64,000 nt of DNA from Promicromonospora umidemergens (GTDB lineage: Bacteria; Actinomycetota; Actinomycetes; Actinomycetales; Cellulomonadaceae): positions 1 through 64,000 of the forward strand of contig NZ_JAMTCT010000004.1 of NCBI RefSeq assembly GCF_024171995.1. The letters are read 5' to 3'. The notes below the pieces were generated by a model. That model searched no databases. It was not told where the DNA came from and was given only the letters and a program-made list of their open reading frames with translations. This document shows positions 1 through 64,000 of the stretch, in pieces. The first letter of the stretch is position 1. Each line of letters starts with the position of its first letter. The position numbers and the translations under genes are program-made.

Positions 1-148
1 GCTGCTTCTTGTACGCGTTCACCCAGTTCCGCAGAGTCTGCTGCACCACACCGTTCTCACGCGCTACCTGCGCGATAGTGCGTGAACTCCGGATCACTTC
101 CTGAACGCACGCGTCCCTGAACTCCGAGGAATACTTCTGTTCCGCCAA
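1..148 (-). CDS. IS3-family transposase OrfA, N-terminal part (runs off window)
   Basis: The minus strand from a TTG at 148 reads MAEQKYSSEFRDACVQEVIR and on through an HTH with the IAQVARENGVVQQTLRNWV motif, typical of the OrfA HTH protein of IS3-family elements. OrfA binds the element ends and is joined to the OrfB integrase by frameshifting. The start is chosen because an AGGAAAGG ribosome site (153-160) precedes it and the protein begins at the usual family position. The rest lies outside the window, so completeness is unknown. The element faces out of the window and abuts channel-gene debris at about 190-500, which suggests it inserted there. Confidence 0.8.
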   Translation of the reverse strand, partial: MAEQKYSSEFRDACVQEVIRSSRTIAQVARENGVVQQTLRNWVNAYKKQ

Positions 149-170
149 CGAGCCTTTCCTTCCAGTCAAT

Positions 171-190
171 CCCAAGAATTATATCTTGGG
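171..190. repeat. Short inverted repeat beside the IS3 fragment
   Basis: CCCAAGA (171-177) and TCTTGGG (184-190) form a perfect 7-bp inverted repeat around a 6-base AT-rich loop. It sits 23 bases upstream of the OrfA start, so it could mark the element end or be a leftover operator or terminator. No target duplication could be recognised from one end. Confidence 0.35.
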
Positions 191-500
191 GCCAACTGTC
201 CGAGAACCGTAGGGCGCCTCAGCTTCGAGGTGCGGTCAGACACGAGGCGCAACCAGTGACGACGAGCGCTACCCAGACCACCGTCACAAGCACCATTGCC
301 CGCAGGCCCACTCATCCTGACCGCATGCGCCCCGAGGTGCCGGCAGATCCGCCATACGAAGCCGGTCACCACCGGGATCAGTCGGCCCTGCCATCTGGGA
401 TACAACCGCGTGCGGAACGCGTCCCGCAGCACCACCAGCACCACCAGCACCAGGACGGCACCCGCTCCGGTTGCGAGTCGTGACGGGGTTCTCTTCGGAT
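190..500 (-). pseudogene. Two-TM potassium-channel-like membrane protein, N-terminal remnant
   Basis: One minus-strand frame gives a hydrophobic stretch followed by VVLRDAFRTRLYPRWQGR and FVWRICRHLGAH. This resembles the first membrane helix and following loop of actinobacterial ion-channel-domain proteins. After SGPAG (around 300) homology appears to continue in another frame as LRAMVLVTVVWVALVVTG, the expected second helix, so at least one frameshift is present. No pore or C-terminal half remains before the IS3 fragment. The family call rests on pattern recall and is uncertain. Confidence 0.4.
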
Positions 501-504
501 AAAG

Positions 505-916
505 GCGGTGGTCGTTTACGTAGCTGGGCGAATACGGCCCAGGCTGTGGCGACGACAGGCACGGCCAGGACTGCGCCGAGGATCCCCGAGACCAGGGCAC
601 CGATCGTGACGGTGAGGGCGACGACGACTGGGTGGAGCTTGACGGTGCGGTTCATGACCAGTGGCTCGAGCAGGTGCCCCTCGATCTGCCCGATGAGCGC
701 GATTCCCACCCCGATCACGAGCGCGGTGACAGGTCCGCTGGTGATCAGTGCCACGAGCACGGCCAGCAGCATCGCTGCCGGGGCCCCGACCAGGGGTACC
801 AGGGCTCCGATGAAGACCAGGACGGCGAGCGGTGCGGCGAGGGGGACACCGAGTGCGAGCAGCAGCAGAAGAGCCAGGACGGCGTCGGCGAGCGGTGACC
901 ACTGCGCCGGGCACAT
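505..916 (-). pseudogene. AI-2E family transporter, C-terminal remnant
   Basis: From an internal ATG at 916 the frame encodes four to five hydrophobic segments with LVPLVGAPAAMLLAVLVAL, IGQIEGHLLEPLVMNRTVKL and GILGAVLAVPVVATAWAVF. These are hallmarks of the C-terminal half of AI-2E/PerM-family transporters, which are normally about 350-400 residues. Only about 130 residues remain. The upstream part of the open frame (917-1183) is unrelated Arg-rich sequence antisense to another remnant, and the downstream part reads through channel debris. It is therefore scored as a 5'-truncated pseudogene. Confidence 0.65.
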
Positions 917-929
917 TTGCTTGTGGATG

Positions 930-1206
930 CGCCGCCGGATGGCAGCGCATCCAGTGCCTGGCCTACGACCGGGGTGCAGGGGTGCACCGTGGCAAGAACG
1001 GCGTGTAAAAGTTCGTCGGTGTGTTCGGCAGCTACCTCCCGGACGCGCACTACCGGTACGACAACGTCGTCGTCGCGGACCGGTTCGGTTTCCTGGACGG
1101 GGAAGAATCCCCAGGTGCTGGTCCGCTAAGGCGTGGACTCCTACGTCGTCGAGAACGAGGCCATCGTCGCGCAGACGATCCACTACGTCGCGAACGAACG
1201 CACTTG
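930..1206 (+). pseudogene. SnoaL-like / NTF2-fold protein remnant with frameshifts
   Basis: Three plus-strand frames give fragments of one fold: FVGVFGSYLPDAHYRYDNVV (around 1012-1071), an out-of-frame linker, then DSYVVENEAIVAQTIHYVAN ending at the TGA of 1204-1206. The terminal pattern of a strand with ENE.IV followed by QTIHY is typical of SnoaL-like polyketide-cyclase or ester-cyclase proteins. An in-frame stop near 1002 and at least one frameshift near 1130 show it is dead. It overlaps the antisense AI-2E remnant reading frame. Confidence 0.45.
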
Positions 1207-1264
1207 AGCATTCCCTGCGTTGGTATGTCGGTCCTGCGCACGCCGGCCGATGCGTATCAGCGTG

Positions 1265-1642
1265 CTACTGGGCCGGGCTGCCGCTGCCGGATGCACTCGG
1301 TTGTGCGCCTTCCTTCTGCCAGGGCCACCGGCCGGTGATCTCCAGCTCGAGAGACCAGCTAAGGAAGGTGCGGATCAGGACGATGCCGGCGAGGACCCCG
1401 ACACTCTCGAGCGTCGGGGCCACTGCCACGGTGCGAATGATGTCCGCGGCGACCAACAGCTCCAGCCCGAGCAGAATGGATCTGCCGAGAAACCGCCGGT
1501 ACCGCCCGTAGACCTCACCCTGTCTGCGCGCCAGCCTGGTGACGGCGAACACGGTGGCCATCACGGCGCCCAGGACAACCGCCACGACGCCCGCGGCGTC
1601 TACCGCTCTACCGACCGCTCCGACCCATTCCTCAAACGCCAT
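1265..1642 (-). CDS. DUF1622 family membrane protein
   Basis: This is a 125-residue protein. The N-terminal helix has AAGVVAVVLGAVMATVFAV, then a basic loop (RRQGEVYGRYRRFLGRSI), a second membrane helix LLGLELLVAADIIRTVAV, and a third around GVLAGIVLIRTFLSWSLELE. The RxxFxxxIllgLElLvAaDiI...v.vL..iv.IRT.LS..le.Ei sequence is the recognisable DUF1622 signature, so it is an inner-membrane protein of unknown function. Length fits the family. It is transcribed in the same direction as the DUF305 gene about 55 bases upstream, so the two may be co-transcribed. Confidence 0.85.
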   Translation of the reverse strand: MAFEEWVGAVGRAVDAAGVVAVVLGAVMATVFAVTRLARRQGEVYGRYRRFLGRSILLGLELLVAADIIRTVAVAPTLESVGVLAGIVLIRTFLSWSLELEITGRWPWQKEGAQPSASGSGSPAQ

Positions 1643-1696
1643 GCGCCGTCTCCCTCGTCGGTCAGTGCATCGGAACCTTGTTGCCGGTCGCCTCGG

Positions 1697-2287
1697 TCAG
1701 CTCGCGCGGCACTGCCGCTGGGCTGGCTCCTGGAAACTCGGGACCTGCCGGGACTGCGCCTCAGCGGGCGTGGTCGCGATCCCGTTGCGGGCGATGTCGT
1801 CGATCAGCCAGTCCATCTCGCGGATCTCGCGGCGCTGGGCCTCGCTGATCTCGACGGCGAGCTCGCAGACCCGGACGTCTTGGATCTGTGCGCGCTCCGA
1901 GCGGGTGATGGCGAGCGAGTGGTGCGGGATCATCGCGCTCATGAACGCGGTGTCGTCGACGGTGATCTGGCTGCGGTCCAGGAACGCGCCGCCTCCCAGG
2001 AGCAGGACGCTGGCCAGCACCGTCGCGATGTTTGCCTTGGTGCTCTTGTACATGTTGAGCATCCAGGCGAGCATCACCAGGCCCATCGCGCCGCCCATGG
2101 TCAGTGCCATAAACACGCGGCTCTGGCTGAACCGTACGTGGTTCCACTCCCAGGAGCCCACGAACATGACGAAGTACATGACCACCATCGCGGTCAGGAG
2201 CATCGCAGCGAACCGCAGATACATCCCGGAGTCGTGCGACCGGCCCTCTCCATGGTCCTTCGCGGCGACCTCGTCTTTCTTGTTCAT
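1697..2287 (-). CDS. DUF305 domain membrane protein
   Basis: The ATG at 2287 is chosen because GGAGAGGAAA lies just upstream. The protein has 196 residues. After a charged N-terminus come three membrane helices (residues about 22-105), then the DUF305 core with FMSAMIPHHSLAITRSERAQ and IREMDWLIDDI. DUF305 is a ferritin-like helical domain with a conserved MxxHH motif that often occurs with metal-handling genes, and the HH pair is intact here. No metal-resistance neighbour is visible. Confidence 0.85.
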   Translation of the reverse strand: MNKKDEVAAKDHGEGRSHDSGMYLRFAAMLLTAMVVMYFVMFVGSWEWNHVRFSQSRVFMALTMGGAMGLVMLAWMLNMYKSTKANIATVLASVLLLGGGAFLDRSQITVDDTAFMSAMIPHHSLAITRSERAQIQDVRVCELAVEISEAQRREIREMDWLIDDIARNGIATTPAEAQSRQVPSFQEPAQRQCRAS

Positions 2288-2544
2288 CGACACAGGTTTC
2301 CTCTCCGATCTGTTCACGGGGAGCCGCGCTGTTCGCGGCGCGCGCTGACGAGCTCACCTGCGCAGTTGCGGTCGCCTCCGACGATCCAGGCTCTACGGGC
2401 GGGGCGCTGGGTCCCGTCACCATCGGTGCCTCCTCCTGCGCGGACTGTCGGTGTCCTTCGATGCTGCGTCGCCGCGCGGCGGCTCGCACCTAGTACAGCC
2501 CGCGGTGCGACTGGGCACCGCTGCTTCCATGCTGGAGGTTTCGT

Positions 2545-2997
2545 ATGACTCCAAGGGAGTGCGTGCGTCGGATCGGACCACGCCGAGGGGCCAGCCGCAC
2601 TACGGGAGACCACCTGGCATGGCTCCGGCTGGCTCACCGCGCTCCGGAAGACTGGACACAACCGATCAAGCTGGGAGATGTGGTGCGGATTTTCGATCCT
2701 CGGGCCCGTCAGGTTACGTCGCAGCAAGCCCGCCGCTACGCCATGTTCGAGGTGCTGCATACGATCGCTGACTTCCTCGCCGCAATGCTCTTCGTCATCG
2801 GCAGCATCCTGTTCTTCTCCGAGCAGACGAAAGTGGCGGCTACGTTTTGCTTTCTGATCGGCTCGCTCTTCTTTGCCGCCAAGCCGAGTATCCGACTCGT
2901 CCGGGAGCTCTGGCTGGCGCGCCTTGACAAGGCCGACGAGCTCGCGGGCAGAGCACCGGAAGGGCCGAACTCGATCGAACATCTCACGGACGGATGA
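2545..2997 (+). CDS. YrhK-domain membrane protein
   Basis: This is a 150-residue protein on the plus strand, opposite to the DUF305 gene. The ATG at 2545 follows GGAGG at 2534-2538. Residues about 68-120 form two membrane helices, FEVLHTIADFLAAMLFVIGS and TFCFLIGSLFFAAKPSIRLV. The pairing of FE..h..adflaa..FiiGS.lFF with a second helix ending in KP.iRl..el matches YrhK-family proteins, whose function is unknown. The N-terminal 65 residues are Arg-rich and longer than usual, so a later start is possible. Confidence 0.75.
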   Translation: MTPRECVRRIGPRRGASRTTGDHLAWLRLAHRAPEDWTQPIKLGDVVRIFDPRARQVTSQQARRYAMFEVLHTIADFLAAMLFVIGSILFFSEQTKVAATFCFLIGSLFFAAKPSIRLVRELWLARLDKADELAGRAPEGPNSIEHLTDG

Positions 2998-3060
2998 GGA
3001 AGGCCTTGGATGTCGGCCGGTCAGCGAAGTGCTCACACTGTCTCTTCCGCGATACGGGCG

Positions 3061-3375
3061 TCACTCGTTCGACGAAAGCGAGGGCTTCTCGGTCCGAGCG
3101 TTGATCGCCCCCGGCGCCGGCGCGCCGAGCCGGGACCGTGCCCTCGCCGGGTTGACGCTCGTGCGCAGCCACAGCACGAGGTCACGGACCTCGTCACGCT
3201 GCGCGCGGCTCCACGGCACCTCTACCGCCCCCAGGAACCGAAACCAGCCCAGCAGCGCATACCCGTACGAGCGACACGACGACGCCCCGTTCCCGCACGC
3301 CAGCAGCTCGAGCAAGAACACACTGACCGGCTCGATCGCCGCGCCCGCGCCGTCGAGCACGACTCACGGCAGATC
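3061..3375 (-). pseudogene. Tyrosine recombinase/integrase, N-terminal domain remnant
   Basis: The frame encodes a SAM-like core-binding domain: EPVSVFLLELLACGNGASSC, RSYGYALLGWFRFLGAVEVP, RDEVRDLVLWLRTSVNPARA and PGAINARTEKP. This order resembles the N-terminal domain of actinobacterial XerC-type integrases. It stops at 3061 before any catalytic domain, so the Arg-His-Arg-Tyr active site is absent. An upstream continuation seems to lie in another frame. It is a possible relic of the integration machinery of a mobile element. Confidence 0.55.
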
Positions 3376-3501
3376 CGCTTCATGAGTCGGCCGGACCGCG
3401 CCGGTCCGCGCCACAACGAGTCCCGCGACAGAACGACCGCCACCTTCACCATCCGCATCCAGTGCCATCGATACCGCTCCTCGAGGTCGGGCCAGAGGGC
3501 A

Positions 3502-3810
3502 TCAGCGTCGACGCTGCCATCGCACGCTACGGGGACGACACGCCAATAGTGCGGTCAACAAGCCAGGAGCACTGACCGAGGGCGTTGTCCTGCCGGTGGT
3601 CTCGTCGCGTCGAGAGCGAACGACGTCGTCGGCGTAGGCATCCTCCAACGCCGGGCCGGGCGGGCAGAACTCATGGCGCGGCACGGCCAGCATCGCCTCC
3701 CAGATGGGAACGGGCAACTGCAATGGCGGGCGGCGAACGCCGGTGCGCAGTCCGTCGACGAGTTGCGCGCGCAGATCGCCGGCGCGGTCGGTCATCGGTG
3801 TGATCGTCAT
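3502..3810 (-). pseudogene. Protein-L-isoaspartate O-methyltransferase-like protein, truncated N-terminus
   Basis: This is a 102-residue frame. It carries an N-terminal helix MTDRAGDLRAQLVDGL, then LAVPRHEFCPPGPALEDAYA and VSAPGLLTALLA, matching the start of PCMT-type methyltransferases, including the variants associated with FxLD-type RiPP systems. PCMT proteins are 200-400 residues; here the SAM-binding GxGxG domain is missing and the frame ends in low-complexity Arg-rich residues. It is the last recognisable member of the minus-strand chain, so the original locus may have been cut at about 3500. Confidence 0.55.
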
Positions 3811-3848
3811 GCGGTTCCCCCTGCTGGTGGTAGGTCAGTTGCGGATGG

Positions 3849-4151
3849 TCAGAGATCGTCCAAGCCGGCCGGGACCGGCTGAGGGGACCGAGGCAGGGCG
3901 AGCTCATCGCCCGCCTCGCGTGGCACCAGATGCAGGTGCAGTTGGAAGACCGTCTGTTTGACTCCGGGTCCCTTACTAGTGATGACGCTCCACGCCCCTC
4001 CCCGGTCGCACGCAAGCTCGCTCGCGGCGGCCATCGCCAAGGCCTGCTCGGGGCCCTGCGCGGTGAAATCGACGACGTGCTCAGGCGCTGGCGGGTCGAT
4101 TCCGCCTTGTCCGCTGTACGCGGCGACGCCCTCCGGGCGCGGGACCCGCAT
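3849..4151 (-). CDS. HIT-like domain protein, possibly degenerate
   Basis: This is a 100-residue protein whose C-terminal part reads AWSVITSKGPGVKQTVFQLH followed by LHLVPREAGDEL, the arrangement at the C-terminal end of HIT-family nucleotide hydrolases. The family active site is H-x-H-x-H. Here the first histidine is glutamine (Q-L-H-L-H), so a standard HIT reaction is doubtful. The first half of the fold is not recognisable. It starts 3 bases after the preceding gene's stop, which suggests translational coupling. Alternatives are a truncated remnant or a diverged small protein. Confidence 0.5.
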   Translation of the reverse strand: MRVPRPEGVAAYSGQGGIDPPAPEHVVDFTAQGPEQALAMAAASELACDRGGAWSVITSKGPGVKQTVFQLHLHLVPREAGDELALPRSPQPVPAGLDDL

Positions 4152-4154
4152 CTC

Positions 4155-5120
4155 TCAGACCTCCGGCTCACGGAAAGCGGGCCTGTGAATGGCCTCGGCA
4201 GAGGCCTGCGGGGTCAGCCCGCCCCACGCCTCGTAACAGGTGCACATGCGCGAGCGCCAGCGCCAGGGTTCGAGGGCGTGCAACTTGGTCCGCAGCGGTT
4301 CGGCGTACGGGCTGACGGAGGTGGCTCCCCAGCGCACGTCAGGCAACTCTTCGGCGGCTCGTCGGTAGAGCTTGGTGCCGATCCCGAGCCCGGCGTAGTC
4401 CTGCCACTCGGGCGCCCGGTTCTGCGGGTCCTCGACCCGGTCAGGGCCGATCGAGGCAATGCCGTACGGCCTGGAGTACACCTTCCCCTCAACCTCGCCG
4501 GGGTGGTACATGAATTGCGCGCGCAAGCCGCTGGCCTTGTGCTGGACGATCAGCCACTGCTCGCCTGCCCGGTGGGACTGGACCTTGTTGAGCTCGGCCG
4601 GCCGGTGCTGCACCAGCAGCACGGGGTCGGCCGCTACGGCCTGACGGTGGGCAATCTCGACTCGGATGTACTCCTCGATCCCTGCCCGGTTCAGGCGCTT
4701 GGCCAGCGGCGGCAGATCGTCCACGACGTCGGCGAACCCGTCACGTACGCCGCGATGCTCCATGATGAACGCCACGACCTCGTCGAGAATCTCCAGCGTG
4801 CGGGGATGGAACGGGTTGCGCAGGGTCTGCTGGACGCTCTGGAACCGGTCCATGCTCGTCGTGATGTCCTCGGCGGCAAGCTCGTCCCACCGTGTGCGCG
4901 AGACCAGCTGGCAGTTGATCCACCGCTCGAACCGAGCCTGTTCTCGCTCGATCCAGGCCAGGGGCGCCGCGAACCACCGCATCCAGGCCAGGGGCGCCGC
5001 GAACCACCGCCGGCCGCCCAGCGCCTCGAGTGCCGCTTGCTCCTGGCGGGCGGCGGCCACCGCCTCGAGCACTGCTTGCTCGTCGCGCGGGCCGAGAATC
5101 TGCTCCAGGTCGGTCATCAT
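4155..5120 (-). CDS. Conserved-looking protein with GNAT-like C-terminal motif
   Basis: This is a 321-residue protein starting at 5120 behind GGAGGTAA. The N-terminal 60 residues are helical and hold a tandem repeat (RWFAAPLAWM then RWFAAPLAWI). The central part is unassigned. Near residue 245, YAGLGIGTKLYRRAAEELPD followed by a YAEPLRTKLHAL stretch recalls the CoA-binding Q/RxxGxG/A segment of GNAT acyltransferases, but no full domain could be traced, so the function is tentative. It is part of the minus-strand chain between the Cys-rich protein and the HIT-like protein. Confidence 0.55.
   Translation of the reverse strand: MMTDLEQILGPRDEQAVLEAVAAARQEQAALEALGGRRWFAAPLAWMRWFAAPLAWIEREQARFERWINCQLVSRTRWDELAAEDITTSMDRFQSVQQTLRNPFHPRTLEILDEVVAFIMEHRGVRDGFADVVDDLPPLAKRLNRAGIEEYIRVEIAHRQAVAADPVLLVQHRPAELNKVQSHRAGEQWLIVQHKASGLRAQFMYHPGEVEGKVYSRPYGIASIGPDRVEDPQNRAPEWQDYAGLGIGTKLYRRAAEELPDVRWGATSVSPYAEPLRTKLHALEPWRWRSRMCTCYEAWGGLTPQASAEAIHRPAFREPEV
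4951..5010. repeat. Perfect 30-bp tandem duplication inside the 4155-5120 gene
   Basis: Two adjacent identical 30-base units (4951-4980 and 4981-5010) encode the repeated RWFAAPLAW segment and keep the frame. Identity at the DNA level suggests a recent duplication. Confidence 0.9.
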
Positions 5121-5277
5121 CGGTTACCTCCAGATGGTGGGTTCATCGGACGGCAGCAGTGGTTCGCGCAGGTACTCGGCTCGAGACGCCGATCGGCAAC
5201 CGCTCGAAGCAAACCCTCTTGGCCGCGACGCAGTCAGGTCAGACGCCTCAGACCACCTGGCCAGGGCTTGTACTGGC

Positions 5278-5514
5278 TCAGAGCTGATTGACGGGTGGGC
5301 GGTCATGCGCAGGCAGGGGGTAGCACCATGCGCAGGTGTGTGGGTGCTCGCGGGCGGTCTGCTTCCGGATCGGGATCCCTGCCTGGCAGGTGTGCTTGCC
5401 CGCGCGGTGGTCCTGAGCGCAGCCCAGACACCACCCGACGCACGTGAGCCAGACGTGCGAGACGCACAGGCCATGCCACTGGGGCATCGTGGGCGGTTGG
5501 TCGTCGAACACCAT
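5278..5514 (-). CDS. Small cysteine-rich protein, possible zinc-binding
   Basis: This is a 78-residue frame from ATG 5514. It has seven cysteines in the arrangement C-x3-H, CVGWC-x2-C, a lone C, and CAWC, plus several histidines. This spacing suggests a zinc ribbon or treble-clef-like module, but no family was recognised. It lies between the HemC homologue (stop at 5589) and the 321-residue gene on the same strand. Because the locus contains modification-type enzymes, a peptide substrate role is conceivable but unsupported by a leader or core pattern. A GTG just upstream is an alternative start. Confidence 0.45.
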   Translation of the reverse strand: MVFDDQPPTMPQWHGLCVSHVWLTCVGWCLGCAQDHRAGKHTCQAGIPIRKQTAREHPHTCAWCYPLPAHDRPPVNQL

Positions 5515-5588
5515 TTGGGCACGTGAGAGTCCTGACTGTGTGGGCACGCACCGCGTCGCGCATGGCTTGTGAGGAGGTGCCTCAAAGA

Positions 5589-6524
5589 TCAGGGGTGCTG
5601 CGCAGCGTCGGTGATCACGTCGCGGGCTCCCTGCTTGACGAGGGCAAGGGCGACACTCATGCCCAGGTCGACCGGGTTGAAGGCGGCGGCCGACTCCGCG
5701 GTTGTCAGGACGGTCTTGCCGTCCAGGGAGTAGACGGCGCCGTGCAGCTGCAGCTCGTCGTCGACGTGGCTCGCCCAGCCGGCGATCGGGCTGTTGCAGT
5801 GCCCCTGTAGGACGTGCAGGAACATGCGCTCTGCGGCGGCCTCGCGCCATGTTGTCGGGTCGTTGAGCGGGGCCAGGACCTCGAGCGTGGCGTCGTCGTC
5901 CGCACGGCACTGCAGTGCCAGGATGCCCGCGCCGACCGGCGGGAGCATGACCTCGGGCTCGAAGGTCTCGGTGATGACGTCGGTCCGGCCGATGCGTTCC
6001 AGGCCGCTGACGGCCAGGATCGCCGCGTCGACCTCGCCGGCCGCGAGCTTCTCCAGGCGCCGGTTAGCGTTGCCGCGGAACAGCGTGAACTCGAGGTCGG
6101 GGCGAATGGCGGTGAGCTGGGCACGGCGACGCACCGAGGAGGTGCCGATCCGGGCCCTGGGCGGCAGCTCGGCCAGCGTCAGGCCCGCCGGGCTCACGAG
6201 GCAGTCGCGCACGTCGTCGCGCTCGAGGTAGCCGGCGATCGTCATCCCGGGTGGGAGGGGCTTCTCACCGGGCATGTCCTTCAGGCAGTGCACCGCGACG
6301 TCGGCGGCGCCCGCGGCCAGGACTGCGTCGACCTCGCGGACGAAGTTCTCCTTGCCCCCCAGGGCTGACAGGTGGCCGGTCCACCGGTCGGCCGTCGTCG
6401 TGACCGGGACGACCTCGACGTCGAGCTCGGGCGAGGTGTGGGCCAGGAGACCGCGGACGCGCTCGACCTGGACGCGGGCCATCGGCGAGGAGCGGGTCAC
6501 GATCCGCAGGACGGGGGAAGACAT
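5589..6524 (-). CDS. hemC: Hydroxymethylbilane synthase (porphobilinogen deaminase) homologue
   Basis: This is a 311-residue protein from ATG 6524, normal length for HemC, which polymerises four porphobilinogens into hydroxymethylbilane using a covalent dipyrromethane cofactor. Visible motifs in order are [18 protein letters not shown] (catalytic Asp83; the usual Ser is Cys), [36 protein letters not shown] and [11 protein letters not shown] with the cofactor cysteine at 243 (GGC becomes GHC). The active site therefore appears intact. It starts 5 bases after the methyltransferase stop and sits two genes from a deviant HemB homologue, away from any other haem gene, so a role in specialised metabolism is inferred. 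A diverged housekeeping copy is the alternative. Confidence 0.9.
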
Positions 6525-6529
6525 GGGGT

Positions 6530-7123
6530 TCACGGTATCCGCCGCGCCGGTGAGGTCTTGGCGGCCACGAGCAGCCCGCTGGCCCAGCCCATGGGCGTCG
6601 CGACCATGTCCGCGCGGGGCCATCCCGCCCAGAACTGGTCGACGCGCTCGGGGTGGTCCGCAGGCCAGGTGTCCTGCGGCAGCAGGTCGTCGACGACGTA
6701 CAAGCCGCCAGGGGTCAGGAGATCGATCAGGGTGTCGAGCTGGTCGAACTTGCCCGGCCGCCAGTCGACGAACGCCAGGTCGAACGGATCACCGTCGTAC
6801 TCGCGTAGCCACTCGCCGGCGTCGGCGCACACGAACTCGACCCGTGGGTCGTCGACGAACGTCACCGCCGCTGCCGTGTGGAAGAGAGGGTTGATCTCGA
6901 TGGTCGTCAGGCTCGCGCCGGCGTCCATCCCCGACAGCATCCAGGCGACACCGGCGCCGACCCCGGTACCGATCTCGAGGAAACGGCCGCGCGGCTTTGA
7001 GGCCACCAGGGTCGCCAGGAGTGTGCCGGTGAGGTCCTCGCACGACATGCGAAACCCGACCCGGGCGGCCGACTCCTGGACGACGGCGAGCATGTCGGGG
7101 CGGGTCAAAGGTGAGTCGTTCAT
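6530..7123 (-). CDS. Class I SAM-dependent O-methyltransferase
   Basis: This is a 197-residue protein with a Rossmann SAM site [16 protein letters not shown] (about residues 48-63), an acidic post-beta2 end (TTIEINPLF), the beta4 motif [13 protein letters not shown] and a [12 protein letters not shown] loop. The layout resembles catechol O-methyltransferase-type small-molecule enzymes. The ATG overlaps the stop of the HemB homologue (ATGA), indicating translational coupling, and the HemC homologue follows closely. It probably methylates an intermediate or product of this locus; the substrate is unknown. Confidence 0.8.
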
Positions 7124-8100
7124 GGCCGAGCTCCGATCTGCAGGGTGTGGGCGATCGCCGCGGCGGCGAACGAGAGCACGTGCCCGGCGCCCAGACGGAA
7201 CAGCATGCGGTGGTAGTCCATGGACACAGCGTCGGGCAGGGACTGCAGCGCGGCCCACTCCCCCGACGTCGAGTAAGCCACCACCGGGACCGTGGTCCGA
7301 GCCGCGAGCGCCGTGAGGGCGTCGGCGTTCGTCATGACGGGCTGGAGGGTGAGGGTGTCGGCGCCTTCGGCGAGCCATCGGTTGGCGCAGGCGACCGAGT
7401 CGGGTACGAGGCGGGCGGGGTCGATCTGCAGACCGCTGCGGCGGCCGGTGGCGGGCTGGGTGCCCATGACGTTCTTGAAGGGCTCGTACAAAGAGGAGTC
7501 GATGGCGATGTTCGGGTTGACTGAGACGTCGGGCCAGCCCTCGGAGTCCAGGGCCTGGCGGACGGCGCGGATGGAGCCATCGAGCATCGCGGTCGGGGAG
7601 ACCGCGTCGGCGCCGGCGCCGGCGTGCATGACGGCCATCCGGCACATGAGCTCGTAGGTGCCGGGGCGATCGATACGGCCGTCGTCGTGGCGCAGGACGC
7701 ATTCGTGGCTGGAGGTCCAGGAGCAGCCGCAGACCTCGGTGGTGACGGCCAGCTGCGGAGCGGTGGTCTTGATCGTCTCGATGGCACGGAGCATGCGGTT
7801 GTCGCGGGTGGTCGCGGCCGTTCCCCGCTGGTCGTGGTTGTGGCCGGTGACGAACAGCTTGACCCCGCCCAGGCCGAGGGCTGCGAGCTGGCGCACGTGG
7901 GCGCCGAGGCCAGGCAGGTCGACTTCGCCGGGTAGGGCGCCAGTCGCCTCGCCGTCGGGGCGTATCAGCAGGGGCGCGGACAGGCGGGCCGGTGCGAGCT
8001 CCTCCTGGTTGTACAGGCGGCGGATCGTTCCCCGGGCGCGGCCCGGGTTGATGCCCTCGGGCCGGTGCGGTCTGGCCTCATAGTCGGTGGTGTCGAGCAT
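7120..8100 (-). CDS. Porphobilinogen synthase (HemB) homologue lacking both Schiff-base lysines
   Basis: This is a 326-residue protein starting at ATG 8100 behind GAGGAGC. The fold is recognisable over the whole length: LGLGGVKLFVTG, TEVCGCSWTSSHEC, AGAGADAVSPTAMLDGSIRA, SSLYEPFKN and VPVVAYSTSGEW. The zinc triad Cys124, Cys126 and Cys134 is present. HemB condenses two 5-aminolevulinates through two Schiff-base lysines. The first (SAKYAS in typical enzymes) aligns here with NIAIDS, and the second (MVKPA) is LQPVM with Gln253. Both lysines are thus missing, so normal porphobilinogen synthesis is not expected. Pairing with HemC and a methyltransferase suggests a repurposed pyrrole-type or other condensation; this is inference. 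The symbol is left empty because function probably differs. Confidence 0.8.
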   Translation of the reverse strand: MLDTTDYEARPHRPEGINPGRARGTIRRLYNQEELAPARLSAPLLIRPDGEATGALPGEVDLPGLGAHVRQLAALGLGGVKLFVTGHNHDQRGTAATTRDNRMLRAIETIKTTAPQLAVTTEVCGCSWTSSHECVLRHDDGRIDRPGTYELMCRMAVMHAGAGADAVSPTAMLDGSIRAVRQALDSEGWPDVSVNPNIAIDSSLYEPFKNVMGTQPATGRRSGLQIDPARLVPDSVACANRWLAEGADTLTLQPVMTNADALTALAARTTVPVVAYSTSGEWAALQSLPDAVSMDYHRMLFRLGAGHVLSFAAAAIAHTLQIGARP

Positions 8101-8115
8101 CGGTGCTCCTCTTGG

Positions 8116-9249
8116 TCAGCGCGGGATGGCCTGCAGGGACTCCTGCAGGATGGTTGTGGCGTGGTCGGCGGTGGTGCGCAGGCGTGACAGGTTGTAGCCG
8201 GTCAGGGCGCCGCTGCGCAGTCCGGCTCTGATGATGTTGCGTTCGAGGGTGGCGATGTCCTTGTGGGACAGGCAGCCGGCCACGGTGCGCACGACTTCAC
8301 GGGCGGCATGGCCGTCGCCGACGGCGATCGCCTCTGCGGCCACCTGTCGCGCGATACTCGCGTACGGGTGGCCGGTGGCGTGGGCTAGCCGCGTCACCAT
8401 CACGCCGTACCGCGCCCGGTAGGCAGCGAGGTCGGTCGCCGGTGCGCTGTGCTGGAAGGTGGAGATCAGCGCGGCTGTGTCCGCCGGGCGATCGGCTGGT
8501 TCAGCGGCCAGCACGGCAAGGCACGAGGCGATCTCGGACTCCCATGGCAGGCTCGGCTGGGCCCCGGCCAGGTAGTGACGAGCCGCGACTGGCTCCCCGG
8601 CAACGAGGTGGGCCACGACCATGGCCTGACGTGTCTCGGTCAGGCGCGCACCCAGGCCGCCGTGGCGGGTGACCAGCGCGGCGGCCTCAGCCCGCTGGCC
8701 AGCCATGGTCAGAATCTTGACGGCGTCGGCCAGGAGCCGGCCCCAGGCCCACCCTTGCAGGAGCTCGTGCTCACCTGGATCGGCGTCGACGTGGTCCAGC
8801 GGCAGGTCGTAGCGGTCGATCGAGATGCTCGTGCCCGTTCGGACCGCATGCATCAGACGGGTCAGCCACGTCACCGCCCGGTCAGTGTGGCCAGCCAGGG
8901 CATGCAGACGCGCCAGGTCAGTGGCCGGCTCCAACATCGCGAGCGCCGCCGCGCCGCTCAGCAGGTCCCGGCCGGCGTACACCGCCAGGTGCTGCCGCAG
9001 GATCCGGTTCACCTCTTTGGGTCGCTGGCACTCCGATGCGAGCCCCGCGGCGCGAGTCAGGGCGTGCGCCGCGAAGGTGGCGCCCGCGTCCCCGAAGGGG
9101 ACATCGAGGACCTCGGATAGCTGGGTGACTCTCTCCTCCAGAGCCAGGCAGACCGGCCCGGGCCGAGCGATCAGCGGAAAGGACCGGCTTAGGCCAACCA
9201 CCGCCTCGGGGGCCAGGTCCCGCGCAGCTGCCCGCGTAGTCACGACCAC
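8116..9249 (-). CDS. Unassigned helical (TPR-like) protein
   Basis: This is a 377-residue protein from GTG 9249, preceded by GGAGGAGC and overlapping the end of the LanC-like gene by 10 bases. It is Ala/Leu/Arg-rich and almost entirely helical by composition, with repeated segments such as LARLHALAGHTDRAVTWLTR and GQRAEAAALVTRHGG, which suggests tandem helical repeats. No catalytic motif was seen. It may be a scaffold or regulatory partner for the locus. It lies between the LanC-like and HemB-like genes with short gaps, consistent with one transcript. Confidence 0.6.
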   Translation of the reverse strand: MVVTTRAAARDLAPEAVVGLSRSFPLIARPGPVCLALEERVTQLSEVLDVPFGDAGATFAAHALTRAAGLASECQRPKEVNRILRQHLAVYAGRDLLSGAAALAMLEPATDLARLHALAGHTDRAVTWLTRLMHAVRTGTSISIDRYDLPLDHVDADPGEHELLQGWAWGRLLADAVKILTMAGQRAEAAALVTRHGGLGARLTETRQAMVVAHLVAGEPVAARHYLAGAQPSLPWESEIASCLAVLAAEPADRPADTAALISTFQHSAPATDLAAYRARYGVMVTRLAHATGHPYASIARQVAAEAIAVGDGHAAREVVRTVAGCLSHKDIATLERNIIRAGLRSGALTGYNLSRLRTTADHATTILQESLQAIPR

Positions 9250-10571
9250 GGTGCGCTCCTCCGGTCCGCCGGGTAGGGGTTACCGGTGACCAGCAGGCAC
9301 GCATCCCACCACGAGGTTGGCGCAGTCCCGCGCCGCAGCGTCTGCGCCGCCAGCCGCAAGCCCGACTCCCCCGACCACAGATCGCCTGGTCCGCCAGCCG
9401 GCAGAGTCACGACCTGCGAGCGCAGCGCGTCCCCGACTGCAGACATACGGTGCTTGAGCCGGATCTCCGTCGGCCCGGTCGCGTCCGCGGCCGCGCGGTA
9501 GCCCGTCTGGTAGAGCCCGGCCAGGCCACCCCACAAGCCACCGCTGCTCAGCCGGCGCAGCTGCCGGTTAGTCAGGCATGCCAACATCGCCTCCTCAGCC
9601 AGCGCTCGCACCATGCGTGCCTCGTCTGCGTGGGGGTACCGGCTCGCGGCGAGCACGCTCGCGCCCATCTGCACAGCGCGAGCCATACCCGCCATCCGCG
9701 ACCACGACGGCAGTGCCTCCCCGACCCCACGACTGCCGACCAGGTGCCCTACCTGTACCTCGGCTGGTGTGACCCAACGCGGCCACCAGACGCTGTCCGG
9801 CCACTCGGCGCTCGCGGGCTGCTGCCAGCGAACGAACCAGTCGACCAGAGCCTTGATCGGCACGTGCAGGCTGTCGCGCGTGTAGCCGGCGCGTACACAG
9901 GCCACCAGGAACGCGAGCAGGCCGCCTGCACCGCTGGCCATGGTCATGTTCACGTGCCCGCCCGGCGTCGAGGAGTCTGGTCCCGGATTATGCGCGACGT
10001 ACCAGCCGGGCAGCCGCACCGCGTTGACCAGGACCGGCCTCGTCAAACTGACGACGTAGTCGATCACCCGCTGCATCAGCACGGTGCCAGGGGCACGGCG
10101 CAGCAGGATCACGCCGAGCCCGAGCATTCCCTCGAGCAGTCCGAACTCGGCCGCCGTCGGCGGCCGGCCGGCCTCGTACCGCGCCTCGGCCGCGGCCAGG
10201 CGCTGCTCGACGATCTGTCGCAGGTCCTCATCAAGATCCAGCTGCATCTCGCGAAACAGCCGCGGTTCCTGAGCCTGCCTTCTACGCGCCTCCGCAACCA
10301 GCTGTGCATCACGCAGGTCGAGGTACCCGTCGACGGCGGCCGTGTCCATGGCCAGCGCAGCAGCCGGCGCTCCATGGAACAAGCTCGCGGCGCCCGACAC
10401 GTCCGGGTCCCTGGTCAGTTCGTCGATGGCCATCTCGGCCTGGTCCCACCTGCCATCACCGGTCAAGGCAAGCTCGACGGCCAGGATCGCGGACCCGACG
10501 TCGCTCCCAGGCAAGTCCCCTCGCGCGCCCACCGCGGCGGGTGCGCTCGGCGCCGGTGCCGGCCTGGTCAT
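9240..10571 (-). CDS. LanC-like cyclase homologue without zinc ligands
   Basis: This is a 443-residue protein (start taken at ATG 10571; earlier in-frame GTGs exist). The repeating toroid motifs of lanthionine synthetase C are visible: SLFHGAPAAALA (63), GLLEGMLGLGVILL (144), MASGAGGLLAFL (211), SWSRMAGMARAVQMG (289), GGLWGGLAGLYQTG (344) and DLWSGESGLRLA. LanC cyclases use a zinc held by Cys, Cys and His in WCYG and CHG motifs, with a conserved HG in AHGxxG. Here these positions read WSRM, LWGG and ASG, so the metal site is gone. It is likely a non-catalytic binding or scaffold relative. No lanthipeptide dehydratase or clear precursor is present. Confidence 0.75.
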   Translation of the reverse strand: MTRPAPAPSAPAAVGARGDLPGSDVGSAILAVELALTGDGRWDQAEMAIDELTRDPDVSGAASLFHGAPAAALAMDTAAVDGYLDLRDAQLVAEARRRQAQEPRLFREMQLDLDEDLRQIVEQRLAAAEARYEAGRPPTAAEFGLLEGMLGLGVILLRRAPGTVLMQRVIDYVVSLTRPVLVNAVRLPGWYVAHNPGPDSSTPGGHVNMTMASGAGGLLAFLVACVRAGYTRDSLHVPIKALVDWFVRWQQPASAEWPDSVWWPRWVTPAEVQVGHLVGSRGVGEALPSWSRMAGMARAVQMGASVLAASRYPHADEARMVRALAEEAMLACLTNRQLRRLSSGGLWGGLAGLYQTGYRAAADATGPTEIRLKHRMSAVGDALRSQVVTLPAGGPGDLWSGESGLRLAAQTLRRGTAPTSWWDACLLVTGNPYPADRRSAPWS

Positions 10572-10665
10572 CTGGGGAAGCCTGGCCTTCCGTCGGGTTC
10601 GCTCGCGGATCACTGTGGGCTTCTTTCTCGTTCGTCGGTCCTGTAACTCGTCGTCTGGTCGGTGG

Positions 10666-10698
10666 TGCACACACGTAGCGGCCCCGCGCGTGTGTGCA
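10666..10698. terminator. Strong hairpin between two genes of the minus-strand chain
   Basis: TGCACACACG (10666-10675) pairs perfectly with CGTGTGTGCA (10689-10698) around a 13-base GC-rich loop. It lies between the stop of the 131-residue gene (10716) and the LanC-like start (10571). With no U-tract it may be a terminator, an attenuator or an operator. Confidence 0.45.
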
Positions 10699-10715
10699 AC
10701 CAGTGGGCGTATGCC

Positions 10716-11111
10716 CTAGGTCTTCCCTGGTCTGTGGAGTCGCGAGGTTGGTATGCCCTCGGCGCGTGCGCCGGAGATCTGGATGGCCAGTTCGTACCCC
10801 GCCACGACCTTGGTCGAAGCCATCACCCGTCGCCACCGGGCGCGTAGATCGAGGTCAGCTTTCCGATAGGCCAGGCCTGCCTCGTCGAGCGCCCGCTCGA
10901 CCAGGTTCATGCGCAGGCCCACTGCCGCTGGCAGCTCACACGTCCAGGCCGGGACCTGCCCCGGCCCGGACGTGACCCAGAGTTCGCCTGCTGCCAGGAC
11001 GGGACCCGCCCCGTGCCGGACGCGGACTGCGGCGGTCGCTTCCGGCGGCAGATGCTCGAGCGCGGCAGTGATCTGCGCGCTGAGCTCGCGCAGCTCTGTC
11101 GTGGTGGTCAT
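10716..11111 (-). CDS. Small protein of unknown function coupled to P450
   Basis: This is a 131-residue protein whose ATG overlaps the stop of the upstream P450 gene (ATGA at 11111), showing translational coupling. It begins MTTTTELRELSAQITAALEH, has one cysteine in a WTCELPAAVGLRM stretch, and ends with a basic helix and RPGKT. No family or membrane segment was recognised. It could be an accessory partner of the P450, since the coupling is tight and a strong hairpin follows it. Confidence 0.6.
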   Translation of the reverse strand: MTTTTELRELSAQITAALEHLPPEATAAVRVRHGAGPVLAAGELWVTSGPGQVPAWTCELPAAVGLRMNLVERALDEAGLAYRKADLDLRARWRRVMASTKVVAGYELAIQISGARAEGIPTSRLHRPGKT

Positions 11112-12451
11112 CACTGCGAGGCCCCCATCCTGGCCCAGGTCTCCTCGTACCCAGTCACAGGGTCGAAGCTCACCGGCAGGCTGGACGCGCTCCTGGCCCA
11201 CAGCGAGAGGCTGGTGCCGAGCTGGTCGGCCGGGACCGTGAGCGTGAGTCCGGGCATTCGGTGCAGGACGGCTTCGACGGAGGCCTTGACGATGATGCGA
11301 GAGATGCGCTGGGCGGGGCAGTGGTGAGGGCCGCTCGCTCCGAACGCGAGGGATGCACGGGAGGTACCGGACCAGACCGGGTCTACACCGCGGTGGACGG
11401 ACGCAGTCGCTTCGGCGGCGGCCGCGACGACCGCTTCGCCATCGTGTACAAAGCGTCCACCGATATCTACGTTGTTGTCGTTGAGAACGCTGCCGATCTC
11501 GATGTCGGCCGTGGCGAACCTCGCTGGGGTGTTCCATACCGGCGAGCTGTTGACCAGGACCGCGTCGAGGGCTTCATCGATACCGAGACGGCCGCCTCGC
11601 ACCCGCCCGTCGAAGTCGTTGTCGCTCAGCAGGTAGACCAGCGCCATGGTGACCCAGGCGACGGACATCTCGTGGCCCGCGGACTGGATCATCTGGGCTG
11701 TGTCCAGCAACTCCGTGTCCGTCAGACCCGTGCCCGTCCGCGGGTCGCGCCAGAGCACGATCGCTGACAGGAGGTCGTGACCCGGGTTCCTCTCACGTTC
11801 CCTGATCAGGGTTTCCAGCATGGTGTTCAGCCCGACGAATGCCGGGCCGGCGGCCGCAGTGTTGGAGAAGATGTCCCTGGCGTACTGCCCCATGACGCCG
11901 GCGTCATCAGCGCCAAGGCCGTACATCGCTGCCACCGCCAGTGACGGGACGAACTGGGTGTAGGTGGGGACCAGGTCCGCAGTGGTGGCGCCGTCCTTGA
12001 CGATGTGGGCGAGCATGCGGTCGCACACCCACTGCATGTCCCGTCGCAGCGCAGATTCGTCGACCTGGGCGAAAGCGTCGTCGACCACCGCGCGCCGTCG
12101 CGTGTGGTCCGCCCCGTCGCTGTAGTACGCGTTGTCGCGGTCGGAGAAGAACGCGTGCAGGCCCGTGCCGGGCTTCACCTGCCCGTTCTGGAACGCGCGC
12201 CACCGCTTAACCTCGCGAGTGAAGTTGTTCCGCTCGCGCACGACGCGCAAGGCATCACTCCAGTCCAGGGCGAGCCACGCCGGGACACCGTCGGACAGCT
12301 CGACCGCAGCCACCGAACCCCACTCAGCTCGCAACGCGGCGTACACGTTCTCTGGGTCGAGAGTGGCCGCGTACAGCGGCATCAGGCCCGTCAGGCTGTC
12401 GAGGCGGACGTCTCGAGGCCGCCTCACTGTGGTCAGCGCGTCGGTCAGCAC
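11111..12451 (-). CDS. Atypical cytochrome P450 lacking the ExxR arginine
   Basis: This is a 446-residue protein from GTG 12451. The P450 fold is supported by the I-helix SAGHEMSVAWV (about residue 256) and the haem loop FGASGPHHCPAQRISRIIV with the thiolate Cys near residue 375. The K-helix region reads IDEALDAVLVNSSPVWNTPA, so the nearly universal E-x-x-R motif appears as E-A-L-D, and the I-helix acid/Thr pair is also altered (AGHEMS). P450s without ExxR exist (for example CYP157 members) but are rare. It may be an unusual oxygenase or a non-oxidising partner of the neighbouring canonical P450. A hairpin separates the two P450 genes. Confidence 0.8.
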   Translation of the reverse strand: MLTDALTTVRRPRDVRLDSLTGLMPLYAATLDPENVYAALRAEWGSVAAVELSDGVPAWLALDWSDALRVVRERNNFTREVKRWRAFQNGQVKPGTGLHAFFSDRDNAYYSDGADHTRRRAVVDDAFAQVDESALRRDMQWVCDRMLAHIVKDGATTADLVPTYTQFVPSLAVAAMYGLGADDAGVMGQYARDIFSNTAAAGPAFVGLNTMLETLIRERERNPGHDLLSAIVLWRDPRTGTGLTDTELLDTAQMIQSAGHEMSVAWVTMALVYLLSDNDFDGRVRGGRLGIDEALDAVLVNSSPVWNTPARFATADIEIGSVLNDNNVDIGGRFVHDGEAVVAAAAEATASVHRGVDPVWSGTSRASLAFGASGPHHCPAQRISRIIVKASVEAVLHRMPGLTLTVPADQLGTSLSLWARSASSLPVSFDPVTGYEETWARMGASQ

Positions 12452-12482
12452 GTCGTGATCTCTTTCTGCTCGGTGAATGAAG

Positions 12483-12513
12483 AGCCGTCCCCCGCACGAC
12501 GCGAGGGACGGCT
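12483..12513. terminator. Hairpin between the two P450 genes
   Basis: AGCCGTCCC (12483-12491) and GGGACGGCT (12505-12513) form a perfect 9-bp stem with a 13-base loop, between the stop of the upstream P450 (12524) and the start of the next (12451). It may cause partial termination or protect processed mRNA ends. No U-tract follows on the minus strand. Confidence 0.5.
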
Positions 12514-12523
12514 GTGACGTGGG

Positions 12524-13774
12524 TCAGTCGTTCGGTTCGAGGGTCACCAGCAGACGGGCGTGGCCGTTGGTGATGATTCCGTCGTTCGCCGGGATCTCCG
12601 CGGGGTCCTCGACCAACGTGAGGCGGTACCGGCTGAACAAGGCGGGCAGCGCGATCTTCGCCTCCGCGATCGCCATCGCGGCACCGGGGCAGCGGTGAGG
12701 CCCGTACCCGAACCCGAGGTGGTCCTTCTTGGTGCGGGTCGGGTCGAACACATCGGGAGCTTCGTGAACCTTCGCATCCCGGCCAGCGCCCGCGAAGGAC
12801 ACCAGGAGCGGCGTGCCCGCGGGGATCTCGAACCCGGCGATCACGATGTCCTTGACGGGGAACCGCATCGGGACGACGTTCGCGGGAGACGAGTGGCGCA
12901 GGGCCTCGTCGATGATCGCTCCCCAGGCCGTCTCCGCGGCGTCCGAGCCGAGCTCCTCTGCGAGGGCTGCGGCAACGTACTGCGGGTGGGTGAGCAGGAG
13001 GAAGATGCACTGGTCCAGCAGATTGACCGTGGTCTCGTACCCGGCCACGATCAAGATCCTTACCACCTCAGCGATCTCCGTCGCCGTATACGTGTCGCCG
13101 TCCTCGTTGGCCTGGATCAGGGTGCTGGTCAGGCTGCCATCGGGGTTGGCGCGCTTGCGGGCGATGAGCTCGTCGATCGCGCCCAGCAGCCCAACGAACG
13201 CCGCGCCGAGCTCCTCGCGGCTGATGTTGGTGTCGAACAGGGCATCAGCCCCCGCCCGGATGACAGGGAACAGGTCCTGCTCGTCATCGACGTCGACGCC
13301 GAGCACCGCACCGATCGTCCTGATCGGTACCGGGAAGCAAAATTCCGCGCGCAGGTCCATGGGTTCGGCCTGGTGCCCGTCGTGCGGGCCGGGTGCGATC
13401 TCCGCCAGAGCTCCGGCCACGATCTCGTGAATCATCGGTTCGAGCTTGTCGACCTGGCGCTGGGTGAATGCCGGCGTCATCAGCTTCTTCAGCCGCCGGT
13501 GCTCCGCGCCATACGCACTGAACGGCCCAGCGTTGGTGACCCACGGAACCACCAGCGAGTCGGCCGGCACGTTTCCCGCACGCAGGTCCGGCCAGTGCGC
13601 AGCGGCGTCCCTCGACACGTCCGGGTGGGTCCCGATCTCCTTGATCGCGGCGTAGTCCGTGACCATGACAGCCCGCAGGCCGTCCGGCATCTCTACCCAG
13701 CCGACAGGACCCACGTTCTTGATGTCGGCGTAGATGTCAGCTGTGAGGACGTAGGGGGTCGTCTCGATCGTCAT
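12524..13774 (-). CDS. Cytochrome P450, canonical motifs
   Basis: This is a 416-residue soluble bacterial-type P450 from ATG 13774 behind TAGGAG. The I-helix oxygen-activation motif is AGYETT (about residue 245), the K-helix is EALR within IDEALRHSSPANVVPMRFP, and the haem loop is FGYGPHRCPGAAMA (Cys near 358). All three diagnostic motifs are intact, so it should be an active monooxygenase. No ferredoxin or reductase gene is nearby, so electron donors would come from the host. It probably oxidises an intermediate of this locus. Confidence 0.9.
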   Translation of the reverse strand: MTIETTPYVLTADIYADIKNVGPVGWVEMPDGLRAVMVTDYAAIKEIGTHPDVSRDAAAHWPDLRAGNVPADSLVVPWVTNAGPFSAYGAEHRRLKKLMTPAFTQRQVDKLEPMIHEIVAGALAEIAPGPHDGHQAEPMDLRAEFCFPVPIRTIGAVLGVDVDDEQDLFPVIRAGADALFDTNISREELGAAFVGLLGAIDELIARKRANPDGSLTSTLIQANEDGDTYTATEIAEVVRILIVAGYETTVNLLDQCIFLLLTHPQYVAAALAEELGSDAAETAWGAIIDEALRHSSPANVVPMRFPVKDIVIAGFEIPAGTPLLVSFAGAGRDAKVHEAPDVFDPTRTKKDHLGFGYGPHRCPGAAMAIAEAKIALPALFSRYRLTLVEDPAEIPANDGIITNGHARLLVTLEPND

Positions 13775-13829
13775 GTCGCTGCACTCCTAAAGATCGGCGG
13801 GAACTCTTCGAGCGGTGCTAGACAAGAGG

Positions 13830-14660
13830 TCACCGCACTGCGGGGACCGTTTCGGGCAGCAGCGAGCGCAGGACGGTGGCGGCGCCGTCCTCTTCGAGGG
13901 TGCCGGTGACGTCGTCGGCCGCTGCGAGGACCTCGGCGGGTGCGTGTCCCATCGCGACGCCGCGGCCTGCCCAGGTCAGCATCTCGATGTCGTTGATTCC
14001 GTCGCCGACGGCGATCGTGCGGCGCTCGTGCACGTCGAGCAGGATCCGGACAGCCTCCAGGGCGGTGGCCTTGGAGAGTTGGGGTGGTGTGATGTCGAGC
14101 CAGTCGCGGCCGTCGGGGTTCACGGTCACGCCGGTGGCCTGGAGCTTGTGGCGCAAGTTCGCGATGCCTGGAGATCGCAGGATCATTCTCGTGGTGGGCT
14201 GCTCGGCGACCTTTTCGACGTCGACGATCCGCTGGGCGCCGTTGACCTCGTACGGCGCGAACACGCGGGTCACGCGGTACCCGAGCCCGACTTCCTCGGC
14301 CGCGATCTGTACGCCTGGGTACGCGGACCTCGCGCGGCGGACCACCGGCAAGGGGTCGAAGGTCTGCACGTCGTGCAGCAGATACCCGCCGGGAGCCTGG
14401 AGATCCAGGCGAGCGGTCACCGCACCGTTGGACGCGACGGCCCAGCCCTCGGTCAGACCGAGCGAGCGTGCGACCGGGAGCACTCCGACCAGGGAGCGTC
14501 CCGTAGCCACAACCACATGGTGCCCAGCAGTGCGCACTTCGGCGACGGCGGCGCGTACGGCGTCCGAGATCTCCGTGGTGCCGGGGTCGGCGATGGTGCC
14601 GTCGATGTCTAGTGCGACCAGGGTCGCCTGGCGTCCGCGCAAGTCAAACGTCGTTGTCAT
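13830..14660 (-). CDS. HAD-superfamily (Cof-type) phosphatase
   Basis: From ATG 14660 the protein has 276 residues (a GTG at 14666 is an alternative). Motif I is LVALDIDGTIADPG near the N-terminus, motif II is VVATGRSL, a lysine lies in QLSKATALEAV, and motif IV is VGDGINDIEML. The long insert between motifs II and III fits the Cof/YidA cap type. Such enzymes hydrolyse small phosphate esters. The start lies inside the preceding small gene, indicating coupling in the same operon. The substrate is unknown; removal of a phosphate from a biosynthetic intermediate is plausible. Confidence 0.85.
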   Translation of the reverse strand: MTTTFDLRGRQATLVALDIDGTIADPGTTEISDAVRAAVAEVRTAGHHVVVATGRSLVGVLPVARSLGLTEGWAVASNGAVTARLDLQAPGGYLLHDVQTFDPLPVVRRARSAYPGVQIAAEEVGLGYRVTRVFAPYEVNGAQRIVDVEKVAEQPTTRMILRSPGIANLRHKLQATGVTVNPDGRDWLDITPPQLSKATALEAVRILLDVHERRTIAVGDGINDIEMLTWAGRGVAMGHAPAEVLAAADDVTGTLEEDGAATVLRSLLPETVPAVR

Positions 14661-15057
14661 GTCCACGTCCGGGGGTTGGGGGGATGCTCATGCCGGCGCG
14701 CCTGGCGCTGGCGGGGGAAGGGTCGTTGGCGAGCCGTCCTGCACGCCGGGGAACTGCGGGGTGGCTCCGGCCGATCACGACGCACACGGCGCCGTAGGGC
14801 TTGAGGTCATGTGTCACGCGGGCCTGGGCCTCGGCCATGCGTGCACCGGCGGCGATCAGCACGATCCGCGTACGGCAGGCCCGAACCGCCGCGACGACCT
14901 GGCTGATGGTGAGCGTGTCGCTCGGGTCGGCCAGGTCAGGTTCGAGAGCGAGGCCTTCGACGGCGGCATACGCGCTGAGGACGTTCCGCTGGTCATCGAG
15001 TGCCTGCTCGGTAGGGCCGGCCACGTATGCGAGAGCTGTCGGCCGAACGCCGCTCAC
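14644..15057 (-). CDS. Small unknown protein with resolvase-like fold hints
   Basis: The GTG at 15057 is chosen because it overlaps the preceding stop (GTGA) and starts right at the ordered part (TALAYVAGPTEQALDDQRN); an open frame extends to 15153. The 137-residue protein alternates beta and alpha elements, with VVAAVRACRTRIVLIAAGAR and GAVCVVIG, loosely resembling the N-terminal domain of serine resolvases but without a recognisable catalytic serine context. The C-terminal 35 residues are Pro/Arg-rich. It overlaps the HAD start. Confidence 0.5.
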   Translation of the reverse strand: MSGVRPTALAYVAGPTEQALDDQRNVLSAYAAVEGLALEPDLADPSDTLTISQVVAAVRACRTRIVLIAAGARMAEAQARVTHDLKPYGAVCVVIGRSHPAVPRRAGRLANDPSPASARRAGMSIPPTPGRGHDNDV

Positions 15058-15392
15058 GAGTTCATACCGAGTGACGCTGGGTGTGCGTACAGGACGCACC
15101 GAACACCGCGGCTCGCAGTCCTTGGGGTCTGCTTGGTAATCCAGCCGGACCACATCAAGGTGCCGGGACTGAGGCGGGAAGCGCGCGAGTGATCCGGGTC
15201 CAGCTTGTGCTGAGCGGCGAGCTGTCGAGCATCGACGATCGAAGCAGCGATGATCTCCAGCACGAGGTGCTCAGATGTGGCGCTGGCGAGGTCGCCCGGC
15301 TCCAGGCTCACGTTCATGTTGAGCACGCCGGGGTCACACCCGTAAGAGACGAAGTGCAGAGCCCCTGCGATGTCTGTCAGACGTACGGTCAT
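15054..15392 (-). CDS. Small protein of unknown function
   Basis: This is a 112-residue protein from ATG 15392, overlapping the stop of the first gene of the operon (ATGA). It starts MTVRLTDIAGALHFVSYGCD and includes HLVLEIIAASIVDARQLAAQ. No membrane helix or known motif was seen. Its position as the second gene of a tightly coupled operon with P450s and HAD suggests a role specific to this locus. Confidence 0.55.
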   Translation of the reverse strand: MTVRLTDIAGALHFVSYGCDPGVLNMNVSLEPGDLASATSEHLVLEIIAASIVDARQLAAQHKLDPDHSRASRLSPGTLMWSGWITKQTPRTASRGVRCVLYAHPASLGMNS

Positions 15393-15691
15393 GAGACAGC
15401 CGCCCCGCGGGGCCGGATTCCGCGCACATGGATCTCGCACTGCCCGGCTCCTGCCCAGGTCCCAGACCAGTCAGTCACCGCCGGCACCACAGACGTGTGC
15501 TCGATGAACGATGTCAGGCCAAGTGCCCTCGCGATGGCTTCGCCTTGCTCCAGGTGCGACGGCTGGATCGCGATGACCGCTCCGCTGGAGAACGTCATCG
15601 ACCCGATCCGCTCCTCGCCGACGACGTCGAGGATCTGACCCACAGCGGTGAGCACGTTGTTGAGGGATGGCCTCTCGAGTGTCTGCGTCAT
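15389..15691 (-). CDS. Small protein, first gene of the minus-strand operon
   Basis: This is a 100-residue protein starting at ATG 15691 behind GGGGAGA. It reads NVLTAVGQILDVVGEERIGS, then FSSGAVIAIQPSHLEQGEAI, and has two tryptophans near DWSGTWAGAG. No family was recognised. It is followed by a chain of overlapping genes, so it probably marks the start of the transcript. The promoter should lie in 15692-15938, where a 14-base sequence is duplicated. Confidence 0.6.
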   Translation of the reverse strand: MTQTLERPSLNNVLTAVGQILDVVGEERIGSMTFSSGAVIAIQPSHLEQGEAIARALGLTSFIEHTSVVPAVTDWSGTWAGAGQCEIHVRGIRPRGAAVS

Positions 15692-15783
15692 CTGTGTCTC
15701 CCCGTGCTGGCTGTACCCAGGGCCAGGGTCGGCCCGTGTCTTACAGACTCACGCAGGAGGGGGCACAAAAACCCGGTCGTCGA

Positions 15784-15873
15784 TGCAAATTTCTGCAGCG
15801 GCCTCAAATGCCAGCGACCAGGGCAAACACAGCGATTCGCGTCAGAAACTTGCTCCAGGTGCAAATTTCTGCA
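15784..15873. promoter_or_regulatory. Duplicated near-palindromic 14-mer in the divergent promoter region
   Basis: TGCAAATTTCTGCA occurs exactly at 15784-15797 and 15860-15873, 76 bases apart. Each copy has TGCA at both ends and an AT-rich centre in otherwise GC-rich DNA. They lie between the biosynthetic operon (minus) and the toxin-antitoxin/regulator operon (plus), so they are candidate operator sites for one of the downstream HTH proteins. Confidence 0.5.
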
Positions 15874-15896
15874 CGACAGCCAAGAGATACTCACCA

Positions 15897-15930
15897 AGAG
15901 GTATACCTCTGTAGGTACCGTTGGGTACCT
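15897..15930 (+). promoter_or_regulatory. Two palindromes upstream of the antitoxin, probable autoregulatory operator
   Basis: AGAGGTATACCTCT (15897-15910) is a perfect 14-bp palindrome. AGGTACC (15913-15919) and GGTACCT (15924-15930) form a perfect 7-bp inverted repeat with loop GTTG. They end 8 bases before the antitoxin ATG. RHH antitoxins bind such sites in their own promoters, so autoregulation is inferred. Confidence 0.65.
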
Positions 15931-15938
15931 TGTGCCCT

Positions 15939-16187
15939 ATGCCGCAGACGACGATCAAGGTCTCGCCCGCCGTGCACCGTGAGCTCAAGGCCTACGCCGA
16001 TGCCCACGGCGGCTTAGCGCTGGGACGCGCGGTCGAGACGCTGCTCGTCGCTGACCGGGAACGTCAGTTCTGGGCCGGAGTGAATACGCAGGTGCCGGAC
16101 GAGGAGTACCGGCAAGAGGTCCACAACGTCGTCGGACTAGTGGACGCCGAGGACCACATGTCGCGACTCGAGAGCAGAGAACAATGA
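15939..16187 (+). CDS. Ribbon-helix-helix antitoxin
   Basis: This is an 82-residue protein from ATG 15939. The N-terminal TTIKVSPAVHRELKAYADAH and GRAVETLLVADRERQFW show the strand-helix-helix pattern of MetJ/Arc-type antitoxins. The acidic C-terminal part (DEEYRQEV, VDAEDH) would wrap the toxin. An upstream GTG could extend it, but the ATG places the RHH strand at the very start as usual. Its TGA overlaps the ATG of the toxin gene. Two palindromes precede it, so it probably represses its own operon. Confidence 0.8.
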   Translation: MPQTTIKVSPAVHRELKAYADAHGGLALGRAVETLLVADRERQFWAGVNTQVPDEEYRQEVHNVVGLVDAEDHMSRLESREQ

Positions 16188-16567
16188 GGCACCGGGCCGA
16201 GCTGAACGACATTTACTGGGGCGACCGGTTGTGGGTAAGCAAGGATCCCGTGGGCGAGCTTGAGCAGGCCGGTGATCGGGCGTGGCTGGTGCTATCCCAC
16301 CCTGAGCAGCATCAGGCCATGGAGCTCGTGATCGCGGTGCCGTTGACCAGCGTCGACCGAGGCTGGAGAACCCATGTCCGGATGAATACAGACATCGATG
16401 GCGCGCCGGAAGTAGCGATGTGCGAACAGGTGCGCTCGATGCCTGTCCAATTTGTTCGCGGCGTGGATTCGGCGCCCTATTCCGACCGGCTCGTCGAGCA
16501 GATCCATACGGTTCTCAAGACGCTCACGGCCCCGCGCCGGTCAGCAATGCCAGACAGGGGAATCTGA
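16184..16567 (+). CDS. MazF/PemK-type toxin
   Basis: This is a 127-residue protein with the PemK/MazF fold: DIYWGDRLWVSKDP at the start, RAWLVLSHPEQHQAM, LVIAVPLTSVDRGWRTHV, a following basic/acidic strand region and EQVRSMPVQFVRGVD near the usual SxI/V position. MazF toxins are sequence-specific mRNA interferases neutralised by the cognate antitoxin. The start overlaps the antitoxin stop (ATGA), and its own stop overlaps the next start (TGATG), so it heads a longer coupled operon rather than a stand-alone pair. Confidence 0.85.
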   Translation: MRHRAELNDIYWGDRLWVSKDPVGELEQAGDRAWLVLSHPEQHQAMELVIAVPLTSVDRGWRTHVRMNTDIDGAPEVAMCEQVRSMPVQFVRGVDSAPYSDRLVEQIHTVLKTLTAPRRSAMPDRGI

Positions 16568-18138
16568 TGGCACGGAGCGGGAAGGCCGAGCGGGAACTGG
16601 TCCGCCGCCAACTGCTAGCCGACGGCGTGCCGTTCGCACAGATCGCTGTCGAGATGGGCCGCCACTTCGGGGTGCGGCCACGCGTGGCATGGCGGTATGC
16701 GCTGGGCTGGGAACAGTGGAAGGCCGTCCAGGAGTACCGCTCTGCGGACCCCACCTCCAAGATCGACGACTCCCGCATCTCGAAGTGGGAATCCTGGCCG
16801 TACGGTGGATCCCGCCCCAGCCCGGAGAACCTGGTGGGCCTGACGCTCGCGTTCGGTCACGGATGCAAGGTGAACGATCTCGTCGACGAAGATGACTTGC
16901 GCAGCTTCTCTCCGACCGTGCGCAAGCTCCTCGGTCTCGTAGAACACAGCCCGTCTCCCGCCGCGAGCGCCGAGGCTAGTGCCTTCGCCTCGGGCGCACC
17001 GTATCCGGGGTCAGACTGGAAGCGGGACATACCTGCGACGATGACCACGGTCACGGCGATGTGGGCTGCTGATACGTCGCCGTCGGCCGCCCAGGCGCCC
17101 TGGCTTGCTGCGACTGGTGACGCGGCGATGCTCCACTGGCGCTACGACCCGTCGGACGATCCTGCTCCCGGTAGAGAGTCACGACCGGTGCGCCCGTCTG
17201 ACATCTCCGGCATCCACGTGATGGCCGACGCGTTTGCTCAAACCGACCACAGGCTCGGAGGCGGGTACGCACGGTCGACCCTGCGGCACTACCTCCAGGA
17301 ATCGGTGAGCCCGTTGCTGCGTGCTCGACGCGACGAGGCCAGCCGGGATAATCTCTTGGCCGCTGTCGCGCGGCTGTGCGACATCGCAGGGTTCATGGCG
17401 TTCGACTCAGGGCAGCAGGGTGCCGGCCAGCGGTACTTCGTCCAGGCACTGCGTCTGGCGAAGGCGGCGGGAAACCAGGCTCTTGGGGCTCACATTCTTG
17501 GCGACATGACGATCCAGGCCGTGCACCTAGGCGAGGTCGGGCAAGCCACAGCACTGGCTGATGCTGCTGTCGAGGCTGCTCAGGATCTTGGATCGCCTCG
17601 AGTCTTGGCACGGTCGCTGGCGCTCTCGGCGCGTGCTTCTGCCAAGGCCGGCGACGGGGCGAGCGCGGACTCGGCGATGTTCGCGGCTGAGGTCGCGCTC
17701 GACGGCGAGTCGTCACGGGATGATCCGCCCTGGATCGCCTTCTTCACCGCAACGCAGCTGCAGACCGAGGCGCTCTACGCCGCGGTTGACCTAGGGCGCC
17801 TTGACCGCGTGGAAGAACTTGCGACGGCGGTCCTCGTCGACGATGTGGCGATGCAGCGCCGGCATGTCCTGGCAGCAGCAGCGGTCGCGAGCGCCTACGT
17901 CGCCGGCGCCGGTGCCGGTGACGTTGCGCGTGGTCGAGACCTGGACAGGTCGTTGGCCCTGCTCCACGCCGTCCTGCCGACGGTCGCCGCACTATCCAGC
18001 GTTCGCGGGGTTGCCGCGGTGGAGGGTGTTCGTCGGCGGGTGGCGGCCTTCGGCCGCGTTCCCGGACTTTCAGAGTTCGAGGAGCGGATTCGCACGGTCC
18101 TCGGAACCACGGTTTCTGACCCGCTGACGCTGGCATGA
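16567..18138 (+). CDS. XRE-like HTH regulator with TPR domain (paralogue 1)
   Basis: This is a 523-residue protein from ATG 16567. The N-terminal 110 residues carry RRQLLADGVPFAQIAVEMGR, WRYALGWEQWK and ISKWESWPYGGSRPSPENLV, the HTH module of streptomycete-type TPR regulators. Residues about 215-500 are helical repeats (TPR-like) that probably sense a small peptide or metabolite. It shares its N-terminal domain almost residue by residue with the protein at 19047-20354. It is coupled to the toxin upstream and, by ATGA overlap, to the kinase downstream. It is a candidate regulator of the divergent biosynthetic operon. Confidence 0.8.
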   Translation: MARSGKAERELVRRQLLADGVPFAQIAVEMGRHFGVRPRVAWRYALGWEQWKAVQEYRSADPTSKIDDSRISKWESWPYGGSRPSPENLVGLTLAFGHGCKVNDLVDEDDLRSFSPTVRKLLGLVEHSPSPAASAEASAFASGAPYPGSDWKRDIPATMTTVTAMWAADTSPSAAQAPWLAATGDAAMLHWRYDPSDDPAPGRESRPVRPSDISGIHVMADAFAQTDHRLGGGYARSTLRHYLQESVSPLLRARRDEASRDNLLAAVARLCDIAGFMAFDSGQQGAGQRYFVQALRLAKAAGNQALGAHILGDMTIQAVHLGEVGQATALADAAVEAAQDLGSPRVLARSLALSARASAKAGDGASADSAMFAAEVALDGESSRDDPPWIAFFTATQLQTEALYAAVDLGRLDRVEELATAVLVDDVAMQRRHVLAAAAVASAYVAGAGAGDVARGRDLDRSLALLHAVLPTVAALSSVRGVAAVEGVRRRVAAFGRVPGLSEFEERIRTVLGTTVSDPLTLA

Positions 18139-19034
18139 AGGACTTCACCGAAGAAAGCCTGCGGGACCAACTTGAGCTGGCGTGCAGTGCCCGGGGTATG
18201 TCTGCGGCCCGGGCTCGACTCGTTCATCACTACAGCAACGCCGTGTTCGTCTTGCCCGCGCTGGATGCAGTGGTCCGGATCAATGTCGGGCAGACCGCGA
18301 ACGCAATCGGGATCACCCAGGAGGTGACCCGGTGGCTCGTGAACGAGCATGCCTACCCGGCGACGGCGCCTGTCGAGGACGCACCTCCCGTGCAGCTGGA
18401 CAGCGGCCTGACCGCGTCGTTCTGGCGGTACTACCCCCAACCGGACGACGGGCCGCCGTTCCGCTCGGCCCACCTGGCAGACCTGCTGCGACGACTCCAC
18501 GACCTGCCGATGCCGCCGGCCGAACTTCCGAAATGGGAACCGTTCGGTGCACTTCGGCGCGTGCTCTCACAGGGCGCTCCGTTGCCCGGCCTGTCCGACG
18601 AAGAAGTCGAGTGGCTTCGGGACCGGGTCGACGCCGTCCAGCACCAAATTGCCGCCGCTCATTGGCCGCTGGGCCTTGGCATGGTCCACGGCGACGGCTG
18701 GGCCGGAAATCTCCTGTGGGATCGAGATCAGGTCATGCTCGGTGACTGGGACAACGTCAGCCTCGGCCCCCGCGAGATCGACCTCATCCCCACCTGGCAC
18801 GCCGCGATTCGCTACGGCCGGGAGTCCTCATGGGTGCAGGAGTTCGCCGACACCTATGGCTACGGCATGGGGCGTCACGAATCGTTCGACCTGCTGCTAC
18901 AGATGCGAGACCTAGTCCAGCTCAGCGGGCCGCTACGCCGCGCGGGCGAGTCCGAACCGCACCTGGCTGCGCTCAGGCAGCGTTTCGAAGGAATCCGGAC
19001 CGGCAACAGGTCTCAGTCCTGGATCGGGCTATAG
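18135..19034 (+). CDS. Aminoglycoside phosphotransferase-fold kinase
   Basis: This is a 299-residue protein whose ATG overlaps the regulator stop. Motifs of the APH/choline-kinase fold are visible: a nucleotide-binding N-lobe (LVHHYSNAVFVLP), the catalytic loop GMVHGDGWAGNLLW (Asp near 187) and the DFG-like MLGDWDNVSLGPREIDL. Members phosphorylate aminoglycosides, choline, homoserine or other small alcohols. The location between two regulators, beside a biosynthetic locus, suggests self-resistance or tailoring; the substrate is unknown. Confidence 0.8.
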   Translation: MKDFTEESLRDQLELACSARGMSAARARLVHHYSNAVFVLPALDAVVRINVGQTANAIGITQEVTRWLVNEHAYPATAPVEDAPPVQLDSGLTASFWRYYPQPDDGPPFRSAHLADLLRRLHDLPMPPAELPKWEPFGALRRVLSQGAPLPGLSDEEVEWLRDRVDAVQHQIAAAHWPLGLGMVHGDGWAGNLLWDRDQVMLGDWDNVSLGPREIDLIPTWHAAIRYGRESSWVQEFADTYGYGMGRHESFDLLLQMRDLVQLSGPLRRAGESEPHLAALRQRFEGIRTGNRSQSWIGL

Positions 19035-19046
19035 AGGGGGCCGATG

Positions 19047-20354
19047 ATGGCACGGAGCGGAAAGGCAGAACGCGAACAGGTGCGGCGTCGGCTGCAGGCC
19101 GAGCGCGTTCCGGTCGCGCAGATCGCTGTCGAGATGGAGCGACGCTTCGCTGCCCGGCCTCGAACCGCCTGGCGATATGCGCTGGGCTGGGACCAGTGGA
19201 AGACCGTCCAGGCATACCGGATCGCAAACGCAGCCGCGATCGACGAAACTCGCATCTCCAAGTGGGAGTCCTGGCCCCATGGCGGCACTCGACCCAGCCT
19301 GGAGAACCTCGCTGGGCTCGTCTTGGCCTTCGGCCACGGATGCACGGTGGCCGAACTCGTCGACGACGACGACCTGGAGCATCTCTCGCCCGCCGAGAGG
19401 AGGCTCGTGGGCACGCTGCAACCTACGCCAGAGCCAACAGCATCGATGGCGGACATGTCGCTGGAGTGGGCCGATCGGGTGCGGCTCGGGTTCTCCGATC
19501 CACGACGGTTCGCCGATGCCGGACTGATCGACGTCTTCAGACTCCAGCTCGAAACGGCCAAGGCGGTCGACGGTCGTTCAGGCGCTGCCGCCGCCCTGCC
19601 CACAACTCTCGGTGTCGTTGCGGGGCTACGGTCAGTGCTCCCCGACGTTCCTGGCCGCACGCAGGGCACAGCGTTCACGCTCGCCGCGGAAGCGGCCGAA
19701 CTCGCGGGCTGGCTCTTCCGCGATCTGGCTGAAGGTGCCAAGGCCGCCTATTGGTACGACCAGGCCATGGAGTACGCGCAACTCTGCGAGGACGCAGGGA
19801 TGCAGGGATACGTCCTGATGCGCAAGTCGCAGATGGCCTACGACGCCGGCGACGGTCACCGCGTCCTCGGGTTCGCGCGTGCTGCGCTGGGCGGACCATG
19901 GCAGCTGACCGCGCTGGGACAGGCTGAGGCGATCCTGCAGCGAGCGAAGGGGCAGCTGATGACCGATCAGCACGTCGACGTCGAAAATGCGATTGGGCGC
20001 GCCCGGGAGATGGCTCCCGATCACCAGGCCGTCCTGCACGTCCGTGAAGCGACGTGCTGGATCGAGGCGGGGCAACCCGAGCGGGCCGTGGAGCTCTACG
20101 ACAGCGCCCTGAGCGCGCCCAGCCTGTCCACCCGCGACAGCGGGTTCTTCCGCGCGCGCAGATCAGTGGCTCTCGCCCGTGCCGGGCTGCCCAACGACGC
20201 TGCAACCACCGCGCTCGAGGCGCTGGACATTGCCGTGCACACAGGGTCGGGCCGAACACGTCGCGTAGTGAACGATGCGGCGACCGGTCTGCTGCGTTGG
20301 CGCTCTAGCCCTGCCGTCGAACAACTCAGTCACGCGCTCAGTTCGTCGCCGTGA
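19047..20354 (+). CDS. XRE-like HTH regulator with TPR domain (paralogue 2)
   Basis: This is a 435-residue protein. ATG 19047 is preferred over 19044 because GAGGGGG then has normal spacing and the N-terminus MARSGKAERE matches paralogue 1 exactly. The HTH module (VPVAQIAVEMERRFAARPR, WRYALGWDQWK, ISKWESWPHGGTRPSLENLA) is followed by helical repeats (AAYWYDQAMEYAQLCEDAGM and similar). The two regulators have diverged in their sensor halves, so they may respond to different signals at shared operators. It converges with and overlaps the alpha/beta hydrolase gene by 17 bases. Confidence 0.8.
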   Translation: MARSGKAEREQVRRRLQAERVPVAQIAVEMERRFAARPRTAWRYALGWDQWKTVQAYRIANAAAIDETRISKWESWPHGGTRPSLENLAGLVLAFGHGCTVAELVDDDDLEHLSPAERRLVGTLQPTPEPTASMADMSLEWADRVRLGFSDPRRFADAGLIDVFRLQLETAKAVDGRSGAAAALPTTLGVVAGLRSVLPDVPGRTQGTAFTLAAEAAELAGWLFRDLAEGAKAAYWYDQAMEYAQLCEDAGMQGYVLMRKSQMAYDAGDGHRVLGFARAALGGPWQLTALGQAEAILQRAKGQLMTDQHVDVENAIGRAREMAPDHQAVLHVREATCWIEAGQPERAVELYDSALSAPSLSTRDSGFFRARRSVALARAGLPNDAATTALEALDIAVHTGSGRTRRVVNDAATGLLRWRSSPAVEQLSHALSSSP

Positions 20355-21159
20355 CCCACCTGGTGATGGTCTTGACCACGTCGGCCTGCCACGCCTGGCT
20401 CTGCGGATCGAGGTAGGTGGGATCGCCATCGACGGCAAACCCATGCTGGGCTCCCTCGATCTTCTCCAGCCGCGAGGCCGCGTTCAGCTGTGGCATCGCG
20501 GCGAGCGACGTATCGATCGGCACGAGGGTGTCCCCCGTCCCGTGAACGATGAGGGTCGGCGCCTCGATCTCACCAAGCACGGTGTGAGGCTGGAGCCAGA
20601 AGAGCTCGTTGTAGATCGCCCGCCCGTGCCGGAATGTCGGTGAGTGCTCGACGTAACCGCGTTCAGACAGCTCGCGACCCTTCTCCTCGCTGATCCGGTC
20701 GTTGTGCCAGTACGGGCGTGAGTCGATCGTCCGCTTCTTGTAGTCCAGCTGTGGGCACAGCATCACCAGCCGGTCGACCTCGTCGGAACGCTTGGCGGTG
20801 TAGTACCCGCAGATCCCGCCGCCAAAGCTCTGTCCGACCAGGCTTGTGCGCTCGACCCCAGTCCGCTCACGCAAGAGATCCAACGCGCAGCGAATGTCGT
20901 TGAGGACACCGCCGAGCGTCAGCTCTTCCTGCCGTCCGCCGGACTCCCCGTGCCCTCGGATGTCGAATCGCAGTGCGGCGACCCCTGAAGCTGCCAGACC
21001 GGCCGCCATGCGGTCGAAGAACCCCGCCTCGTGGCGAGTGACCCCGCCACCATGGACCTGAACGACGCCTACGCTAGGCACTTCTTCAGGAACAGCCAGA
21101 TCGCCGACGAGCTCGGTCCCATCGAGGGACCGGAACCGAACAACGGACTCAGAGATCAT
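20338..21159 (-). CDS. Alpha/beta hydrolase
   Basis: This is a 273-residue serine hydrolase. The oxyanion region is VVQVHGGGV, a conserved RFDIRGHGES follows strand 4, the nucleophile elbow is VGQSFGGG (Ser111), the acid lies in HGTGDTLVP (Asp210) and the His in GAQHGF (His239). The triad is complete. It resembles cytosolic esterase/peptidase-type hydrolases without signal peptide. It converges with the regulator operon, so it may or may not belong functionally to it. Confidence 0.85.
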   Translation of the reverse strand: MISESVVRFRSLDGTELVGDLAVPEEVPSVGVVQVHGGGVTRHEAGFFDRMAAGLAASGVAALRFDIRGHGESGGRQEELTLGGVLNDIRCALDLLRERTGVERTSLVGQSFGGGICGYYTAKRSDEVDRLVMLCPQLDYKKRTIDSRPYWHNDRISEEKGRELSERGYVEHSPTFRHGRAIYNELFWLQPHTVLGEIEAPTLIVHGTGDTLVPIDTSLAAMPQLNAASRLEKIEGAQHGFAVDGDPTYLDPQSQAWQADVVKTITRWVTATN

Positions 21160-21256
21160 TTAGGCTCCTCACCTGGAAAGGGTGCTGCCACAGGCTCCCA
21201 GACCTCTGGCGACGACGCCAGGCTCCCGTACTCGACCTCACAGCGAAGTTGCTGGG

Positions 21257-24200
21257 TTACCGGCCCCGGCCGCTCGCGCGGTCACGATCTCGCTCAGTGT
21301 GGTCCCGCCGGGCTTGTTCGTCGGCTTGCTGGCGTCGGCGCTCGTAGTCGCGGTGGGCTCGTGCGTCGGCCAGGACCACCGGGACGCGTTCCATCGGTCG
21401 AGGCCCCGATCGGGCCACCGGTCGGGGAGCGGTGTCCTCGGCGGCGGTGATGCTCGCCAGAGCACGGGCGGCGATGGCGTAGGCGTCGCCGCGCTCGCCC
21501 TCGAGCCCGCCCCGCCCCAGGGCGTTGGTGCGGTCGGTGACCTGGTAGCGGTCGCGGTAGGCGAGCACCTGTCGCATCGCCGCGGCCCACGTCCCGCGAG
21601 TCGGGCCAGCCGTGGGTGGTGGGGTGATGATCTCCATCCACAGCTGCGGGTTCGTCACGGCGTCCTCGACCAGGGCATCCAGTCGGGTGGCGATCAGGTC
21701 GGCGTGCCGGACCAGCCATGTTTGCACCAACGGGTCCGTCACCACGTGCTCCCGCCCGGGCACGGCAGCGTTGTCCACCGCCGCGACGGGGTCGATGTCT
21801 GGGCCCGTGTCCGCGGACACGCCGGCGGTGATGCGGTCGGTGAGGTGATCGACCATGACCCTCCGCACGGACCCGACGTCGAGCTGGGCGTGGGTGGCCG
21901 CGCCCGGGGAGTCGCCGACGATCTTCGCGACGTGAGCGACCAGGTCCCACCACTGGGTCAGCTCGACCCGGCCGTACAGGTAATCGACGAGGGCACGCAG
22001 CAGGGGGATCTGCCGGTCGAAGTGGTCCAGGGATCGGAGGTGCGCCAGGTTGGGTTCCATCGCGAACCACACCAACGGCACCGTCTCACCCAGCGCGGCG
22101 GCCAACACCTCGGGGGCTTCGAGGGCCGCTTGGGCGGGGTCGGTCCCGCCTGGCAGGTCCAGCGCCTGCACGTGGGCGGCCTCGTGCGCGGTGAGCAGGT
22201 CCCAGACGCGAGCGGCGGCGGTGCGGCCGGCGTTGTCCGGGTCCAGGGCCACGATCAGGTCACTTAGGTCACGGCCGGTGGCCTCGCGCAGTGCCTGGAG
22301 GTGCGCCTCGGTGACGCCAGTGCCGCCCGCTGCTATCGGCACGATCTCGATGCCCGTCCTCTCGGCGAGGTCGGATGCGGCCAGGTGTAGCGCCGCGTGG
22401 TCGGTGGGCCCCTCGACCAGGACCGGGCGTGCTCCCGCGGCCAGGCGGGCGATCGCGGTCGGGTCCAGGCCGAGCAGGAGCTCACCCTTGCGGTACGCGA
22501 CCGTCTCGGGGGTGTTGAGGTACTTCGGTGTCCGCTCGTCGGCGGCGGTGGGGTTGATGCGGGCGGTGACGCCGACGACGGTCCCGGTCTGGTCGCGGTA
22601 GGGGAAGATGATCCGGTTGCGGAACTTGTCGATCAGGCGCCCGCCCCGGGTCCGGGTCGCTACCCCGGCGGTGACGAGCTGTTCGGGGGTGTACCCGAGG
22701 GTCTGCAGGTGGTCGGACAGTCCGGTCCAGGACGGGGGTGCGGTGCCCCATTCCGCGCCGGCCAGGCCTCGCCCGGTCATGTACCGGGTGGCCCAGGACT
22801 GGTGGGCGCTCTGCGCGGTCCACCAGGTCCAGGCATGGCCGGTGATCTCCACGACCAGTGCCCGCTCCCCCGCATCGACCGGCCGCGCTGCTTGCCCCGT
22901 CGGGTCCGCAGGCGCCATGCGAGCCACGTCGTCGGCCACAGTATCGGCCGCGGACTCCGGTCGCTCCGGGGCGTCATCGGGGTGAGTGTCGCGGGTCTGG
23001 TCGGTCTCAGCGGGTATGAACGGCCGAACGTCGTTCCAGGCCAGGTTCTCGGTCGTGCCTGGTGACGTCGTGATCCAGGCTGGCAGCCCCCGCTGGTCCA
23101 GGTCGCAGGGTCGGGGCAGGTCGACGCGGTGGTGCAGGACCTTCGCGATCGACCGCGCACCCTGGAACCCCTGCTGTGCCGCGCGGTGCACCACGGCCTG
23201 AACGTCGGCGCCCGCAGCCTCGTGCTGGGACAGGCGCTTGGCCAGCGCGGGCCACGCATCGTCGGCCAGCACCCGATCCGCCATGCGCTCGGGCAGGACA
23301 GCACGCAGGGCGTCGGCGAGCCGTCCGGTGCGGTCGGGCTCGAGGTAGGCGAAGTAGGCGTCCTCGTACTCCGGGACCAGGCGGGCCAGGGAGTGCGCGT
23401 AGCCCCACTCCGCCTCGATCACCGCAGACGCGGACTGCTCTTCGCCGTCGCGGTCCAGAACTGCCTTCAGGGCGTTCAGGACGGCGCGTTCCAGGTTGGG
23501 CTGGCGGTGGGGATCGAGGTCGAGGACGTCGTCGGTCTCCACGTACACCCGGTTCGAATACCGCCCGCGGGTGATCGCGGTGTAGAGCTCGTTGCGAGTC
23601 ATGCCGACCCCGACCATCGCGTGCGCGGTGTCCACGGTGGTGCCCTGCTCACGATGGATCGTGGTCGCGTACCCCAGCTCGACATGCGCTGCGACGTAGT
23701 CGGCCGGGAGCACCACGGTGGCACCGGTTTCCAGGTGCCGGACCTGCAGGTCCCCGTTCTTGCCCCGGGCGTGAACGCGCCACAGGTGACCGTTCTTCAC
23801 CCAGCCCCCGTCACCCCCATCGGCGTCGACGTCGTCGGCTTCCTCGGTGCGCAGGTACCGGTTGTTGAGGCGGGTCACGATGATGTCGCCGACTCCGGCG
23901 CGGGTGTCGTCGTGCAGGACCACGCCGTCTTCCTCGACCTCGCCACGGGTCACACGGTGTAGCCGTGCACGCACGGACAGCTCAGTGACCAGGGTGTTGG
24001 TCGCCGCCATCATCAGCGTGGAGAACCCCTGGTCGGAGTCGACCTGCCAGTTGGCGAACATCTGCTCCGCCATCGCCGCCGCCGACCCACCCTGCGTGCG
24101 GTTCCGCGTGACATAGAAATCCAGCCCGGCGTGGTTTCCCTCCCGGATCAGGAGGGATGCCTCGGCCTCGCCGTCTGTGTTGAACCGGTGGATCTGGGTC

Positions 24201-26593
24201 AGCTCGACCGCGCCGGCCTGGTCTGCGATCAACCGCAGGGCGCCACCGGCGGCGACGGCGCCGAGCTGGGCCGGGTCCCCGAGCAACCGGACGCTGCCCC
24301 CTGCGGCCTGGGCGATGGTCAGGACCTGGGATAGGGCGAGGGTGCCGGCCAGGCTGGCCTCGTCGATCAGCACCACAGTGCCAGGCTCGACCGTGAGGCG
24401 TTCGCGGAGCCGTTCGCCGCCGTGGCCGGCGTTGGCCAGGAGGAACATGTCCAGCGTCTCCGCCGTGATGTCCGAGTCGCCGAGGTCCGCGCTCAGGACC
24501 TCGGCGGCGGCGGCGGACGGCGCCAATGCGATCAGCCGGCCGCCAGCGTCGTCCACGGCCGCGGCGAAGGCGCGCATGGCGGTGGTCTTCCCGGTCCCGG
24601 CCGGGCCGATCCCCGCCGCTAACCGGGACCCGCTGGTCGCGAAGTGCGCCACCAGCTCCCGCTGACCCGCGTTCAACCCGTACCCGACCTCCGCCTCCAC
24701 CCTCGCCACCGCCCGCCCCACCGTGCCCCGGTCCGTGATCAGACCCCCGCCGGCTCGGGCACCGGCCAGGAGATGGTCCTCGGCTTCGAGCACCGCCAGG
24801 GAGGTGTACCGGGTGGAGCCGTGCACGAAGTAGACGCTCTCGCCGTCCTTGCGGCGCATCACGTCCGGGGGCTCGTTCAGATCTGGCGGGGTGATCACCA
24901 GGCTCCCAGCCACCGCATGCCCCGCGATCGTCGCGGACAGCGCGAGCAAGTCAGTTCCCGAGGGGGCGTACTCGCGGGCCAGGCGGGTGGCTTCGGCCTG
25001 CAGGTGATACGTCGACCAGGTCGCGCGCTTGTCCGCGACACCAGACAGGCAGGCGTCAACCAGGTCACCGTCGGCCAGCACCTGTGTGGCCAGGTCCGCG
25101 AACACCGCCTGCCGCCCAGCAGCCGTGCGCCAGCGCAGGGAGCGGAACACCTGTGCCCTCGGCCAGGTGTGCGCGAGACGCTCCACCGCTGCGGTGACGT
25201 CTTGGGCCGTCCACCGCATGACGCCGCGGCCGGCGAGGTCTTGGGCGACGGCGGGCCACAGGTCCTCTAGCTCGTCGACCACCACCCGGCCCGCGCCAGG
25301 CCGGGGGTGCAACGTGCCGGCGAGCATCCGCGCGACGGCGCTGCTGCTGCCCAGGATCGTGGTGGCGACCTGGTGCCACTGCGGGAGACGGTCACGCAGA
25401 CCGACCGGGATGCCCTTGGCCTGGCGGGTGTCGAGGTTGGCCTGCTGCGCCAACGCGTACGCGACCTTCGACGCGGGCTCGTGCCCGTACTTCGCCCGGT
25501 ACTCGGCCCGCAGGTTCTCGTAGGACTCCTGGATCGCCGCACGCCGCCGCGAGAACGCGTCGCGGAGCTTCTTCGGGACGCCGACGATCTCCCGCACACC
25601 CTGCTTGCCCCGCCCGCGGGCCTCGGTGTGGAACGCGACGCCAAGACGCTCGACCAGGAGCTGCTCGATTCTGGTGTTGTACCGCTCGGACGCGGCGACG
25701 CCCAAGTTGAGCAGGACGCGCCCGTCCAGCGCACGCCACGTCCCGTCGACCCCGCGGACCTTGGCAGAGACCGCGACATGGGTGTGCAGGTTCGGGTCCC
25801 CGGCGCGGGAGTCCAGGTGGTCGAACGCGACGGCCGTGAGGCCGTGGGTGTCGATCTGCCGCACACCACCCGCACCCTCCCGAGTCAACGCACCCTCGAC
25901 CTCGATCCACGCCAGCGTGTCCTGCCACGCGTCGGTGTGCGCCTTCGTGATCGCATCCCGCGTGTCCGGATCCCCCAGCCCCCACAGGACGCTGATCGAC
26001 TTCGATGGTGTGAAGACCAGGTCATACCCCGCCACGGCACGCCGCGGCTGCTGCCCGCGCTTGGCCAGCCACAGCGTTACGTCCGCCTCCGTGACCGGCC
26101 CGCCGGAGCCGTTGCTCTTCCCGTTCCGCTCCTGCTGCGCGAGGGTGCGCGCGACGTTCCACCGGATCAGGTCCCGCTCGATCCCCGCCTCCGGCGGCCG
26201 GTCGTTCTCCTGCGCGAACTGTGCGAACGCTGCCTCCAGCGCGGTCCTGAACCCGTCGTCGGGTCGGGGCTCGTAGGTCGGGAACGCGCGCCCGATCCAG
26301 CCCGCACGCTCCGCGTCGTGCTTCGTCGCGCCGCGGGCCAGGGCCTCCACCTCCAGCCGGTCAGCGTCAGGATGGCGGCCGAGCCCGTAGAGGGACTTCA
26401 TCTGCTTCTCCATCACCTGACCGGAGACCCCGAGCTGGTCCAGACCGGTCCCGACCCACCGGCCGGGCGGGTTGCCGTGCTGCATGTAGTAGTCCGTCAA
26501 CGACATCCCCCGCTCACGCGGGACATCCCCCGAAGCGACCTGCTGGGTCAGGTACGTGTAGCCACTTCCAGCGCTCAGCACGTGGACCGTCAT
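21257..26593 (-). CDS. MobF relaxase-helicase fused to a DnaG-like TOPRIM primase core
   Basis: ATG 26593 follows GGAGGGGG and gives 1778 residues. The N-terminal TrwC/TraI relaxase domain shows SGYTYLTQQV, LTDYYMQHGNPPGRWVG and the metal-binding HLDSRAGDPNLHTHV (about 265-280). An SF1 helicase follows: GPAGTGKTT (about 663), VVLIDEASLAG (about 740), LLGDPAQL, and GYATTIHREQGTT with ITRGR. Beyond it, residues about 1270-1470 form a primase core: GRGLAGAEWGTAPPSWTGL, DKFRNRIIFPYRDQTG, VLVEGPTDHAALHL and IVALDPDNAG (TOPRIM). It would nick oriT, unwind the strand and possibly prime its replication in the recipient. No zinc finger was seen, so priming may need a partner. The T4CP is not in the window. 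Confidence 0.9.
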   Translation of the reverse strand: MTVHVLSAGSGYTYLTQQVASGDVPRERGMSLTDYYMQHGNPPGRWVGTGLDQLGVSGQVMEKQMKSLYGLGRHPDADRLEVEALARGATKHDAERAGWIGRAFPTYEPRPDDGFRTALEAAFAQFAQENDRPPEAGIERDLIRWNVARTLAQQERNGKSNGSGGPVTEADVTLWLAKRGQQPRRAVAGYDLVFTPSKSISVLWGLGDPDTRDAITKAHTDAWQDTLAWIEVEGALTREGAGGVRQIDTHGLTAVAFDHLDSRAGDPNLHTHVAVSAKVRGVDGTWRALDGRVLLNLGVAASERYNTRIEQLLVERLGVAFHTEARGRGKQGVREIVGVPKKLRDAFSRRRAAIQESYENLRAEYRAKYGHEPASKVAYALAQQANLDTRQAKGIPVGLRDRLPQWHQVATTILGSSSAVARMLAGTLHPRPGAGRVVVDELEDLWPAVAQDLAGRGVMRWTAQDVTAAVERLAHTWPRAQVFRSLRWRTAAGRQAVFADLATQVLADGDLVDACLSGVADKRATWSTYHLQAEATRLAREYAPSGTDLLALSATIAGHAVAGSLVITPPDLNEPPDVMRRKDGESVYFVHGSTRYTSLAVLEAEDHLLAGARAGGGLITDRGTVGRAVARVEAEVGYGLNAGQRELVAHFATSGSRLAAGIGPAGTGKTTAMRAFAAAVDDAGGRLIALAPSAAAAEVLSADLGDSDITAETLDMFLLANAGHGGERLRERLTVEPGTVVLIDEASLAGTLALSQVLTIAQAAGGSVRLLGDPAQLGAVAAGGALRLIADQAGAVELTQIHRFNTDGEAEASLLIREGNHAGLDFYVTRNRTQGGSAAAMAEQMFANWQVDSDQGFSTLMMAATNTLVTELSVRARLHRVTRGEVEEDGVVLHDDTRAGVGDIIVTRLNNRYLRTEEADDVDADGGDGGWVKNGHLWRVHARGKNGDLQVRHLETGATVVLPADYVAAHVELGYATTIHREQGTTVDTAHAMVGVGMTRNELYTAITRGRYSNRVYVETDDVLDLDPHRQPNLERAVLNALKAVLDRDGEEQSASAVIEAEWGYAHSLARLVPEYEDAYFAYLEPDRTGRLADALRAVLPERMADRVLADDAWPALAKRLSQHEAAGADVQAVVHRAAQQGFQGARSIAKVLHHRVDLPRPCDLDQRGLPAWITTSPGTTENLAWNDVRPFIPAETDQTRDTHPDDAPERPESAADTVADDVARMAPADPTGQAARPVDAGERALVVEITGHAWTWWTAQSAHQSWATRYMTGRGLAGAEWGTAPPSWTGLSDHLQTLGYTPEQLVTAGVATRTRGGRLIDKFRNRIIFPYRDQTGTVVGVTARINPTAADERTPKYLNTPETVAYRKGELLLGLDPTAIARLAAGARPVLVEGPTDHAALHLAASDLAERTGIEIVPIAAGGTGVTEAHLQALREATGRDLSDLIVALDPDNAGRTAAARVWDLLTAHEAAHVQALDLPGGTDPAQAALEAPEVLAAALGETVPLVWFAMEPNLAHLRSLDHFDRQIPLLRALVDYLYGRVELTQWWDLVAHVAKIVGDSPGAATHAQLDVGSVRRVMVDHLTDRITAGVSADTGPDIDPVAAVDNAAVPGREHVVTDPLVQTWLVRHADLIATRLDALVEDAVTNPQLWMEIITPPPTAGPTRGTWAAAMRQVLAYRDRYQVTDRTNALGRGGLEGERGDAYAIAARALASITAAEDTAPRPVARSGPRPMERVPVVLADARAHRDYERRRQQADEQARRDHTERDRDRASGRGR

Positions 26594-26919
26594 CAAGTCC
26601 CCCACCCCCTCCAGGTCTCCGGAGCGTGTCAACTTAGAGTTGATTCGCGGTACCGCTCACAGCTTGTGCAAGAGGTGTGTCTCCTTCGCCAAGGGAGGAC
26701 CGGGGGCCGGCTGCGCGGCGCCGGGTCCGGGTCGGTCGCGTCGGCGAGACGCGGCGAGCACGGGCGGTGCGCGGCGGGTAGGTCGGTCGTGCTGGTGCGG
26801 CGGCGTCGGACGTAACGCGAGCAGGCGACGGGGAACTGACTGGGTGAGCCGGGGGCGGGAAGAGACGCGGGGTTTGGTCCCCCCAGCGAGCCGCGACCGC
26901 CCTCCCCCTGGGCATACAA
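26594..26919. other. Gene-free region upstream of the relaxase, candidate oriT
   Basis: No convincing gene lies here; short open frames on both strands are Arg/Pro-rich GC artefacts. The region is bounded by the relaxase start and the hairpin at 26920-26956. It contains the inverted repeat TCAACT-TAG-AGTTGA at 26629-26643 and several GC-rich direct repeats. MobF relaxases usually act at an oriT close to their gene, so this is the most likely nick region, by position only. Confidence 0.35.
26629..26643. repeat. Inverted repeat just upstream of the relaxase start
   Basis: TCAACT (26629-26634) and AGTTGA (26638-26643) flank TAG, 36 bases upstream of the relaxase ATG. It could be an operator for relaxase expression or part of oriT. 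Confidence 0.5.
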
Positions 26920-26956
26920 AGAGGTCGCCACCCCCGGAACGGGGATGGCGACCTCT
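26920..26956. terminator. Strong hairpin downstream of the parB-like gene
   Basis: AGAGGTCGCCA (26920-26930) pairs perfectly with TGGCGACCTCT (26946-26956), with additional C/G pairing inside the loop. It lies 35 bases beyond the stop of the ParB-like gene and is expected to end that transcript before the relaxase gene. Confidence 0.75.
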
Positions 26957-26990
26957 CGGCGCTGGTACTACGCGGCGAGCGCTACCGGGC

Positions 26991-28703
26991 TCAGGCCTTG
27001 ACGGGCTGCGGCGCGCTGGCTGCCTTCTCGGCCTGCGGCTTCACCGGCTGCCGCTTCCCGGGCTCCGGCTTGGCTCCCGTGGTGTTGCCTGCAGTCTGTG
27101 GCTTGCCCTTGGTCGGGTTGGGCGCGGGCTGTCCCTTGGCCGGAGCGGCGTTGGTGCTGTCGACTCCGGTCTTGGCGGGCTGCTCGTCCCGGTCGGTTGC
27201 CGGGCTGGTGGTCTTGACCGTGTTGGCGACCTTGGCCTCCGGCTGCTGCGGGGAGGCCGTCGACGTCAAGGCATCCGCCTTCTTCTCGGTGCACGCCGTC
27301 GAGTTCTCCTGGGGGCCGCGTGCGATCTGCTCGACGTCCGACAGGTTGTACCCCCACGCCTCCAGAGCGCGCAGGTAGCGAGACTCGCTGCCGGACCGGC
27401 GCCAGGTGTGCAGGCCGGTGCGTTCCTCGATCGCTGCCAGTGCCAGGACGAGCGCGATGTGCAAGGCGCGTGCCGAGGTCGCCTTGGCGATCAGGTCGCT
27501 CAGCGCCTGCCTGCTGCCCCAGCCGCCGGTCGTCCTCAGACCGAGCCACTCGCACGCCAGACCGTGAGCGCCCAGGCTGGCCTTTTCGATGCTGTGCGTG
27601 TCAGCCGTCAGCGACCCGGCGAGGAAGTTGGCCGCATCCTTCGGGGCGGTCTTGCGCTTGGCGAACTGCGCCAGCCACTCGCGACGGACGGTCTCGGCGG
27701 ACTTCCAGGCCTTGTTGTTCGTGATCACCTCGGCCCGTTCGGCGCGGGCGGTCTCCTTTTCCTGCTCGGTGCGGGTGTCGTTGGCCTTGGCGTGGTTCAG
27801 CTTGTGCCCAGCGGCCTTGTAGTTCAAGCACACGTGCCGGGTGTAGATGTCACCGTTGTGGGACGTGCCGATGTAGGCGGCGCGCTGCGGGCAGATCGCG
27901 TGTGCCTCGGGGGTCACGGTCTTGCCCTCGCCGGACTGCAGCTGCTGCAGTTCCTGGGCTGCCTTGTTGTCCTTCACCTCGGCGTTCCAGTTGGTGACCT
28001 GCTTGATCCCGGCGTCGGCCAGGGCCTTGGTCGCCTCGGCCAGCCGGGCGGCGGCGTCGCGGCCGTCGCGCCGCTGCTGGGCGGCGTGCGCGAACCGGTC
28101 AGGGCTCTTCATCGCGATCTCGGTCAGCGCCTCGACAGCCTCGGTGTCGTTCTCGAACTCGGCCAGGACCGCCGCCTGGTCCAGGGTGAGGTCGTACTTG
28201 GCCTGCACCGCCTTGGCCTTCTTCGTCTTGGCGACCGTGAGCGCGGCCTTCACGTCGCTCGTGCTGTGCCCGGTCGTGTTGGCGATCTCCACGACAGAAA
28301 CGCCGAGCAGGGACATCTGCTCGAACGCCGCCACGTAGTCGGCGTGCCGCAGACCCTGCCGGTCGTCGTTCTCCGCCACCTGCTCGCGCAGGCGACGGAT
28401 CTGGTCCTCGTCGCCCTGGACGATCATCGCCGGGATCGCCTCCAGACCGACCTCCACGGCAGCCAGCGTGCGGCGCTGCCCGGCACGGACCCGCAGGCCC
28501 TGCTCGGTGCGCTGGACCAAGATCGGTGACAGCACCCCGTTGTCCCGGATGCTCTTGAGGAACCGGGGCGTGAGGTTCGCCTCGGCGCGCACGTTGGTCT
28601 CGACCAACAGCGTGCGGGGGTCGAGGAGGCCAAATTCGACCTTGGCGTCAGGGGTGTTTCCAGCCCGCTTTTCGACGTTCTTGTTCTCTAGCGTTACAGA
28701 CAT
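26991..28703 (-). CDS. ParB/RepB/Spo0J-family DNA-binding protein with long C-terminal tail
   Basis: This is a 570-residue protein. The N-terminal ParB domain shows VETNVRAEANLTPRFLKSIR, NGVLSPILVQRTEQG and VRAGQRRTLAAVEVG, then an HTH region with LGVSVVEIANTTGHSTSDVK. A middle helical domain has four to five cysteines (ICPQRAAYIG, RHVCLNYKAAG). The last 110 residues are a Lys/Pro/Ala/Thr-rich low-complexity tail. ParB proteins bind centromere sites for segregation or act as plasmid regulators; no ParA lies beside it. The gene is transcribed toward the relaxase and ends at a strong hairpin. A plasmid-specific transfer or copy-control role is an alternative. Confidence 0.85.
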   Translation of the reverse strand: MSVTLENKNVEKRAGNTPDAKVEFGLLDPRTLLVETNVRAEANLTPRFLKSIRDNGVLSPILVQRTEQGLRVRAGQRRTLAAVEVGLEAIPAMIVQGDEDQIRRLREQVAENDDRQGLRHADYVAAFEQMSLLGVSVVEIANTTGHSTSDVKAALTVAKTKKAKAVQAKYDLTLDQAAVLAEFENDTEAVEALTEIAMKSPDRFAHAAQQRRDGRDAAARLAEATKALADAGIKQVTNWNAEVKDNKAAQELQQLQSGEGKTVTPEAHAICPQRAAYIGTSHNGDIYTRHVCLNYKAAGHKLNHAKANDTRTEQEKETARAERAEVITNNKAWKSAETVRREWLAQFAKRKTAPKDAANFLAGSLTADTHSIEKASLGAHGLACEWLGLRTTGGWGSRQALSDLIAKATSARALHIALVLALAAIEERTGLHTWRRSGSESRYLRALEAWGYNLSDVEQIARGPQENSTACTEKKADALTSTASPQQPEAKVANTVKTTSPATDRDEQPAKTGVDSTNAAPAKGQPAPNPTKGKPQTAGNTTGAKPEPGKRQPVKPQAEKAASAPQPVKA

Positions 28704-28836
28704 GGTCGGCTCCTTCTGCCGTCCTGACCTGGGGCTATTCCCCGGGCCGGTACCACAATTCTATGTGATCAAAGACGCTTCATCCACTCGAAACGGCCCC
28801 TTTCCGTGCATTACTTTCCCTGTATGGTTTTCTTGT

Positions 28837-29241
28837 TCATGGTTCATGGTTCATGGCATCGAGCTCGGCACGGGTGCCGATCCGCGTTCCAGGAACCTGG
28901 GCTGCCGCTCGCGTCGCAACGACACGCCACCACCGGCGACCGAGCCGTGCAACGTCGTCAGCCCGGGCCTGCTCATCCTCCCGGTAGACCATGGCCTGCG
29001 ACTGCGACATCTCGCGGAGGTCGGCCACTAGCTGCTCCACCGTCCGACCCGTGAGTGCTTCCAGCTCACCGATCTCCTCTCGGACCCTGAACGGGACGAA
29101 CGTCTTACCGCGTTCCCAGTCGCGCACGGTAGCGGCGTCGTTCCCGATCAGACGCGCAAGGTCGACCCGTTCCAGGCCCAGTGCCTCTCGCGCGCACTGC
29201 ACCTCGCTACCGGTCATCCTCTGCATCGGCTCGTTGCCCAC
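28837..29241 (-). CDS. Small HTH transcriptional regulator (YdiL/DUF1870-like)
   Basis: GTG 29241 follows GGAAGGGGA and gives 134 residues (ATG 29226 is an alternative). The HTH is MTGSEVQCAREALGLERVDL followed by ARLIGNDAATVRDWERGKTF, then a dimerisation-like helix REEIGELEALTGRTVEQLVA. The order resembles YdiL/DUF1870 or Aca2-like repressors. It lies directly beside a palindrome-rich control region (29461-29624) and is a natural candidate to bind it. It is transcribed in the same direction as the ParB-like gene 134 bases downstream. Confidence 0.7.
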   Translation of the reverse strand: MGNEPMQRMTGSEVQCAREALGLERVDLARLIGNDAATVRDWERGKTFVPFRVREEIGELEALTGRTVEQLVADLREMSQSQAMVYREDEQARADDVARLGRRWWRVVATRAAAQVPGTRIGTRAELDAMNHEP

Positions 29242-29460
29242 GTCACTCCCCTTCCGAATCCGTCGCTCACGACTGTCCGCCGCCGAACACATCACCGCTG
29301 AGGGCCGCCAAGCGGGAGGTGTCGATGTTAGTTCGAACCCTCGTCTCGTGGCGGCGGGATCCCGAACGAGCACCCGTCCTGGCACCAAGCGTGCACTGAC
29401 CGCTTGACAACACCGCCCCATGATTTCGCATGCTGAATTCACCGCACACCGCCATGAATC

Positions 29461-29489
29461 ATGCCCGCACACCTTTGATGTGCGGGCAT
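29461..29489. promoter_or_regulatory. 11-bp inverted repeat in the control region
   Basis: ATGCCCGCACA (29461-29471) and TGTGCGGGCAT (29479-29489) match perfectly around CCTTTGA. It overlaps the next palindrome by two bases. It lies in the 613-base gene-free stretch between the HTH regulator and the lipoprotein and may be an operator or a terminator. Confidence 0.55.
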
Positions 29490-29507
29490 TTGGACAATTG
29501 TCCAAAT
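29488..29507. promoter_or_regulatory. 20-bp perfect palindrome
   Basis: ATTTGGACAATTGTCCAAAT is a perfect palindrome, AT-rich compared with its surroundings and directly abutting the previous inverted repeat. Such a site is typical of a dimeric HTH repressor operator or plasmid control site. Confidence 0.6.
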
Positions 29508-29551
29508 AGGCGCCGGGCATCCGCAACCCCACACCTATCATCGCTGAGCAC

Positions 29552-29624
29552 GAGTTGGTGTGCGCATGCTGACCTGCGGCGACACTGCCGCACACCATGG
29601 TGTGCGAACCGATTGGTGTGCGCA
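29552..29624 (+). promoter_or_regulatory. Control element A: GGTGTGCG repeats and 18-bp palindrome
   Basis: GAGTTGGTGTGCG begins at 29552, the 18-bp perfect palindrome CGCACACCATGGTGTGCG lies at 29589-29606, and TTGGTGTGCGCA recurs at 29613-29624. A closely similar arrangement with the same spacing occurs at 56700-56757 before the conjugation operon. It lies about 230 bases before the lipoprotein/Tad operon, so it is a candidate common operator. The remaining bases of 29242-29855 hold no gene that could be supported. Confidence 0.6.
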
Positions 29625-29855
29625 GAAGGTGCGCCCACCTGCCACCTTTCGAGCGTGACAACCACGACGAAATCCACACCCGAGTCCTCATCCTCGTGTT
29701 TCACGCGCGTAACGGACGCGCGGTTTACCTTGCAGAACCGCGCCCGATCGGCGGTAATGGTTTCCCCCGGTCCTTACCCGTGCGACATTCACGACCTCGT
29801 CGAACACCACCGCGCACCGTCCCAGCGGTACGCAGAGGGAGGCAGGCTCCCCAGC

Positions 29856-30476
29856 ATGCGCACCGCACACCCCGTTCTCGCGGCGGCACTTCTGCTCGCA
29901 CTAACCGCCGGATGCACAACGAGCACCGACCCCAACTCGCCGCCAACAACCACCTCCGCGACGACGCCGTCGCAGTCGGTCTCGGCGTCGCCCTCCCCCA
30001 CCCCGACCGATCCGAGAGCGCTCGCACGAAGGCACGCCGAGGAAGTCACACGCGAGTACTACGCTCTGGCCGACCAGCTCGGCTCCGACCCGACAGCACC
30101 GCTGACCAAACTTGAGCGCGTCGCCGTGAGCGTCGAGCTCGAGGTGCGACGAGCGGACCTCGAACAATGGCGCAAGGCAGAATGGCGTAAGACTGGGCAG
30201 ACCCGGATCGCCGATCTGGTGGTGCAGTCCGTGACCCTGGACAACTCCGACCCGAAGGCGGGCCTGGTTCCCACTGTCCAGGTGGACGTTTGCTACGACG
30301 TCAGCGACGTCGACATCCTCGACGCTTCTGGGACATCTGTGGTCAGCCCCGACCGGGATGACAGGGCATGGGAGCGCCTCCAAGTTGCCAACTACGACTA
30401 TGACGCTAACCCGTCCGGCGGATGGCGGGTCGCCGCGCTAGAAACGCTGGAGAAGGCGCCGTGCGCCAGCTCATGA
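29856..30476 (+). CDS. Secreted lipoprotein of unknown function
   Basis: This is a 206-residue protein from ATG 29856 with an AGAGGGAGG ribosome site. The signal peptide ends in the lipobox ALTAGC (Cys21), followed by a Ser/Thr/Pro-rich linker typical of surface lipoproteins. The mature domain (EEVTREYYALADQLGSDPTA, LVPTVQVDVCYDVSDVDILD and a C-terminal Cys) resembles small NTF2-like actinobacterial lipoproteins, but no firm family is assigned. It starts the plus-strand operon leading into the Tad genes and overlaps the next gene by 16 bases. Confidence 0.75.
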   Translation: MRTAHPVLAAALLLALTAGCTTSTDPNSPPTTTSATTPSQSVSASPSPTPTDPRALARRHAEEVTREYYALADQLGSDPTAPLTKLERVAVSVELEVRRADLEQWRKAEWRKTGQTRIADLVVQSVTLDNSDPKAGLVPTVQVDVCYDVSDVDILDASGTSVVSPDRDDRAWERLQVANYDYDANPSGGWRVAALETLEKAPCASS

Positions 30477-31429
30477 TCGCCGCACTCGCCGCTGCTCTGA
30501 TGCTGCCCTGGGCGGGTCCCGCATCCGGAACCGAACCGCATTGCCAGATCAGTCGCGATACGGGCAAGTGTCTGATCACTGCGATCGATCCGGGTACGCC
30601 TGCGCTACCTGACCGCTTCCCGCACGATGCCACGCGACCAGCCTCCGATACGAAACCCGCCGATGATTCGGGGCCAGGCTCACCTTGCATCTGGAAGGCC
30701 GAAGCGTCGTACTCCGCCAGCAACTCCTCTCCCGTTCCATGCACCTCGGAGCACGGGATCTGGAGCAACCAGTCGAACTGCTACATCGGTACCACGCCCG
30801 TAGATCCTCAGCCACCAGCCACTGCACCAGAGTGGCAAGGCCATCCTTCGGGTGAGGGTGCAATCTATGGCTGCTACAACGTCGCAGGCGGCTTGCGCGG
30901 CGCGATCTGGTTAGCCGATCCACCGAACGCAGCCGATGCCGGCCCTGCGCCGGGTGAGGTGGCGCAGATCGCTGTGGAGCGGATGGGCCTGCGCGCCATC
31001 GAGATCGGGATGTCTCCGTCGCCGAACGGCGCGGGAGTCGTGGGTCAGCCGACTTGGTTGTGGGTCCAGGATCCCGGTGAGCGAACGACCGGGCCGATCA
31101 CGCGGACGGCGTCGGCGGGGTCGGTGACGGTGACCGCGACGGCGCGGTTGGAGCGGATCGTGTGGGACATGGGCGACGGTGCCCAGGTGGTGTGCACGGG
31201 CACAGGCACGCCGTACACAGCAGATCGTGGCCGGTCGGCGTCCCCGGACTGCGGGCACACCTATACCCGTGAGTCCGGGTACGAGCCCGGGCAGCGCTAC
31301 ACGGTCACCGCGACCAGCGAGTGGGTCGTGGAGTGGAGAGGCGCTGGACAGACCGGGTCCCTGGACCTGGATGGGCTCGCGCGCAACGTTCAGGTCTCAG
31401 TAGGCGAAGCACAGGTGCTCGTGAACTGA
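30461..31429 (+). CDS. Secreted protein with signal peptide, function unknown
   Basis: GTG 30461 follows GGAGAAGG and gives 322 residues. The N-terminal signal peptide is QLMIAALAAALMLPWAGPAS. The mature part has six or more cysteines, a WLADPPNAADAGPAPGEVAQ segment, and a C-terminal beta-rich domain with WDMGDGAQVVCTGTGTPY and DCGHTYTRES, resembling a PKD-like fold. Similar secreted proteins accompany actinobacterial Tad-like or conjugation loci. It probably works at the cell surface with the downstream pilus-type machinery. Confidence 0.7.
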   Translation: MRQLMIAALAAALMLPWAGPASGTEPHCQISRDTGKCLITAIDPGTPALPDRFPHDATRPASDTKPADDSGPGSPCIWKAEASYSASNSSPVPCTSEHGIWSNQSNCYIGTTPVDPQPPATAPEWQGHPSGEGAIYGCYNVAGGLRGAIWLADPPNAADAGPAPGEVAQIAVERMGLRAIEIGMSPSPNGAGVVGQPTWLWVQDPGERTTGPITRTASAGSVTVTATARLERIVWDMGDGAQVVCTGTGTPYTADRGRSASPDCGHTYTRESGYEPGQRYTVTATSEWVVEWRGAGQTGSLDLDGLARNVQVSVGEAQVLVN

Positions 31430-31474
31430 CCGGCTGGCAGGCAGGTAGATCGGGCGATCAAGGGGGTAGTGGAG

Positions 31475-32245
31475 ATGACGAGCACGACCACGCAAGGACC
31501 GACCGCGCCCGGGGCGCCGCCGGTGGAAGCCCGGCTCGCGCCGCCGAAGCTGAAGCGGCAGCCCGTGCTCGCGGTGGTGATGATCGCAGCTGTCGGTATC
31601 GGCGTCCTGGGCGCGGTGCTGCTGTGGGCGACGTTGACCGATACCCGCACGGTGCTGGTGGCCCGCGACACGATCGTGCGCGGAACGGTGATCCAGGCCG
31701 AGGACCTGACCGAGGCGCAGGTCGGGGCCGACGTCTCGCTGGATCTCCTGGGTGCTGGGGCGCGGGGCGAGGTGGTCGGGCAGCGTGCCGCCTGGGATGT
31801 CGCGGCCGGTGCCGCACTCACCACTGGTGTCGCGACCGAGGAACTGGTTCCGCCGTCGGGCATGTCCGTGCTCGGGATCGTGCTCCCGCCGCCGGCCTCA
31901 CCGGGTCTCGCCCTGTTGCCTGGGGACCGGGTGCGCGCGGTGGTCACTGCGGCCGATCCTGCCAGTGAGCAGGCTCCGACGTTCCACGCGGCCGAGGTGG
32001 TCGCGGTCAACCCGCCGGCCCCGGACGGGCAGACCGTCGTCGACGTCCTGGTCTCGCACGAGGAGGCGATCACGCTGGCCGCTGAGGCGGCTGCCGGGAA
32101 GGTCACGCTCGTGCTGGACTCCCGCGAGCTGAACGAGGAGACCGGCGCGACGGACGACACCGCCCAGGAAACTGGCGAAGCACCGGGCGAGTCGCCCGAG
32201 AGTCCTGTTGAGCCCAGCGGCTCACCCACCGGTGGGAAGAACTGA
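31475..32245 (+). CDS. SAF-domain pilus assembly protein (CpaB/RcpC-like)
   Basis: ATG 31475 has AGGGGG at good spacing; a GTG at 31469 is too close. The 256-residue protein has one N-terminal membrane helix (PVLAVVMIAAVGIGVLGAVL), then a SAF domain: VLVARDTIVRGTVIQAEDLT, GQRAAWDVAAGAALTTGV and GLALLPGDRVRAVV. CpaB/RcpC proteins sit in the envelope and help the Tad secretion channel. The C-terminus is an acidic, Pro-rich tail. Its stop overlaps the next gene's start. Confidence 0.75.
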   Translation: MTSTTTQGPTAPGAPPVEARLAPPKLKRQPVLAVVMIAAVGIGVLGAVLLWATLTDTRTVLVARDTIVRGTVIQAEDLTEAQVGADVSLDLLGAGARGEVVGQRAAWDVAAGAALTTGVATEELVPPSGMSVLGIVLPPPASPGLALLPGDRVRAVVTAADPASEQAPTFHAAEVVAVNPPAPDGQTVVDVLVSHEEAITLAAEAAAGKVTLVLDSRELNEETGATDDTAQETGEAPGESPESPVEPSGSPTGGKN

Positions 32246-33066
32246 TGGCGGTCATCGCGTTGTGCTCCGCGTCCGGGTCACCGGGAGTGACTACGACGGC
32301 GCTCGGGCTGGCCCTGGCTTGGCCTCGTCCGGTGCTGCTGGTCGAAGCGGACCCGGTGGGCGGTTCGGCAATCCTGGCCGGGTGGTTCCAGGGCGCCCGA
32401 GACCACGACGCGGGTCTGCTGGACGTCGCGTTCGCCGCCGAACCCGTCGACGAGGTGCTAGGCCGCGTCGCGCTCGAGATCAGCGACCCGGTCCGGTTCG
32501 TGCCCGGCGCCCGGTCACACCTGCAGGCCCAGGAGCTGCGTGGCCTGTGGCGACCGTTGGCCGACGCGCTGGCGGACCTGGACGCCGTGGGGCAGGACGT
32601 GATCGTGGACGCCGGGCGCCTCGGGATGGCCGAGTCCCCGCAGGTGCTCTTAGAGCGGGCGGACCTGACCCTGCTGGTGACCCGGACCGATCTTCCGGCG
32701 GTGGCCGCTACCCGGTCACATGCCGACCTGGTCGTGCGCACCCGCCTGTGGCGACGTCCCGGCCTCCTCGTGGTGGGACCGGGCCGCCCCTACTCCGCGG
32801 GCGGGGCTGCGAAGTATCTCGGGCTGCCGCTGGCCGGGTCGGTCCCGTTCGAGCCAAGGGACGCGGCCGTGTATCACCAGGGCGCCCCACCGCGGCCCCG
32901 GTTCCACAAGGGAGCCTTCGCCCGATCCCTGCACACCATCGCGCGGGACCTGCACGCCCAGGTCGCCACCGAGCCGGGTCCGGCAACCGGCCGTGGACAG
33001 GTCGCAGTCACCAGCCCGCGGTCGGTCTGGGCTGCTGCGGCTGATCAGCGCCAGGAACTGTCGTGA
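32245..33066 (+). CDS. CpaE/MinD-like P-loop protein
   Basis: This is a 273-residue protein starting at 32245 within the stop of the SAF-domain gene. It opens with a deviant Walker A, SASGSPGVTTTALGLALAW, then LLVEADPVGG (MinD signature) and VIVDAGRLGMAESP. The invariant GK of the classical P-loop is absent (GSPGVTT), which is also seen in some CpaE proteins, so ATP hydrolysis is uncertain. In Tad systems CpaE/TadZ localises the machine. A segregation ParA role is less likely given the neighbours. Confidence 0.75.
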   Translation: MAVIALCSASGSPGVTTTALGLALAWPRPVLLVEADPVGGSAILAGWFQGARDHDAGLLDVAFAAEPVDEVLGRVALEISDPVRFVPGARSHLQAQELRGLWRPLADALADLDAVGQDVIVDAGRLGMAESPQVLLERADLTLLVTRTDLPAVAATRSHADLVVRTRLWRRPGLLVVGPGRPYSAGGAAKYLGLPLAGSVPFEPRDAAVYHQGAPPRPRFHKGAFARSLHTIARDLHAQVATEPGPATGRGQVAVTSPRSVWAAAADQRQELS

Positions 33067-34655
33067 CCGCGGACCCTCGCACGCGCCCGGCACCGGAGAC
33101 TGACCCTGCCGCGCTGCCCTATTTCACCGCCCCGGTGCCGCACGACTTGCCGCCCAACCGGCGTCGCCCGACCAACCCCTGGGTCGGCGCCGGGCAGCCC
33201 GAGACCGACGACGCGACCCGCGCTGACGTCCATGGCACGTGGTCCGGACCAGTCGCCGGCCACCGGCCTGGCGCCGTCCGCGACGGCACGGCCAGGGGCG
33301 TGCTGGACCGGTCGGTGCCGGTGGACTGGTCGATGGTGGCGAAGCTGCGCAAGCTGGTCTCTGACGAGCAGGGCGAGCGGTTCGCCCCTGGCACCGACGA
33401 CCTGGTGCGGGAAGAGGCCGGCAAGGAGGCCATCAACCGGCTGGTGAAGCAGGCCTCTACTGACCGGCGTAACGACGGCAAGGCCGGGTTCACTACCGCG
33501 CAGCGTGAGGCGTTGAAGGAGGCGGTGTTCAACCGCTTGTTCCGGATGGGCCGGCTACAGCCGTTGCTGGACAACGACCAGGTCGAGAACATCGAGATCT
33601 ACGGCCACCGCAACGTCCAGCTGCAGCTCGCCGACGGCACCTGGCTGACCGGCGAACCGGTCGCCGACTCCGACGACGAGCTGATCCGACTCGTGCAGGA
33701 CATCGCCTCACGCACCACCTCTGGTTCCCGCCCGTTCTCCGAGCACAACCCGTACGTCGACATGCGCCTGCCCAACAGCGGTGCCCGCCTGGCTGCCAGC
33801 GCGTGGGTGACTGACCGGCCAGTGGTCGTGATCCGCCGCCACCGCCTAGTCCAGGTCACCCTGGACCACCTGGTGGAGCTGGGCATGCTGTCACCGGTAG
33901 CGGCCTCGTTCCTGGCCGCGGCGGTGAGGGCCCGCAAGTCGATCGTGGTCTCCGGAGCAGCCAGTGCGGGCAAGACGACCCTGACCCGGGCGTTGTGCGA
34001 CCAGATCCCTGCCGGTGAGCGGATCGCGACGTTCGAGACCGAGTACGAGCTCGGGCTGCAGGACCTGCGACCGAACGTGATCGCGTGGGAGGCCCGGCCG
34101 GGGTCCGGCGAGGTCGGGCTGGACGGGCGGCAGGCCGGGGAGTCGACGATCAGCGAGGCGCTGCGGCGCTCCTTCCGGTACAACCGGTCGCGGCTGATCG
34201 TCGGCGAGGTCCGCGGTAGCGAGGTCTGGCCCATGATCAAGGCGATGGAATCCGGCACCGGGTCCGTGTCCACGACCCACGCCACCAGTGCGAGCGCGGC
34301 GATACGGAAGCTGGTGACCTGCGCGATGGAGGGCGAGGAGCAGGTCACCCATGAGCTGGCGACCTCCAAGCTTGCCTACGCGATCGACCTGATCGTGCAC
34401 ATCGACCTGTCCTACGACCCCACCAGGGAGGCAGCCCGCCGCCAGGTCGCTGAAATCATCGCCGTGGCACCGGGTGAGCGAGAGACGGGATATGCGGCCA
34501 CGCCGATCTTCGCCCGCGGGCCCGACGGCGACGCGGTCCCGGCGTTCATGCCCGGCGAGTACCAGGAGCTGGAGGCCTACGGCTTCGACCGGCACGGCTT
34601 CACCCAGGAGTTGGCGGCGGGTCGTACCGGGACGAGTGCTGGGGTGCGGTCATGA
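33063..34655 (+). CDS. CpaF/TadA-family secretion ATPase
   Basis: This is a 530-residue protein from GTG 33063, overlapping the CpaE-like stop. The N-terminal domain includes VENIEIYGHRNVQLQLADGT; the ATPase domain has the Walker A VVSGAASAGKTTLTRALC (about residue 296), an Asp-box-like ERIATFETEYELGL, the Walker B RLIVGEVRGSEVWPMIKAME and a histidine box SVSTTHATSASAAIRKL. These identify the hexameric motor for Tad-type pilus assembly or secretion. All nucleotide-binding motifs look intact. Confidence 0.9.
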   Translation: MTADPRTRPAPETDPAALPYFTAPVPHDLPPNRRRPTNPWVGAGQPETDDATRADVHGTWSGPVAGHRPGAVRDGTARGVLDRSVPVDWSMVAKLRKLVSDEQGERFAPGTDDLVREEAGKEAINRLVKQASTDRRNDGKAGFTTAQREALKEAVFNRLFRMGRLQPLLDNDQVENIEIYGHRNVQLQLADGTWLTGEPVADSDDELIRLVQDIASRTTSGSRPFSEHNPYVDMRLPNSGARLAASAWVTDRPVVVIRRHRLVQVTLDHLVELGMLSPVAASFLAAAVRARKSIVVSGAASAGKTTLTRALCDQIPAGERIATFETEYELGLQDLRPNVIAWEARPGSGEVGLDGRQAGESTISEALRRSFRYNRSRLIVGEVRGSEVWPMIKAMESGTGSVSTTHATSASAAIRKLVTCAMEGEEQVTHELATSKLAYAIDLIVHIDLSYDPTREAARRQVAEIIAVAPGERETGYAATPIFARGPDGDAVPAFMPGEYQELEAYGFDRHGFTQELAAGRTGTSAGVRS

Positions 34656-35557
34656 TCATCGCCGCCGTCTCGGGCGCTCTGATCGCCGGCGGCCTGGTCG
34701 GCCTGGTCTACGCCCTGACCCCCGCACCTCAGAAGCTGCCCGACACCGCCCGGCCACCGCACGCCGACCTGGTCCGGCGAGGCCGGGCCGCATTCGCGCG
34801 GATGCCGCGCCGCACCCGGATCCTGCTGGCGGTCGGGATCGGGGCCGGGCTGATCGCCTGGCTGATCACCGGGTGGCCCCTGCTGATGATCGTGGGACCG
34901 GTCACCACGGTCGGCGTCCCGGCCATGCTGTCCAACAGACCCCAGACCGAGCGGATCGCTCGCCTGGGTGCGCTTCAGGACTGGACCCGGTCGCTGGCCG
35001 GCTCCTTGGCGACCGGCAAGGGCCTGGAGGACGCCCTGATCCTGAGCGCCTGGACCGCCCCGGGCCCGATCGCACCCCAGGTCAAGACGCTGGCCGCGCG
35101 CCTGGAGTCCCGCTGGGAACCCAGGGCGGCCCTGCTGACGTTCGCCGACGAACTGGCCGACCCCACCGCGGACATGGTGGCGCAGTCCCTGGCCACCGCG
35201 GTGGAGCTGCGCGGGCCGGTAGCGACCGTGCTGGACGATCTGGCCGACGACGTCGCCGACCAGGTCCGCGCTCGCCGCGAGGTCGAGGCCAATCGCGCGA
35301 CCTACCGCGCCACAGCGACCTGGCTGACCGTGATCAGCGTCGGAACCGTGGTCGTGATGCTCCTGAACGGGACCTACATCGAGCCCTACCGCACCCCCTT
35401 GGGCCAGCTGGTGTTCCTCACCCTGGCGAGCCTGTTCGCCCTGACCCTGTTCTGGTTCAACCGGATGTCCAACGGCACCGGCCCTACCCGCCTCTTCACA
35501 CCCAGCAGCCCCGCACTCTTCGGGGGCACGGCAGCCGGTCCGGGCGGCCCGTCATGA
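34652..35557 (+). CDS. TadB-like inner-membrane platform protein
   Basis: This is a 301-residue protein with helices at the N-terminus (IIAAVSGALIAGGLVGLVYA), around 55-90, and two near the C-terminus (TWLTVISVGTVVVMLLNGTY, LGQLVFLTLASLFALTLFWF). The cytosolic segment LGALQDWTRSLAGSLATGKG through ALTFADELADP-like residues matches the type II secretion system F fold. It forms the platform that the CpaF motor drives. It overlaps both neighbours by 4 bases. Confidence 0.85.
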   Translation: MIIAAVSGALIAGGLVGLVYALTPAPQKLPDTARPPHADLVRRGRAAFARMPRRTRILLAVGIGAGLIAWLITGWPLLMIVGPVTTVGVPAMLSNRPQTERIARLGALQDWTRSLAGSLATGKGLEDALILSAWTAPGPIAPQVKTLAARLESRWEPRAALLTFADELADPTADMVAQSLATAVELRGPVATVLDDLADDVADQVRARREVEANRATYRATATWLTVISVGTVVVMLLNGTYIEPYRTPLGQLVFLTLASLFALTLFWFNRMSNGTGPTRLFTPSSPALFGGTAAGPGGPS

Positions 35558-36459
35558 GCGCGATGGTCTGGGCCGGCGTGACCGGCGGATCGCTCGCCCT
35601 GGCCCTGGCCCTGCTGGCGATGTGGCTCTGGCCCCGGCAGGTCGACCTGGCCGACGCGCTGACCCGCCTGGCACCCGCCACTCACCCCTCGCGCACGCGC
35701 CCGGCCGATGTGCCCTCGTCGGGCAGCACCGACCGGCTGGGCCGCTGGGCCCGCAACGCCCTGCCCGCACAGCTGTGGCTGCGCACACCCACCCGGGACC
35801 TGGCCCTGCTGGGGATTCCGCCCACCCGGTTCTACGGCGAACAGCTCGTGTGCGCAGCGATGGGCGTGGTCACCGCACCCCTGCTGACAGCGGGCCTGGG
35901 TGTCCTGGGGATCCAGGTGCCGTTCATGGTCCCCGCCCTCGGCGCCGTGCTGCTGGCCGTAGCGATGTTCCACATTCCGCACTACACCGTGGCCGACAAG
36001 GCCACCAAGGCCCGCACCGAGTTCCGCCGCGCCCTGTCCCTGTACACCAGCCAGCTCGCCCAGCGCCGCAAGAGCGGCTCCGGTGTCCCTGATGCCATCG
36101 AGAACGCCGCCGAGGGCACCAGCTCCTGGGCCCTGAACCGGATCGCCGCGACCCTGGCCCAGTCCCGGCTGTCCGGGGTACGGCCCTGGGAGGTCCTCAA
36201 GGACCTGGCCGACCAGATCGGTGTCACCGAGCTGCACGACCTGGCCGAGACCCTCGAGCAGTCCGGCACAGAGAACACCGCCATCTACGACAACCTCCGC
36301 AAGAGCGCCAAGGCGCAACGCAACGCCTTGCGCAACCAGGACCTCGCCGCCGCCAACGCCATCGCCGTGCGCATGAGCGCGTCGGGCGCCGTCATGGCCC
36401 TAACTTTTATCGCCCTGCTCCTGGCGCCCTCGGTCATGCGGCTGCTGACACCCGTGTGA
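35554..36459 (+). CDS. TadC-like inner-membrane platform protein
   Basis: This is a 301-residue protein from ATG 35554, overlapping the TadB stop. Helices lie at 5-25, 95-140 and 275-298. The cytosolic domain reads FRRALSLYTSQLAQRRKSGS, GVPDAIENAAEGTSSWALNR and ELHDLAETLEQSGTENTAIY, the F-domain pattern. It pairs with TadB to form the heterodimeric platform. A 39-base gap follows before the TadE-like gene. Confidence 0.85.
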   Translation: MSAMVWAGVTGGSLALALALLAMWLWPRQVDLADALTRLAPATHPSRTRPADVPSSGSTDRLGRWARNALPAQLWLRTPTRDLALLGIPPTRFYGEQLVCAAMGVVTAPLLTAGLGVLGIQVPFMVPALGAVLLAVAMFHIPHYTVADKATKARTEFRRALSLYTSQLAQRRKSGSGVPDAIENAAEGTSSWALNRIAATLAQSRLSGVRPWEVLKDLADQIGVTELHDLAETLEQSGTENTAIYDNLRKSAKAQRNALRNQDLAAANAIAVRMSASGAVMALTFIALLLAPSVMRLLTPV

Positions 36460-36498
36460 CACCTCACCACCAGACTCCTGACCGAGAAAGGCCACTGC

Positions 36499-37044
36499 GT
36501 GCCCGCTGCGACCGCTACACCGCGTGCCCCGGACCAGTGCCGCGCCCTGGCCCGGCCCGCACGCGCCGCCGCCGCAGGCGACACCGCGAGCAGCCGTAGC
36601 GCGACGGCGGGACGCAACCGAGCAGAGCGGTGGCCGGCTGGGCGTCGAGCGGCCGGGCGCGGGCAGGACGGGCAGGCGACGATCCAGACCGCGATCCTGC
36701 TGCCGCTGGTGCTGCTGCTGATCATCGCCTGCATCCAGGCGACCTTGTGGTTCGCCGGGCGCCAGGTCGCGATCGCGGCCGCCAGCGAAGGAGCACGCGT
36801 CACCGCAGCCGAAGGCGGCACCACCCAGACCGGGCAGGCCGCCGCAGCCCAATTCGCCGGCACCACCGGGCGCGGCTTCCTGCTCGTCCCGCACGTGAGC
36901 GTCTCCCGGACCGAGACCACCGCCACAGTCACCGTGACCGGGACCACCCAGTCCTTGGTGGGCGGCGCCGGCCTGAGCATCGCCCAGACCGCGACCATGC
37001 CCGTCGAACGGCTGACGGCTCCCGTCGACACGGGAGCACCATGA
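36499..37044 (+). CDS. TadE-like pseudopilin
   Basis: This is a 181-residue protein from GTG 36499 with GAGAAAGG upstream. The first 55 residues are Arg/Ala-rich; then the TadE motif GQATIQTAILLPLVLLLIIA and CIQATLWFAGRQVAIAAASE forms a single helix followed by a helical stalk and a beta-rich domain with many Thr residues. TadE proteins are processed minor pilins. No prepilin peptidase was found in the window. The stop overlaps the next gene (ATGA). Confidence 0.8.
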   Translation: MPAATATPRAPDQCRALARPARAAAAGDTASSRSATAGRNRAERWPAGRRAAGRGQDGQATIQTAILLPLVLLLIIACIQATLWFAGRQVAIAAASEGARVTAAEGGTTQTGQAAAAQFAGTTGRGFLLVPHVSVSRTETTATVTVTGTTQSLVGGAGLSIAQTATMPVERLTAPVDTGAP

Positions 37045-37556
37045 CACGACCCACCACCCGAGCGACCCCGCTCACGAGCGCGCCACGTCGAGCGGGCTCG
37101 TTGCCTGCCCGATCTCGCCGTCCAGCCATCCGGCGGGTGCCGGATCAGCGGGAGGCAGGGATCGCGGCGATCGAGCTCGTCGTCACCATCCCGGTCATTG
37201 CACTGTTCGGCTGGGCAATCGTCGTGGGCGCCCTGTTCACACTGGCCCAGCTGTCCGTGCAGTCCGCTGCGGCCGACGCCGCACGGACCGCTTCTCTGGC
37301 CCGCACCGCCCCCGTAGCGCAGGCCGACGCGCATACCGCGGCGTCTATGACGCTCGCAAACCAGGACGTGAGCTGCGCGAGCACCGACGTCACCGTGGAC
37401 ACCGGCGGTCTCCAGGCCGCGCCCGGACAGGCGGCCACGGTCAGTGCCACCGTCACCTGCCACCTGGACCCCGCCCGGCTCGGCATACCCGCCGGACGCC
37501 CGATGACGATCCAGGCGTCCGTGTCGTCGCCCGTCGACACCTGGAGGTCCCGATGA
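37041..37556 (+). CDS. TadE/TadG-like minor pilin
   Basis: This is a 171-residue protein. After a basic N-terminus, AGIAAIELVVTIPVIALFGW and the following hydrophobic residues form the pilin-like helix with a Glu five residues into it (AAIE), then SVQSAAADAARTASLARTA. Two or three cysteines (DVSCAST, TVTCHL) could form a disulphide. It is coupled to both neighbours by ATGA overlaps. Confidence 0.8.
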   Translation: MTRPTTRATPLTSAPRRAGSLPARSRRPAIRRVPDQREAGIAAIELVVTIPVIALFGWAIVVGALFTLAQLSVQSAAADAARTASLARTAPVAQADAHTAASMTLANQDVSCASTDVTVDTGGLQAAPGQAATVSATVTCHLDPARLGIPAGRPMTIQASVSSPVDTWRSR

Positions 37557-38026
37557 CCCCGCGCACCCCCACGACCGAGACCCGGCCAGGAGGCGAGGCG
37601 GGGTCGATGTTGCCGTTCCTGGTCGTCCTGGTGGGCACGCTGCTGGTGTGCGCAGCGTTCGTCGTCGAGTTCGGCGGGACCCTGCACGCGCAGCAGCGAG
37701 CCAACGACCTGGCCGCCCAGGCCGCCCGCACCGGAGGACAGCAGATCTCCCTCAGCTCGACCGGTACGGCGTCCGGTTCCCAGACCCTGACCGTCGATCC
37801 CTATGCCGCGCGCGCCGCCGCCCAGGCCTACCTGACCACCGCCGGAGTCTCGGGAACCGTCACCGTGGCCGACGCCCAGATCAACGTGACCGTCACAGAC
37901 ACCTACCAGTCCCCGATCCTCGGATCGATCACCGGGCCGAGGCAGGTGTCCGGCGACGCCACCGCACGCCTGGTGCGCACCCTGGCCGGAACCGAGCACC
38001 CGAACCAGCAGGGAGCACGCCCATGA
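37553..38026 (+). CDS. TadG-like pilus assembly protein
   Basis: This is a 157-residue protein with GEAGSMLPFLVVLVGTLLVC and then EFGGTLHAQQRANDLAAQAA, the N-terminal helix and stalk of Flp/TadG-type proteins (often annotated as pilus assembly TadG). The extracellular part is beta-rich (SGTVTVADAQINVTVTDTYQ). Its stop overlaps the LysM-BTAD gene. Confidence 0.8.
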   Translation: MTPRTPTTETRPGGEAGSMLPFLVVLVGTLLVCAAFVVEFGGTLHAQQRANDLAAQAARTGGQQISLSSTGTASGSQTLTVDPYAARAAAQAYLTTAGVSGTVTVADAQINVTVTDTYQSPILGSITGPRQVSGDATARLVRTLAGTEHPNQQGARP

Positions 38027-41000
38027 CAACCCCGTCCACCAGTCCACCAGCCCGGCCGGGCACCGCGCACCCCGGTGTGCGGCCCACGGCCGGTGACCGG
38101 TTGCGCGGCCTGGCGGCCACGGTCGGGCTGCTGCTCCTCGTGGTCGGGATCCCGGTCGTCCTGGAAATGGCGCGCCATCGCCTGCTGCCGCCGGGCTTCG
38201 GGTGGGACGACCTGGGACTGGTGCTGACCAGCCCCACCAGCACGACCCTGACGCTGATCGTGGTCGGTGCCGTGACCTGGGCCGCGTGGGCCTACCTCGC
38301 CCTGACCGTCGTCCTCGAGCTCGTCGTTCTCACCGGTCACCTCCGTCCGGTGCGCCTGTCCGGGCTGCCGCGCGGTCTGGCGCGGCGCCTGGTGACCACG
38401 GCTTCGCTGCTGTTCGTCGTGTCCGTCCCGCCGGCCCTGGCGAACGTGCCCGCCGATGCGGCGACGTCGCACACCACGGCCACCGCACCGCACACCACGA
38501 CGCCGGCGAGCCCAGACCGGGCGAGCACGCCGCGATCCCCCGCGTACGCCGAGCACTCCTCGGACGAGGGCCCGTCGAAGCCCGGGCCTGCCCGGACGGT
38601 GTCGTACACAGTGGTCGAGGACGACAGTCTTTGGTCCATCGCCCAGGAGCACCTCGGGGACCCTCTACGGTTCACCGAGCTCCAGGACCTCAACGAGGCC
38701 GTCCTCGCCGGCAAACCGGGCTTCCTCCTGCCCGGAACCGTCCTGCAGCTGCCCGCAGCGGCCGAGACCACCGACGCTGATCGCGACGTGGAGCCCGCGA
38801 GCGAGACCGAGCCCGCGGCGCACCAGGGCCCCTCGCACGAGGACTCCGGATCGGCTACCTATGTGGTCCGCGGGGGCGACACCTTGTCGCAGGTCGCGCT
38901 CAACGAGCTCGGCAATGCTGACCGGTACACCGACATCGCGCGCGCCTCGAGCAACACCGTGCAGCCCGACGGGAACCGGCTGACGGACCCTGACCGCATC
39001 AAGCCCGGCTGGCGCCTCACCATCCCCGCCATCACCCCCGCCTCCCCCAAGACCGACACCGCCAAGGCGCGAGCAGACGCGGCGGCGGAGCCCGACACGC
39101 CAGGTGCTTCCGATACCGGCTACCCGGACGATGCCGCCCGCCCCGGCACACCCGGGACCAACGACGGTGAGGACGCTGGCTCCGACCAGGACGAGGACAA
39201 GCAACGGTCAGGCAGCGCCAACCCCGAGCGCTCCCCGGACGCCGGCGACCCGACTCCCGACAGGGCCGCCGCACACCAGGGTGTGCGCGACGGTGTGCGT
39301 ACCCCGAGCCCGACCGGGCCTGCACCGCACACCGAGCCGGCCACGCCGCACACCAACCCCTGGGCGCCCGAACCGACGGCCACATCCGATCCGAAGCGCA
39401 CACCGGAGCGCACCGAGGAGACGCAGGCTTCCGATCCCGCGCCGGTCGAGAACGGCCACACGGACGAGGCCGAGGTCGTGGGGCCGGCATGGCTGCTGCC
39501 GGGGCTGTCTGGGGCTGGGGCGATGCTCGCGGCCGGGCTCCTGGTCGCGGTACGTCGCCACCGCGCCGCCCAGTGGCGCTACCGGCGACCCGGCCACCGC
39601 ATCACGCCCGCACCCGCACGCACCGTGCCGATCGAACGGACGATCCAGATCACCGGGCAGGCCTGGGTCGGCGACATCGACGCACTGGACCGGCTCCTGC
39701 GCGCCCTGGCCGGACCGCGCCTGGACGACTCGCCGGTCACCAGGCCCGCTCTGGTCGCTGTGGAACTCACCGGCACGGACGCCGTCGCACACCTGGCCGA
39801 GCCGATGGACCTGCCGCTGCCCTGGGTCGGGTCCGGCACCCGATGGTCCGCGCCGCTGTCGGCGGCACCGGCCGACACCGACGACCTGCTGGCGCCCTAC
39901 CCGCTGCTGGTGACCGTCGGCATGGACCCCGCCGGTCACACCTGGCTGCTCGACCTCGAGCAAGCCCGGGCCGTGACCGTGACCGGCGACCCCGAATCCG
40001 TGGCCGCTTTCGGGAGGTACGTCACCGCCGAGCTCCTGCTGCACCCCTGGGCGGAGAACACCACCGTCCACGCACTGGCCACCGGCTGGCAGGTCACCGG
40101 ACTGTCCGCCCTGGGCCACCACCACGACAGGGCGGACGACTACGACACGCTCGCGTGCGTGAGCGAGGTCGACGACACCGTCACCGATGCCCGGCAGAAG
40201 GCCCAGGGCAAGGGCGCTCAGGACCGGGACTGGTCCCACGCCCTCATCGCCGCCCCGAACATCGGCCCGACCACCCGATCTGCACTAGGCGAACTCGTCA
40301 CTGAGCTGGTCGCTACAGCCGAGCGTGTCGGCGCCGTAGCCGTCGTCCTCGACCCCACCACCGATGCCCTGCCCGCGCAGGGCGAGCCGGCCGCACGGTC
40401 CGCCCGCGGCGGGCTGGTGCTCGATGTGACCGACGGGCGGCTGCGAGTGCCTGGGCTGGGCTGGGACCTGGCCGCGGTCGGACTCACCGACGAAGAGCTG
40501 GCCGCCTCGGTTGCCATCGTCGACGTGGCTCGCACCGCGACCGATCCTCCTTCCTCGCCCACCGCCAGCCCGATCGACCAGGCGGCATCCGCTCCCAGCC
40601 GCCCGGCATCGCCGATCCATGAAGAGCACGCCTCACCTGCTGCCGACCACACCGGTCCAGGGTCGGCCGAGCTCGTACCTGCGGAGCCGGCCCCGGGCGG
40701 GCCTGCTCCCGCCGATGCACGTCTGGGAGCGCAGCAGGCTGAGTCGCGTCCCGCTGACCCGCGGGAACCGGCCGGGCCGTGGTCGCTCCTGCCCGCACCG
40801 ACCACGGACTACGTCGAGGCTGCCGCCACCACAGCCCAGGACGTCGCGGCCTTGGCACCGGTGGCGACGCCGGAGGTGGCCGGAGCGCTGCACGACGCAG
40901 ACCCGGATCTGGACCAGGACGTCGCCGCGTGGTTCGACCCCGACCGGTACCGTCGCCCTCGACTGATGCTGCTGGGGCCGGTGACGGCGACCGCCTACGG

Positions 41001-41742
41001 CACGATCACCGAACAGGCGGCCCGGCTCAAAGCCCTCCACGTCGAGACGCTCGCCTACCTTGCCCTGCACCCGGTCGGTGTCACTGGTGCCCAGCTGGCC
41101 GAGGACTTCGCGATCAAGCCTGGCCGTGCCCGCTCACTGGTCACCGGGGTACGGGCCTGGCTCGGCACCGACCCGGTCACCGGCCGGCCCTGCGTCCCCG
41201 ATGCGAAGCAGACCGCCGCCTTCGCGACGTCGGGCACGCCTGCCTACCAGGTCGACGGGCTGCTGGTCGATGTCGACCTGTTCCAGCGCCTGCACACCCG
41301 GGCACGGGCCCGCGGCGCCGACGGCATCGATGACCTGATCACCGCGCTCAAACTCGTGCGCGGGCGGCCGTTCGACAAGACCCGTACCCGCGGGTGGACC
41401 TGGCTGTTCGAGGGTGAACGCCTGGACCACACCATGGCCGCCATGATCGGCGACGTCGCCCACCTTCTGTGCACCCGGGCGATGGCCGAGGACGACATCG
41501 ACCAGGCACGGTGGGCCGCACAGGTCGGCAGGCAGGCCAACCCCGACGACGAGACCGCACGCCTGGACGACATCACCATCCAATACATCACCGGGCACGC
41601 CGAACTCGCCCGCAAACGCCTGGCCGAGGAAATCTACGACCGCACCGACGACGAATGGCCGCCACCCGACCCACCCGAGCGGACCCGGGAGATCGCCGCC
41701 CGGCGCGGCATAGAGCCGCAACCAAAGCGACCACGGGGCTGA
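38023..41742 (+). CDS. Large membrane protein with two LysM repeats and a BTAD domain
   Basis: This is a 1239-residue protein from ATG 38023. Three N-terminal membrane helices (about 28-50, 78-105, 122-140) precede LysM repeat 1 (YTVVEDDSLWSIAQEHLGDP, about 195) and LysM 2 (YVVRGGDTLSQVALNELGNA, about 280), a Pro/Asp/Thr-rich linker, another helix (GLSGAGAMLAAGLLVAV, about 490), a long cytosolic part, and a C-terminal BTAD-like domain (TLAYLALHPVGVTGAQLAED, and TRGWTWLFEGERLDHTMAAM). LysM binds peptidoglycan; BTAD is the helical domain of SARP regulators. It ends the Tad-like operon and could couple wall sensing to assembly. No DNA-binding role is evident. Confidence 0.85.
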   Translation: MTTPSTSPPARPGTAHPGVRPTAGDRLRGLAATVGLLLLVVGIPVVLEMARHRLLPPGFGWDDLGLVLTSPTSTTLTLIVVGAVTWAAWAYLALTVVLELVVLTGHLRPVRLSGLPRGLARRLVTTASLLFVVSVPPALANVPADAATSHTTATAPHTTTPASPDRASTPRSPAYAEHSSDEGPSKPGPARTVSYTVVEDDSLWSIAQEHLGDPLRFTELQDLNEAVLAGKPGFLLPGTVLQLPAAAETTDADRDVEPASETEPAAHQGPSHEDSGSATYVVRGGDTLSQVALNELGNADRYTDIARASSNTVQPDGNRLTDPDRIKPGWRLTIPAITPASPKTDTAKARADAAAEPDTPGASDTGYPDDAARPGTPGTNDGEDAGSDQDEDKQRSGSANPERSPDAGDPTPDRAAAHQGVRDGVRTPSPTGPAPHTEPATPHTNPWAPEPTATSDPKRTPERTEETQASDPAPVENGHTDEAEVVGPAWLLPGLSGAGAMLAAGLLVAVRRHRAAQWRYRRPGHRITPAPARTVPIERTIQITGQAWVGDIDALDRLLRALAGPRLDDSPVTRPALVAVELTGTDAVAHLAEPMDLPLPWVGSGTRWSAPLSAAPADTDDLLAPYPLLVTVGMDPAGHTWLLDLEQARAVTVTGDPESVAAFGRYVTAELLLHPWAENTTVHALATGWQVTGLSALGHHHDRADDYDTLACVSEVDDTVTDARQKAQGKGAQDRDWSHALIAAPNIGPTTRSALGELVTELVATAERVGAVAVVLDPTTDALPAQGEPAARSARGGLVLDVTDGRLRVPGLGWDLAAVGLTDEELAASVAIVDVARTATDPPSSPTASPIDQAASAPSRPASPIHEEHASPAADHTGPGSAELVPAEPAPGGPAPADARLGAQQAESRPADPREPAGPWSLLPAPTTDYVEAAATTAQDVAALAPVATPEVAGALHDADPDLDQDVAAWFDPDRYRRPRLMLLGPVTATAYGTITEQAARLKALHVETLAYLALHPVGVTGAQLAEDFAIKPGRARSLVTGVRAWLGTDPVTGRPCVPDAKQTAAFATSGTPAYQVDGLLVDVDLFQRLHTRARARGADGIDDLITALKLVRGRPFDKTRTRGWTWLFEGERLDHTMAAMIGDVAHLLCTRAMAEDDIDQARWAAQVGRQANPDDETARLDDITIQYITGHAELARKRLAEEIYDRTDDEWPPPDPPERTREIAARRGIEPQPKRPRG

Positions 41743-41769
41743 TTTCGCGCATGCCACGGCCTGCCACCA

Positions 41770-41974
41770 GGGAGATCGGCGGGGCTGCGTGGGTCGCGTG
41801 GCCCCCGGTTCTGGCGTCGGATGCCCGACCAGACGGATCGAGGTCGCCTGGCGACGGCGCCGGAGCGGTCGAGAGGTCACCGTCACGGCTCCGGTCAACG
41901 CGACCGCGGAGGTGGCCCTACCGGGCGGAGCGACCCACGTGGTCGGCTCGGGACGGCATCGGTTGCGCCCGTAG
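41770..41974 (+). pseudogene. Alpha-L-rhamnosidase C-terminal remnant
   Basis: The frame ends VTAPVNATAEVALPGGATHV and VGSGRHRLRP at the TAG of 41972-41974. The pattern of a V..P.n.tA.V.lP strand followed by v.sG.H is typical of the C-terminal beta-sandwich of alpha-L-rhamnosidases. Only about 50 residues match; the catalytic domain is absent. It is a short relic between the Tad operon and a transposase remnant. Confidence 0.45.
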
Positions 41975-42190
41975 CGGGACGTCAACTGCATCTGGTGCAC
42001 CATCGTCGCACTGGCCGGCGAGATCACCGCCTGGGTGCAACTACTCGCGCTGACCGGCCAGACGACCCTCCGGTGGGAACCGAAACGCTTGCGGCTACGC
42101 CAGTTCACCATCCCGACCATCCTGGCCCGCCGCGCCGGCGCCCTCGTCCTGCACCTCGTCGACCACCCACCCCGGGCCGACCTCCCCGCC
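41975..42190 (+). pseudogene. IS1380-family transposase, C-terminal remnant
   Basis: The frame reads RDVNCIWCTIVALAGEITAW, VQLLALTGQTTLRWEPKRLR and LARRAGALVLHLVDHPPRAD. It is analogous to the end of IS1380 transposases, where a W.....la.dL..W..lL helix is followed by a basic RLRLR..P..la.HA segment (compare the intact copy at 52885-54363). The sequence differs enough to come from another element. The N-terminal part and catalytic residues are missing. Confidence 0.6.
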
Positions 42191-42361
42191 GGGGGCCCTC
42201 AGGTCGGGATCGTGCTGGTCGACGGCACTCCGACCCCGACCGGGAACCGGGCCGGGACAGACACGACGAACTGCAACGGCAAGCAGTGCAAGATGGCCAG
42301 CATGGCTGGCATGTCCGGCAAACTGGTGTTTGTCAGCGAACCGATCGAGAAGGAGACCACC

Positions 42362-42811
42362 GTGCCTACGTTCCGTACCACTCTCTGGCCCAGCGGCGGC
42401 AACAACGTCGGCATCGTCGTGCCGGAGGAGGTCGTTCGCTCGTTCGGGCACGGAAAGCGTGTGCCCGTGACCGTGACGATTGACGGCGGATATACCTACC
42501 GCAACACGATCACCTCCATGGCCGGCCAGTACCTGATCTCGTTCAACTCCGAGACCAGAGCAGCGACCGGGAGAGGTGCAGGCGACGAAGTCGAGGTGAC
42601 CCTGGAACTCGACGACGCGCCGCGCACGGTCGAGATTCCCGGTGTGCTCTCGCAGGTGTTCGCAACCGACACGGCAGCCGCAGAAGCATGGGCGCGGCTC
42701 TCCTACAGCAAGCAGAAAGCCCACGCGCAGTTGATCGACGGCGCCAAGACCGAGGAGACCCGCGCCCGCCGGCTCGACAAAGCACTCGCCGAACTCCGCG
42801 GTAAGAACTGA
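42362..42811 (+). CDS. DUF1905/YdeI-type protein
   Basis: GTG 42362 follows GAGAAGGAGA and gives 149 residues. The first 85 residues are a beta-barrel-like DUF1905 domain (TLWPSGGNNVGIVVPEEVVR, VPVTVTIDGGYTYRNTITSM). The C-terminal helix pair AAEAWARLSYSKQKAHAQLI and ETRARRLDKALAELR is the YdeI/OmpD-associated motif. Functions in the family are poorly defined (some link to bacteriocin tolerance). It stands alone after the remnants. Confidence 0.8.
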   Translation: MPTFRTTLWPSGGNNVGIVVPEEVVRSFGHGKRVPVTVTIDGGYTYRNTITSMAGQYLISFNSETRAATGRGAGDEVEVTLELDDAPRTVEIPGVLSQVFATDTAAAEAWARLSYSKQKAHAQLIDGAKTEETRARRLDKALAELRGKN

Positions 42812-43291
42812 CCGACCCGACCACGCGCGCTGAGCGAGATAGCGTTGATCACCTTTTCCCACCAGTCTCAACGTGCTCAGAACCACTCTGGAGATCAGGA
42901 CCATCTCTACGATGTTCCGACCGACGTCGACTACCGTGAGCGTGGCCAGGACCAGCAGCGCGAGCATCGACGCCAGCGAGTACTGCCGTGCCTCGCGCCG
43001 ACGCGGGGTAAGCGACCAACTCGAGCACCGTTACCAGAGAGCCGAGCGCGGCCCTCGCTTCCAGCATCCCGTCCAGGCCAACCGGCGACAGGTAGCGGTC
43101 GACGGCAGGGCTCAGCGAAGATAGCAACATCGGGCATGGTCCTTCAGGGAAGACGGCAGCGTAGAGAACTCCCATCCTCTTTGGTCAGGACGATGCCCGA
43201 CCCCATTACCGACCATCACACGCCACGGTCAAGCCCGCGTCTCGCCCACCGAGAACCGACCCAGCCCTGGGAAGCGTCTTTAAGGCGTGGG
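42812..43291. other. Gene-free 480-base stretch, possibly degenerate membrane-protein debris
   Basis: No intact gene is convincing. On the minus strand one frame has GSLVTVLELVAYPASARGTA and another LALLVLATLTVVDVGRNIVE (around 42890-42967), which might be halves of one small membrane protein separated by frameshift. No family was recognised. It separates the YdeI-type gene from the immunity candidates of the convergent toxin locus. Confidence 0.3.
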
Positions 43292-43684
43292 TCAACCAGG
43301 TAGACGCTCGACGTCGCGCGGCGCGATAAGAAAAAGCTCTGGACGGGCAAAATACTTGGCATAATCACTCAACAGATCACGCTCCGCCACGATCGCGGTG
43401 CTTGTTCCGTCAAAGACGATACTTAACCCCGGACGAACGTGAACCGAGCAGAGATGAGTGACGATGCGAAGCGCATAATACTCCTCAAGCTTGAGCGTCC
43501 GAATCCTGAGCATCGAGACCACCTCGCCGAGCAGGTGTAGCGACTGATCGACATTGAAGAATGTATAGCCCGCCGGATCAATCGACCCGTAGAACGGGAA
43601 CACTGATTGATCCGCTGAGGGCAGTGCGAGCGGCAACCTTTCGAACCGAAATGATCCTCGAAACCGGCCAACCCCAACTCGCAC
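43292..43684 (-). CDS. Second candidate immunity protein
   Basis: This is a 130-residue acidic-to-neutral protein 6 bases after the first immunity candidate. It contains GSIDPAGYTFFNVDQSLHLL, LKLEEYYALRIVTHLCSVHV and LSDYAKYFARPELFLIAPRD. No family is recognised and no signal peptide is present, consistent with a cytosolic protein. Base composition here is visibly less GC-rich than the rest, as is common for toxin-immunity cassettes. An immunity function is inferred only from position. Confidence 0.55.
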   Translation of the reverse strand: MRVGVGRFRGSFRFERLPLALPSADQSVFPFYGSIDPAGYTFFNVDQSLHLLGEVVSMLRIRTLKLEEYYALRIVTHLCSVHVRPGLSIVFDGTSTAIVAERDLLSDYAKYFARPELFLIAPRDVERLPG

Positions 43685-43690
43685 CGCCTC

Positions 43691-43993
43691 TCACCTCCCG
43701 CTAACCAGAACGTATCCAGCCGAACCTCGCTGGATGCTCTCAAGCGCCCAAACGGCCACCTCGACACTTCCCTGCTCCAACGCGGGCTCAAACGCACTTA
43801 TCTCATCCGCAAGCATCGCCATCTGCCGTCCATTTAAAACCGTGGACCCCTCAGTAGGTAATGTCCCGAGCAGCGGGGCGCGCGCATCATCGAAATCATT
43901 CGGCACAACCATAATTTTGTGATCAGCCTGCGGCACCCGATTCAGAGAATCGTCCAATAGATCCATCCGCAAAGTTATCTCCATAGAACTCAC
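43691..43993 (-). CDS. First candidate immunity protein
   Basis: This is a 100-residue protein starting at GTG 43993, which overlaps the RHS toxin stop (GTGA); ATG 43984 is an alternative. It is acidic (DMLADEISAFEPALEQGSVE-like composition) with short strands VEVAVWALESI and GYVLVSG. No family is recognised. Direct coupling to the 3' end of a polymorphic toxin gene is the classic place for the cognate immunity gene. Confidence 0.65.
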   Translation of the reverse strand: MSSMEITLRMDLLDDSLNRVPQADHKIMVVPNDFDDARAPLLGTLPTEGSTVLNGRQMAMLADEISAFEPALEQGSVEVAVWALESIQRGSAGYVLVSGR

Positions 43994-46900
43994 TTCGGAT
44001 ACATCGACATCAACGATCCGTCATACCTACCTCGCACAACCAGGTATGTGGTTACCGACTGACCAGATCCGTTCACCCCGATGATCCGCCCCGCGTCCAT
44101 GTGGAACTCGAAATTTCCACGGAGCCCAATGGGTGCTTCTCCACGAGCATCCGCTGCCAGATCCAACAGGTCCTGCGCACTTGTCCCTTTTTTCCACGTA
44201 CCTGATCTCGCGTCATGCTCAGGGCCACCGACCGTGTGTCGATCAACAGCGTGCTGAGTATCTACTAACTCATCGGGGAAAAAATACGGACACTCTTCGT
44301 TGTGGACAAGGACCGCCACAGCGGCCCCGCTCCCAGCGACATAGTAAGTGTGGTCGGTCGCGACAGTGAGGTTGTGGACGACCGCGTGCGCCTGCTCGAC
44401 GTCTATCGCGGAGACCTGCGCCCAGGTGCCGGCCGAGGTCTGCAGCCAGTCTCCAACATTCAGATCGATCGCGTCCACCCACACCTGGAGTCCCGGTACC
44501 CAGACCGGGTGCTCGTCGGTCGCGACGATCTTCTGCTTATCGCCTTCAGTGTCAGTGACGGTGATCGTGACCAGGGCTTTATTACCTTCGCCCGTGATCA
44601 GCGCGGTGACCTCGCGTCCCTCAGTCTTCTCACCAGTGTCCTCGTCGGCGGCGAGGACCTTGTCGCCGAGTTCGATGTCCTCGATGGGCTTCTTGGTGCC
44701 ATCCGCAAGCAACACCATGGTGCCCGGCACGAAACTGTTGCAGCTAGGTGCTTTGCGCGTTGCACCGACTTGGTCCAGAATCTTTCGGGCTGATTTTTGT
44801 TGTTTGTAGAAACTGATGGCACCGTCGATGATCTTGCCGAAGGCCTTGATGGCCTTGAGGCCCTTGCCGACAGGGAGGATGCCGACGGCGAGCATGGCGC
44901 AGGAGGCGATGTCCTTGTCGAGGCAGCCCATGAGGTCGTTCCAGCCGATGAAGTCCTTCAGGGCCTCCCAGCCGAGCTCGATCGCGACGTCGGTGATGGA
45001 CTTGTTCAGCACCTCACGAGCCTTGGCCGCGATTTCGGCCTCAGTCGGACCCGCCGTAGCCGCTCCGGGGTTGCCAGCATTGCTGGCCGACCCACCGGTG
45101 ATGCCCGGACCGGGGCTGCGCACCATGGCAGCAGTCGCCTGCATCGCCGCCTGGGTAGGTGACTGCCCCTGCGTGAAGACCGTCTCGGTGGTGGCACCAC
45201 CGGTGTCGATCGCCTTGACCTGCTGCCACCCGTCACCGAAGTCGCAGAACGCACCGTCGAGCATGACCCCGCCGCCGGGGCACAGCCCGGTCGGGTCCGA
45301 CAGAGTCACGGGGTTGTTGTTCGCGTAGGAGTACCCGTGGATTTGCTGCGGGTCAGACAGGTCCATGATCGGGTCCAGCGAGATGAACCTGCCCAGCGCA
45401 GGGTCGTACTCGCGGGCTCCGAGAGAGACCAGGCCGGTGGTTTCTCGGTCGTCGTACCCGCCGACGAACCCACGCGATGATGCCCAGTCGCCTGGTGCGA
45501 TCGGAGTCCCGCGGTCTTGCCCGAACGGTGTGGTCCGTCGCTGGGTGACCGCCTGGTTCGCGGCGGTGATCGCGAGCTGCCCGGTGCCGTGGTGGTCGGC
45601 CATGACAAACGTGACCGCCCCGGCGTCGTCGACCACGGCGGTGTGCCCGCCACCGACATCGATGTACCGGGTCGCCTTCGCGACCGTGGGTTCGCTGCTG
45701 GTCACGGTGATCTCGGTGTGCCCGAGGTACAGCGTCGACTCGCTCGAGCCGTCCGCGTTCGTGTTCCGAGCGATCAGGCGGTTGCCGTCGGCGTCGTAGG
45801 TGTACTGCGCCCCGCTGTCGTCCGCGTTGGCCAGTTCGGACACCCGCGACTCCGGCGTCCAGGACAGCGTCTGGGTGTCGCCACCGATCTGCCGGCTGGT
45901 CGTGCGTCCGACGGCGTCGTAGGTGTACTGCTCGACCGACTCCACCCGCGGTCGATTGCCCGAGGCCGGCTGAACCTGGTCCACCGAGGTCACGGTGTGC
46001 GGCTGTGCAGGGTCGTAGTTGTAGTTCCGGGAGGTCAGCCGCTGCCCTCCGCCCGAGTGCAGGGCCTCCCTCTGACGCGATCCGGCGGCGTCATAGGTGT
46101 ACTCGTGCCAGTACTGCGCTACCGATCCGCCGATCAGGCCGTCGCTCGCGGCATCCCGTCCGGTGGCTGCGCAGTCGACGTCAGTGGTGTTCTGCGTCCA
46201 GGCTTCGGTGATCCGGTTCAGGTGGTCCAGGTCGAAGCACTGCACATCCGTGCCGGTCCTCGACACGTCCGCGAGAGCGGTGATGTTGCCCGCATCGTCG
46301 TAGGTGTAGGTCTCCGACCGGTCCACGCCGAGCTGACCGACCCGATCGACCCGGTAGTTGGAGAGCCGCTGGGTGCCGTACTCGTAGGTGTTGGTGGCCT
46401 GGACCTGGCCGCCTGCGTTCGCGGACAGGGTGTGCTGCAGCGGCTTGCCGACCCAGTCGTAGGCGGTGGTGGCGGTCAGCCCCCACTGGCCGTGCACGCC
46501 GGTGACCCAGCTCGTCGCCTCGTCGTAGGAGAACGAGACCGACTCCCCCGGCCGGTCTCCGGCGGCGGGCAGCCCCATCGACTCGACGTTGCCGGCCGCG
46601 GTGTAGCTGGTGTTGGTGATGTAGTTCCCGGACAGCTCCCCTTCGACCGACGGGATCTGCGTCACGGTGCGGGTCGGCCGGTACAACCGGTCATACCCGA
46701 CGGTGCGGGTGACGTACTCGGCCTCGTTCTCGTGCCGGATCGACTGGGCGAGGTAGCCCTTGGCCCCGGACACCGTGTCGTAGATCCACGAGGCCCTCAG
46801 CGGCCCCGACGCTGTGTTCTCGCGCAGCTCGGTCTGGCGGCCGAGCCCGTCATAAGCATTGACGAGCTTCTCGCCCTCGGCATTGGTCGTGGAGACCATC

Positions 46901-49900
46901 CGACCGAAGTCGTCGTAGGTCGTGCTCGTCTCCCCGGCGTCGGGATCGACGGTCCGGATCTCACGGCCGCGCTGGTCGTAGGTGTACTCCCAGACGTTGT
47001 CCGCCGGGTCGGTCACCGTCGCTAGCTGGTCACGGCCGGTGTAGGTGTACCGGGTGGTGTCGAACCCGCTGGTGGCCTCCGGAGTCGCCGCGGCCGGGTC
47101 GTGGTGCTGGCGCAGCTGGACCACTCGGCCCCGCGCGTCGGCGAGCGTGGTGGTAGCAGTGGCCCCGGTCGGCGGAATCACCGTGGTGCGGTCGCCGCGG
47201 TAGATGCTGCGAGTGGTGGCCAGCACGTCACCGCCGTCGCTGTCGGTCGACATGACCCTGGTCCGAATGGCGCGGCCCAGCCCGTCGTAGCTGTGCCGGG
47301 TCTGGGTCTCGACCAGCGACTGCTCGTACGGGTCGAACAACCGGCCCCCGGTCGCACTGGTGGTGTAGTAGCCGGAGTAGGTGAGCTTGACCAGCCCGCG
47401 GGCGTCGTACTTGGTGTCGGACAGGATCATCCCGCCCTCCAAGCCCGGATCCTGGGTCTGGCGGGGGCGCAGCAGCCCGTCGTACACGGCCCACGAGGTG
47501 GCGCGGCGATCCCCGTCGTCGTCCAACGTCGTGGTCCCGACCGCTACCGGCCGCGAGGCCTGGACCTGATAGGTGAACTCCACCGACGGGGTCAGGTTCG
47601 AGGTCCGGTCAGCAAGCCAGATCTTGCTCGTGCGACCCAAGGCGTCATAGGCCACCACGGTGGACTTGGTGTTCGTGTCGGTCACCAAGGTCGGGCCGCC
47701 GCGCACCGGATCCAGACGCGTCGTCGTGGTCAAGGCCGAAGCCTCATCGCCCGGGGTTGCCGGCGGGGTCGTCTCGACCATCTGCGTCGCGAACCCCGAA
47801 CTCGGGGTGTAGGCGGTGGTGGAGGTATGCCCGTCCGACCGTGCCGTACGGGTGAGCGTCCCGTTGCCGTTCGAGCCTGCGCTCAGATCGGCCGACACGT
47901 CCGTGAGCGAGGTGGGGCGACCATAGGTGTCGAAACCTGCTGACGCCTCGACATAGTGGCGCGTCGTACCCTCGACACGGGCCAGGTCCGCGGTGCGGGT
48001 GATCCGCCCGCGTACCGGTGCTGTGCCGTAGCCCTGTCCGTCGTAGGCGTACCGGGTGTCGTTGACGACCTGCGCCGCGGTCGGGCTCGCACCACATCCG
48101 GCTGCCCAGGTCTGCTTGCGTTCGTGCAGGCCCAGGATGTTCTTGCTCGTGTTGGTCGCGTAGCTGATCGTCGAGCACCGGTCGTCACTGGAGGTGCTGG
48201 TGTCGCCCTTGTCGGCGACCTGCGTCACTCGCCCGGCGACCTCGTCGTAACTCGTCTGTGTCTGCGTGGTGCGCCACGGGGCCCCGCCGCTCCCGAGGCT
48301 GGTGAACTTCTCGGCCTGCGCAGTACGGGAGAACCCGGAGCGGATCGTGCCCCAGTCCCGCTCTTTGATGCCGGTCTGGTGCCACCACGGCCGGTTGACC
48401 GACTTGGAGACCACTGCTCCGCCGGGTCCGGTGAAGGACGCGGTCTTGTAGGTGAACCCTGCCCAGTACGGGCGGTCAGTGATCGGGTCCCCTTCCCCGG
48501 AACCCAGGGTGACCTCTTCGGTCTTGGTGCCCCCGTCGCGGGTAGCGCGGTCGCCGTGCATGCCACGCAGGAACCAGTGCTCGGTCTGGGACAGCCGCTG
48601 GGTCACACTCCCGGTCTTGACGCGCACGTGCCCGTACCCGCGCCAGTCGGACCAGGTCTTCTCCTCGGCCGGGATCAGGCCGGTCGACTCGTCCCAGTGC
48701 CACGCGCCACCACCGAGGTACTCGTACGTGGTCAACATGTCGTCACCGCCGCCGGTGCGGTCGGTGGTCGTCACGCCGGTCACGACGTACTTGTTGAACC
48801 AGTCCGTGATCGCCGGCCGCACTTCGCCCTGGGAACGGATCTGCGGGAAGCACCGTGAGGTGTTGTTGTGCGGTGTCGGCAGGTTGTCCGGGTCGCAGCC
48901 CGGGTTCGAGTAGCCGACGTCCACCTGTCCGCCGACCTCGTCCTGGATGGTGGACAGACGTGCCTTGATGAACGGGTCGCGTCCGTCTCCAGAGCGGTCG
49001 AGCCGGTTGGCCAGCTGCGTGTACCCGAACCGGACCGGATCCAGCGACGTCGTGGCAGCGCCCTCGGGACCGGTATGCCCCGTGCGGCGGATGGACGACA
49101 GCAGCAGCTGGTAGTCCGCGTCCGCCATTCCCCACTCATGATCCAGGGCCCAGGAGTCCACGTTCTTCCACGCCGACGAGACATACACCTGGGCCTTGAT
49201 CCCGGTCATCCGGTTACGCGTCCAGAACGACGGGGAGGTGCGCCCCTGATCGCACGTGGCGCCGGCGTTGCAGTTCAGGTCCCACGGGACGTCGTGCCAC
49301 CCGTTGGGCTGGGTGTTGATGTTGGAGCACTGTCCCGATCCATCGTTCAAGCACCGCTGCGCGTAGGTGAACGACACCCGGCCCAACGGTTGCGCCGCAC
49401 CGGTGCCTACCAGGTCGTTGCCCCGCAGCCCGTACTCGATCTTCGTCAGGCTGCCAGACCGGTGGTACACGGTGTCCGCTGCGGGGTCACCGAGCTTGCC
49501 GTACCGGTTGCTGTGCCGCTGGTAGTGGTAGGTGATCTTGTTCCCGGCCGCGTCAATCGCGTAGTCCAGGTTCCACCGCCACGCCTGCGTACAGATCTTC
49601 CCCGGACTGGTGCTGCACGGCTCCCCGGTGTTGTTACCGACGACCGGGACGGTCCAGGCCGAGTTCGTGACGGAGTCGCCCGCCGCCCATCCGGGCAACC
49701 GGTGGTACCCGAAGAAGTACTGGGTGCCGTCCGGTGTGGTGACTTTCCAATACTCGCCGTCGTTGTCGCCGTTGCTCCGCGCGGTGTCGGTCAACCGTTC
49801 GATCTTCGTGCCGTCATCGTTCTGCAACCGCCAGCTGTTCGAACCCGCGGGGACAAGCTCGCCGGCGGCGCCGTTAAACGAGATGAAGGCGTTGTCGTAG

Positions 49901-50979
49901 TCCCAGCACAGGTCACCGATCGCGCCGCCGTCGGCGTTCTTCTCCTCGTCCAGCGCGCACGACTTGTACTTGCGCTCGATGTAGCCGGGCCAGAGGTTGA
50001 ACCCGTCGCCGACCAGGGAGGCCTGGTTGTTCGTCGAGGAGGTGCGCCCGTCCACACCACCGGAGGAGTACGACAGTCCCAGGGTGGGGACGAAGGAGCC
50101 GGGCACGTCGGGGACGGTGATCGGGTAGTTCCACGAGAACGACCCCGACCGCAGATCCGTCGACCACGTGTTCGACGGCGACAACGGTGTCGCGCCGAAC
50201 GACCCGGAATCCCCCGACACGCTCGCAGCCACTGCCAGCACCACCGGTGAACCGTCGGCCGGCAGCGCCATCTTCTCGGCGACGAGCGTGTCGTCATCGG
50301 TGCGGTTGGTCGCCCCGACGGGCTGCCCGGTGGCGCACTGCGCTTTCTGCGGCGTGTCCACGGCGCACTCGGGAAGCTGAACCAGGGTGAGACGGTCCTC
50401 CCACGACCCGCCGTGCAGGCCGGCGAACCCGGAATAGTCCACGGTGACGTCGACAGCGCTCAATGCCCACACCCCGGCCCCCGACCTCGCCGACGTACCG
50501 GCGGCCTTCACCTGCGGCACGGACAACGCGACCAGCACCTGGCCGGGACGCTTCTTGTCGCTGCTGGCGGAGATCACGTCGACATCGACCTGGTCAGGTG
50601 CCACGTCACCAGGCTGATCCGCGGCGGTGACGTCGAGCGGGAGTCCGCCGACCGTGGTCATGCCTTCTGCCGGCGCCTTGGCGTCCGCGGGCCGCAGATC
50701 GAGCGTGGCGTGGCCACCAGCGGGCAGGTCTGCCTCGCGTTCCTTTGGCTGGGCTGGGTCGGGCAGCGTCTTCGTCGATGGCTTCGTGAAGTCCGCGCCG
50801 GCCACGTCGAGGCCGGGCGAGCCCGGCCCGACACCGTCGTCGGTGGGCTGCGCAGCGACCTGAGGGACCGCGATGAACAAGGTCGCGACCAGTGCACCGA
50901 CGGTGGTGAAGGCGACACCCTGCAAGATGCCACGTACCGAACGGGACGTCGCGTTCAGGCTCTTGGTCTGGTTGTTCAT
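43990..50979 (-). CDS. Secreted RHS-repeat polymorphic toxin with HINT domain and C-terminal toxin
   Basis: ATG 50979 overlaps the LamG gene stop (TGATG) and has GGAGGAG upstream; the protein has 2329 residues. A signal peptide (VAFTTVGALVATLFIAVPQV) is followed by a shell of YD/RHS repeats (for example TYDDFGRMVSTTNAEGEKLV, VAYDALGRTSKIWL) and the RHS core EYDPALGRFISLDPIMDLSD (about 1870). A HINT domain runs from CNSFVPGTMVLLADGTKKPI (about 2078) to AVLVHN. The last ~100 residues are the toxin: TQHAVDRHTVGGPEHDARSG ... SLMSMYPK. The HxxxRH...GG start and YP end faintly recall EndoU-type RNases, but this is not certain. It probably acts in contact-dependent competition. Confidence 0.85.
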   Translation of the reverse strand: MNNQTKSLNATSRSVRGILQGVAFTTVGALVATLFIAVPQVAAQPTDDGVGPGSPGLDVAGADFTKPSTKTLPDPAQPKEREADLPAGGHATLDLRPADAKAPAEGMTTVGGLPLDVTAADQPGDVAPDQVDVDVISASSDKKRPGQVLVALSVPQVKAAGTSARSGAGVWALSAVDVTVDYSGFAGLHGGSWEDRLTLVQLPECAVDTPQKAQCATGQPVGATNRTDDDTLVAEKMALPADGSPVVLAVAASVSGDSGSFGATPLSPSNTWSTDLRSGSFSWNYPITVPDVPGSFVPTLGLSYSSGGVDGRTSSTNNQASLVGDGFNLWPGYIERKYKSCALDEEKNADGGAIGDLCWDYDNAFISFNGAAGELVPAGSNSWRLQNDDGTKIERLTDTARSNGDNDGEYWKVTTPDGTQYFFGYHRLPGWAAGDSVTNSAWTVPVVGNNTGEPCSTSPGKICTQAWRWNLDYAIDAAGNKITYHYQRHSNRYGKLGDPAADTVYHRSGSLTKIEYGLRGNDLVGTGAAQPLGRVSFTYAQRCLNDGSGQCSNINTQPNGWHDVPWDLNCNAGATCDQGRTSPSFWTRNRMTGIKAQVYVSSAWKNVDSWALDHEWGMADADYQLLLSSIRRTGHTGPEGAATTSLDPVRFGYTQLANRLDRSGDGRDPFIKARLSTIQDEVGGQVDVGYSNPGCDPDNLPTPHNNTSRCFPQIRSQGEVRPAITDWFNKYVVTGVTTTDRTGGGDDMLTTYEYLGGGAWHWDESTGLIPAEEKTWSDWRGYGHVRVKTGSVTQRLSQTEHWFLRGMHGDRATRDGGTKTEEVTLGSGEGDPITDRPYWAGFTYKTASFTGPGGAVVSKSVNRPWWHQTGIKERDWGTIRSGFSRTAQAEKFTSLGSGGAPWRTTQTQTSYDEVAGRVTQVADKGDTSTSSDDRCSTISYATNTSKNILGLHERKQTWAAGCGASPTAAQVVNDTRYAYDGQGYGTAPVRGRITRTADLARVEGTTRHYVEASAGFDTYGRPTSLTDVSADLSAGSNGNGTLTRTARSDGHTSTTAYTPSSGFATQMVETTPPATPGDEASALTTTTRLDPVRGGPTLVTDTNTKSTVVAYDALGRTSKIWLADRTSNLTPSVEFTYQVQASRPVAVGTTTLDDDGDRRATSWAVYDGLLRPRQTQDPGLEGGMILSDTKYDARGLVKLTYSGYYTTSATGGRLFDPYEQSLVETQTRHSYDGLGRAIRTRVMSTDSDGGDVLATTRSIYRGDRTTVIPPTGATATTTLADARGRVVQLRQHHDPAAATPEATSGFDTTRYTYTGRDQLATVTDPADNVWEYTYDQRGREIRTVDPDAGETSTTYDDFGRMVSTTNAEGEKLVNAYDGLGRQTELRENTASGPLRASWIYDTVSGAKGYLAQSIRHENEAEYVTRTVGYDRLYRPTRTVTQIPSVEGELSGNYITNTSYTAAGNVESMGLPAAGDRPGESVSFSYDEATSWVTGVHGQWGLTATTAYDWVGKPLQHTLSANAGGQVQATNTYEYGTQRLSNYRVDRVGQLGVDRSETYTYDDAGNITALADVSRTGTDVQCFDLDHLNRITEAWTQNTTDVDCAATGRDAASDGLIGGSVAQYWHEYTYDAAGSRQREALHSGGGQRLTSRNYNYDPAQPHTVTSVDQVQPASGNRPRVESVEQYTYDAVGRTTSRQIGGDTQTLSWTPESRVSELANADDSGAQYTYDADGNRLIARNTNADGSSESTLYLGHTEITVTSSEPTVAKATRYIDVGGGHTAVVDDAGAVTFVMADHHGTGQLAITAANQAVTQRRTTPFGQDRGTPIAPGDWASSRGFVGGYDDRETTGLVSLGAREYDPALGRFISLDPIMDLSDPQQIHGYSYANNNPVTLSDPTGLCPGGGVMLDGAFCDFGDGWQQVKAIDTGGATTETVFTQGQSPTQAAMQATAAMVRSPGPGITGGSASNAGNPGAATAGPTEAEIAAKAREVLNKSITDVAIELGWEALKDFIGWNDLMGCLDKDIASCAMLAVGILPVGKGLKAIKAFGKIIDGAISFYKQQKSARKILDQVGATRKAPSCNSFVPGTMVLLADGTKKPIEDIELGDKVLAADEDTGEKTEGREVTALITGEGNKALVTITVTDTEGDKQKIVATDEHPVWVPGLQVWVDAIDLNVGDWLQTSAGTWAQVSAIDVEQAHAVVHNLTVATDHTYYVAGSGAAVAVLVHNEECPYFFPDELVDTQHAVDRHTVGGPEHDARSGTWKKGTSAQDLLDLAADARGEAPIGLRGNFEFHMDAGRIIGVNGSGQSVTTYLVVRGRYDGSLMSMYPK

Positions 50980-52733
50980 CACTGCTCCTCCCCGGGAACC
51001 ACTGTGTCGCGTTCATTCGTGTCAGCGAGCTGGTCGATCTGCCGCTCCTGCAGGGCACCGGTGAACAGCCACACATCATCGATCGCCCCCGGCCACGCGC
51101 CGGCCGGGCTCCCGGCATCGACCCTCCGGCCCAGGTGCAACCGGTCCGGCGGGTCAGTGAGCACCACCCCATCGGCCGGGCCCGTGCCGGTCTCGCCCGC
51201 GTCGTCGATGCTGTCGCCGTTGACGTACAGGCGTAGACGCTTGGACGGGGCATCCCACGTCACTGCGATGTGGAACAGGCTGTACGCGAACGGGTTCGCC
51301 GCGTCCACCACCGTCCGCACCGGCGCGCTCGTGGCGTCCTTTGCCCTGGCCTCCAGCTCCCAACGCACCACGCCGAGACCAGTCTCCTGATCCGGATAGG
51401 GGACCGCCTGTACCTGGATCAGGTCCTCGGTGGCACCGGACAGCGACAAGAACGTCATCGGCGGCCCGTCCGGCGCCGGCGCGGCAGGCAATCCGCCATA
51501 GCCGGTGACAGTGAACGACTTGCCCCAGTCCAGCGGCAGACCGCCCCCCGGTGTGGACGCCGCCCCCAGCTGCGTCCCGCCGGCGGCCAGGACGAGGTTG
51601 TGCTCACCGACAACCCCGAAGTCTCCCTCCACCCGTGCGGCATTCTTCAGATGCAGGTCCGGTGCGCCGGGCACCTCGTTCAGGACCCGCGACGGGGAGC
51701 CCGAGTCGTCGACCTGCGAGAACGTCCACCGCGACGTGACCTCCGGCGCCGCCGCCGAGGCGAGCTTCGCCGCCTCGTACGCGGTCACCGCCCGCTCATA
51801 AGTGCGCACATGATCGACCACACCGTCGACGGAGTACTGCGGTGAGCTGCTTCCGTACTTCGCCGCCCCGATCATGATCGGCCCGTCCGACGCCAACCCG
51901 TTCGCCGACTTGGTGGCCCCGCCGACACCGTTGACGTACAGGCGCAACGTGCTCCCGATGTTGTTGTGCACGCCCACCAGGTGGGTCCACTCTCCGACCT
52001 CGACCGGCGCGTCCGACACCGCGACGACAGCACGGGCATCCGGGTCGTCCGCGCTGTACACACCGAACTGCCAGCGCTCGTTCGCCGCCTGGTAATACAG
52101 TTTGAACCCCTGCTTGTGCGTCGAGGCCTGCGACACCACGACCGAACCCGACCTGGCAGGCAGCGCGTCCAGCTTCACCCATGCCTCGACCGAGAACGTG
52201 TGCTGCGTGCTCAACCGGCCCACGGACGAGGTCACATAGTCGCCCGACCCGTCCAGCGCCAGGCCGGCACCCGAGAACGAGTCCTCGTCGGTGACGTGCG
52301 CATTGCCCGCCGGGGCGTACCCCGAACCGCCCTCATCGAACGTCCACTGACCGCCCGGCGGCGCGCCAGCACCCACACGGAACAAGTACGTCCGAATATC
52401 GGACGGGTTGCCGGCGGCGTCGAACGCCTGCACCGTCACCCGGTGCACACCCGTGTTCTGCGGGTTCACCCACACCCACGGCGAGGAGACCGAACGCTCC
52501 TGATCCGACTGCGGGTTCTGATTGATCCCGTACCGGAACTTGACCACATCAGGACTCGTCGTCGTGAAGCCGAAACGCCCGCTGTGCCCCACACCGCGAT
52601 GCCACGGGTCCTCCGGGTCTTCCGTGTTCGACTCCGGATAAGTGGTCGAGGAGATCTTCGGCGCCACAGGCCGGTTCGGATCATAGGTAAAGAAGCATGC
52701 GTCCGACCACGGGCCATAGCCTCGATCATTCAC
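50979..52733 (-). CDS. LamG-domain secreted protein, 3' part of a gene split by an IS
   Basis: This is a 584-residue open frame without signal peptide, starting artificially near the IS boundary with YGPWSDACFFTYDPNRPVAP, a partial Ig-like domain. Two LamG (concanavalin-like) domains follow: FSVEAWVKLDALPARSGSVV ... LYVNGVGG, and FHIAVTWDAPSKRLRLYVNG ... DDVWLFTGAL. Such proteins bind glycans or act as surface shells for RHS toxins. The start looks truncated, and the 54423-56369 gene beyond the IS has the missing N-terminus, so both were probably one gene. Expression now is doubtful. Confidence 0.75.
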   Translation of the reverse strand: MNDRGYGPWSDACFFTYDPNRPVAPKISSTTYPESNTEDPEDPWHRGVGHSGRFGFTTTSPDVVKFRYGINQNPQSDQERSVSSPWVWVNPQNTGVHRVTVQAFDAAGNPSDIRTYLFRVGAGAPPGGQWTFDEGGSGYAPAGNAHVTDEDSFSGAGLALDGSGDYVTSSVGRLSTQHTFSVEAWVKLDALPARSGSVVVSQASTHKQGFKLYYQAANERWQFGVYSADDPDARAVVAVSDAPVEVGEWTHLVGVHNNIGSTLRLYVNGVGGATKSANGLASDGPIMIGAAKYGSSSPQYSVDGVVDHVRTYERAVTAYEAAKLASAAAPEVTSRWTFSQVDDSGSPSRVLNEVPGAPDLHLKNAARVEGDFGVVGEHNLVLAAGGTQLGAASTPGGGLPLDWGKSFTVTGYGGLPAAPAPDGPPMTFLSLSGATEDLIQVQAVPYPDQETGLGVVRWELEARAKDATSAPVRTVVDAANPFAYSLFHIAVTWDAPSKRLRLYVNGDSIDDAGETGTGPADGVVLTDPPDRLHLGRRVDAGSPAGAWPGAIDDVWLFTGALQERQIDQLADTNERDTVVPGEEQ

Positions 52734-52734
52734 A

Positions 52735-54422
52735 TGGTGGGTAGCCCGGCCTGACGGTTTCGTCCGATGTGTGGCTTGGCCGTGTTTGGCAGTGTTTCGC
52801 TATCGCGTGTCGCTGCGTGCGCCGGTTCCGGCCGGGGTCTTGCGGTCGCTCCGTTCCAGCTCGTGGGAACAGTCGTCGGGCTGGTCAGGTCACGGCGGGC
52901 AGGGCCGCGAGGCGGTGCCAGGCGGTGGTGATCGCGTCGGTGTGGGGATGGTTGCGGTCGAAGCGCAGCCACCTTTTGTGGGCGTGGTTGGCCAGGCGGG
53001 CGGGCAGCCGGTAGACGAGCTCACGCATCGTTGCTGGTTCGGCTTTCGCCAGGAGTGGGTGGTCGGCGAAGGCGAGCAGCCGGGTCCAGACGTCGAGGTC
53101 ACGAGCGATGCCGGTTAGCAGGACCCAGGCGGTGTTGATCCGCCAGGACGCTGAGGGCAGCAGACCCAGGCCGGTGCTCTTCGCGGCCCGGACGTGGTCC
53201 TCGACGACCGCGTGATGGCGGTGCAGGACATCGAGCCACTGCGGATGAGAGCTGCCCGGGATACCCCGCATCCGGTTGATGTTCGTCGCGGTGATCGCAT
53301 ACTTCCACCCGGTGGCCTTCTCCAGGGCGGTGACCTTCCCCGCGGCCTGGTCCCGTGGCGCGATCGGGACCCGGCGCACGATCAGGCGCATGGTCGCGGG
53401 CCAGCCGGGCCGCTTCGCCAGCCCGGTCAGCTCGGCGACATGCCCGTACTCCGACCGGGTCGTGCCGCTGGTCCCGTCGTCATAGTGGACGGGTGGGGCG
53501 ATCGTGCCGTCCTGGTCGAGGTAGGGCGCCCACGCCCGCTCGGGCAAGGCCTTGATCGCCGTCTCCTCGAGCGTGGTGATGCTCCAGCCGATCGTCCACG
53601 CCACCCGGCGCCGGGTCGTGCCCAGCTTTTCCAGGTGACCGATCGTGTCGTGGGACGCGCCGGCGCCGTCGATCCGGACCAGCAGCTTGGAGTGCCGGCC
53701 CTCGTCAGAAATCTGCGCAAGGACCTCGTCCAGCACGGTGACGTGGTCGGTGGCCGTGTTCGAGCCCGCGTTCCCGGGCCGCGGCAAGATGTTCAGGGAC
53801 TCGCCGGTGTTCGCGATCCACCCGCCGAGGTGGTGGTGCCCGAACCCGCCCTTGTAGGTCCCCGTCGCGTTCTGCTTACGGGAGTGGCAGCCCACGATCG
53901 TGGCGTCCAGGTCCACGACGATCCACCCGTGAAGGCGTTTGCCGCCGACCTGCAGCCACGGGAAGCCGCCCGGGCGCGCGGCCAGCATCCGCCACAGCGT
54001 CCTGCGGCTTCTGGCGCGAGCGCGCGACAAACGCTTCAACGCCCGCTCGTCGATGGAGTCCAGGGTCCGCCACAACGTCGAGTCGGACCCGCACGAGCCG
54101 AACGTGCCGGCATGCCCGGCGAGTATCCGCTCGACCTGGGACAGGTTCCTGGCGCCGGCAGCGATCGCGGACGCGGCACCCACGAGCACCGCTCCGCGGC
54201 AGATTCGCTCGACCCTGCCCGGCCCGAACACCTCACCGATCCGGCCGGTCAGGCCGACGGCGTCGGCCGTCTTGCGCAGCAGCACCACACCGGCATCCTT
54301 GACCAGCCCCCGACCATCAGCGGTCACTTCGAAACGCGCGTCCCACGCGGTAGTCTCTGACACCGAAAAGGTGCTCCGTCCTGCTGTTCAGATGTGTTCC
54401 TAGACAGTCACATCCTTGCAGG
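52735..54422. mobile_element. IS1380-family insertion sequence (ends approximate)
   Basis: An intact transposase gene lies between two halves of what appears to be one surface-protein gene. The outer limits are set by loss of host-gene reading (about 52735 and 54422). I could not define the terminal inverted repeats or a target duplication by eye, so the ends are approximate. A second, older IS1380-type relic lies at 41975-42190. Confidence 0.6.
52885..54363 (-). CDS. IS1380-family transposase
   Basis: This is a 492-residue protein from GTG 54363. It begins with a typical N-terminal segment (DGRGLVKDAGVVLLRKTADA), then the DDE catalytic region WIVVDLDATIVGCHSRKQNA and LLVRIDGAGASHDTI, and ends with the C-terminal helical part INTAWVLLTGIARDLDVWTR and basic KRWLRFDRNHPHTD. 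Length and order fit complete IS1380 transposases, so the element may still be mobile. Confidence 0.9.
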   Translation of the reverse strand: MSETTAWDARFEVTADGRGLVKDAGVVLLRKTADAVGLTGRIGEVFGPGRVERICRGAVLVGAASAIAAGARNLSQVERILAGHAGTFGSCGSDSTLWRTLDSIDERALKRLSRARARSRRTLWRMLAARPGGFPWLQVGGKRLHGWIVVDLDATIVGCHSRKQNATGTYKGGFGHHHLGGWIANTGESLNILPRPGNAGSNTATDHVTVLDEVLAQISDEGRHSKLLVRIDGAGASHDTIGHLEKLGTTRRRVAWTIGWSITTLEETAIKALPERAWAPYLDQDGTIAPPVHYDDGTSGTTRSEYGHVAELTGLAKRPGWPATMRLIVRRVPIAPRDQAAGKVTALEKATGWKYAITATNINRMRGIPGSSHPQWLDVLHRHHAVVEDHVRAAKSTGLGLLPSASWRINTAWVLLTGIARDLDVWTRLLAFADHPLLAKAEPATMRELVYRLPARLANHAHKRWLRFDRNHPHTDAITTAWHRLAALPAVT

Positions 54423-56369
54423 TCAGAGCGCCTTTTCCCTTCTCATGACCCAGTCAGCCGTGAAGCATCGAGGATAGGACCTGCCGTCATAAACGCGCAC
54501 CGTCCAGCGTGACGTACCACCGCCCTCGGGCACGCTGGACGGCATCGGCACCGAGAACGCCGACCCCGACCTCTTACCCGTCGACGGCACCAGGCCCGAG
54601 GACCAGTACTGAGTCCACGTCCCACCGATCCAGTCCTGCAACCGGAACTGGACCTTGATCCTGTCCCCGTCATCATCGCTCGCGCGCGCGACGGTCATCT
54701 TGCCCTTGGTGCGGAAGATCGCCGGATCCGAATGCGACGCACACAAGCCGCCGTATTCCAGACTCATCGCCCTGGTCGAGACCTTGTCCGGCGGCACGTT
54801 GTACTGAACGCGCAGATACGCGTTCTTCGAGAACTTCTTCCAATGATTCCTGTCGGACTCGCTGTCGGCACGCAGGCCAAGAGTCACCTGGTTGCCGTTC
54901 GCGTCCGCGCGGTCCTGGATCAAGCCCCTGATCGGGAACTCCGCCGTAGCCGCCGGCGCGCACCCTGCCTGGCTGCCGCCATAGGCGAAGCTCTCGCTGC
55001 GGACCTTCGAGAGGTAGAAACCCGACGCCGTGACCGTGTTCCAGGTGGTGTTCTGGTTGATCGCCCTCGTGTAATACAGATGCACGGCGCGGTCCGAGCA
55101 CTGGGCCGAATGAGTATTGGGCACATTGAACGACGCGTTCAAGATGGTCTTGCCGCGATAGGCCGAGGTGTCGAACTGCCAGAACAAGCGGTACGTCGAC
55201 CCGTCGTAGCAGCCCATCCAGCCCTGGCAGGTGCCCAGGCCTGCGGTGGAGTCCCCCTTGAACTGCCAGTACGACTGCGACGGGTACGCCTTGTTCGGGC
55301 CCGTCCACGCCGTCGGCTTCTTCGTCAACCACTGAGGATCCACCACGATCGGGAAAGCCGCGTCAGGATCCTCCAGAAGCCCCTGGTCCGGTACCAGGCT
55401 CAGCTCGTCGCCGTCCGCCGAGACCTCCACCTCGACCGGAGCAACCCGCCCCTGACCGGACCCATCCTCACCCGCGCCGTCACCAGCCGAGCTGTCTGCT
55501 GTCACGGCGCCAGCAGCAGCCCGCTGTGCGCCGTCGGAATCGGCGGCGGCAAGCTCCGATCCCACCTCGGTCGAGCCTGCTTCCCACATCGAGGCCGGAG
55601 GCGTCACGAACACAGGGGATCCGGTGCTCGCGTCCACCGCCTCCAGACCACCCTCCGGCGCGACAACCACCTCCAGGCCCTCCCCGGCGAGGCCGAACGT
55701 GATCTCGTCCAGGGCTGCGGACGCAGCCGCCTCCGGTGTCTTGACGACCAGGTGCGACGCGAAACCGTCCTCCGTGGCCAGCATCCGCAGGTCGACCCCG
55801 TCGATCACCTCCGGGTACAGCGCGCTCGCCCCCTCCAGGACCGGCGTCGGCAGATCTCCGCCCGGCCACGACAGCTCGACCGCGCGCCCGTGCCGCGCCA
55901 TCCGCACCAGCGCACCATCGCCGCCCGCGGAGAACTCCAGCCCGACCGTCGACGCGATCGGGCGCACCGCACCGCCCTCCAGGGCCAGGTCGGTATCTAC
56001 TCGCGCCCATCCCTCGTCCGTGCGGGCCCAGCGTGGAACGGCGTACGACTTCTCCTGCACCGTCCGGTCCGGCATCGCGAAGACCTCGCGGCTCTCGCCG
56101 CGCTTCGACAACAGCTCCACCGGTTCGCCGGTATCGGCTGCCTCGTCCAGCGCCCGCTGGAGCGAGGAACGCTCCGGGTCAAGCTCTGTCCCCTCGAGAG
56201 CGAGCGAGGGTTCCTCCGGCCCCGGGTCCATGGCCTCCTCGGCGAGCGCGACACTCGAGCCGCTCAGCACGAGAGCGCAAACGCCTAGCGCGCCAACCAG
56301 CCCTCGTATGATCCGACGCACCCTCGCGCCCGCGAACCGTCGCACTTTCACCCTCACCCTCACCAGCAT
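54423..56369 (-). CDS. Secreted DNRLRE-type protein, 5' part of a gene split by an IS
   Basis: ATG 56369 gives 648 residues. After a basic start, IIRGLVGALGVCALVLSGSS is the signal peptide. A beta-rich region (SYAVPRWARTDEGWARVDTD) is followed by PIVVDPQWLTKKPTAWTGPN and YRLFWQFDTSAYRGKTILNA, DRAVHLYYTRAINQNTTWNT, a DNRLRE-like adhesion domain, then an Ig-like domain ending RWTVRVYDGRSYPR before an abnormal basic tail VMRREKAL at the IS boundary. The next Ig/LamG domains lie beyond the IS. Together with the downstream RHS gene it forms a surface/toxin operon. Confidence 0.75.
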   Translation of the reverse strand: MLVRVRVKVRRFAGARVRRIIRGLVGALGVCALVLSGSSVALAEEAMDPGPEEPSLALEGTELDPERSSLQRALDEAADTGEPVELLSKRGESREVFAMPDRTVQEKSYAVPRWARTDEGWARVDTDLALEGGAVRPIASTVGLEFSAGGDGALVRMARHGRAVELSWPGGDLPTPVLEGASALYPEVIDGVDLRMLATEDGFASHLVVKTPEAAASAALDEITFGLAGEGLEVVVAPEGGLEAVDASTGSPVFVTPPASMWEAGSTEVGSELAAADSDGAQRAAAGAVTADSSAGDGAGEDGSGQGRVAPVEVEVSADGDELSLVPDQGLLEDPDAAFPIVVDPQWLTKKPTAWTGPNKAYPSQSYWQFKGDSTAGLGTCQGWMGCYDGSTYRLFWQFDTSAYRGKTILNASFNVPNTHSAQCSDRAVHLYYTRAINQNTTWNTVTASGFYLSKVRSESFAYGGSQAGCAPAATAEFPIRGLIQDRADANGNQVTLGLRADSESDRNHWKKFSKNAYLRVQYNVPPDKVSTRAMSLEYGGLCASHSDPAIFRTKGKMTVARASDDDGDRIKVQFRLQDWIGGTWTQYWSSGLVPSTGKRSGSAFSVPMPSSVPEGGGTSRWTVRVYDGRSYPRCFTADWVMRREKAL

Positions 56370-56699
56370 CTGACAGGACCGGGGAGAACATAGCCGACAT
56401 ACAGGCGCAGTCTTGACCAGATAAAGCATCGCCAGCGGGTGATTTCTTACCTAATGGCTGGTTCTCGTCCCCGGCAAGGTCAGGAACGAGGTGCCACCAC
56501 CACCATTTCTCGGCAAGGATGCCGACGAGCCACGCCGGGCGACGGTCATGAGGTCGTCGCCAGTCTGCTTTGACGGGTCTGGCACGCCGAACATCGTTCC
56601 GGCAGCAGTTGCTAGCACCACAAGTCGGGTGTCGTCTTCGGGGCAGCAGCATGACCTGGCCAGCGAGGACGCGAGATTATCTTGGGCCGCGCGAATGAT
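56370..56699. other. Intergenic region between toxin operon and conjugation operon
   Basis: No gene with a good start was found. A minus-strand frame from about 56695 to the TAG at 56451 is open and protein-like (VVLATAAGTMFGVPDPSKQT, GDDLMTVARRGSSASLPRNG) but lacks a start codon with a ribosome site, so it may be a remnant. The promoter of the surface-protein operon should lie near 56380-56450. Confidence 0.3.
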
Positions 56700-56757
56700 G
56701 AGTTGGTGTGCGTTGCCTGACCTGCAAGAACGGCCCGCACACCCGAGGTGTGCAGGC
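56700..56757 (+). promoter_or_regulatory. Control element B: copy of the GGTGTGCG element
   Basis: GAGTTGGTGTGCG starts at 56700; TGACCTGC follows; GCACACC-CGA-GGTGTGC (56737-56753) is a 7-bp inverted repeat. This mirrors element A at 29552-29606 (same GAGTTGGTGTGCG, same TGACCTGC, and the inverted repeat at nearly the same offset, 37 versus 38 bases). It ends about 45 bases before the conjugation operon and is a candidate shared operator. Confidence 0.6.
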
Positions 56758-56803
56758 CGACCGGTGAGCGGAAAGCGTGCGTTGGATCGTCAAGGTCGAG
56801 CCC

Positions 56804-57592
56804 ATGGACACCACGCACGCAGCCGGCCAGACGCGGCTGGCGGCGGTACGCGACAGCACCGACGCCACCGGAGCCGTGGACGCGGCGCGGGTGCTTGTGG
56901 CCGCGGGCGTGCCGGTCTTCCCATGCATCCAGGGCAGCTCCCGCCCGCTGACTGGCAGAGGTCCTCGAGGCGCGTCCACCGACCCGGACCGGGTGGCGTG
57001 GTGGTGGTCGCGGTACCCCACCACCAACCTCGCGATACCGACCGGAGCCCTATCCGGGCTGGACGTTGTGGAGGTCCACCCCGCTCGCGGTGCCCGGTCG
57101 GGCTTCGACCAGATCCGGCGAGCTGTGCGTGCGGGCCTGGTGCCTCGGCCCGGTCTGATGGTCGCCACGCCGTCGGGCGGGCTCCAGTTGTACTTCCCTC
57201 GTTTCCTCGCCACCGCCCAGCAGTCGTGGACCGCGCCTGAGCCCAGACTCGGGTTCCACGGCGAGGGCGGGTATGTCCTGCTGCCGCCGTCGCTGGTCCA
57301 ACGATCCGACGGGGCGGTAGCGCGGTACCGGCTGGTCGGGGCTGTCCAGGGCCCGACGGGCTCGGTCGACGGCCTCGCTCTTCGCCGCTTCGTGGATCCG
57401 ACCTGGCTCCGGACCCAGCTGCCGGCACACCCATCGGCGACGCGACGACGCACGGCCCCCGGCAGTGCGGCGCGAACCCCGCACACCCCTGTCCCGAACT
57501 CCGCTGCCGCCGTCACAGATGGTGTGCGGTACCTGTCTCGTCCCGACCCCGGTGACCCAGGTCGTCGGCCTCCCGAGGTGGTGAGCCTGTGA
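56804..57592 (+). CDS. Prim-Pol (bifunctional primase/polymerase N-domain) protein with altered active site
   Basis: This is a 262-residue protein from ATG 56804. The fold is that of the archaeo-eukaryotic-type Prim-Pol domain: AARVLVAAGVPVFPCIQGSS, RPLTGRGPRGASTDPDRVAW, NLAIPTGALSGLDVVEVHPA and GLMVATPSGGLQLYFPRF, then GEGGYVLLPPSLV. In active members motif I is hhhDhD and motif II ends GGxHhYF. Here these read VVEVH and GGLQLYF, so catalytic Asp and His positions are replaced. It may bind DNA or partners rather than synthesise primers. It heads the conjugation operon. Confidence 0.8.
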   Translation: MDTTHAAGQTRLAAVRDSTDATGAVDAARVLVAAGVPVFPCIQGSSRPLTGRGPRGASTDPDRVAWWWSRYPTTNLAIPTGALSGLDVVEVHPARGARSGFDQIRRAVRAGLVPRPGLMVATPSGGLQLYFPRFLATAQQSWTAPEPRLGFHGEGGYVLLPPSLVQRSDGAVARYRLVGAVQGPTGSVDGLALRRFVDPTWLRTQLPAHPSATRRRTAPGSAARTPHTPVPNSAAAVTDGVRYLSRPDPGDPGRRPPEVVSL

Positions 57593-58017
57593 ATCCCCAT
57601 GGCTCCTTCCCGCAGCATGGTCGTGGCCCGCGCTCCGGACCGGCCCAGCCCACGGCCCCGGCGTCGTCGCCGGACGCGAATCCCGCCGCGTACGACGACG
57701 CGGCCCGCCGCAAGACCGCACAGCGCAAGACGCCGGGCCGGTCGACGAAGGACCCGCAGGTGACGTGGATCCGAGCCGGGGACCTCCCGACCGTGCTGAC
57801 CGGGCGGGTTCTGGCGCGAGGCGTGGACCTGCACGCTGCTCTGGTCCGCCGTGCCCTGCGTCGCCCCACCGCCGCGGCCAAGAAGGCCGCAGGCGCCGCG
57901 AAACGTCTGGTCATCCCGAGCCGGACTCCGCAGTCCCCCGAGACCTCCACCGCGGCACGCACTTCGCGTGTCCGGGAGTCGAGACCGCAACAAGGCACCG
58001 AAGGGATGGGCATCTGA
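57589..58017 (+). CDS. Small basic protein of unknown function
   Basis: This is a 142-residue protein from GTG 57589, overlapping the previous stop (GTGA) and the next start (TGATG). The N-terminal half is Pro/Ser/Arg-rich and disordered; a short ordered core reads VTWIRAGDLPTVLTGRVLAR and GVDLHAALVRRALRR, followed by a Lys/Ala stretch. No family is recognised. The basic nature suggests nucleic-acid or partner binding in the transfer operon. Confidence 0.6.
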   Translation: MNPHGSFPQHGRGPRSGPAQPTAPASSPDANPAAYDDAARRKTAQRKTPGRSTKDPQVTWIRAGDLPTVLTGRVLARGVDLHAALVRRALRRPTAAAKKAAGAAKRLVIPSRTPQSPETSTAARTSRVRESRPQQGTEGMGI

Positions 58018-58988
58018 TGACCACGACCACGCTCTCCACGACCTCCACCTCCACCGCACCCGGGACGAGTACTCCCGACGTCGGGCGCCCGTTGTTCGCG
58101 ACCGGTGAAGGGCTGCGGGTCCTGCTGATCCGTCTGCACATCGACGGCCCGAACGCCTGGGCCGAAGACCCGGACGCGACGGAGCTCCTCGAGTTCTGCA
58201 TGCTCAAGTACGCGGCGCTGGCGCACCGGTACCGGCAGAGCCAGCAGGACGCCGCCGTCGCGGCGTTCGAGGTCCTGCGGGCACCGGCCACCCTGGAGGC
58301 TCAGGACCCGTGGGGTGTGGTGACCCGCGCGGTACAGCTCTCGCTGATGGCCGAGGACCGCGCCAACGGGCTGCTGTGCGACCAGTCCCGCGCCCGGCGG
58401 CTGCTGACGTCCGACCAGCACGACGCCACCCGGTTCACGGACTACGAGCTGGATGGCGCCCGCAGCCTCGACACCCTCCCGACCGCCGCGGACGCGGTGG
58501 ACACTATCTCGCTCGACCCCGCCGTGCTGGACCATCTCGATGCCGTCGACGTCACCTCGTCGCGGCCGTCGCAGATCGCGCCGGTCGAGGCCCGCACCGC
58601 GCTGGACATCGCGGCCAAGGTCCTGGCCGGCTTCGGCTGGGACCCCACCGACGCGCGCGCATGCCTGGCCTACATCACCGAGCGCCTCACGATCACCGGG
58701 GACCCCGGTCGCGCGTTCGAGTACCTCCGGCGGGACAAGAACGCGCTGGGCAGGTTCGATCTGGAGCTGCGGCAGTGGACCGCGCTGTGCGCCGTCGTCC
58801 TCGGCCACCCCCACCACCCTGCCCTCGCGGTCCGCGACGGACTACTGGCCCGACTCATGCGAGGCCAGCGCACCACCGAGCTTCTAGCCGACGACCGCCT
58901 GGCCCGCGCCCTCCTGGCCGCCAGCCCCGCCCAGCCGAGCCCGGCAGGTTCGGTGCGGCCCGAACTGCAGGTGGTGTGCGATGCCTGA
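58017..58988 (+). CDS. Conserved-looking helical protein of unknown function
   Basis: This is a 323-residue protein from ATG 58017. A Ser/Thr-rich start is followed by helical segments: LEFCMLKYAALAHRYRQSQQ, DAAVAAFEVLRAPATLEAQD, PWGVVTRAVQLSLMAEDRAN and TDARACLAYITERLTITGDP. The arrangement faintly recalls sigma-factor-like or replication-initiator helices, but no definite domain can be named. It lies between the Prim-Pol and ParB-like genes and overlaps both neighbours, so it is probably part of DNA processing or regulation for transfer. Confidence 0.6.
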   Translation: MTTTTLSTTSTSTAPGTSTPDVGRPLFATGEGLRVLLIRLHIDGPNAWAEDPDATELLEFCMLKYAALAHRYRQSQQDAAVAAFEVLRAPATLEAQDPWGVVTRAVQLSLMAEDRANGLLCDQSRARRLLTSDQHDATRFTDYELDGARSLDTLPTAADAVDTISLDPAVLDHLDAVDVTSSRPSQIAPVEARTALDIAAKVLAGFGWDPTDARACLAYITERLTITGDPGRAFEYLRRDKNALGRFDLELRQWTALCAVVLGHPHHPALAVRDGLLARLMRGQRTTELLADDRLARALLAASPAQPSPAGSVRPELQVVCDA

Positions 58989-60096
58989 ACCCCGTAACCA
59001 GAAGCAGGACTCTGCGGAGGGGCTATTGCGTCTGGACGTCGCGGTCGACTCGATCATCGTCGGGGACCGCCACCGCCAGGACCTGGGCGACATTGACGCC
59101 CTGGCCACCTCGATCGAACGGTTCGGGCTGCTGCAGCCGATCACCGTGACCCCTGACATGCTGCTCGTGTGCGGGTACCGACGCCTGATCGCGATCCAGC
59201 GCCTGGGTTGGACCACCACCCGTCCCTGGGTGCGCCGCGGGATCTCTGACCGGCTGCACGAGGTGCTGGCTGAACGCGACGAGGAGCGGCTGCGCAAACC
59301 CCTCGATGATGTGGAGGCGGGGCAGCTGTATCGGGAGATCAAGCAGCTCCTGGCCGAGGACGCCGCACGCCGTAAGCAGGTCACCCAGTTCCGCGGCCTC
59401 GGCACGCCCACCGACGGTCCGGAAACCGACCTGTCCGGTGGGGCGGTCACAGGCTCCGCAACGGCGGAGGACGAAACGGACAATTATGGTCCCGCCGATT
59501 TGGCGGGACCGTCTGACCTGCGCAATTCCCGACGGCAGGCCGCGCAGATCGTCACCGGGAAGGCGTCGTACTCCCGCCTGGACCGGATCGCTGCTCTGTC
59601 GGACATCGCCGACGACACGACGCGTCCCGACCGGATTCGGATCATGGCCACGGACGCGCTGGAGCAGGTGCGTGCTGGAGCGTCGGTGTTCCCCTTGTAC
59701 GACCGTGTCCGGGCGGAGCTCGCGGCAATCGACCCGAGCGCGCAGGCCGTGGAACCGGTCGGCCAGGACGACGTCGACGAGGTCGTCGCTGCCGCCGTCG
59801 AGCGCCTGGCCCAGCCCGCGCACGAGACCGACCCCGTCGGCAACGGTAAGGCCGACGCCGGGGACAGTCGTAGGCCGGTGAAGCAGCGGCATTCGCTGCG
59901 GGCGTGGGCTCTGCTGTGGCAGGGCATGGACGGGTGGTGGGAGCGCTATGACCCGGCCGACGTCGGCGCCGGCGCGGACGACACGGACTGGGCGGTGTTC
60001 GAGAACGTCCTGGAACACACCTCGAAGTTCGCAGCCGCGGCGCGCGCTGCGCGCGACCAAGCCCAGGCAGCGCGCCGCGACCGGACGGAGGCCTGA
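58981..60096 (+). CDS. ParB N-terminal-domain protein (second copy in window)
   Basis: This is a 371-residue protein from ATG 58981. The ParB/Srx-like domain shows VDSIIVGDRHRQDLGDIDAL, SIERFGLLQPITVTPDMLLV and CGYRRLIAIQRLGW. After the ParB domain comes a helical region with RQAAQIVTGKASYSRLDRIA, resembling an HTH region, and a Trp-rich C-terminus (ALLWQGMDGWWERYDPADVG). It differs from the 570-residue ParB-like protein at 26991-28703. Its location inside the transfer operon suggests a regulator or transfer-DNA-binding protein rather than a partition protein. Confidence 0.8.
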   Translation: MPEPRNQKQDSAEGLLRLDVAVDSIIVGDRHRQDLGDIDALATSIERFGLLQPITVTPDMLLVCGYRRLIAIQRLGWTTTRPWVRRGISDRLHEVLAERDEERLRKPLDDVEAGQLYREIKQLLAEDAARRKQVTQFRGLGTPTDGPETDLSGGAVTGSATAEDETDNYGPADLAGPSDLRNSRRQAAQIVTGKASYSRLDRIAALSDIADDTTRPDRIRIMATDALEQVRAGASVFPLYDRVRAELAAIDPSAQAVEPVGQDDVDEVVAAAVERLAQPAHETDPVGNGKADAGDSRRPVKQRHSLRAWALLWQGMDGWWERYDPADVGAGADDTDWAVFENVLEHTSKFAAAARAARDQAQAARRDRTEA

Positions 60097-60097
60097 G

Positions 60098-60847
60098 ATG
60101 CCCACCACCAACACCTCGAACCAGATGGACCCGGACCTGGTGGGTCCAGGCCCGCGGGGCGCGCTGACGCTTGCGCGGTACTGGGTCGCCCGGCACCGGG
60201 TACTGAGCCTGGCCATCGTGCTCCTGGGCGCCATTGCGCTCGTCGCGGCCCTGCGCTTCCTGACGCCGGACCCCGCCGACCACCAGCCGGTAGTGGTGCC
60301 CTCGCCGACTGCAGCGCCCTCCGCAGACACGCACCTGGACGTGACAAACGCCCCGACCCTGCCGCCCGATGTACCCCTCGCGCAGGCCTCGAACCCAGAC
60401 GCGTTCGCCCGGGCCGTGGCCGAGACGGTGTTCACCTGGGACACCAGCAGCACCACCCTGCCCGACGTGACCGAGCAGTTCCTGGTGGTAGCGGACCCGA
60501 CCGGTGAGGAGACGCCGGGGCTGCTGGTCGATCTGCGGACCTACCTGCCCAACGACCAGGCCTGGACGCACCTGGTCCAGTACCGCACGCGGCAGTGGAT
60601 CGAGATCACCGGCGTCGTCGAGCCCGTTGCATGGGACCGCGCGGTCGCCCAGGCCCCTGAAGGCGCCCTCACGGCGGGGACGACGGCGCGGACCGTGACC
60701 GGGGTGCGGCACCGGGCAGGTCTCTGGGAGGACGAACCGGCGTCAGCGAGTTCGCCGGTGCAGTTCACGGTGTTCCTGGTGTGCTCACCGAGCGACGACC
60801 AGTGTCATGTGCTGCGGCTGTCCACGCCCGGCCTGGCCCTGCACTGA
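60098..60847 (+). CDS. VirB8/TcpC-like T4SS protein
   Basis: This is a 249-residue protein from ATG 60098. A cytosolic N-terminus of about 35 residues precedes one membrane helix (VLSLAIVLLGAIALVAALRF). The extracellular part starts with a Pro/Thr linker and has a mixed fold (PDAFARAVAETVFTWDTSST, WIEITGVVEPVAWDRAVAQA, VQFTVFLVCSPSDDQCHVLR). This architecture fits NTF2-fold VirB8/TcpC-type scaffold proteins of Gram-positive conjugation machines, although sequence similarity alone is weak. Confidence 0.6.
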   Translation: MPTTNTSNQMDPDLVGPGPRGALTLARYWVARHRVLSLAIVLLGAIALVAALRFLTPDPADHQPVVVPSPTAAPSADTHLDVTNAPTLPPDVPLAQASNPDAFARAVAETVFTWDTSSTTLPDVTEQFLVVADPTGEETPGLLVDLRTYLPNDQAWTHLVQYRTRQWIEITGVVEPVAWDRAVAQAPEGALTAGTTARTVTGVRHRAGLWEDEPASASSPVQFTVFLVCSPSDDQCHVLRLSTPGLALH

Positions 60848-60855
60848 GAGGCCCG

Positions 60856-62061
60856 GTGTCCCTGATGCGGATCCTGATGATCGCCGTCGTCCTGGTGGTG
60901 CTGTTCGGTCCGGCCACCGCCCTGACCACCTACGCACTCCTGGCCCCCGCCTACACTGCCGGGTGCGTGCCCGGTGGGGTAGGCGTCGGGCCGGTCGGTG
61001 CGGTGCCGGCAGAGCTGACTGCGACCACCACCGATGGGGCTCTGGTGGTCCTGGACCGGACCCAGCTTCGCCACGCTGCCACCATCATCACCACCGGCTC
61101 CCGTACGCAGGGCGTCGGGCGCGACGGGGTCCTGGTCGCGCTCATGGCGGCGCTGACCGAGTCGCACCTGCGGATGCTGGCCAACCCCGGCGCCTACCCC
61201 GACTCGACCACCCACCCGCACGACGGCGTCGGCCGCGACCACGACTCGCTCGGGCTGTTCCAGATGCGCCCGGCGGCCGGGTGGGGAACCGTCGCCCAGC
61301 TCATGGACCCGACCTATCAAGCCCGAGCGTTCTTCGGTGGCTCCACCGGGCCCAACAACGGTTCGCCCCGTGGTCTGCTCGACATCCCTGACTGGCAGCA
61401 GCTGCCCAAGGGCGCCGCGGCGCAGGCGGTCGAGGTCTCCGCGTACCCCGACCGGTACGCCCAGTACGAACCCGTCGCCCAGGCCATCCTCGACAAGCTC
61501 ACGTCCACGCCCGGCACGACAGTTCCTGGCAGGGACAGCAGGCCGGTCACGACGTCACGCGTGGTGTTCCCGCTGCCAGCCGGAACTTGGACCCGCTTCT
61601 CGGGCTTCGGCCCGCGCGACCTCGAAGGTACTGGGATCTATCGGCTACACGCCGGGGTCGACTATGCCGCGCCGGCCGGCACCCCGGTCCTCGCGCTGGC
61701 CGACGGCGTGGTCACCTCGATCGAGACCAGCCCGACCGGCGGCAACATGATCGTCCTGGACCACACTATCGCCGGCCCCGACGGTGCCCGGCGTGTGGGC
61801 TCGGCGTACCTGCACCTGCTCGACGGCTCCACCACCGTAGCCGAAGGCGACACCGTCACGGCCGGGGCTCAGATCGCGCAGGTTGGATCGACCGGGCGCT
61901 CGACCGGCCCGCACCTTCACCTGGAAGTCAGGCCCGGCGGCCCGGACGCTGCTGCCGTCGACCCCGAGCCGTGGCTGGCGGCGCACTCTCCCGGCATGCT
62001 GGACGGCCAGGACGTCCTGCCCGCCGCCGGCAGCGCGTGCTCGACGGAGGCAACACCATGA
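60856..62061 (+). CDS. Cell-wall hydrolase with lytic transglycosylase-like and M23 peptidase domains
   Basis: GTG 60856 after GAGAGG gives 401 residues. An N-terminal membrane helix (ILMIAVVLVVLFGPATALTT) is followed by a lysozyme-like domain (VLVALMAALTESHLRMLANP with the catalytic Glu, then DHDSLGLFQMRPAAGWG) and a C-terminal LytM/M23 domain with YRLHAGVDYAAPAGTPVLAL and STGPHLHLEVRPGG zinc motifs. The pairing is typical of VirB1-type wall hydrolases in Gram-positive conjugation, which open peptidoglycan for the channel. Confidence 0.9.
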   Translation: MSLMRILMIAVVLVVLFGPATALTTYALLAPAYTAGCVPGGVGVGPVGAVPAELTATTTDGALVVLDRTQLRHAATIITTGSRTQGVGRDGVLVALMAALTESHLRMLANPGAYPDSTTHPHDGVGRDHDSLGLFQMRPAAGWGTVAQLMDPTYQARAFFGGSTGPNNGSPRGLLDIPDWQQLPKGAAAQAVEVSAYPDRYAQYEPVAQAILDKLTSTPGTTVPGRDSRPVTTSRVVFPLPAGTWTRFSGFGPRDLEGTGIYRLHAGVDYAAPAGTPVLALADGVVTSIETSPTGGNMIVLDHTIAGPDGARRVGSAYLHLLDGSTTVAEGDTVTAGAQIAQVGSTGRSTGPHLHLEVRPGGPDAAAVDPEPWLAAHSPGMLDGQDVLPAAGSACSTEATP

Positions 62062-62363
62062 CCCCCAGCACAGCCTTCGCCACCGGCACAGGCCTGGCCA
62101 CCGGGGTGGGACCGGACTTCGGTGCGGTGACCGGCAGCGGCCTGTACCCAATCATCGGCGCGCTCCTGACGATCACCCTGGTCACGGCCGTAGCGATGCT
62201 CGTGGTCTGCGCCGCGATCTGGGCCGTCGCGTCCGCCGTCGGGAGCTGGCAGGTCACCAGCAAGTCCCGCACCGGAGTACTCCTGGCCGCGGCTGGCTCC
62301 GTGCTGAGCGGTGGGGCCCTGACCTGGATCAACTGGCTCATCGACCTCGGCAACACCCTCTAG
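62058..62363 (+). CDS. Small T4SS membrane protein, DUF6112-like (copy 1)
   Basis: This is a 101-residue protein overlapping the hydrolase stop. Two membrane helices, LYPIIGALLTITLVTAVAML and GVLLAAAGSVLSGGALTWIN, flank a short loop SKSRTG. It resembles the next-but-one protein in plan (helix, AxIWA, S...GKxGxL, helix, NW...LG), consistent with tandem VirB2-like or DUF6112 conjugation subunits of actinobacteria. Confidence 0.65.
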   Translation: MTPSTAFATGTGLATGVGPDFGAVTGSGLYPIIGALLTITLVTAVAMLVVCAAIWAVASAVGSWQVTSKSRTGVLLAAAGSVLSGGALTWINWLIDLGNTL

Positions 62364-62449
62364 ATCCGGCCGCATGCCCGCGGGCTCGCCGCTGGTGGGG
62401 GCGGCGCACCTTCCCAGCGAAGACATCACCGCGCCGAGGGAGAACCGCC

Positions 62450-62827
62450 ATGCTGCCCATCCTCCAGACCATCACCCAGCCGGCGTGGACGGCCGCCGCT
62501 CACGTTGCCCAACGTGCCACCATGGTCGCTACCGGGCTAGTCACCGCGCGCGCCGGTGAGATCAGCATCACTCCGAACGACGACGGTCTGCCTGGCATCG
62601 CCCAGCTGAAGGAGATCGTCGGCGCGATCATGAGCATCGGCCTGATCCTGGCCGTGGTCGCTCTGATCATCGCGGCGATCGTGTGGGCGTTCGGTGCCAA
62701 CTCCTCCAACCCGAGCCTCGCAGGGCGGGGGAAGACGGGGATCCTGGTTGCCGCCGTGGCCGGCGTCGTGTGCGGAGCCTCCGTCGCTCTAGTCAACTTC
62801 GGGTGGAACCTGGGCCAGGAGATCTGA
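62450..62827 (+). CDS. Small T4SS membrane protein, DUF6112-like (copy 2)
   Basis: This is a 125-residue protein from ATG 62450 (GAGGGAGAA upstream). After an N-terminal segment, IVGAIMSIGLILAVVALIIA and GILVAAVAGVVCGASVALVN are two membrane helices around RGKTG. It is clearly related in layout to the preceding small gene. The VirB2-like pilin/channel role is an inference from topology and operon position. Its stop overlaps the next start (TGATG). Confidence 0.65.
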   Translation: MLPILQTITQPAWTAAAHVAQRATMVATGLVTARAGEISITPNDDGLPGIAQLKEIVGAIMSIGLILAVVALIIAAIVWAFGANSSNPSLAGRGKTGILVAAVAGVVCGASVALVNFGWNLGQEI

Positions 62828-64000
62828 TGGACGTCTGCTCCCTGCCCGTCGTCGCGCAGATCTGCGCCGGGTCCGGTGACGTCGCCGCCGGTGCGGCGGC
62901 GTCCCCGATCCAGGGCCTCGCCGACATGGTCGGCGGGATGGCCACCTGGGTACTGAAGGGCATGTGGGCCCTGATGGTGACCACCACCATGATCGACGTC
63001 ACCAGCGCTCACTACCGTCGCGTCTACGCCCTGGTGTTCGGGATCGCGGTCGCCGTGATGCTGATCTTCTTCCTGCTGCAGGTCATCACCGGCATGACCC
63101 GCCGCGACCCCGGAGCGCTCGGTCGGGGCGTGCTCGGGCTCGGCAAGTCCGTCCTGGGCAGCTTCCTCGTGGTCACGTTGACCGCGGCGCTGCTGGAAGT
63201 CACCGACCAGCTCTGCCTCGGACTCGTGCAGGCCGCCGGGACCACCATGGAACAGGTCGGGCACCGCCTGATCGTCATGGTCACCGGGATCGCGATCTCC
63301 ACCACCGTGATCGGCGTCGGCCCGCTGCTCGCGTTGTTCCTGGCCGGGATGGCGTTCTCCGCTGCGTTCTCGGTCTGGATCGCCCTGCTGGTGCGCTCCG
63401 CTCTGGTCCTGGTCGCGATCGCCCTCGGGCCGCTCGCGCTGGCCGGCGCGACGTGGGACGCCACCCGCGGGTGGGTGACCAAGTGGGCCACCTTCGTCGT
63501 CGCGCTGATCCTGTCGAAGCTGGTCATGGTCGTGATCTTCCTGGTCGCGACCGAGCAGATGTCCGCACCCATCGAGGCCGACATCGCGTCGGTGGCCGAA
63601 CCTCTGACCGGGATCGTGCTCCTCATGGTCGGGGCCTTCGCGCCGTACCTGACGTATAAGTTCATCAACTTCATCGGGCTCGATCTCTGGGCGACGATGA
63701 CTACCGAGTCCGACGCCAAGGAGTCCCTCAACCGGCCCATGCCGTACCTGCCCGGCGGGTGGCCTCGTCCCAACCTTCCCAAGGTCGTGGACTCCGACGG
63801 CACTCAGGACAGCACCAACGATTCGGGCGACGGCGCGAGTTCTGGGGGCGGTGGATCGAGCACCTCCAGCACGGTGACCACCTCGGGTAGCCCGAGCGTT
63901 GGTGGCGCCCCGGTGGGCGGCACGAGCTTCGGTGGCGCACCGGCGAAGGTTGGTGCCGCGAGCAGCACAGGAACCGGCACCGGCACGGCAGCGGCTGGGC
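62827..64000 (+). CDS. VirB6/TrbL-like polytopic T4SS protein (runs off window)
   Basis: From ATG 62827 the frame is open to the window end (at least 391 residues). It starts MDVCSLPVVAQICAGSGDVA, then has at least six membrane helices: VYALVFGIAVAVMLIFFLLQ, GSFLVVTLTAALLEVTDQLC, TTVIGVGPLLALFLAGMAFS, ALVLVAIALGPLALAGATWD, FVVALILSKLVMVVIFLVAT and GIVLLMVGAFAPYLTYKFIN. A Gly/Ser/Thr-rich tail follows. Topology and neighbours match the SCO6881/TrbL-type inner-membrane channel component of actinobacterial conjugation. Confidence 0.8.
   Translation, partial: MDVCSLPVVAQICAGSGDVAAGAAASPIQGLADMVGGMATWVLKGMWALMVTTTMIDVTSAHYRRVYALVFGIAVAVMLIFFLLQVITGMTRRDPGALGRGVLGLGKSVLGSFLVVTLTAALLEVTDQLCLGLVQAAGTTMEQVGHRLIVMVTGIAISTTVIGVGPLLALFLAGMAFSAAFSVWIALLVRSALVLVAIALGPLALAGATWDATRGWVTKWATFVVALILSKLVMVVIFLVATEQMSAPIEADIASVAEPLTGIVLLMVGAFAPYLTYKFINFIGLDLWATMTTESDAKESLNRPMPYLPGGWPRPNLPKVVDSDGTQDSTNDSGDGASSGGGGSSTSSTVTTSGSPSVGGAPVGGTSFGGAPAKVGAASSTGTGTGTAAAG

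Follow-up and report, generated by a model that had tools for sequence, protein, structure and literature searches.

A lysine-less porphobilinogen-synthase homologue beside HemC in a candidate mobile oligopyrrole cassette of actinomycetes

In this study, we analyzed a minus-strand gene chain in a 64,000-nucleotide stretch of Promicromonospora umidemergens DNA (the window) and found that the locus is composed of two modules meeting at a cassette boundary. One is a trio at 8100-5589 encoding a porphobilinogen (PBG) synthase homologue (HemB*), an O-methyltransferase (OMT) and a hydroxymethylbilane-synthase homologue (HemC*); the other is a front operon at 15691-8116. HemB* belongs to a branch that lacks both catalytic lysines of PBG synthase, keeps its cysteine triad and is nearly always encoded beside HemC*. 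We propose, with a probability of about 0.4, that HemB*-OMT-HemC* is a self-contained mobile cassette for a non-haem oligopyrrole, which was swapped in behind a genus-specific front operon.

Results

Loss of the Schiff-base lysines in HemB*

PBG synthase is a textbook example of a Schiff-base enzyme in haem-making life. The window homologue HemB* (7120-8100, minus strand; PF00490 (ALAD), E = 6.7e-51) reached 172 bits against the 297-bit cut-off of the NCBIfam PBG synthase model, and its predicted structure (pLDDT 89.6) was a TIM-barrel with 1b4e as the top Foldseek match (TM 0.82). A sequence-only reading of this DNA had claimed that HemB had lost its lysines, and the loss extended to the whole branch: neither lysine was present in any of 26 HemB* proteins, the window counted, whereas both were present in all 59 canonical proteins (57 extracted from the loci of the genome search, the host's own and a second Rhizobium copy). 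The two positions were Ala and Gln when HemB* was aligned with the E. coli enzyme, and in the family alignment the first fell on a gap. At the second position, 13 of the 26 proteins carried Gln and 13 carried Glu. Cys124, Cys126 and Cys134 were present in all 26, with the limit that the first two lie inside one of two scan patterns and only the conservation of Cys134 is unbiased by the design of the scan. Such uniform replacement of the lysines suggests a selected function of HemB*.

The relatives came from one other genome in a 396-genome sample of the phylum (57% identity), from two plasmids and from 25 loci found in a scan of a species-genome collection, which needed one of two motifs and therefore undercounts the family and gives no prevalence. 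Two of these loci, one with HemB* extracted at 1169 aa (L102) and one with a 257-aa piece (L103), were dropped from the residue counts and the tree and retained in the 25-locus adjacency count. In the HemB tree, all HemB* proteins were placed on one side of a branch (support 100/100) and thus formed one clade, for which the program warned of long branches. Two HemB* types formed separate branches (100/99 and 96/80), and the window HemB* had its nearest kin in Glycomyces rather than in the canonical proteins of Promicromonospora.

Conservation of HemC* and the host hem genes

HemC* (5589-6524, minus strand, start inferred from relatives) was matched by Porphobil_deam (5e-65) and hemC (8.1e-95) and scored 317 bits against the hemC-model cut-off of 164. 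We compared 28 HemC* proteins, from 24 scanned loci, the two plasmids, the window and a genome of the same genus (G008). All 28 kept the catalytic Asp and the dipyrromethane-cofactor Cys, in agreement with what had been read from the window alone, and the Arg set was likewise kept in all 28, except for Arg179, which was kept in 27. The residue at window position 207 was Gln in 28 of 28, in contrast to Glu in 19 of 19 canonical HemC proteins. A quick tree of HemC proteins placed 12 of the 14 second-type HemC* on the canonical side, so that a single lineage for all HemC* is not established. Judging from these residues, HemC* has most likely kept the ability to polymerise PBG, which the host would supply. 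An ordinary hemB and hemC, which the sequence-only reading had proposed to look for, were found on contig C11 of the host, with about 1.2 kb between them and separate from the window. In G008, a HemC* with 85% identity had no adjoining HemB* or OMT, and the genome gave one HemB match in total.

Organization and upstream sites of the cassette

HemC* adjoined HemB* in 24 of the 25 scanned loci. The order HemB*-OMT-HemC* on one strand was observed in 12 loci outside the window, and HemB* overlapped OMT in all 12; another 12 loci carried HemC* beside HemB* without OMT, with HemC* on the opposite strand in 11 of them, and one locus (L103) had HemB* only. The window OMT (6530-7123, minus strand; Methyltransf_24, E = 5.4e-9) lies between its two partners with a 4-base overlap with HemB*. 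It carries SAM-binding sequence features and a predicted class I catechol-type fold (pLDDT 87.9; best match 5x7f, TM 0.80), nearest to catechol-type O-methyltransferases. Relatives of OMT were detected in 21 of 295 Streptomyces genomes, and HemB* and HemC* lay within the 1.5-kb flanks in three of the 21; OMT alone was therefore rejected as a marker of the cassette, since the other 18 matches were without the pair.

The neighbours of HemB* loci varied from one locus to another. Neither a transporter nor another common neighbour was found among the nearest called genes. Of the 144 such genes picked, 138 were scanned, those of L103 being left out, and the families considered were the first 25 of 64 and of 61. 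Gene calling in the relatives relied on a simple script, and some genes may have been missed or mis-started. In addition, DUF5753 regulators seemed enriched near the loci. We treat this enrichment as a lead only, because eight genomes carry 22-62 such regulators each and several of the loci are kin.

In the upstream regions of ten Streptomyces trios, a CCGAC-N5-GTCGG palindrome followed by a TATCTACT-like box close to the start codon was exact in seven and had one mismatch in another, and at the remaining L084 and L088 the site was no better than in 200 mononucleotide shuffles per site. Among eight genomes searched, it was unique and located at the cassette in seven and had no match in the eighth. 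In the other type of locus, the same palindrome preceded HemC*, with an exact site in 5 and a one-mismatch site in 5 of the 12 loci, whereas HemB* of these loci had no such site upstream.

Mobile settings

Several cassettes were located in mobile surroundings. The trio of Streptomyces chryseus adjoins holin, endolysin and tail genes, a prophage setting, and that of S. adelaidensis is flanked by a 601-bp repeat with 96.5% identity. Two plasmids carried the HemB*-HemC* pair, namely phiM2 of Streptomonospora and one of Rhizobium that was typed as conjugative; at least these two plasmid records of HemB* were recognized among the matches listed of 655-661 matching records. Two scans of viral contigs gave no relative of HemB*. 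Phage records matched HemB* in 10 cases and HemC* in 12, all below 60% identity, and are probably not cassette copies, since those listed read like ordinary bacterial hem genes. Furthermore, the trio of Streptomyces sp. NBC_00249 lies behind YcaO and TfuA-related genes.

The front operon and the swap boundary

About fourteen packed genes had been claimed for 3502-15691. The chain from 15691 to 5589, on the minus strand with short gaps or overlaps, was borne out by codon-position GC that was mostly of the coding type and by model support for the ALAD, hemC, OMT, LanC-like, P450 and HAD families, and 13 genes were accepted. The left end did not hold: 5124-5585 had no coding signature in the composition analysis and 3502-4151 looks like remnants, among them an FxLD-system methyltransferase remnant (3502-3810, minus strand) covering positions 1-75 of 394 of TIGR04364 (E = 5.4e-9; 35.6 bits, cut-off 320). 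The chain thus probably ends at HemC*, with p4155 (4155-5120, minus strand) separate; this accepted gene has coding composition, had no counterpart in the 25 scanned HemB* loci and is probably outside both modules.

The front operon, wholly on the minus strand, begins with three small proteins whose composition signal alone was weak, and which had counterparts in another genome of the genus (G003): p15389 (15389-15691; 96% identical, and 38% in the host's own contig C30), p15054 (15054-15392; 98%) and p14644 (14644-15153; 88% across 147 aa), the last without a match in family-model searches. They are followed by a HAD-IIB phosphatase family protein (13830-14666; PF08282 (Hydrolase_3), 1.7e-39), 80% identical in G003 and 52-55% in own contigs C35 and C30, and by two cytochromes P450. 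The first (12524-13774) matched PF00067 at 7.6e-33 and was 91% identical in G003. The second (11111-12451; 90% in G003) had no PF00067 match at E <= 1, and its matches to NCBIfam P450 models (best 2e-16) fall below the cut-offs of those models. The operon then encodes the small protein p10716 (10716-11111, start inferred; 73% in G003, 36% in C30), a LanC-like protein (9240-10670; PF05147 (LANC_like), 5.4e-6) and, as its last gene, a TPR-type helical protein (8116-9249) without a Pfam match at E <= 1, which was 61% identical in G003 and 31-36% in other loci of the genus.

Homologues of p15389, HAD, p10716, LanC-like and TPR-type genes occur in the same order in C30, accompanied there by a gene of LanB size (885 residues) and by an FxLD-type peptide. 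The SWCYG/LCHG motifs of LanC, which we take to be its zinc ligands, are replaced by SWSR/LWGG in the window protein; this protein and four relatives (L179, L077, L180 and L182) are without them, and 9 of 14 keep them. FxLD precursors were present in three loci (L078, L110 and L107), and the only frame with the precursor motif in window positions 1-24000 was one of 39 aa in the remnant region (3555-3674). No lantibiotic dehydratase model matched the scanned window proteins of 3502-20354, and no gene of LanB size was called between 1 and 20 kb of the window.

G003 matches the window over 13.2 kb (8083-21228) at 87.8% identity. The match stops at the swap boundary (8083-8120), at a shared GAGGAGCACCGATG ribosome site and the HemB* start codon. 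Beyond the boundary, G003 encodes an epimerase, a thymidylate-synthase-like protein, a carbamoyltransferase, an unmatched protein, a methyltransferase and a kinase-family protein, and its genome gave one HemB match and one HemC match. Another genome of the genus (G005) has radical-SAM, thymidylate-kinase and aldo/keto-reductase genes between its LanC-like and TPR-type genes. With different enzyme sets in these two genomes, the position appears to be exchangeable and the trio to be one of several sets that can occupy it.

Discussion

In the pathway that we propose, the host's ordinary HemB would supply PBG, and HemC* would string the PBG units together on its dipyrromethane cofactor. As HemB* is without the two lysines, Schiff-base condensation of aminolevulinate would not be open to it; the retained cysteine site, of the metal type, together with the acid-binding residues may be used instead, with either PBG or the pyrrole chain under construction as substrate. 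OMT could then cap a hydroxyl or carboxyl group, and the simplest product would be a methylated oligopyrrole. The cassette would have been exchanged into the slot behind the front operon, and the product may be processed or carried by enzymes of that operon. Several observations speak against a fixed cassette, including HemC* alone in G008, HemB* alone in L103, the 12 of 25 loci without OMT, and OMT relatives that are common without the pair. More tentatively, we suggest that the oligopyrrole pathway is mobile and under regulation of its own. In it, a scaffold derived from PBG synthase and freed of Schiff-base chemistry would work with its own HemC and carry out a new reaction, probably metal-dependent, with PBG or bilane as substrate. 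Across actinomycetes the pathway would travel in a prophage, on plasmids and in operon slots into which it is swapped, and in Rhizobium it would be represented by a HemB*-HemC* pair.

The sequence-only reading had joined HemB, HemC, LanC and P450 genes into one co-inherited pathway and had suggested a search for their co-occurrence elsewhere. That search separated them. HemC* adjoined HemB* nearly everywhere, and homologues of the window LanC-like, TPR, HAD and P450 proteins were found in none of the 25 HemB* loci (E <= 1e-3, flanks up to 10 kb per side, some shorter); conversely, G003 has the LanC/P450 operon with other enzymes replacing HemB*-OMT-HemC*. This separation weighs against an integrated pathway, in which front operon and trio would build one product and a peptide or small molecule would receive a pyrrole unit or be modified by it, as do the lost zinc motifs of the LanC-like protein and the missing FxLD-type precursor in place and LanB-type gene in window positions 1-24000. 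Since HemB* sits at the front operon's own ribosome site, the two modules may nevertheless cooperate; the other enzyme set in the slot of G003 gives the impression of an operon that takes interchangeable partners, and the YcaO/TfuA-related genes before the NBC_00249 trio are another peptide-modifying setting. Taken together, we regard a joint product as unlikely. It appears more doubtful that HemB* is a non-catalytic partner tuning PBG supply or the oligomeric state of host or cassette enzymes, with HemC* as an extra hydroxymethylbilane synthase. Lysines lost from a predicted fold that is kept, an apparently intact HemC* and the solitary HemC* of G008 would all suit such a role, but the uniform Gln or Glu replacements and the conservation of Cys134 suggest a working site, and OMT in 12 loci would be left unexplained.

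The prophage-like lysis and tail genes in S. chryseus, the two plasmids, the flanking repeat in S. adelaidensis and the unrelated neighbours between loci are also what would be expected of a fitness or defence trait that is linked to phages or plasmids and protects the host through a pyrrole product. We consider this a slim prospect: such settings were seen in a minority of loci, viral contigs yielded no HemB* relative, and PADLOC matched one of nine window proteins, namely OMT, by a partial mad2 match (E = 5.8e-14) that looks like a generic methyltransferase hit. That the genes are simply a second set for haem synthesis is hardly tenable, although HemC* scores well above the hemC cut-off, because the host has its own hemB and hemC and the window HemB* has neither lysine and finds its tree kin in Glycomyces. 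The mobile oligopyrrole cassette is hence the reading that we prefer.

A conserved HemB branch without the catalytic lysines, with the cysteine triad and beside HemC, is a sign of pyrrole chemistry that is yet to be assigned. With two enzymes and one methyltransferase, the system is small enough for direct reconstitution. In addition, the clean exchange at a start codon indicates how, in actinomycetes, entire enzyme cassettes can be replaced while the operon in front of them stays fixed. The enzyme families themselves are already known. The open literature that was searched gave no description of the lysine-less branch or of the gene combination, in line with the earlier statement that no described pathway is known to combine these genes; papers beyond that literature may exist.

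Among known systems, PBG synthase (HemB, PF00490) resembles HemB* in whole-length homology, predicted TIM-barrel fold and cysteine triad, whereas HemB* differs in the missing lysines of all 26 members and in falling below the NCBIfam equivalog cut-off. Hydroxymethylbilane synthase (HemC) shares with HemC* the catalytic Asp, cofactor Cys and Arg set as well as a score above the hemC cut-off, and HemC* is set apart by its pairing with HemB* and by Gln in place of Glu at window residue 207. FxLD-type class I lanthipeptide clusters, represented in the host by contigs C30 and C35, have LanC-like and TPR-type genes in common with the window, and in the C30 cluster the shared gene order extends to HAD and two small genes; the window differs by being without a LanB-type gene, a precursor and the LanC zinc motifs and by the two added P450s. 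Specialized tetrapyrrole pathways, for example that of tolyporphin, have extra hem genes, with a functional HemB and later hem genes. The likeness lies in extra hem-type genes that serve a natural product, whereas the HemB* of the present locus has no catalytic lysines and is followed by HemC* as the sole further hem-type gene.

Genomic Settings of the Trio

In Streptomyces adelaidensis (L090), the trio of the lysine-less HemB homolog, O-methyltransferase (OMT) and HemC homolog was bracketed by a 601-bp direct repeat (9091-9691 and 12566-13166, 96.5%), which forms part of a xylose-isomerase-like gene and is likely to represent an insertion trace. In Streptomyces sp. NBC_00249, YcaO and TfuA-related genes were located immediately upstream of the trio (L084 6744-9103). 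The HemC homolog of G008, another genome of the genus, was 85% identical (L153 1048-1968) and adjoined neither the HemB homolog nor the OMT. In 18 Streptomyces genomes (L139 and 17 other loci among L133-L152), proteins sharing 46-50% identity with the cassette's OMT were encoded at sites whose 1.5-kb flanks contained neither the HemB nor the HemC homolog.

Surrounding Genes and Lanthipeptide Clusters

The window carries a PemK/MazF-family toxin-like gene (16184-16567; PF02452, 2.3e-10), whose counterpart, with a small gene adjoining, was present in G003, a genome of the same genus. Two NsdA-family TPR regulators (16420-18138 and 19044-20354; both above the NF053720 cut-off) flank an APH-type kinase gene (18135-19034). 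The 888-residue protein encoded at 21257-23923 gave primase and TraA-relaxase/RecD-like matches, all below cut-off, and its sequence suggests a possible mobile-element gene. Near the left end, a short frame (3849-4151) contains an HLHLVP stretch, which we take to resemble the HIT-protein motif.

Elsewhere in the same genome, FxLD-type precursor peptides were encoded on contigs C35 (L078 7591-7785) and C30 (L110 12554-12748), both adjoined by LanB-size, LanC-like and TPR-type genes; these loci are apparently intact lanthipeptide clusters.
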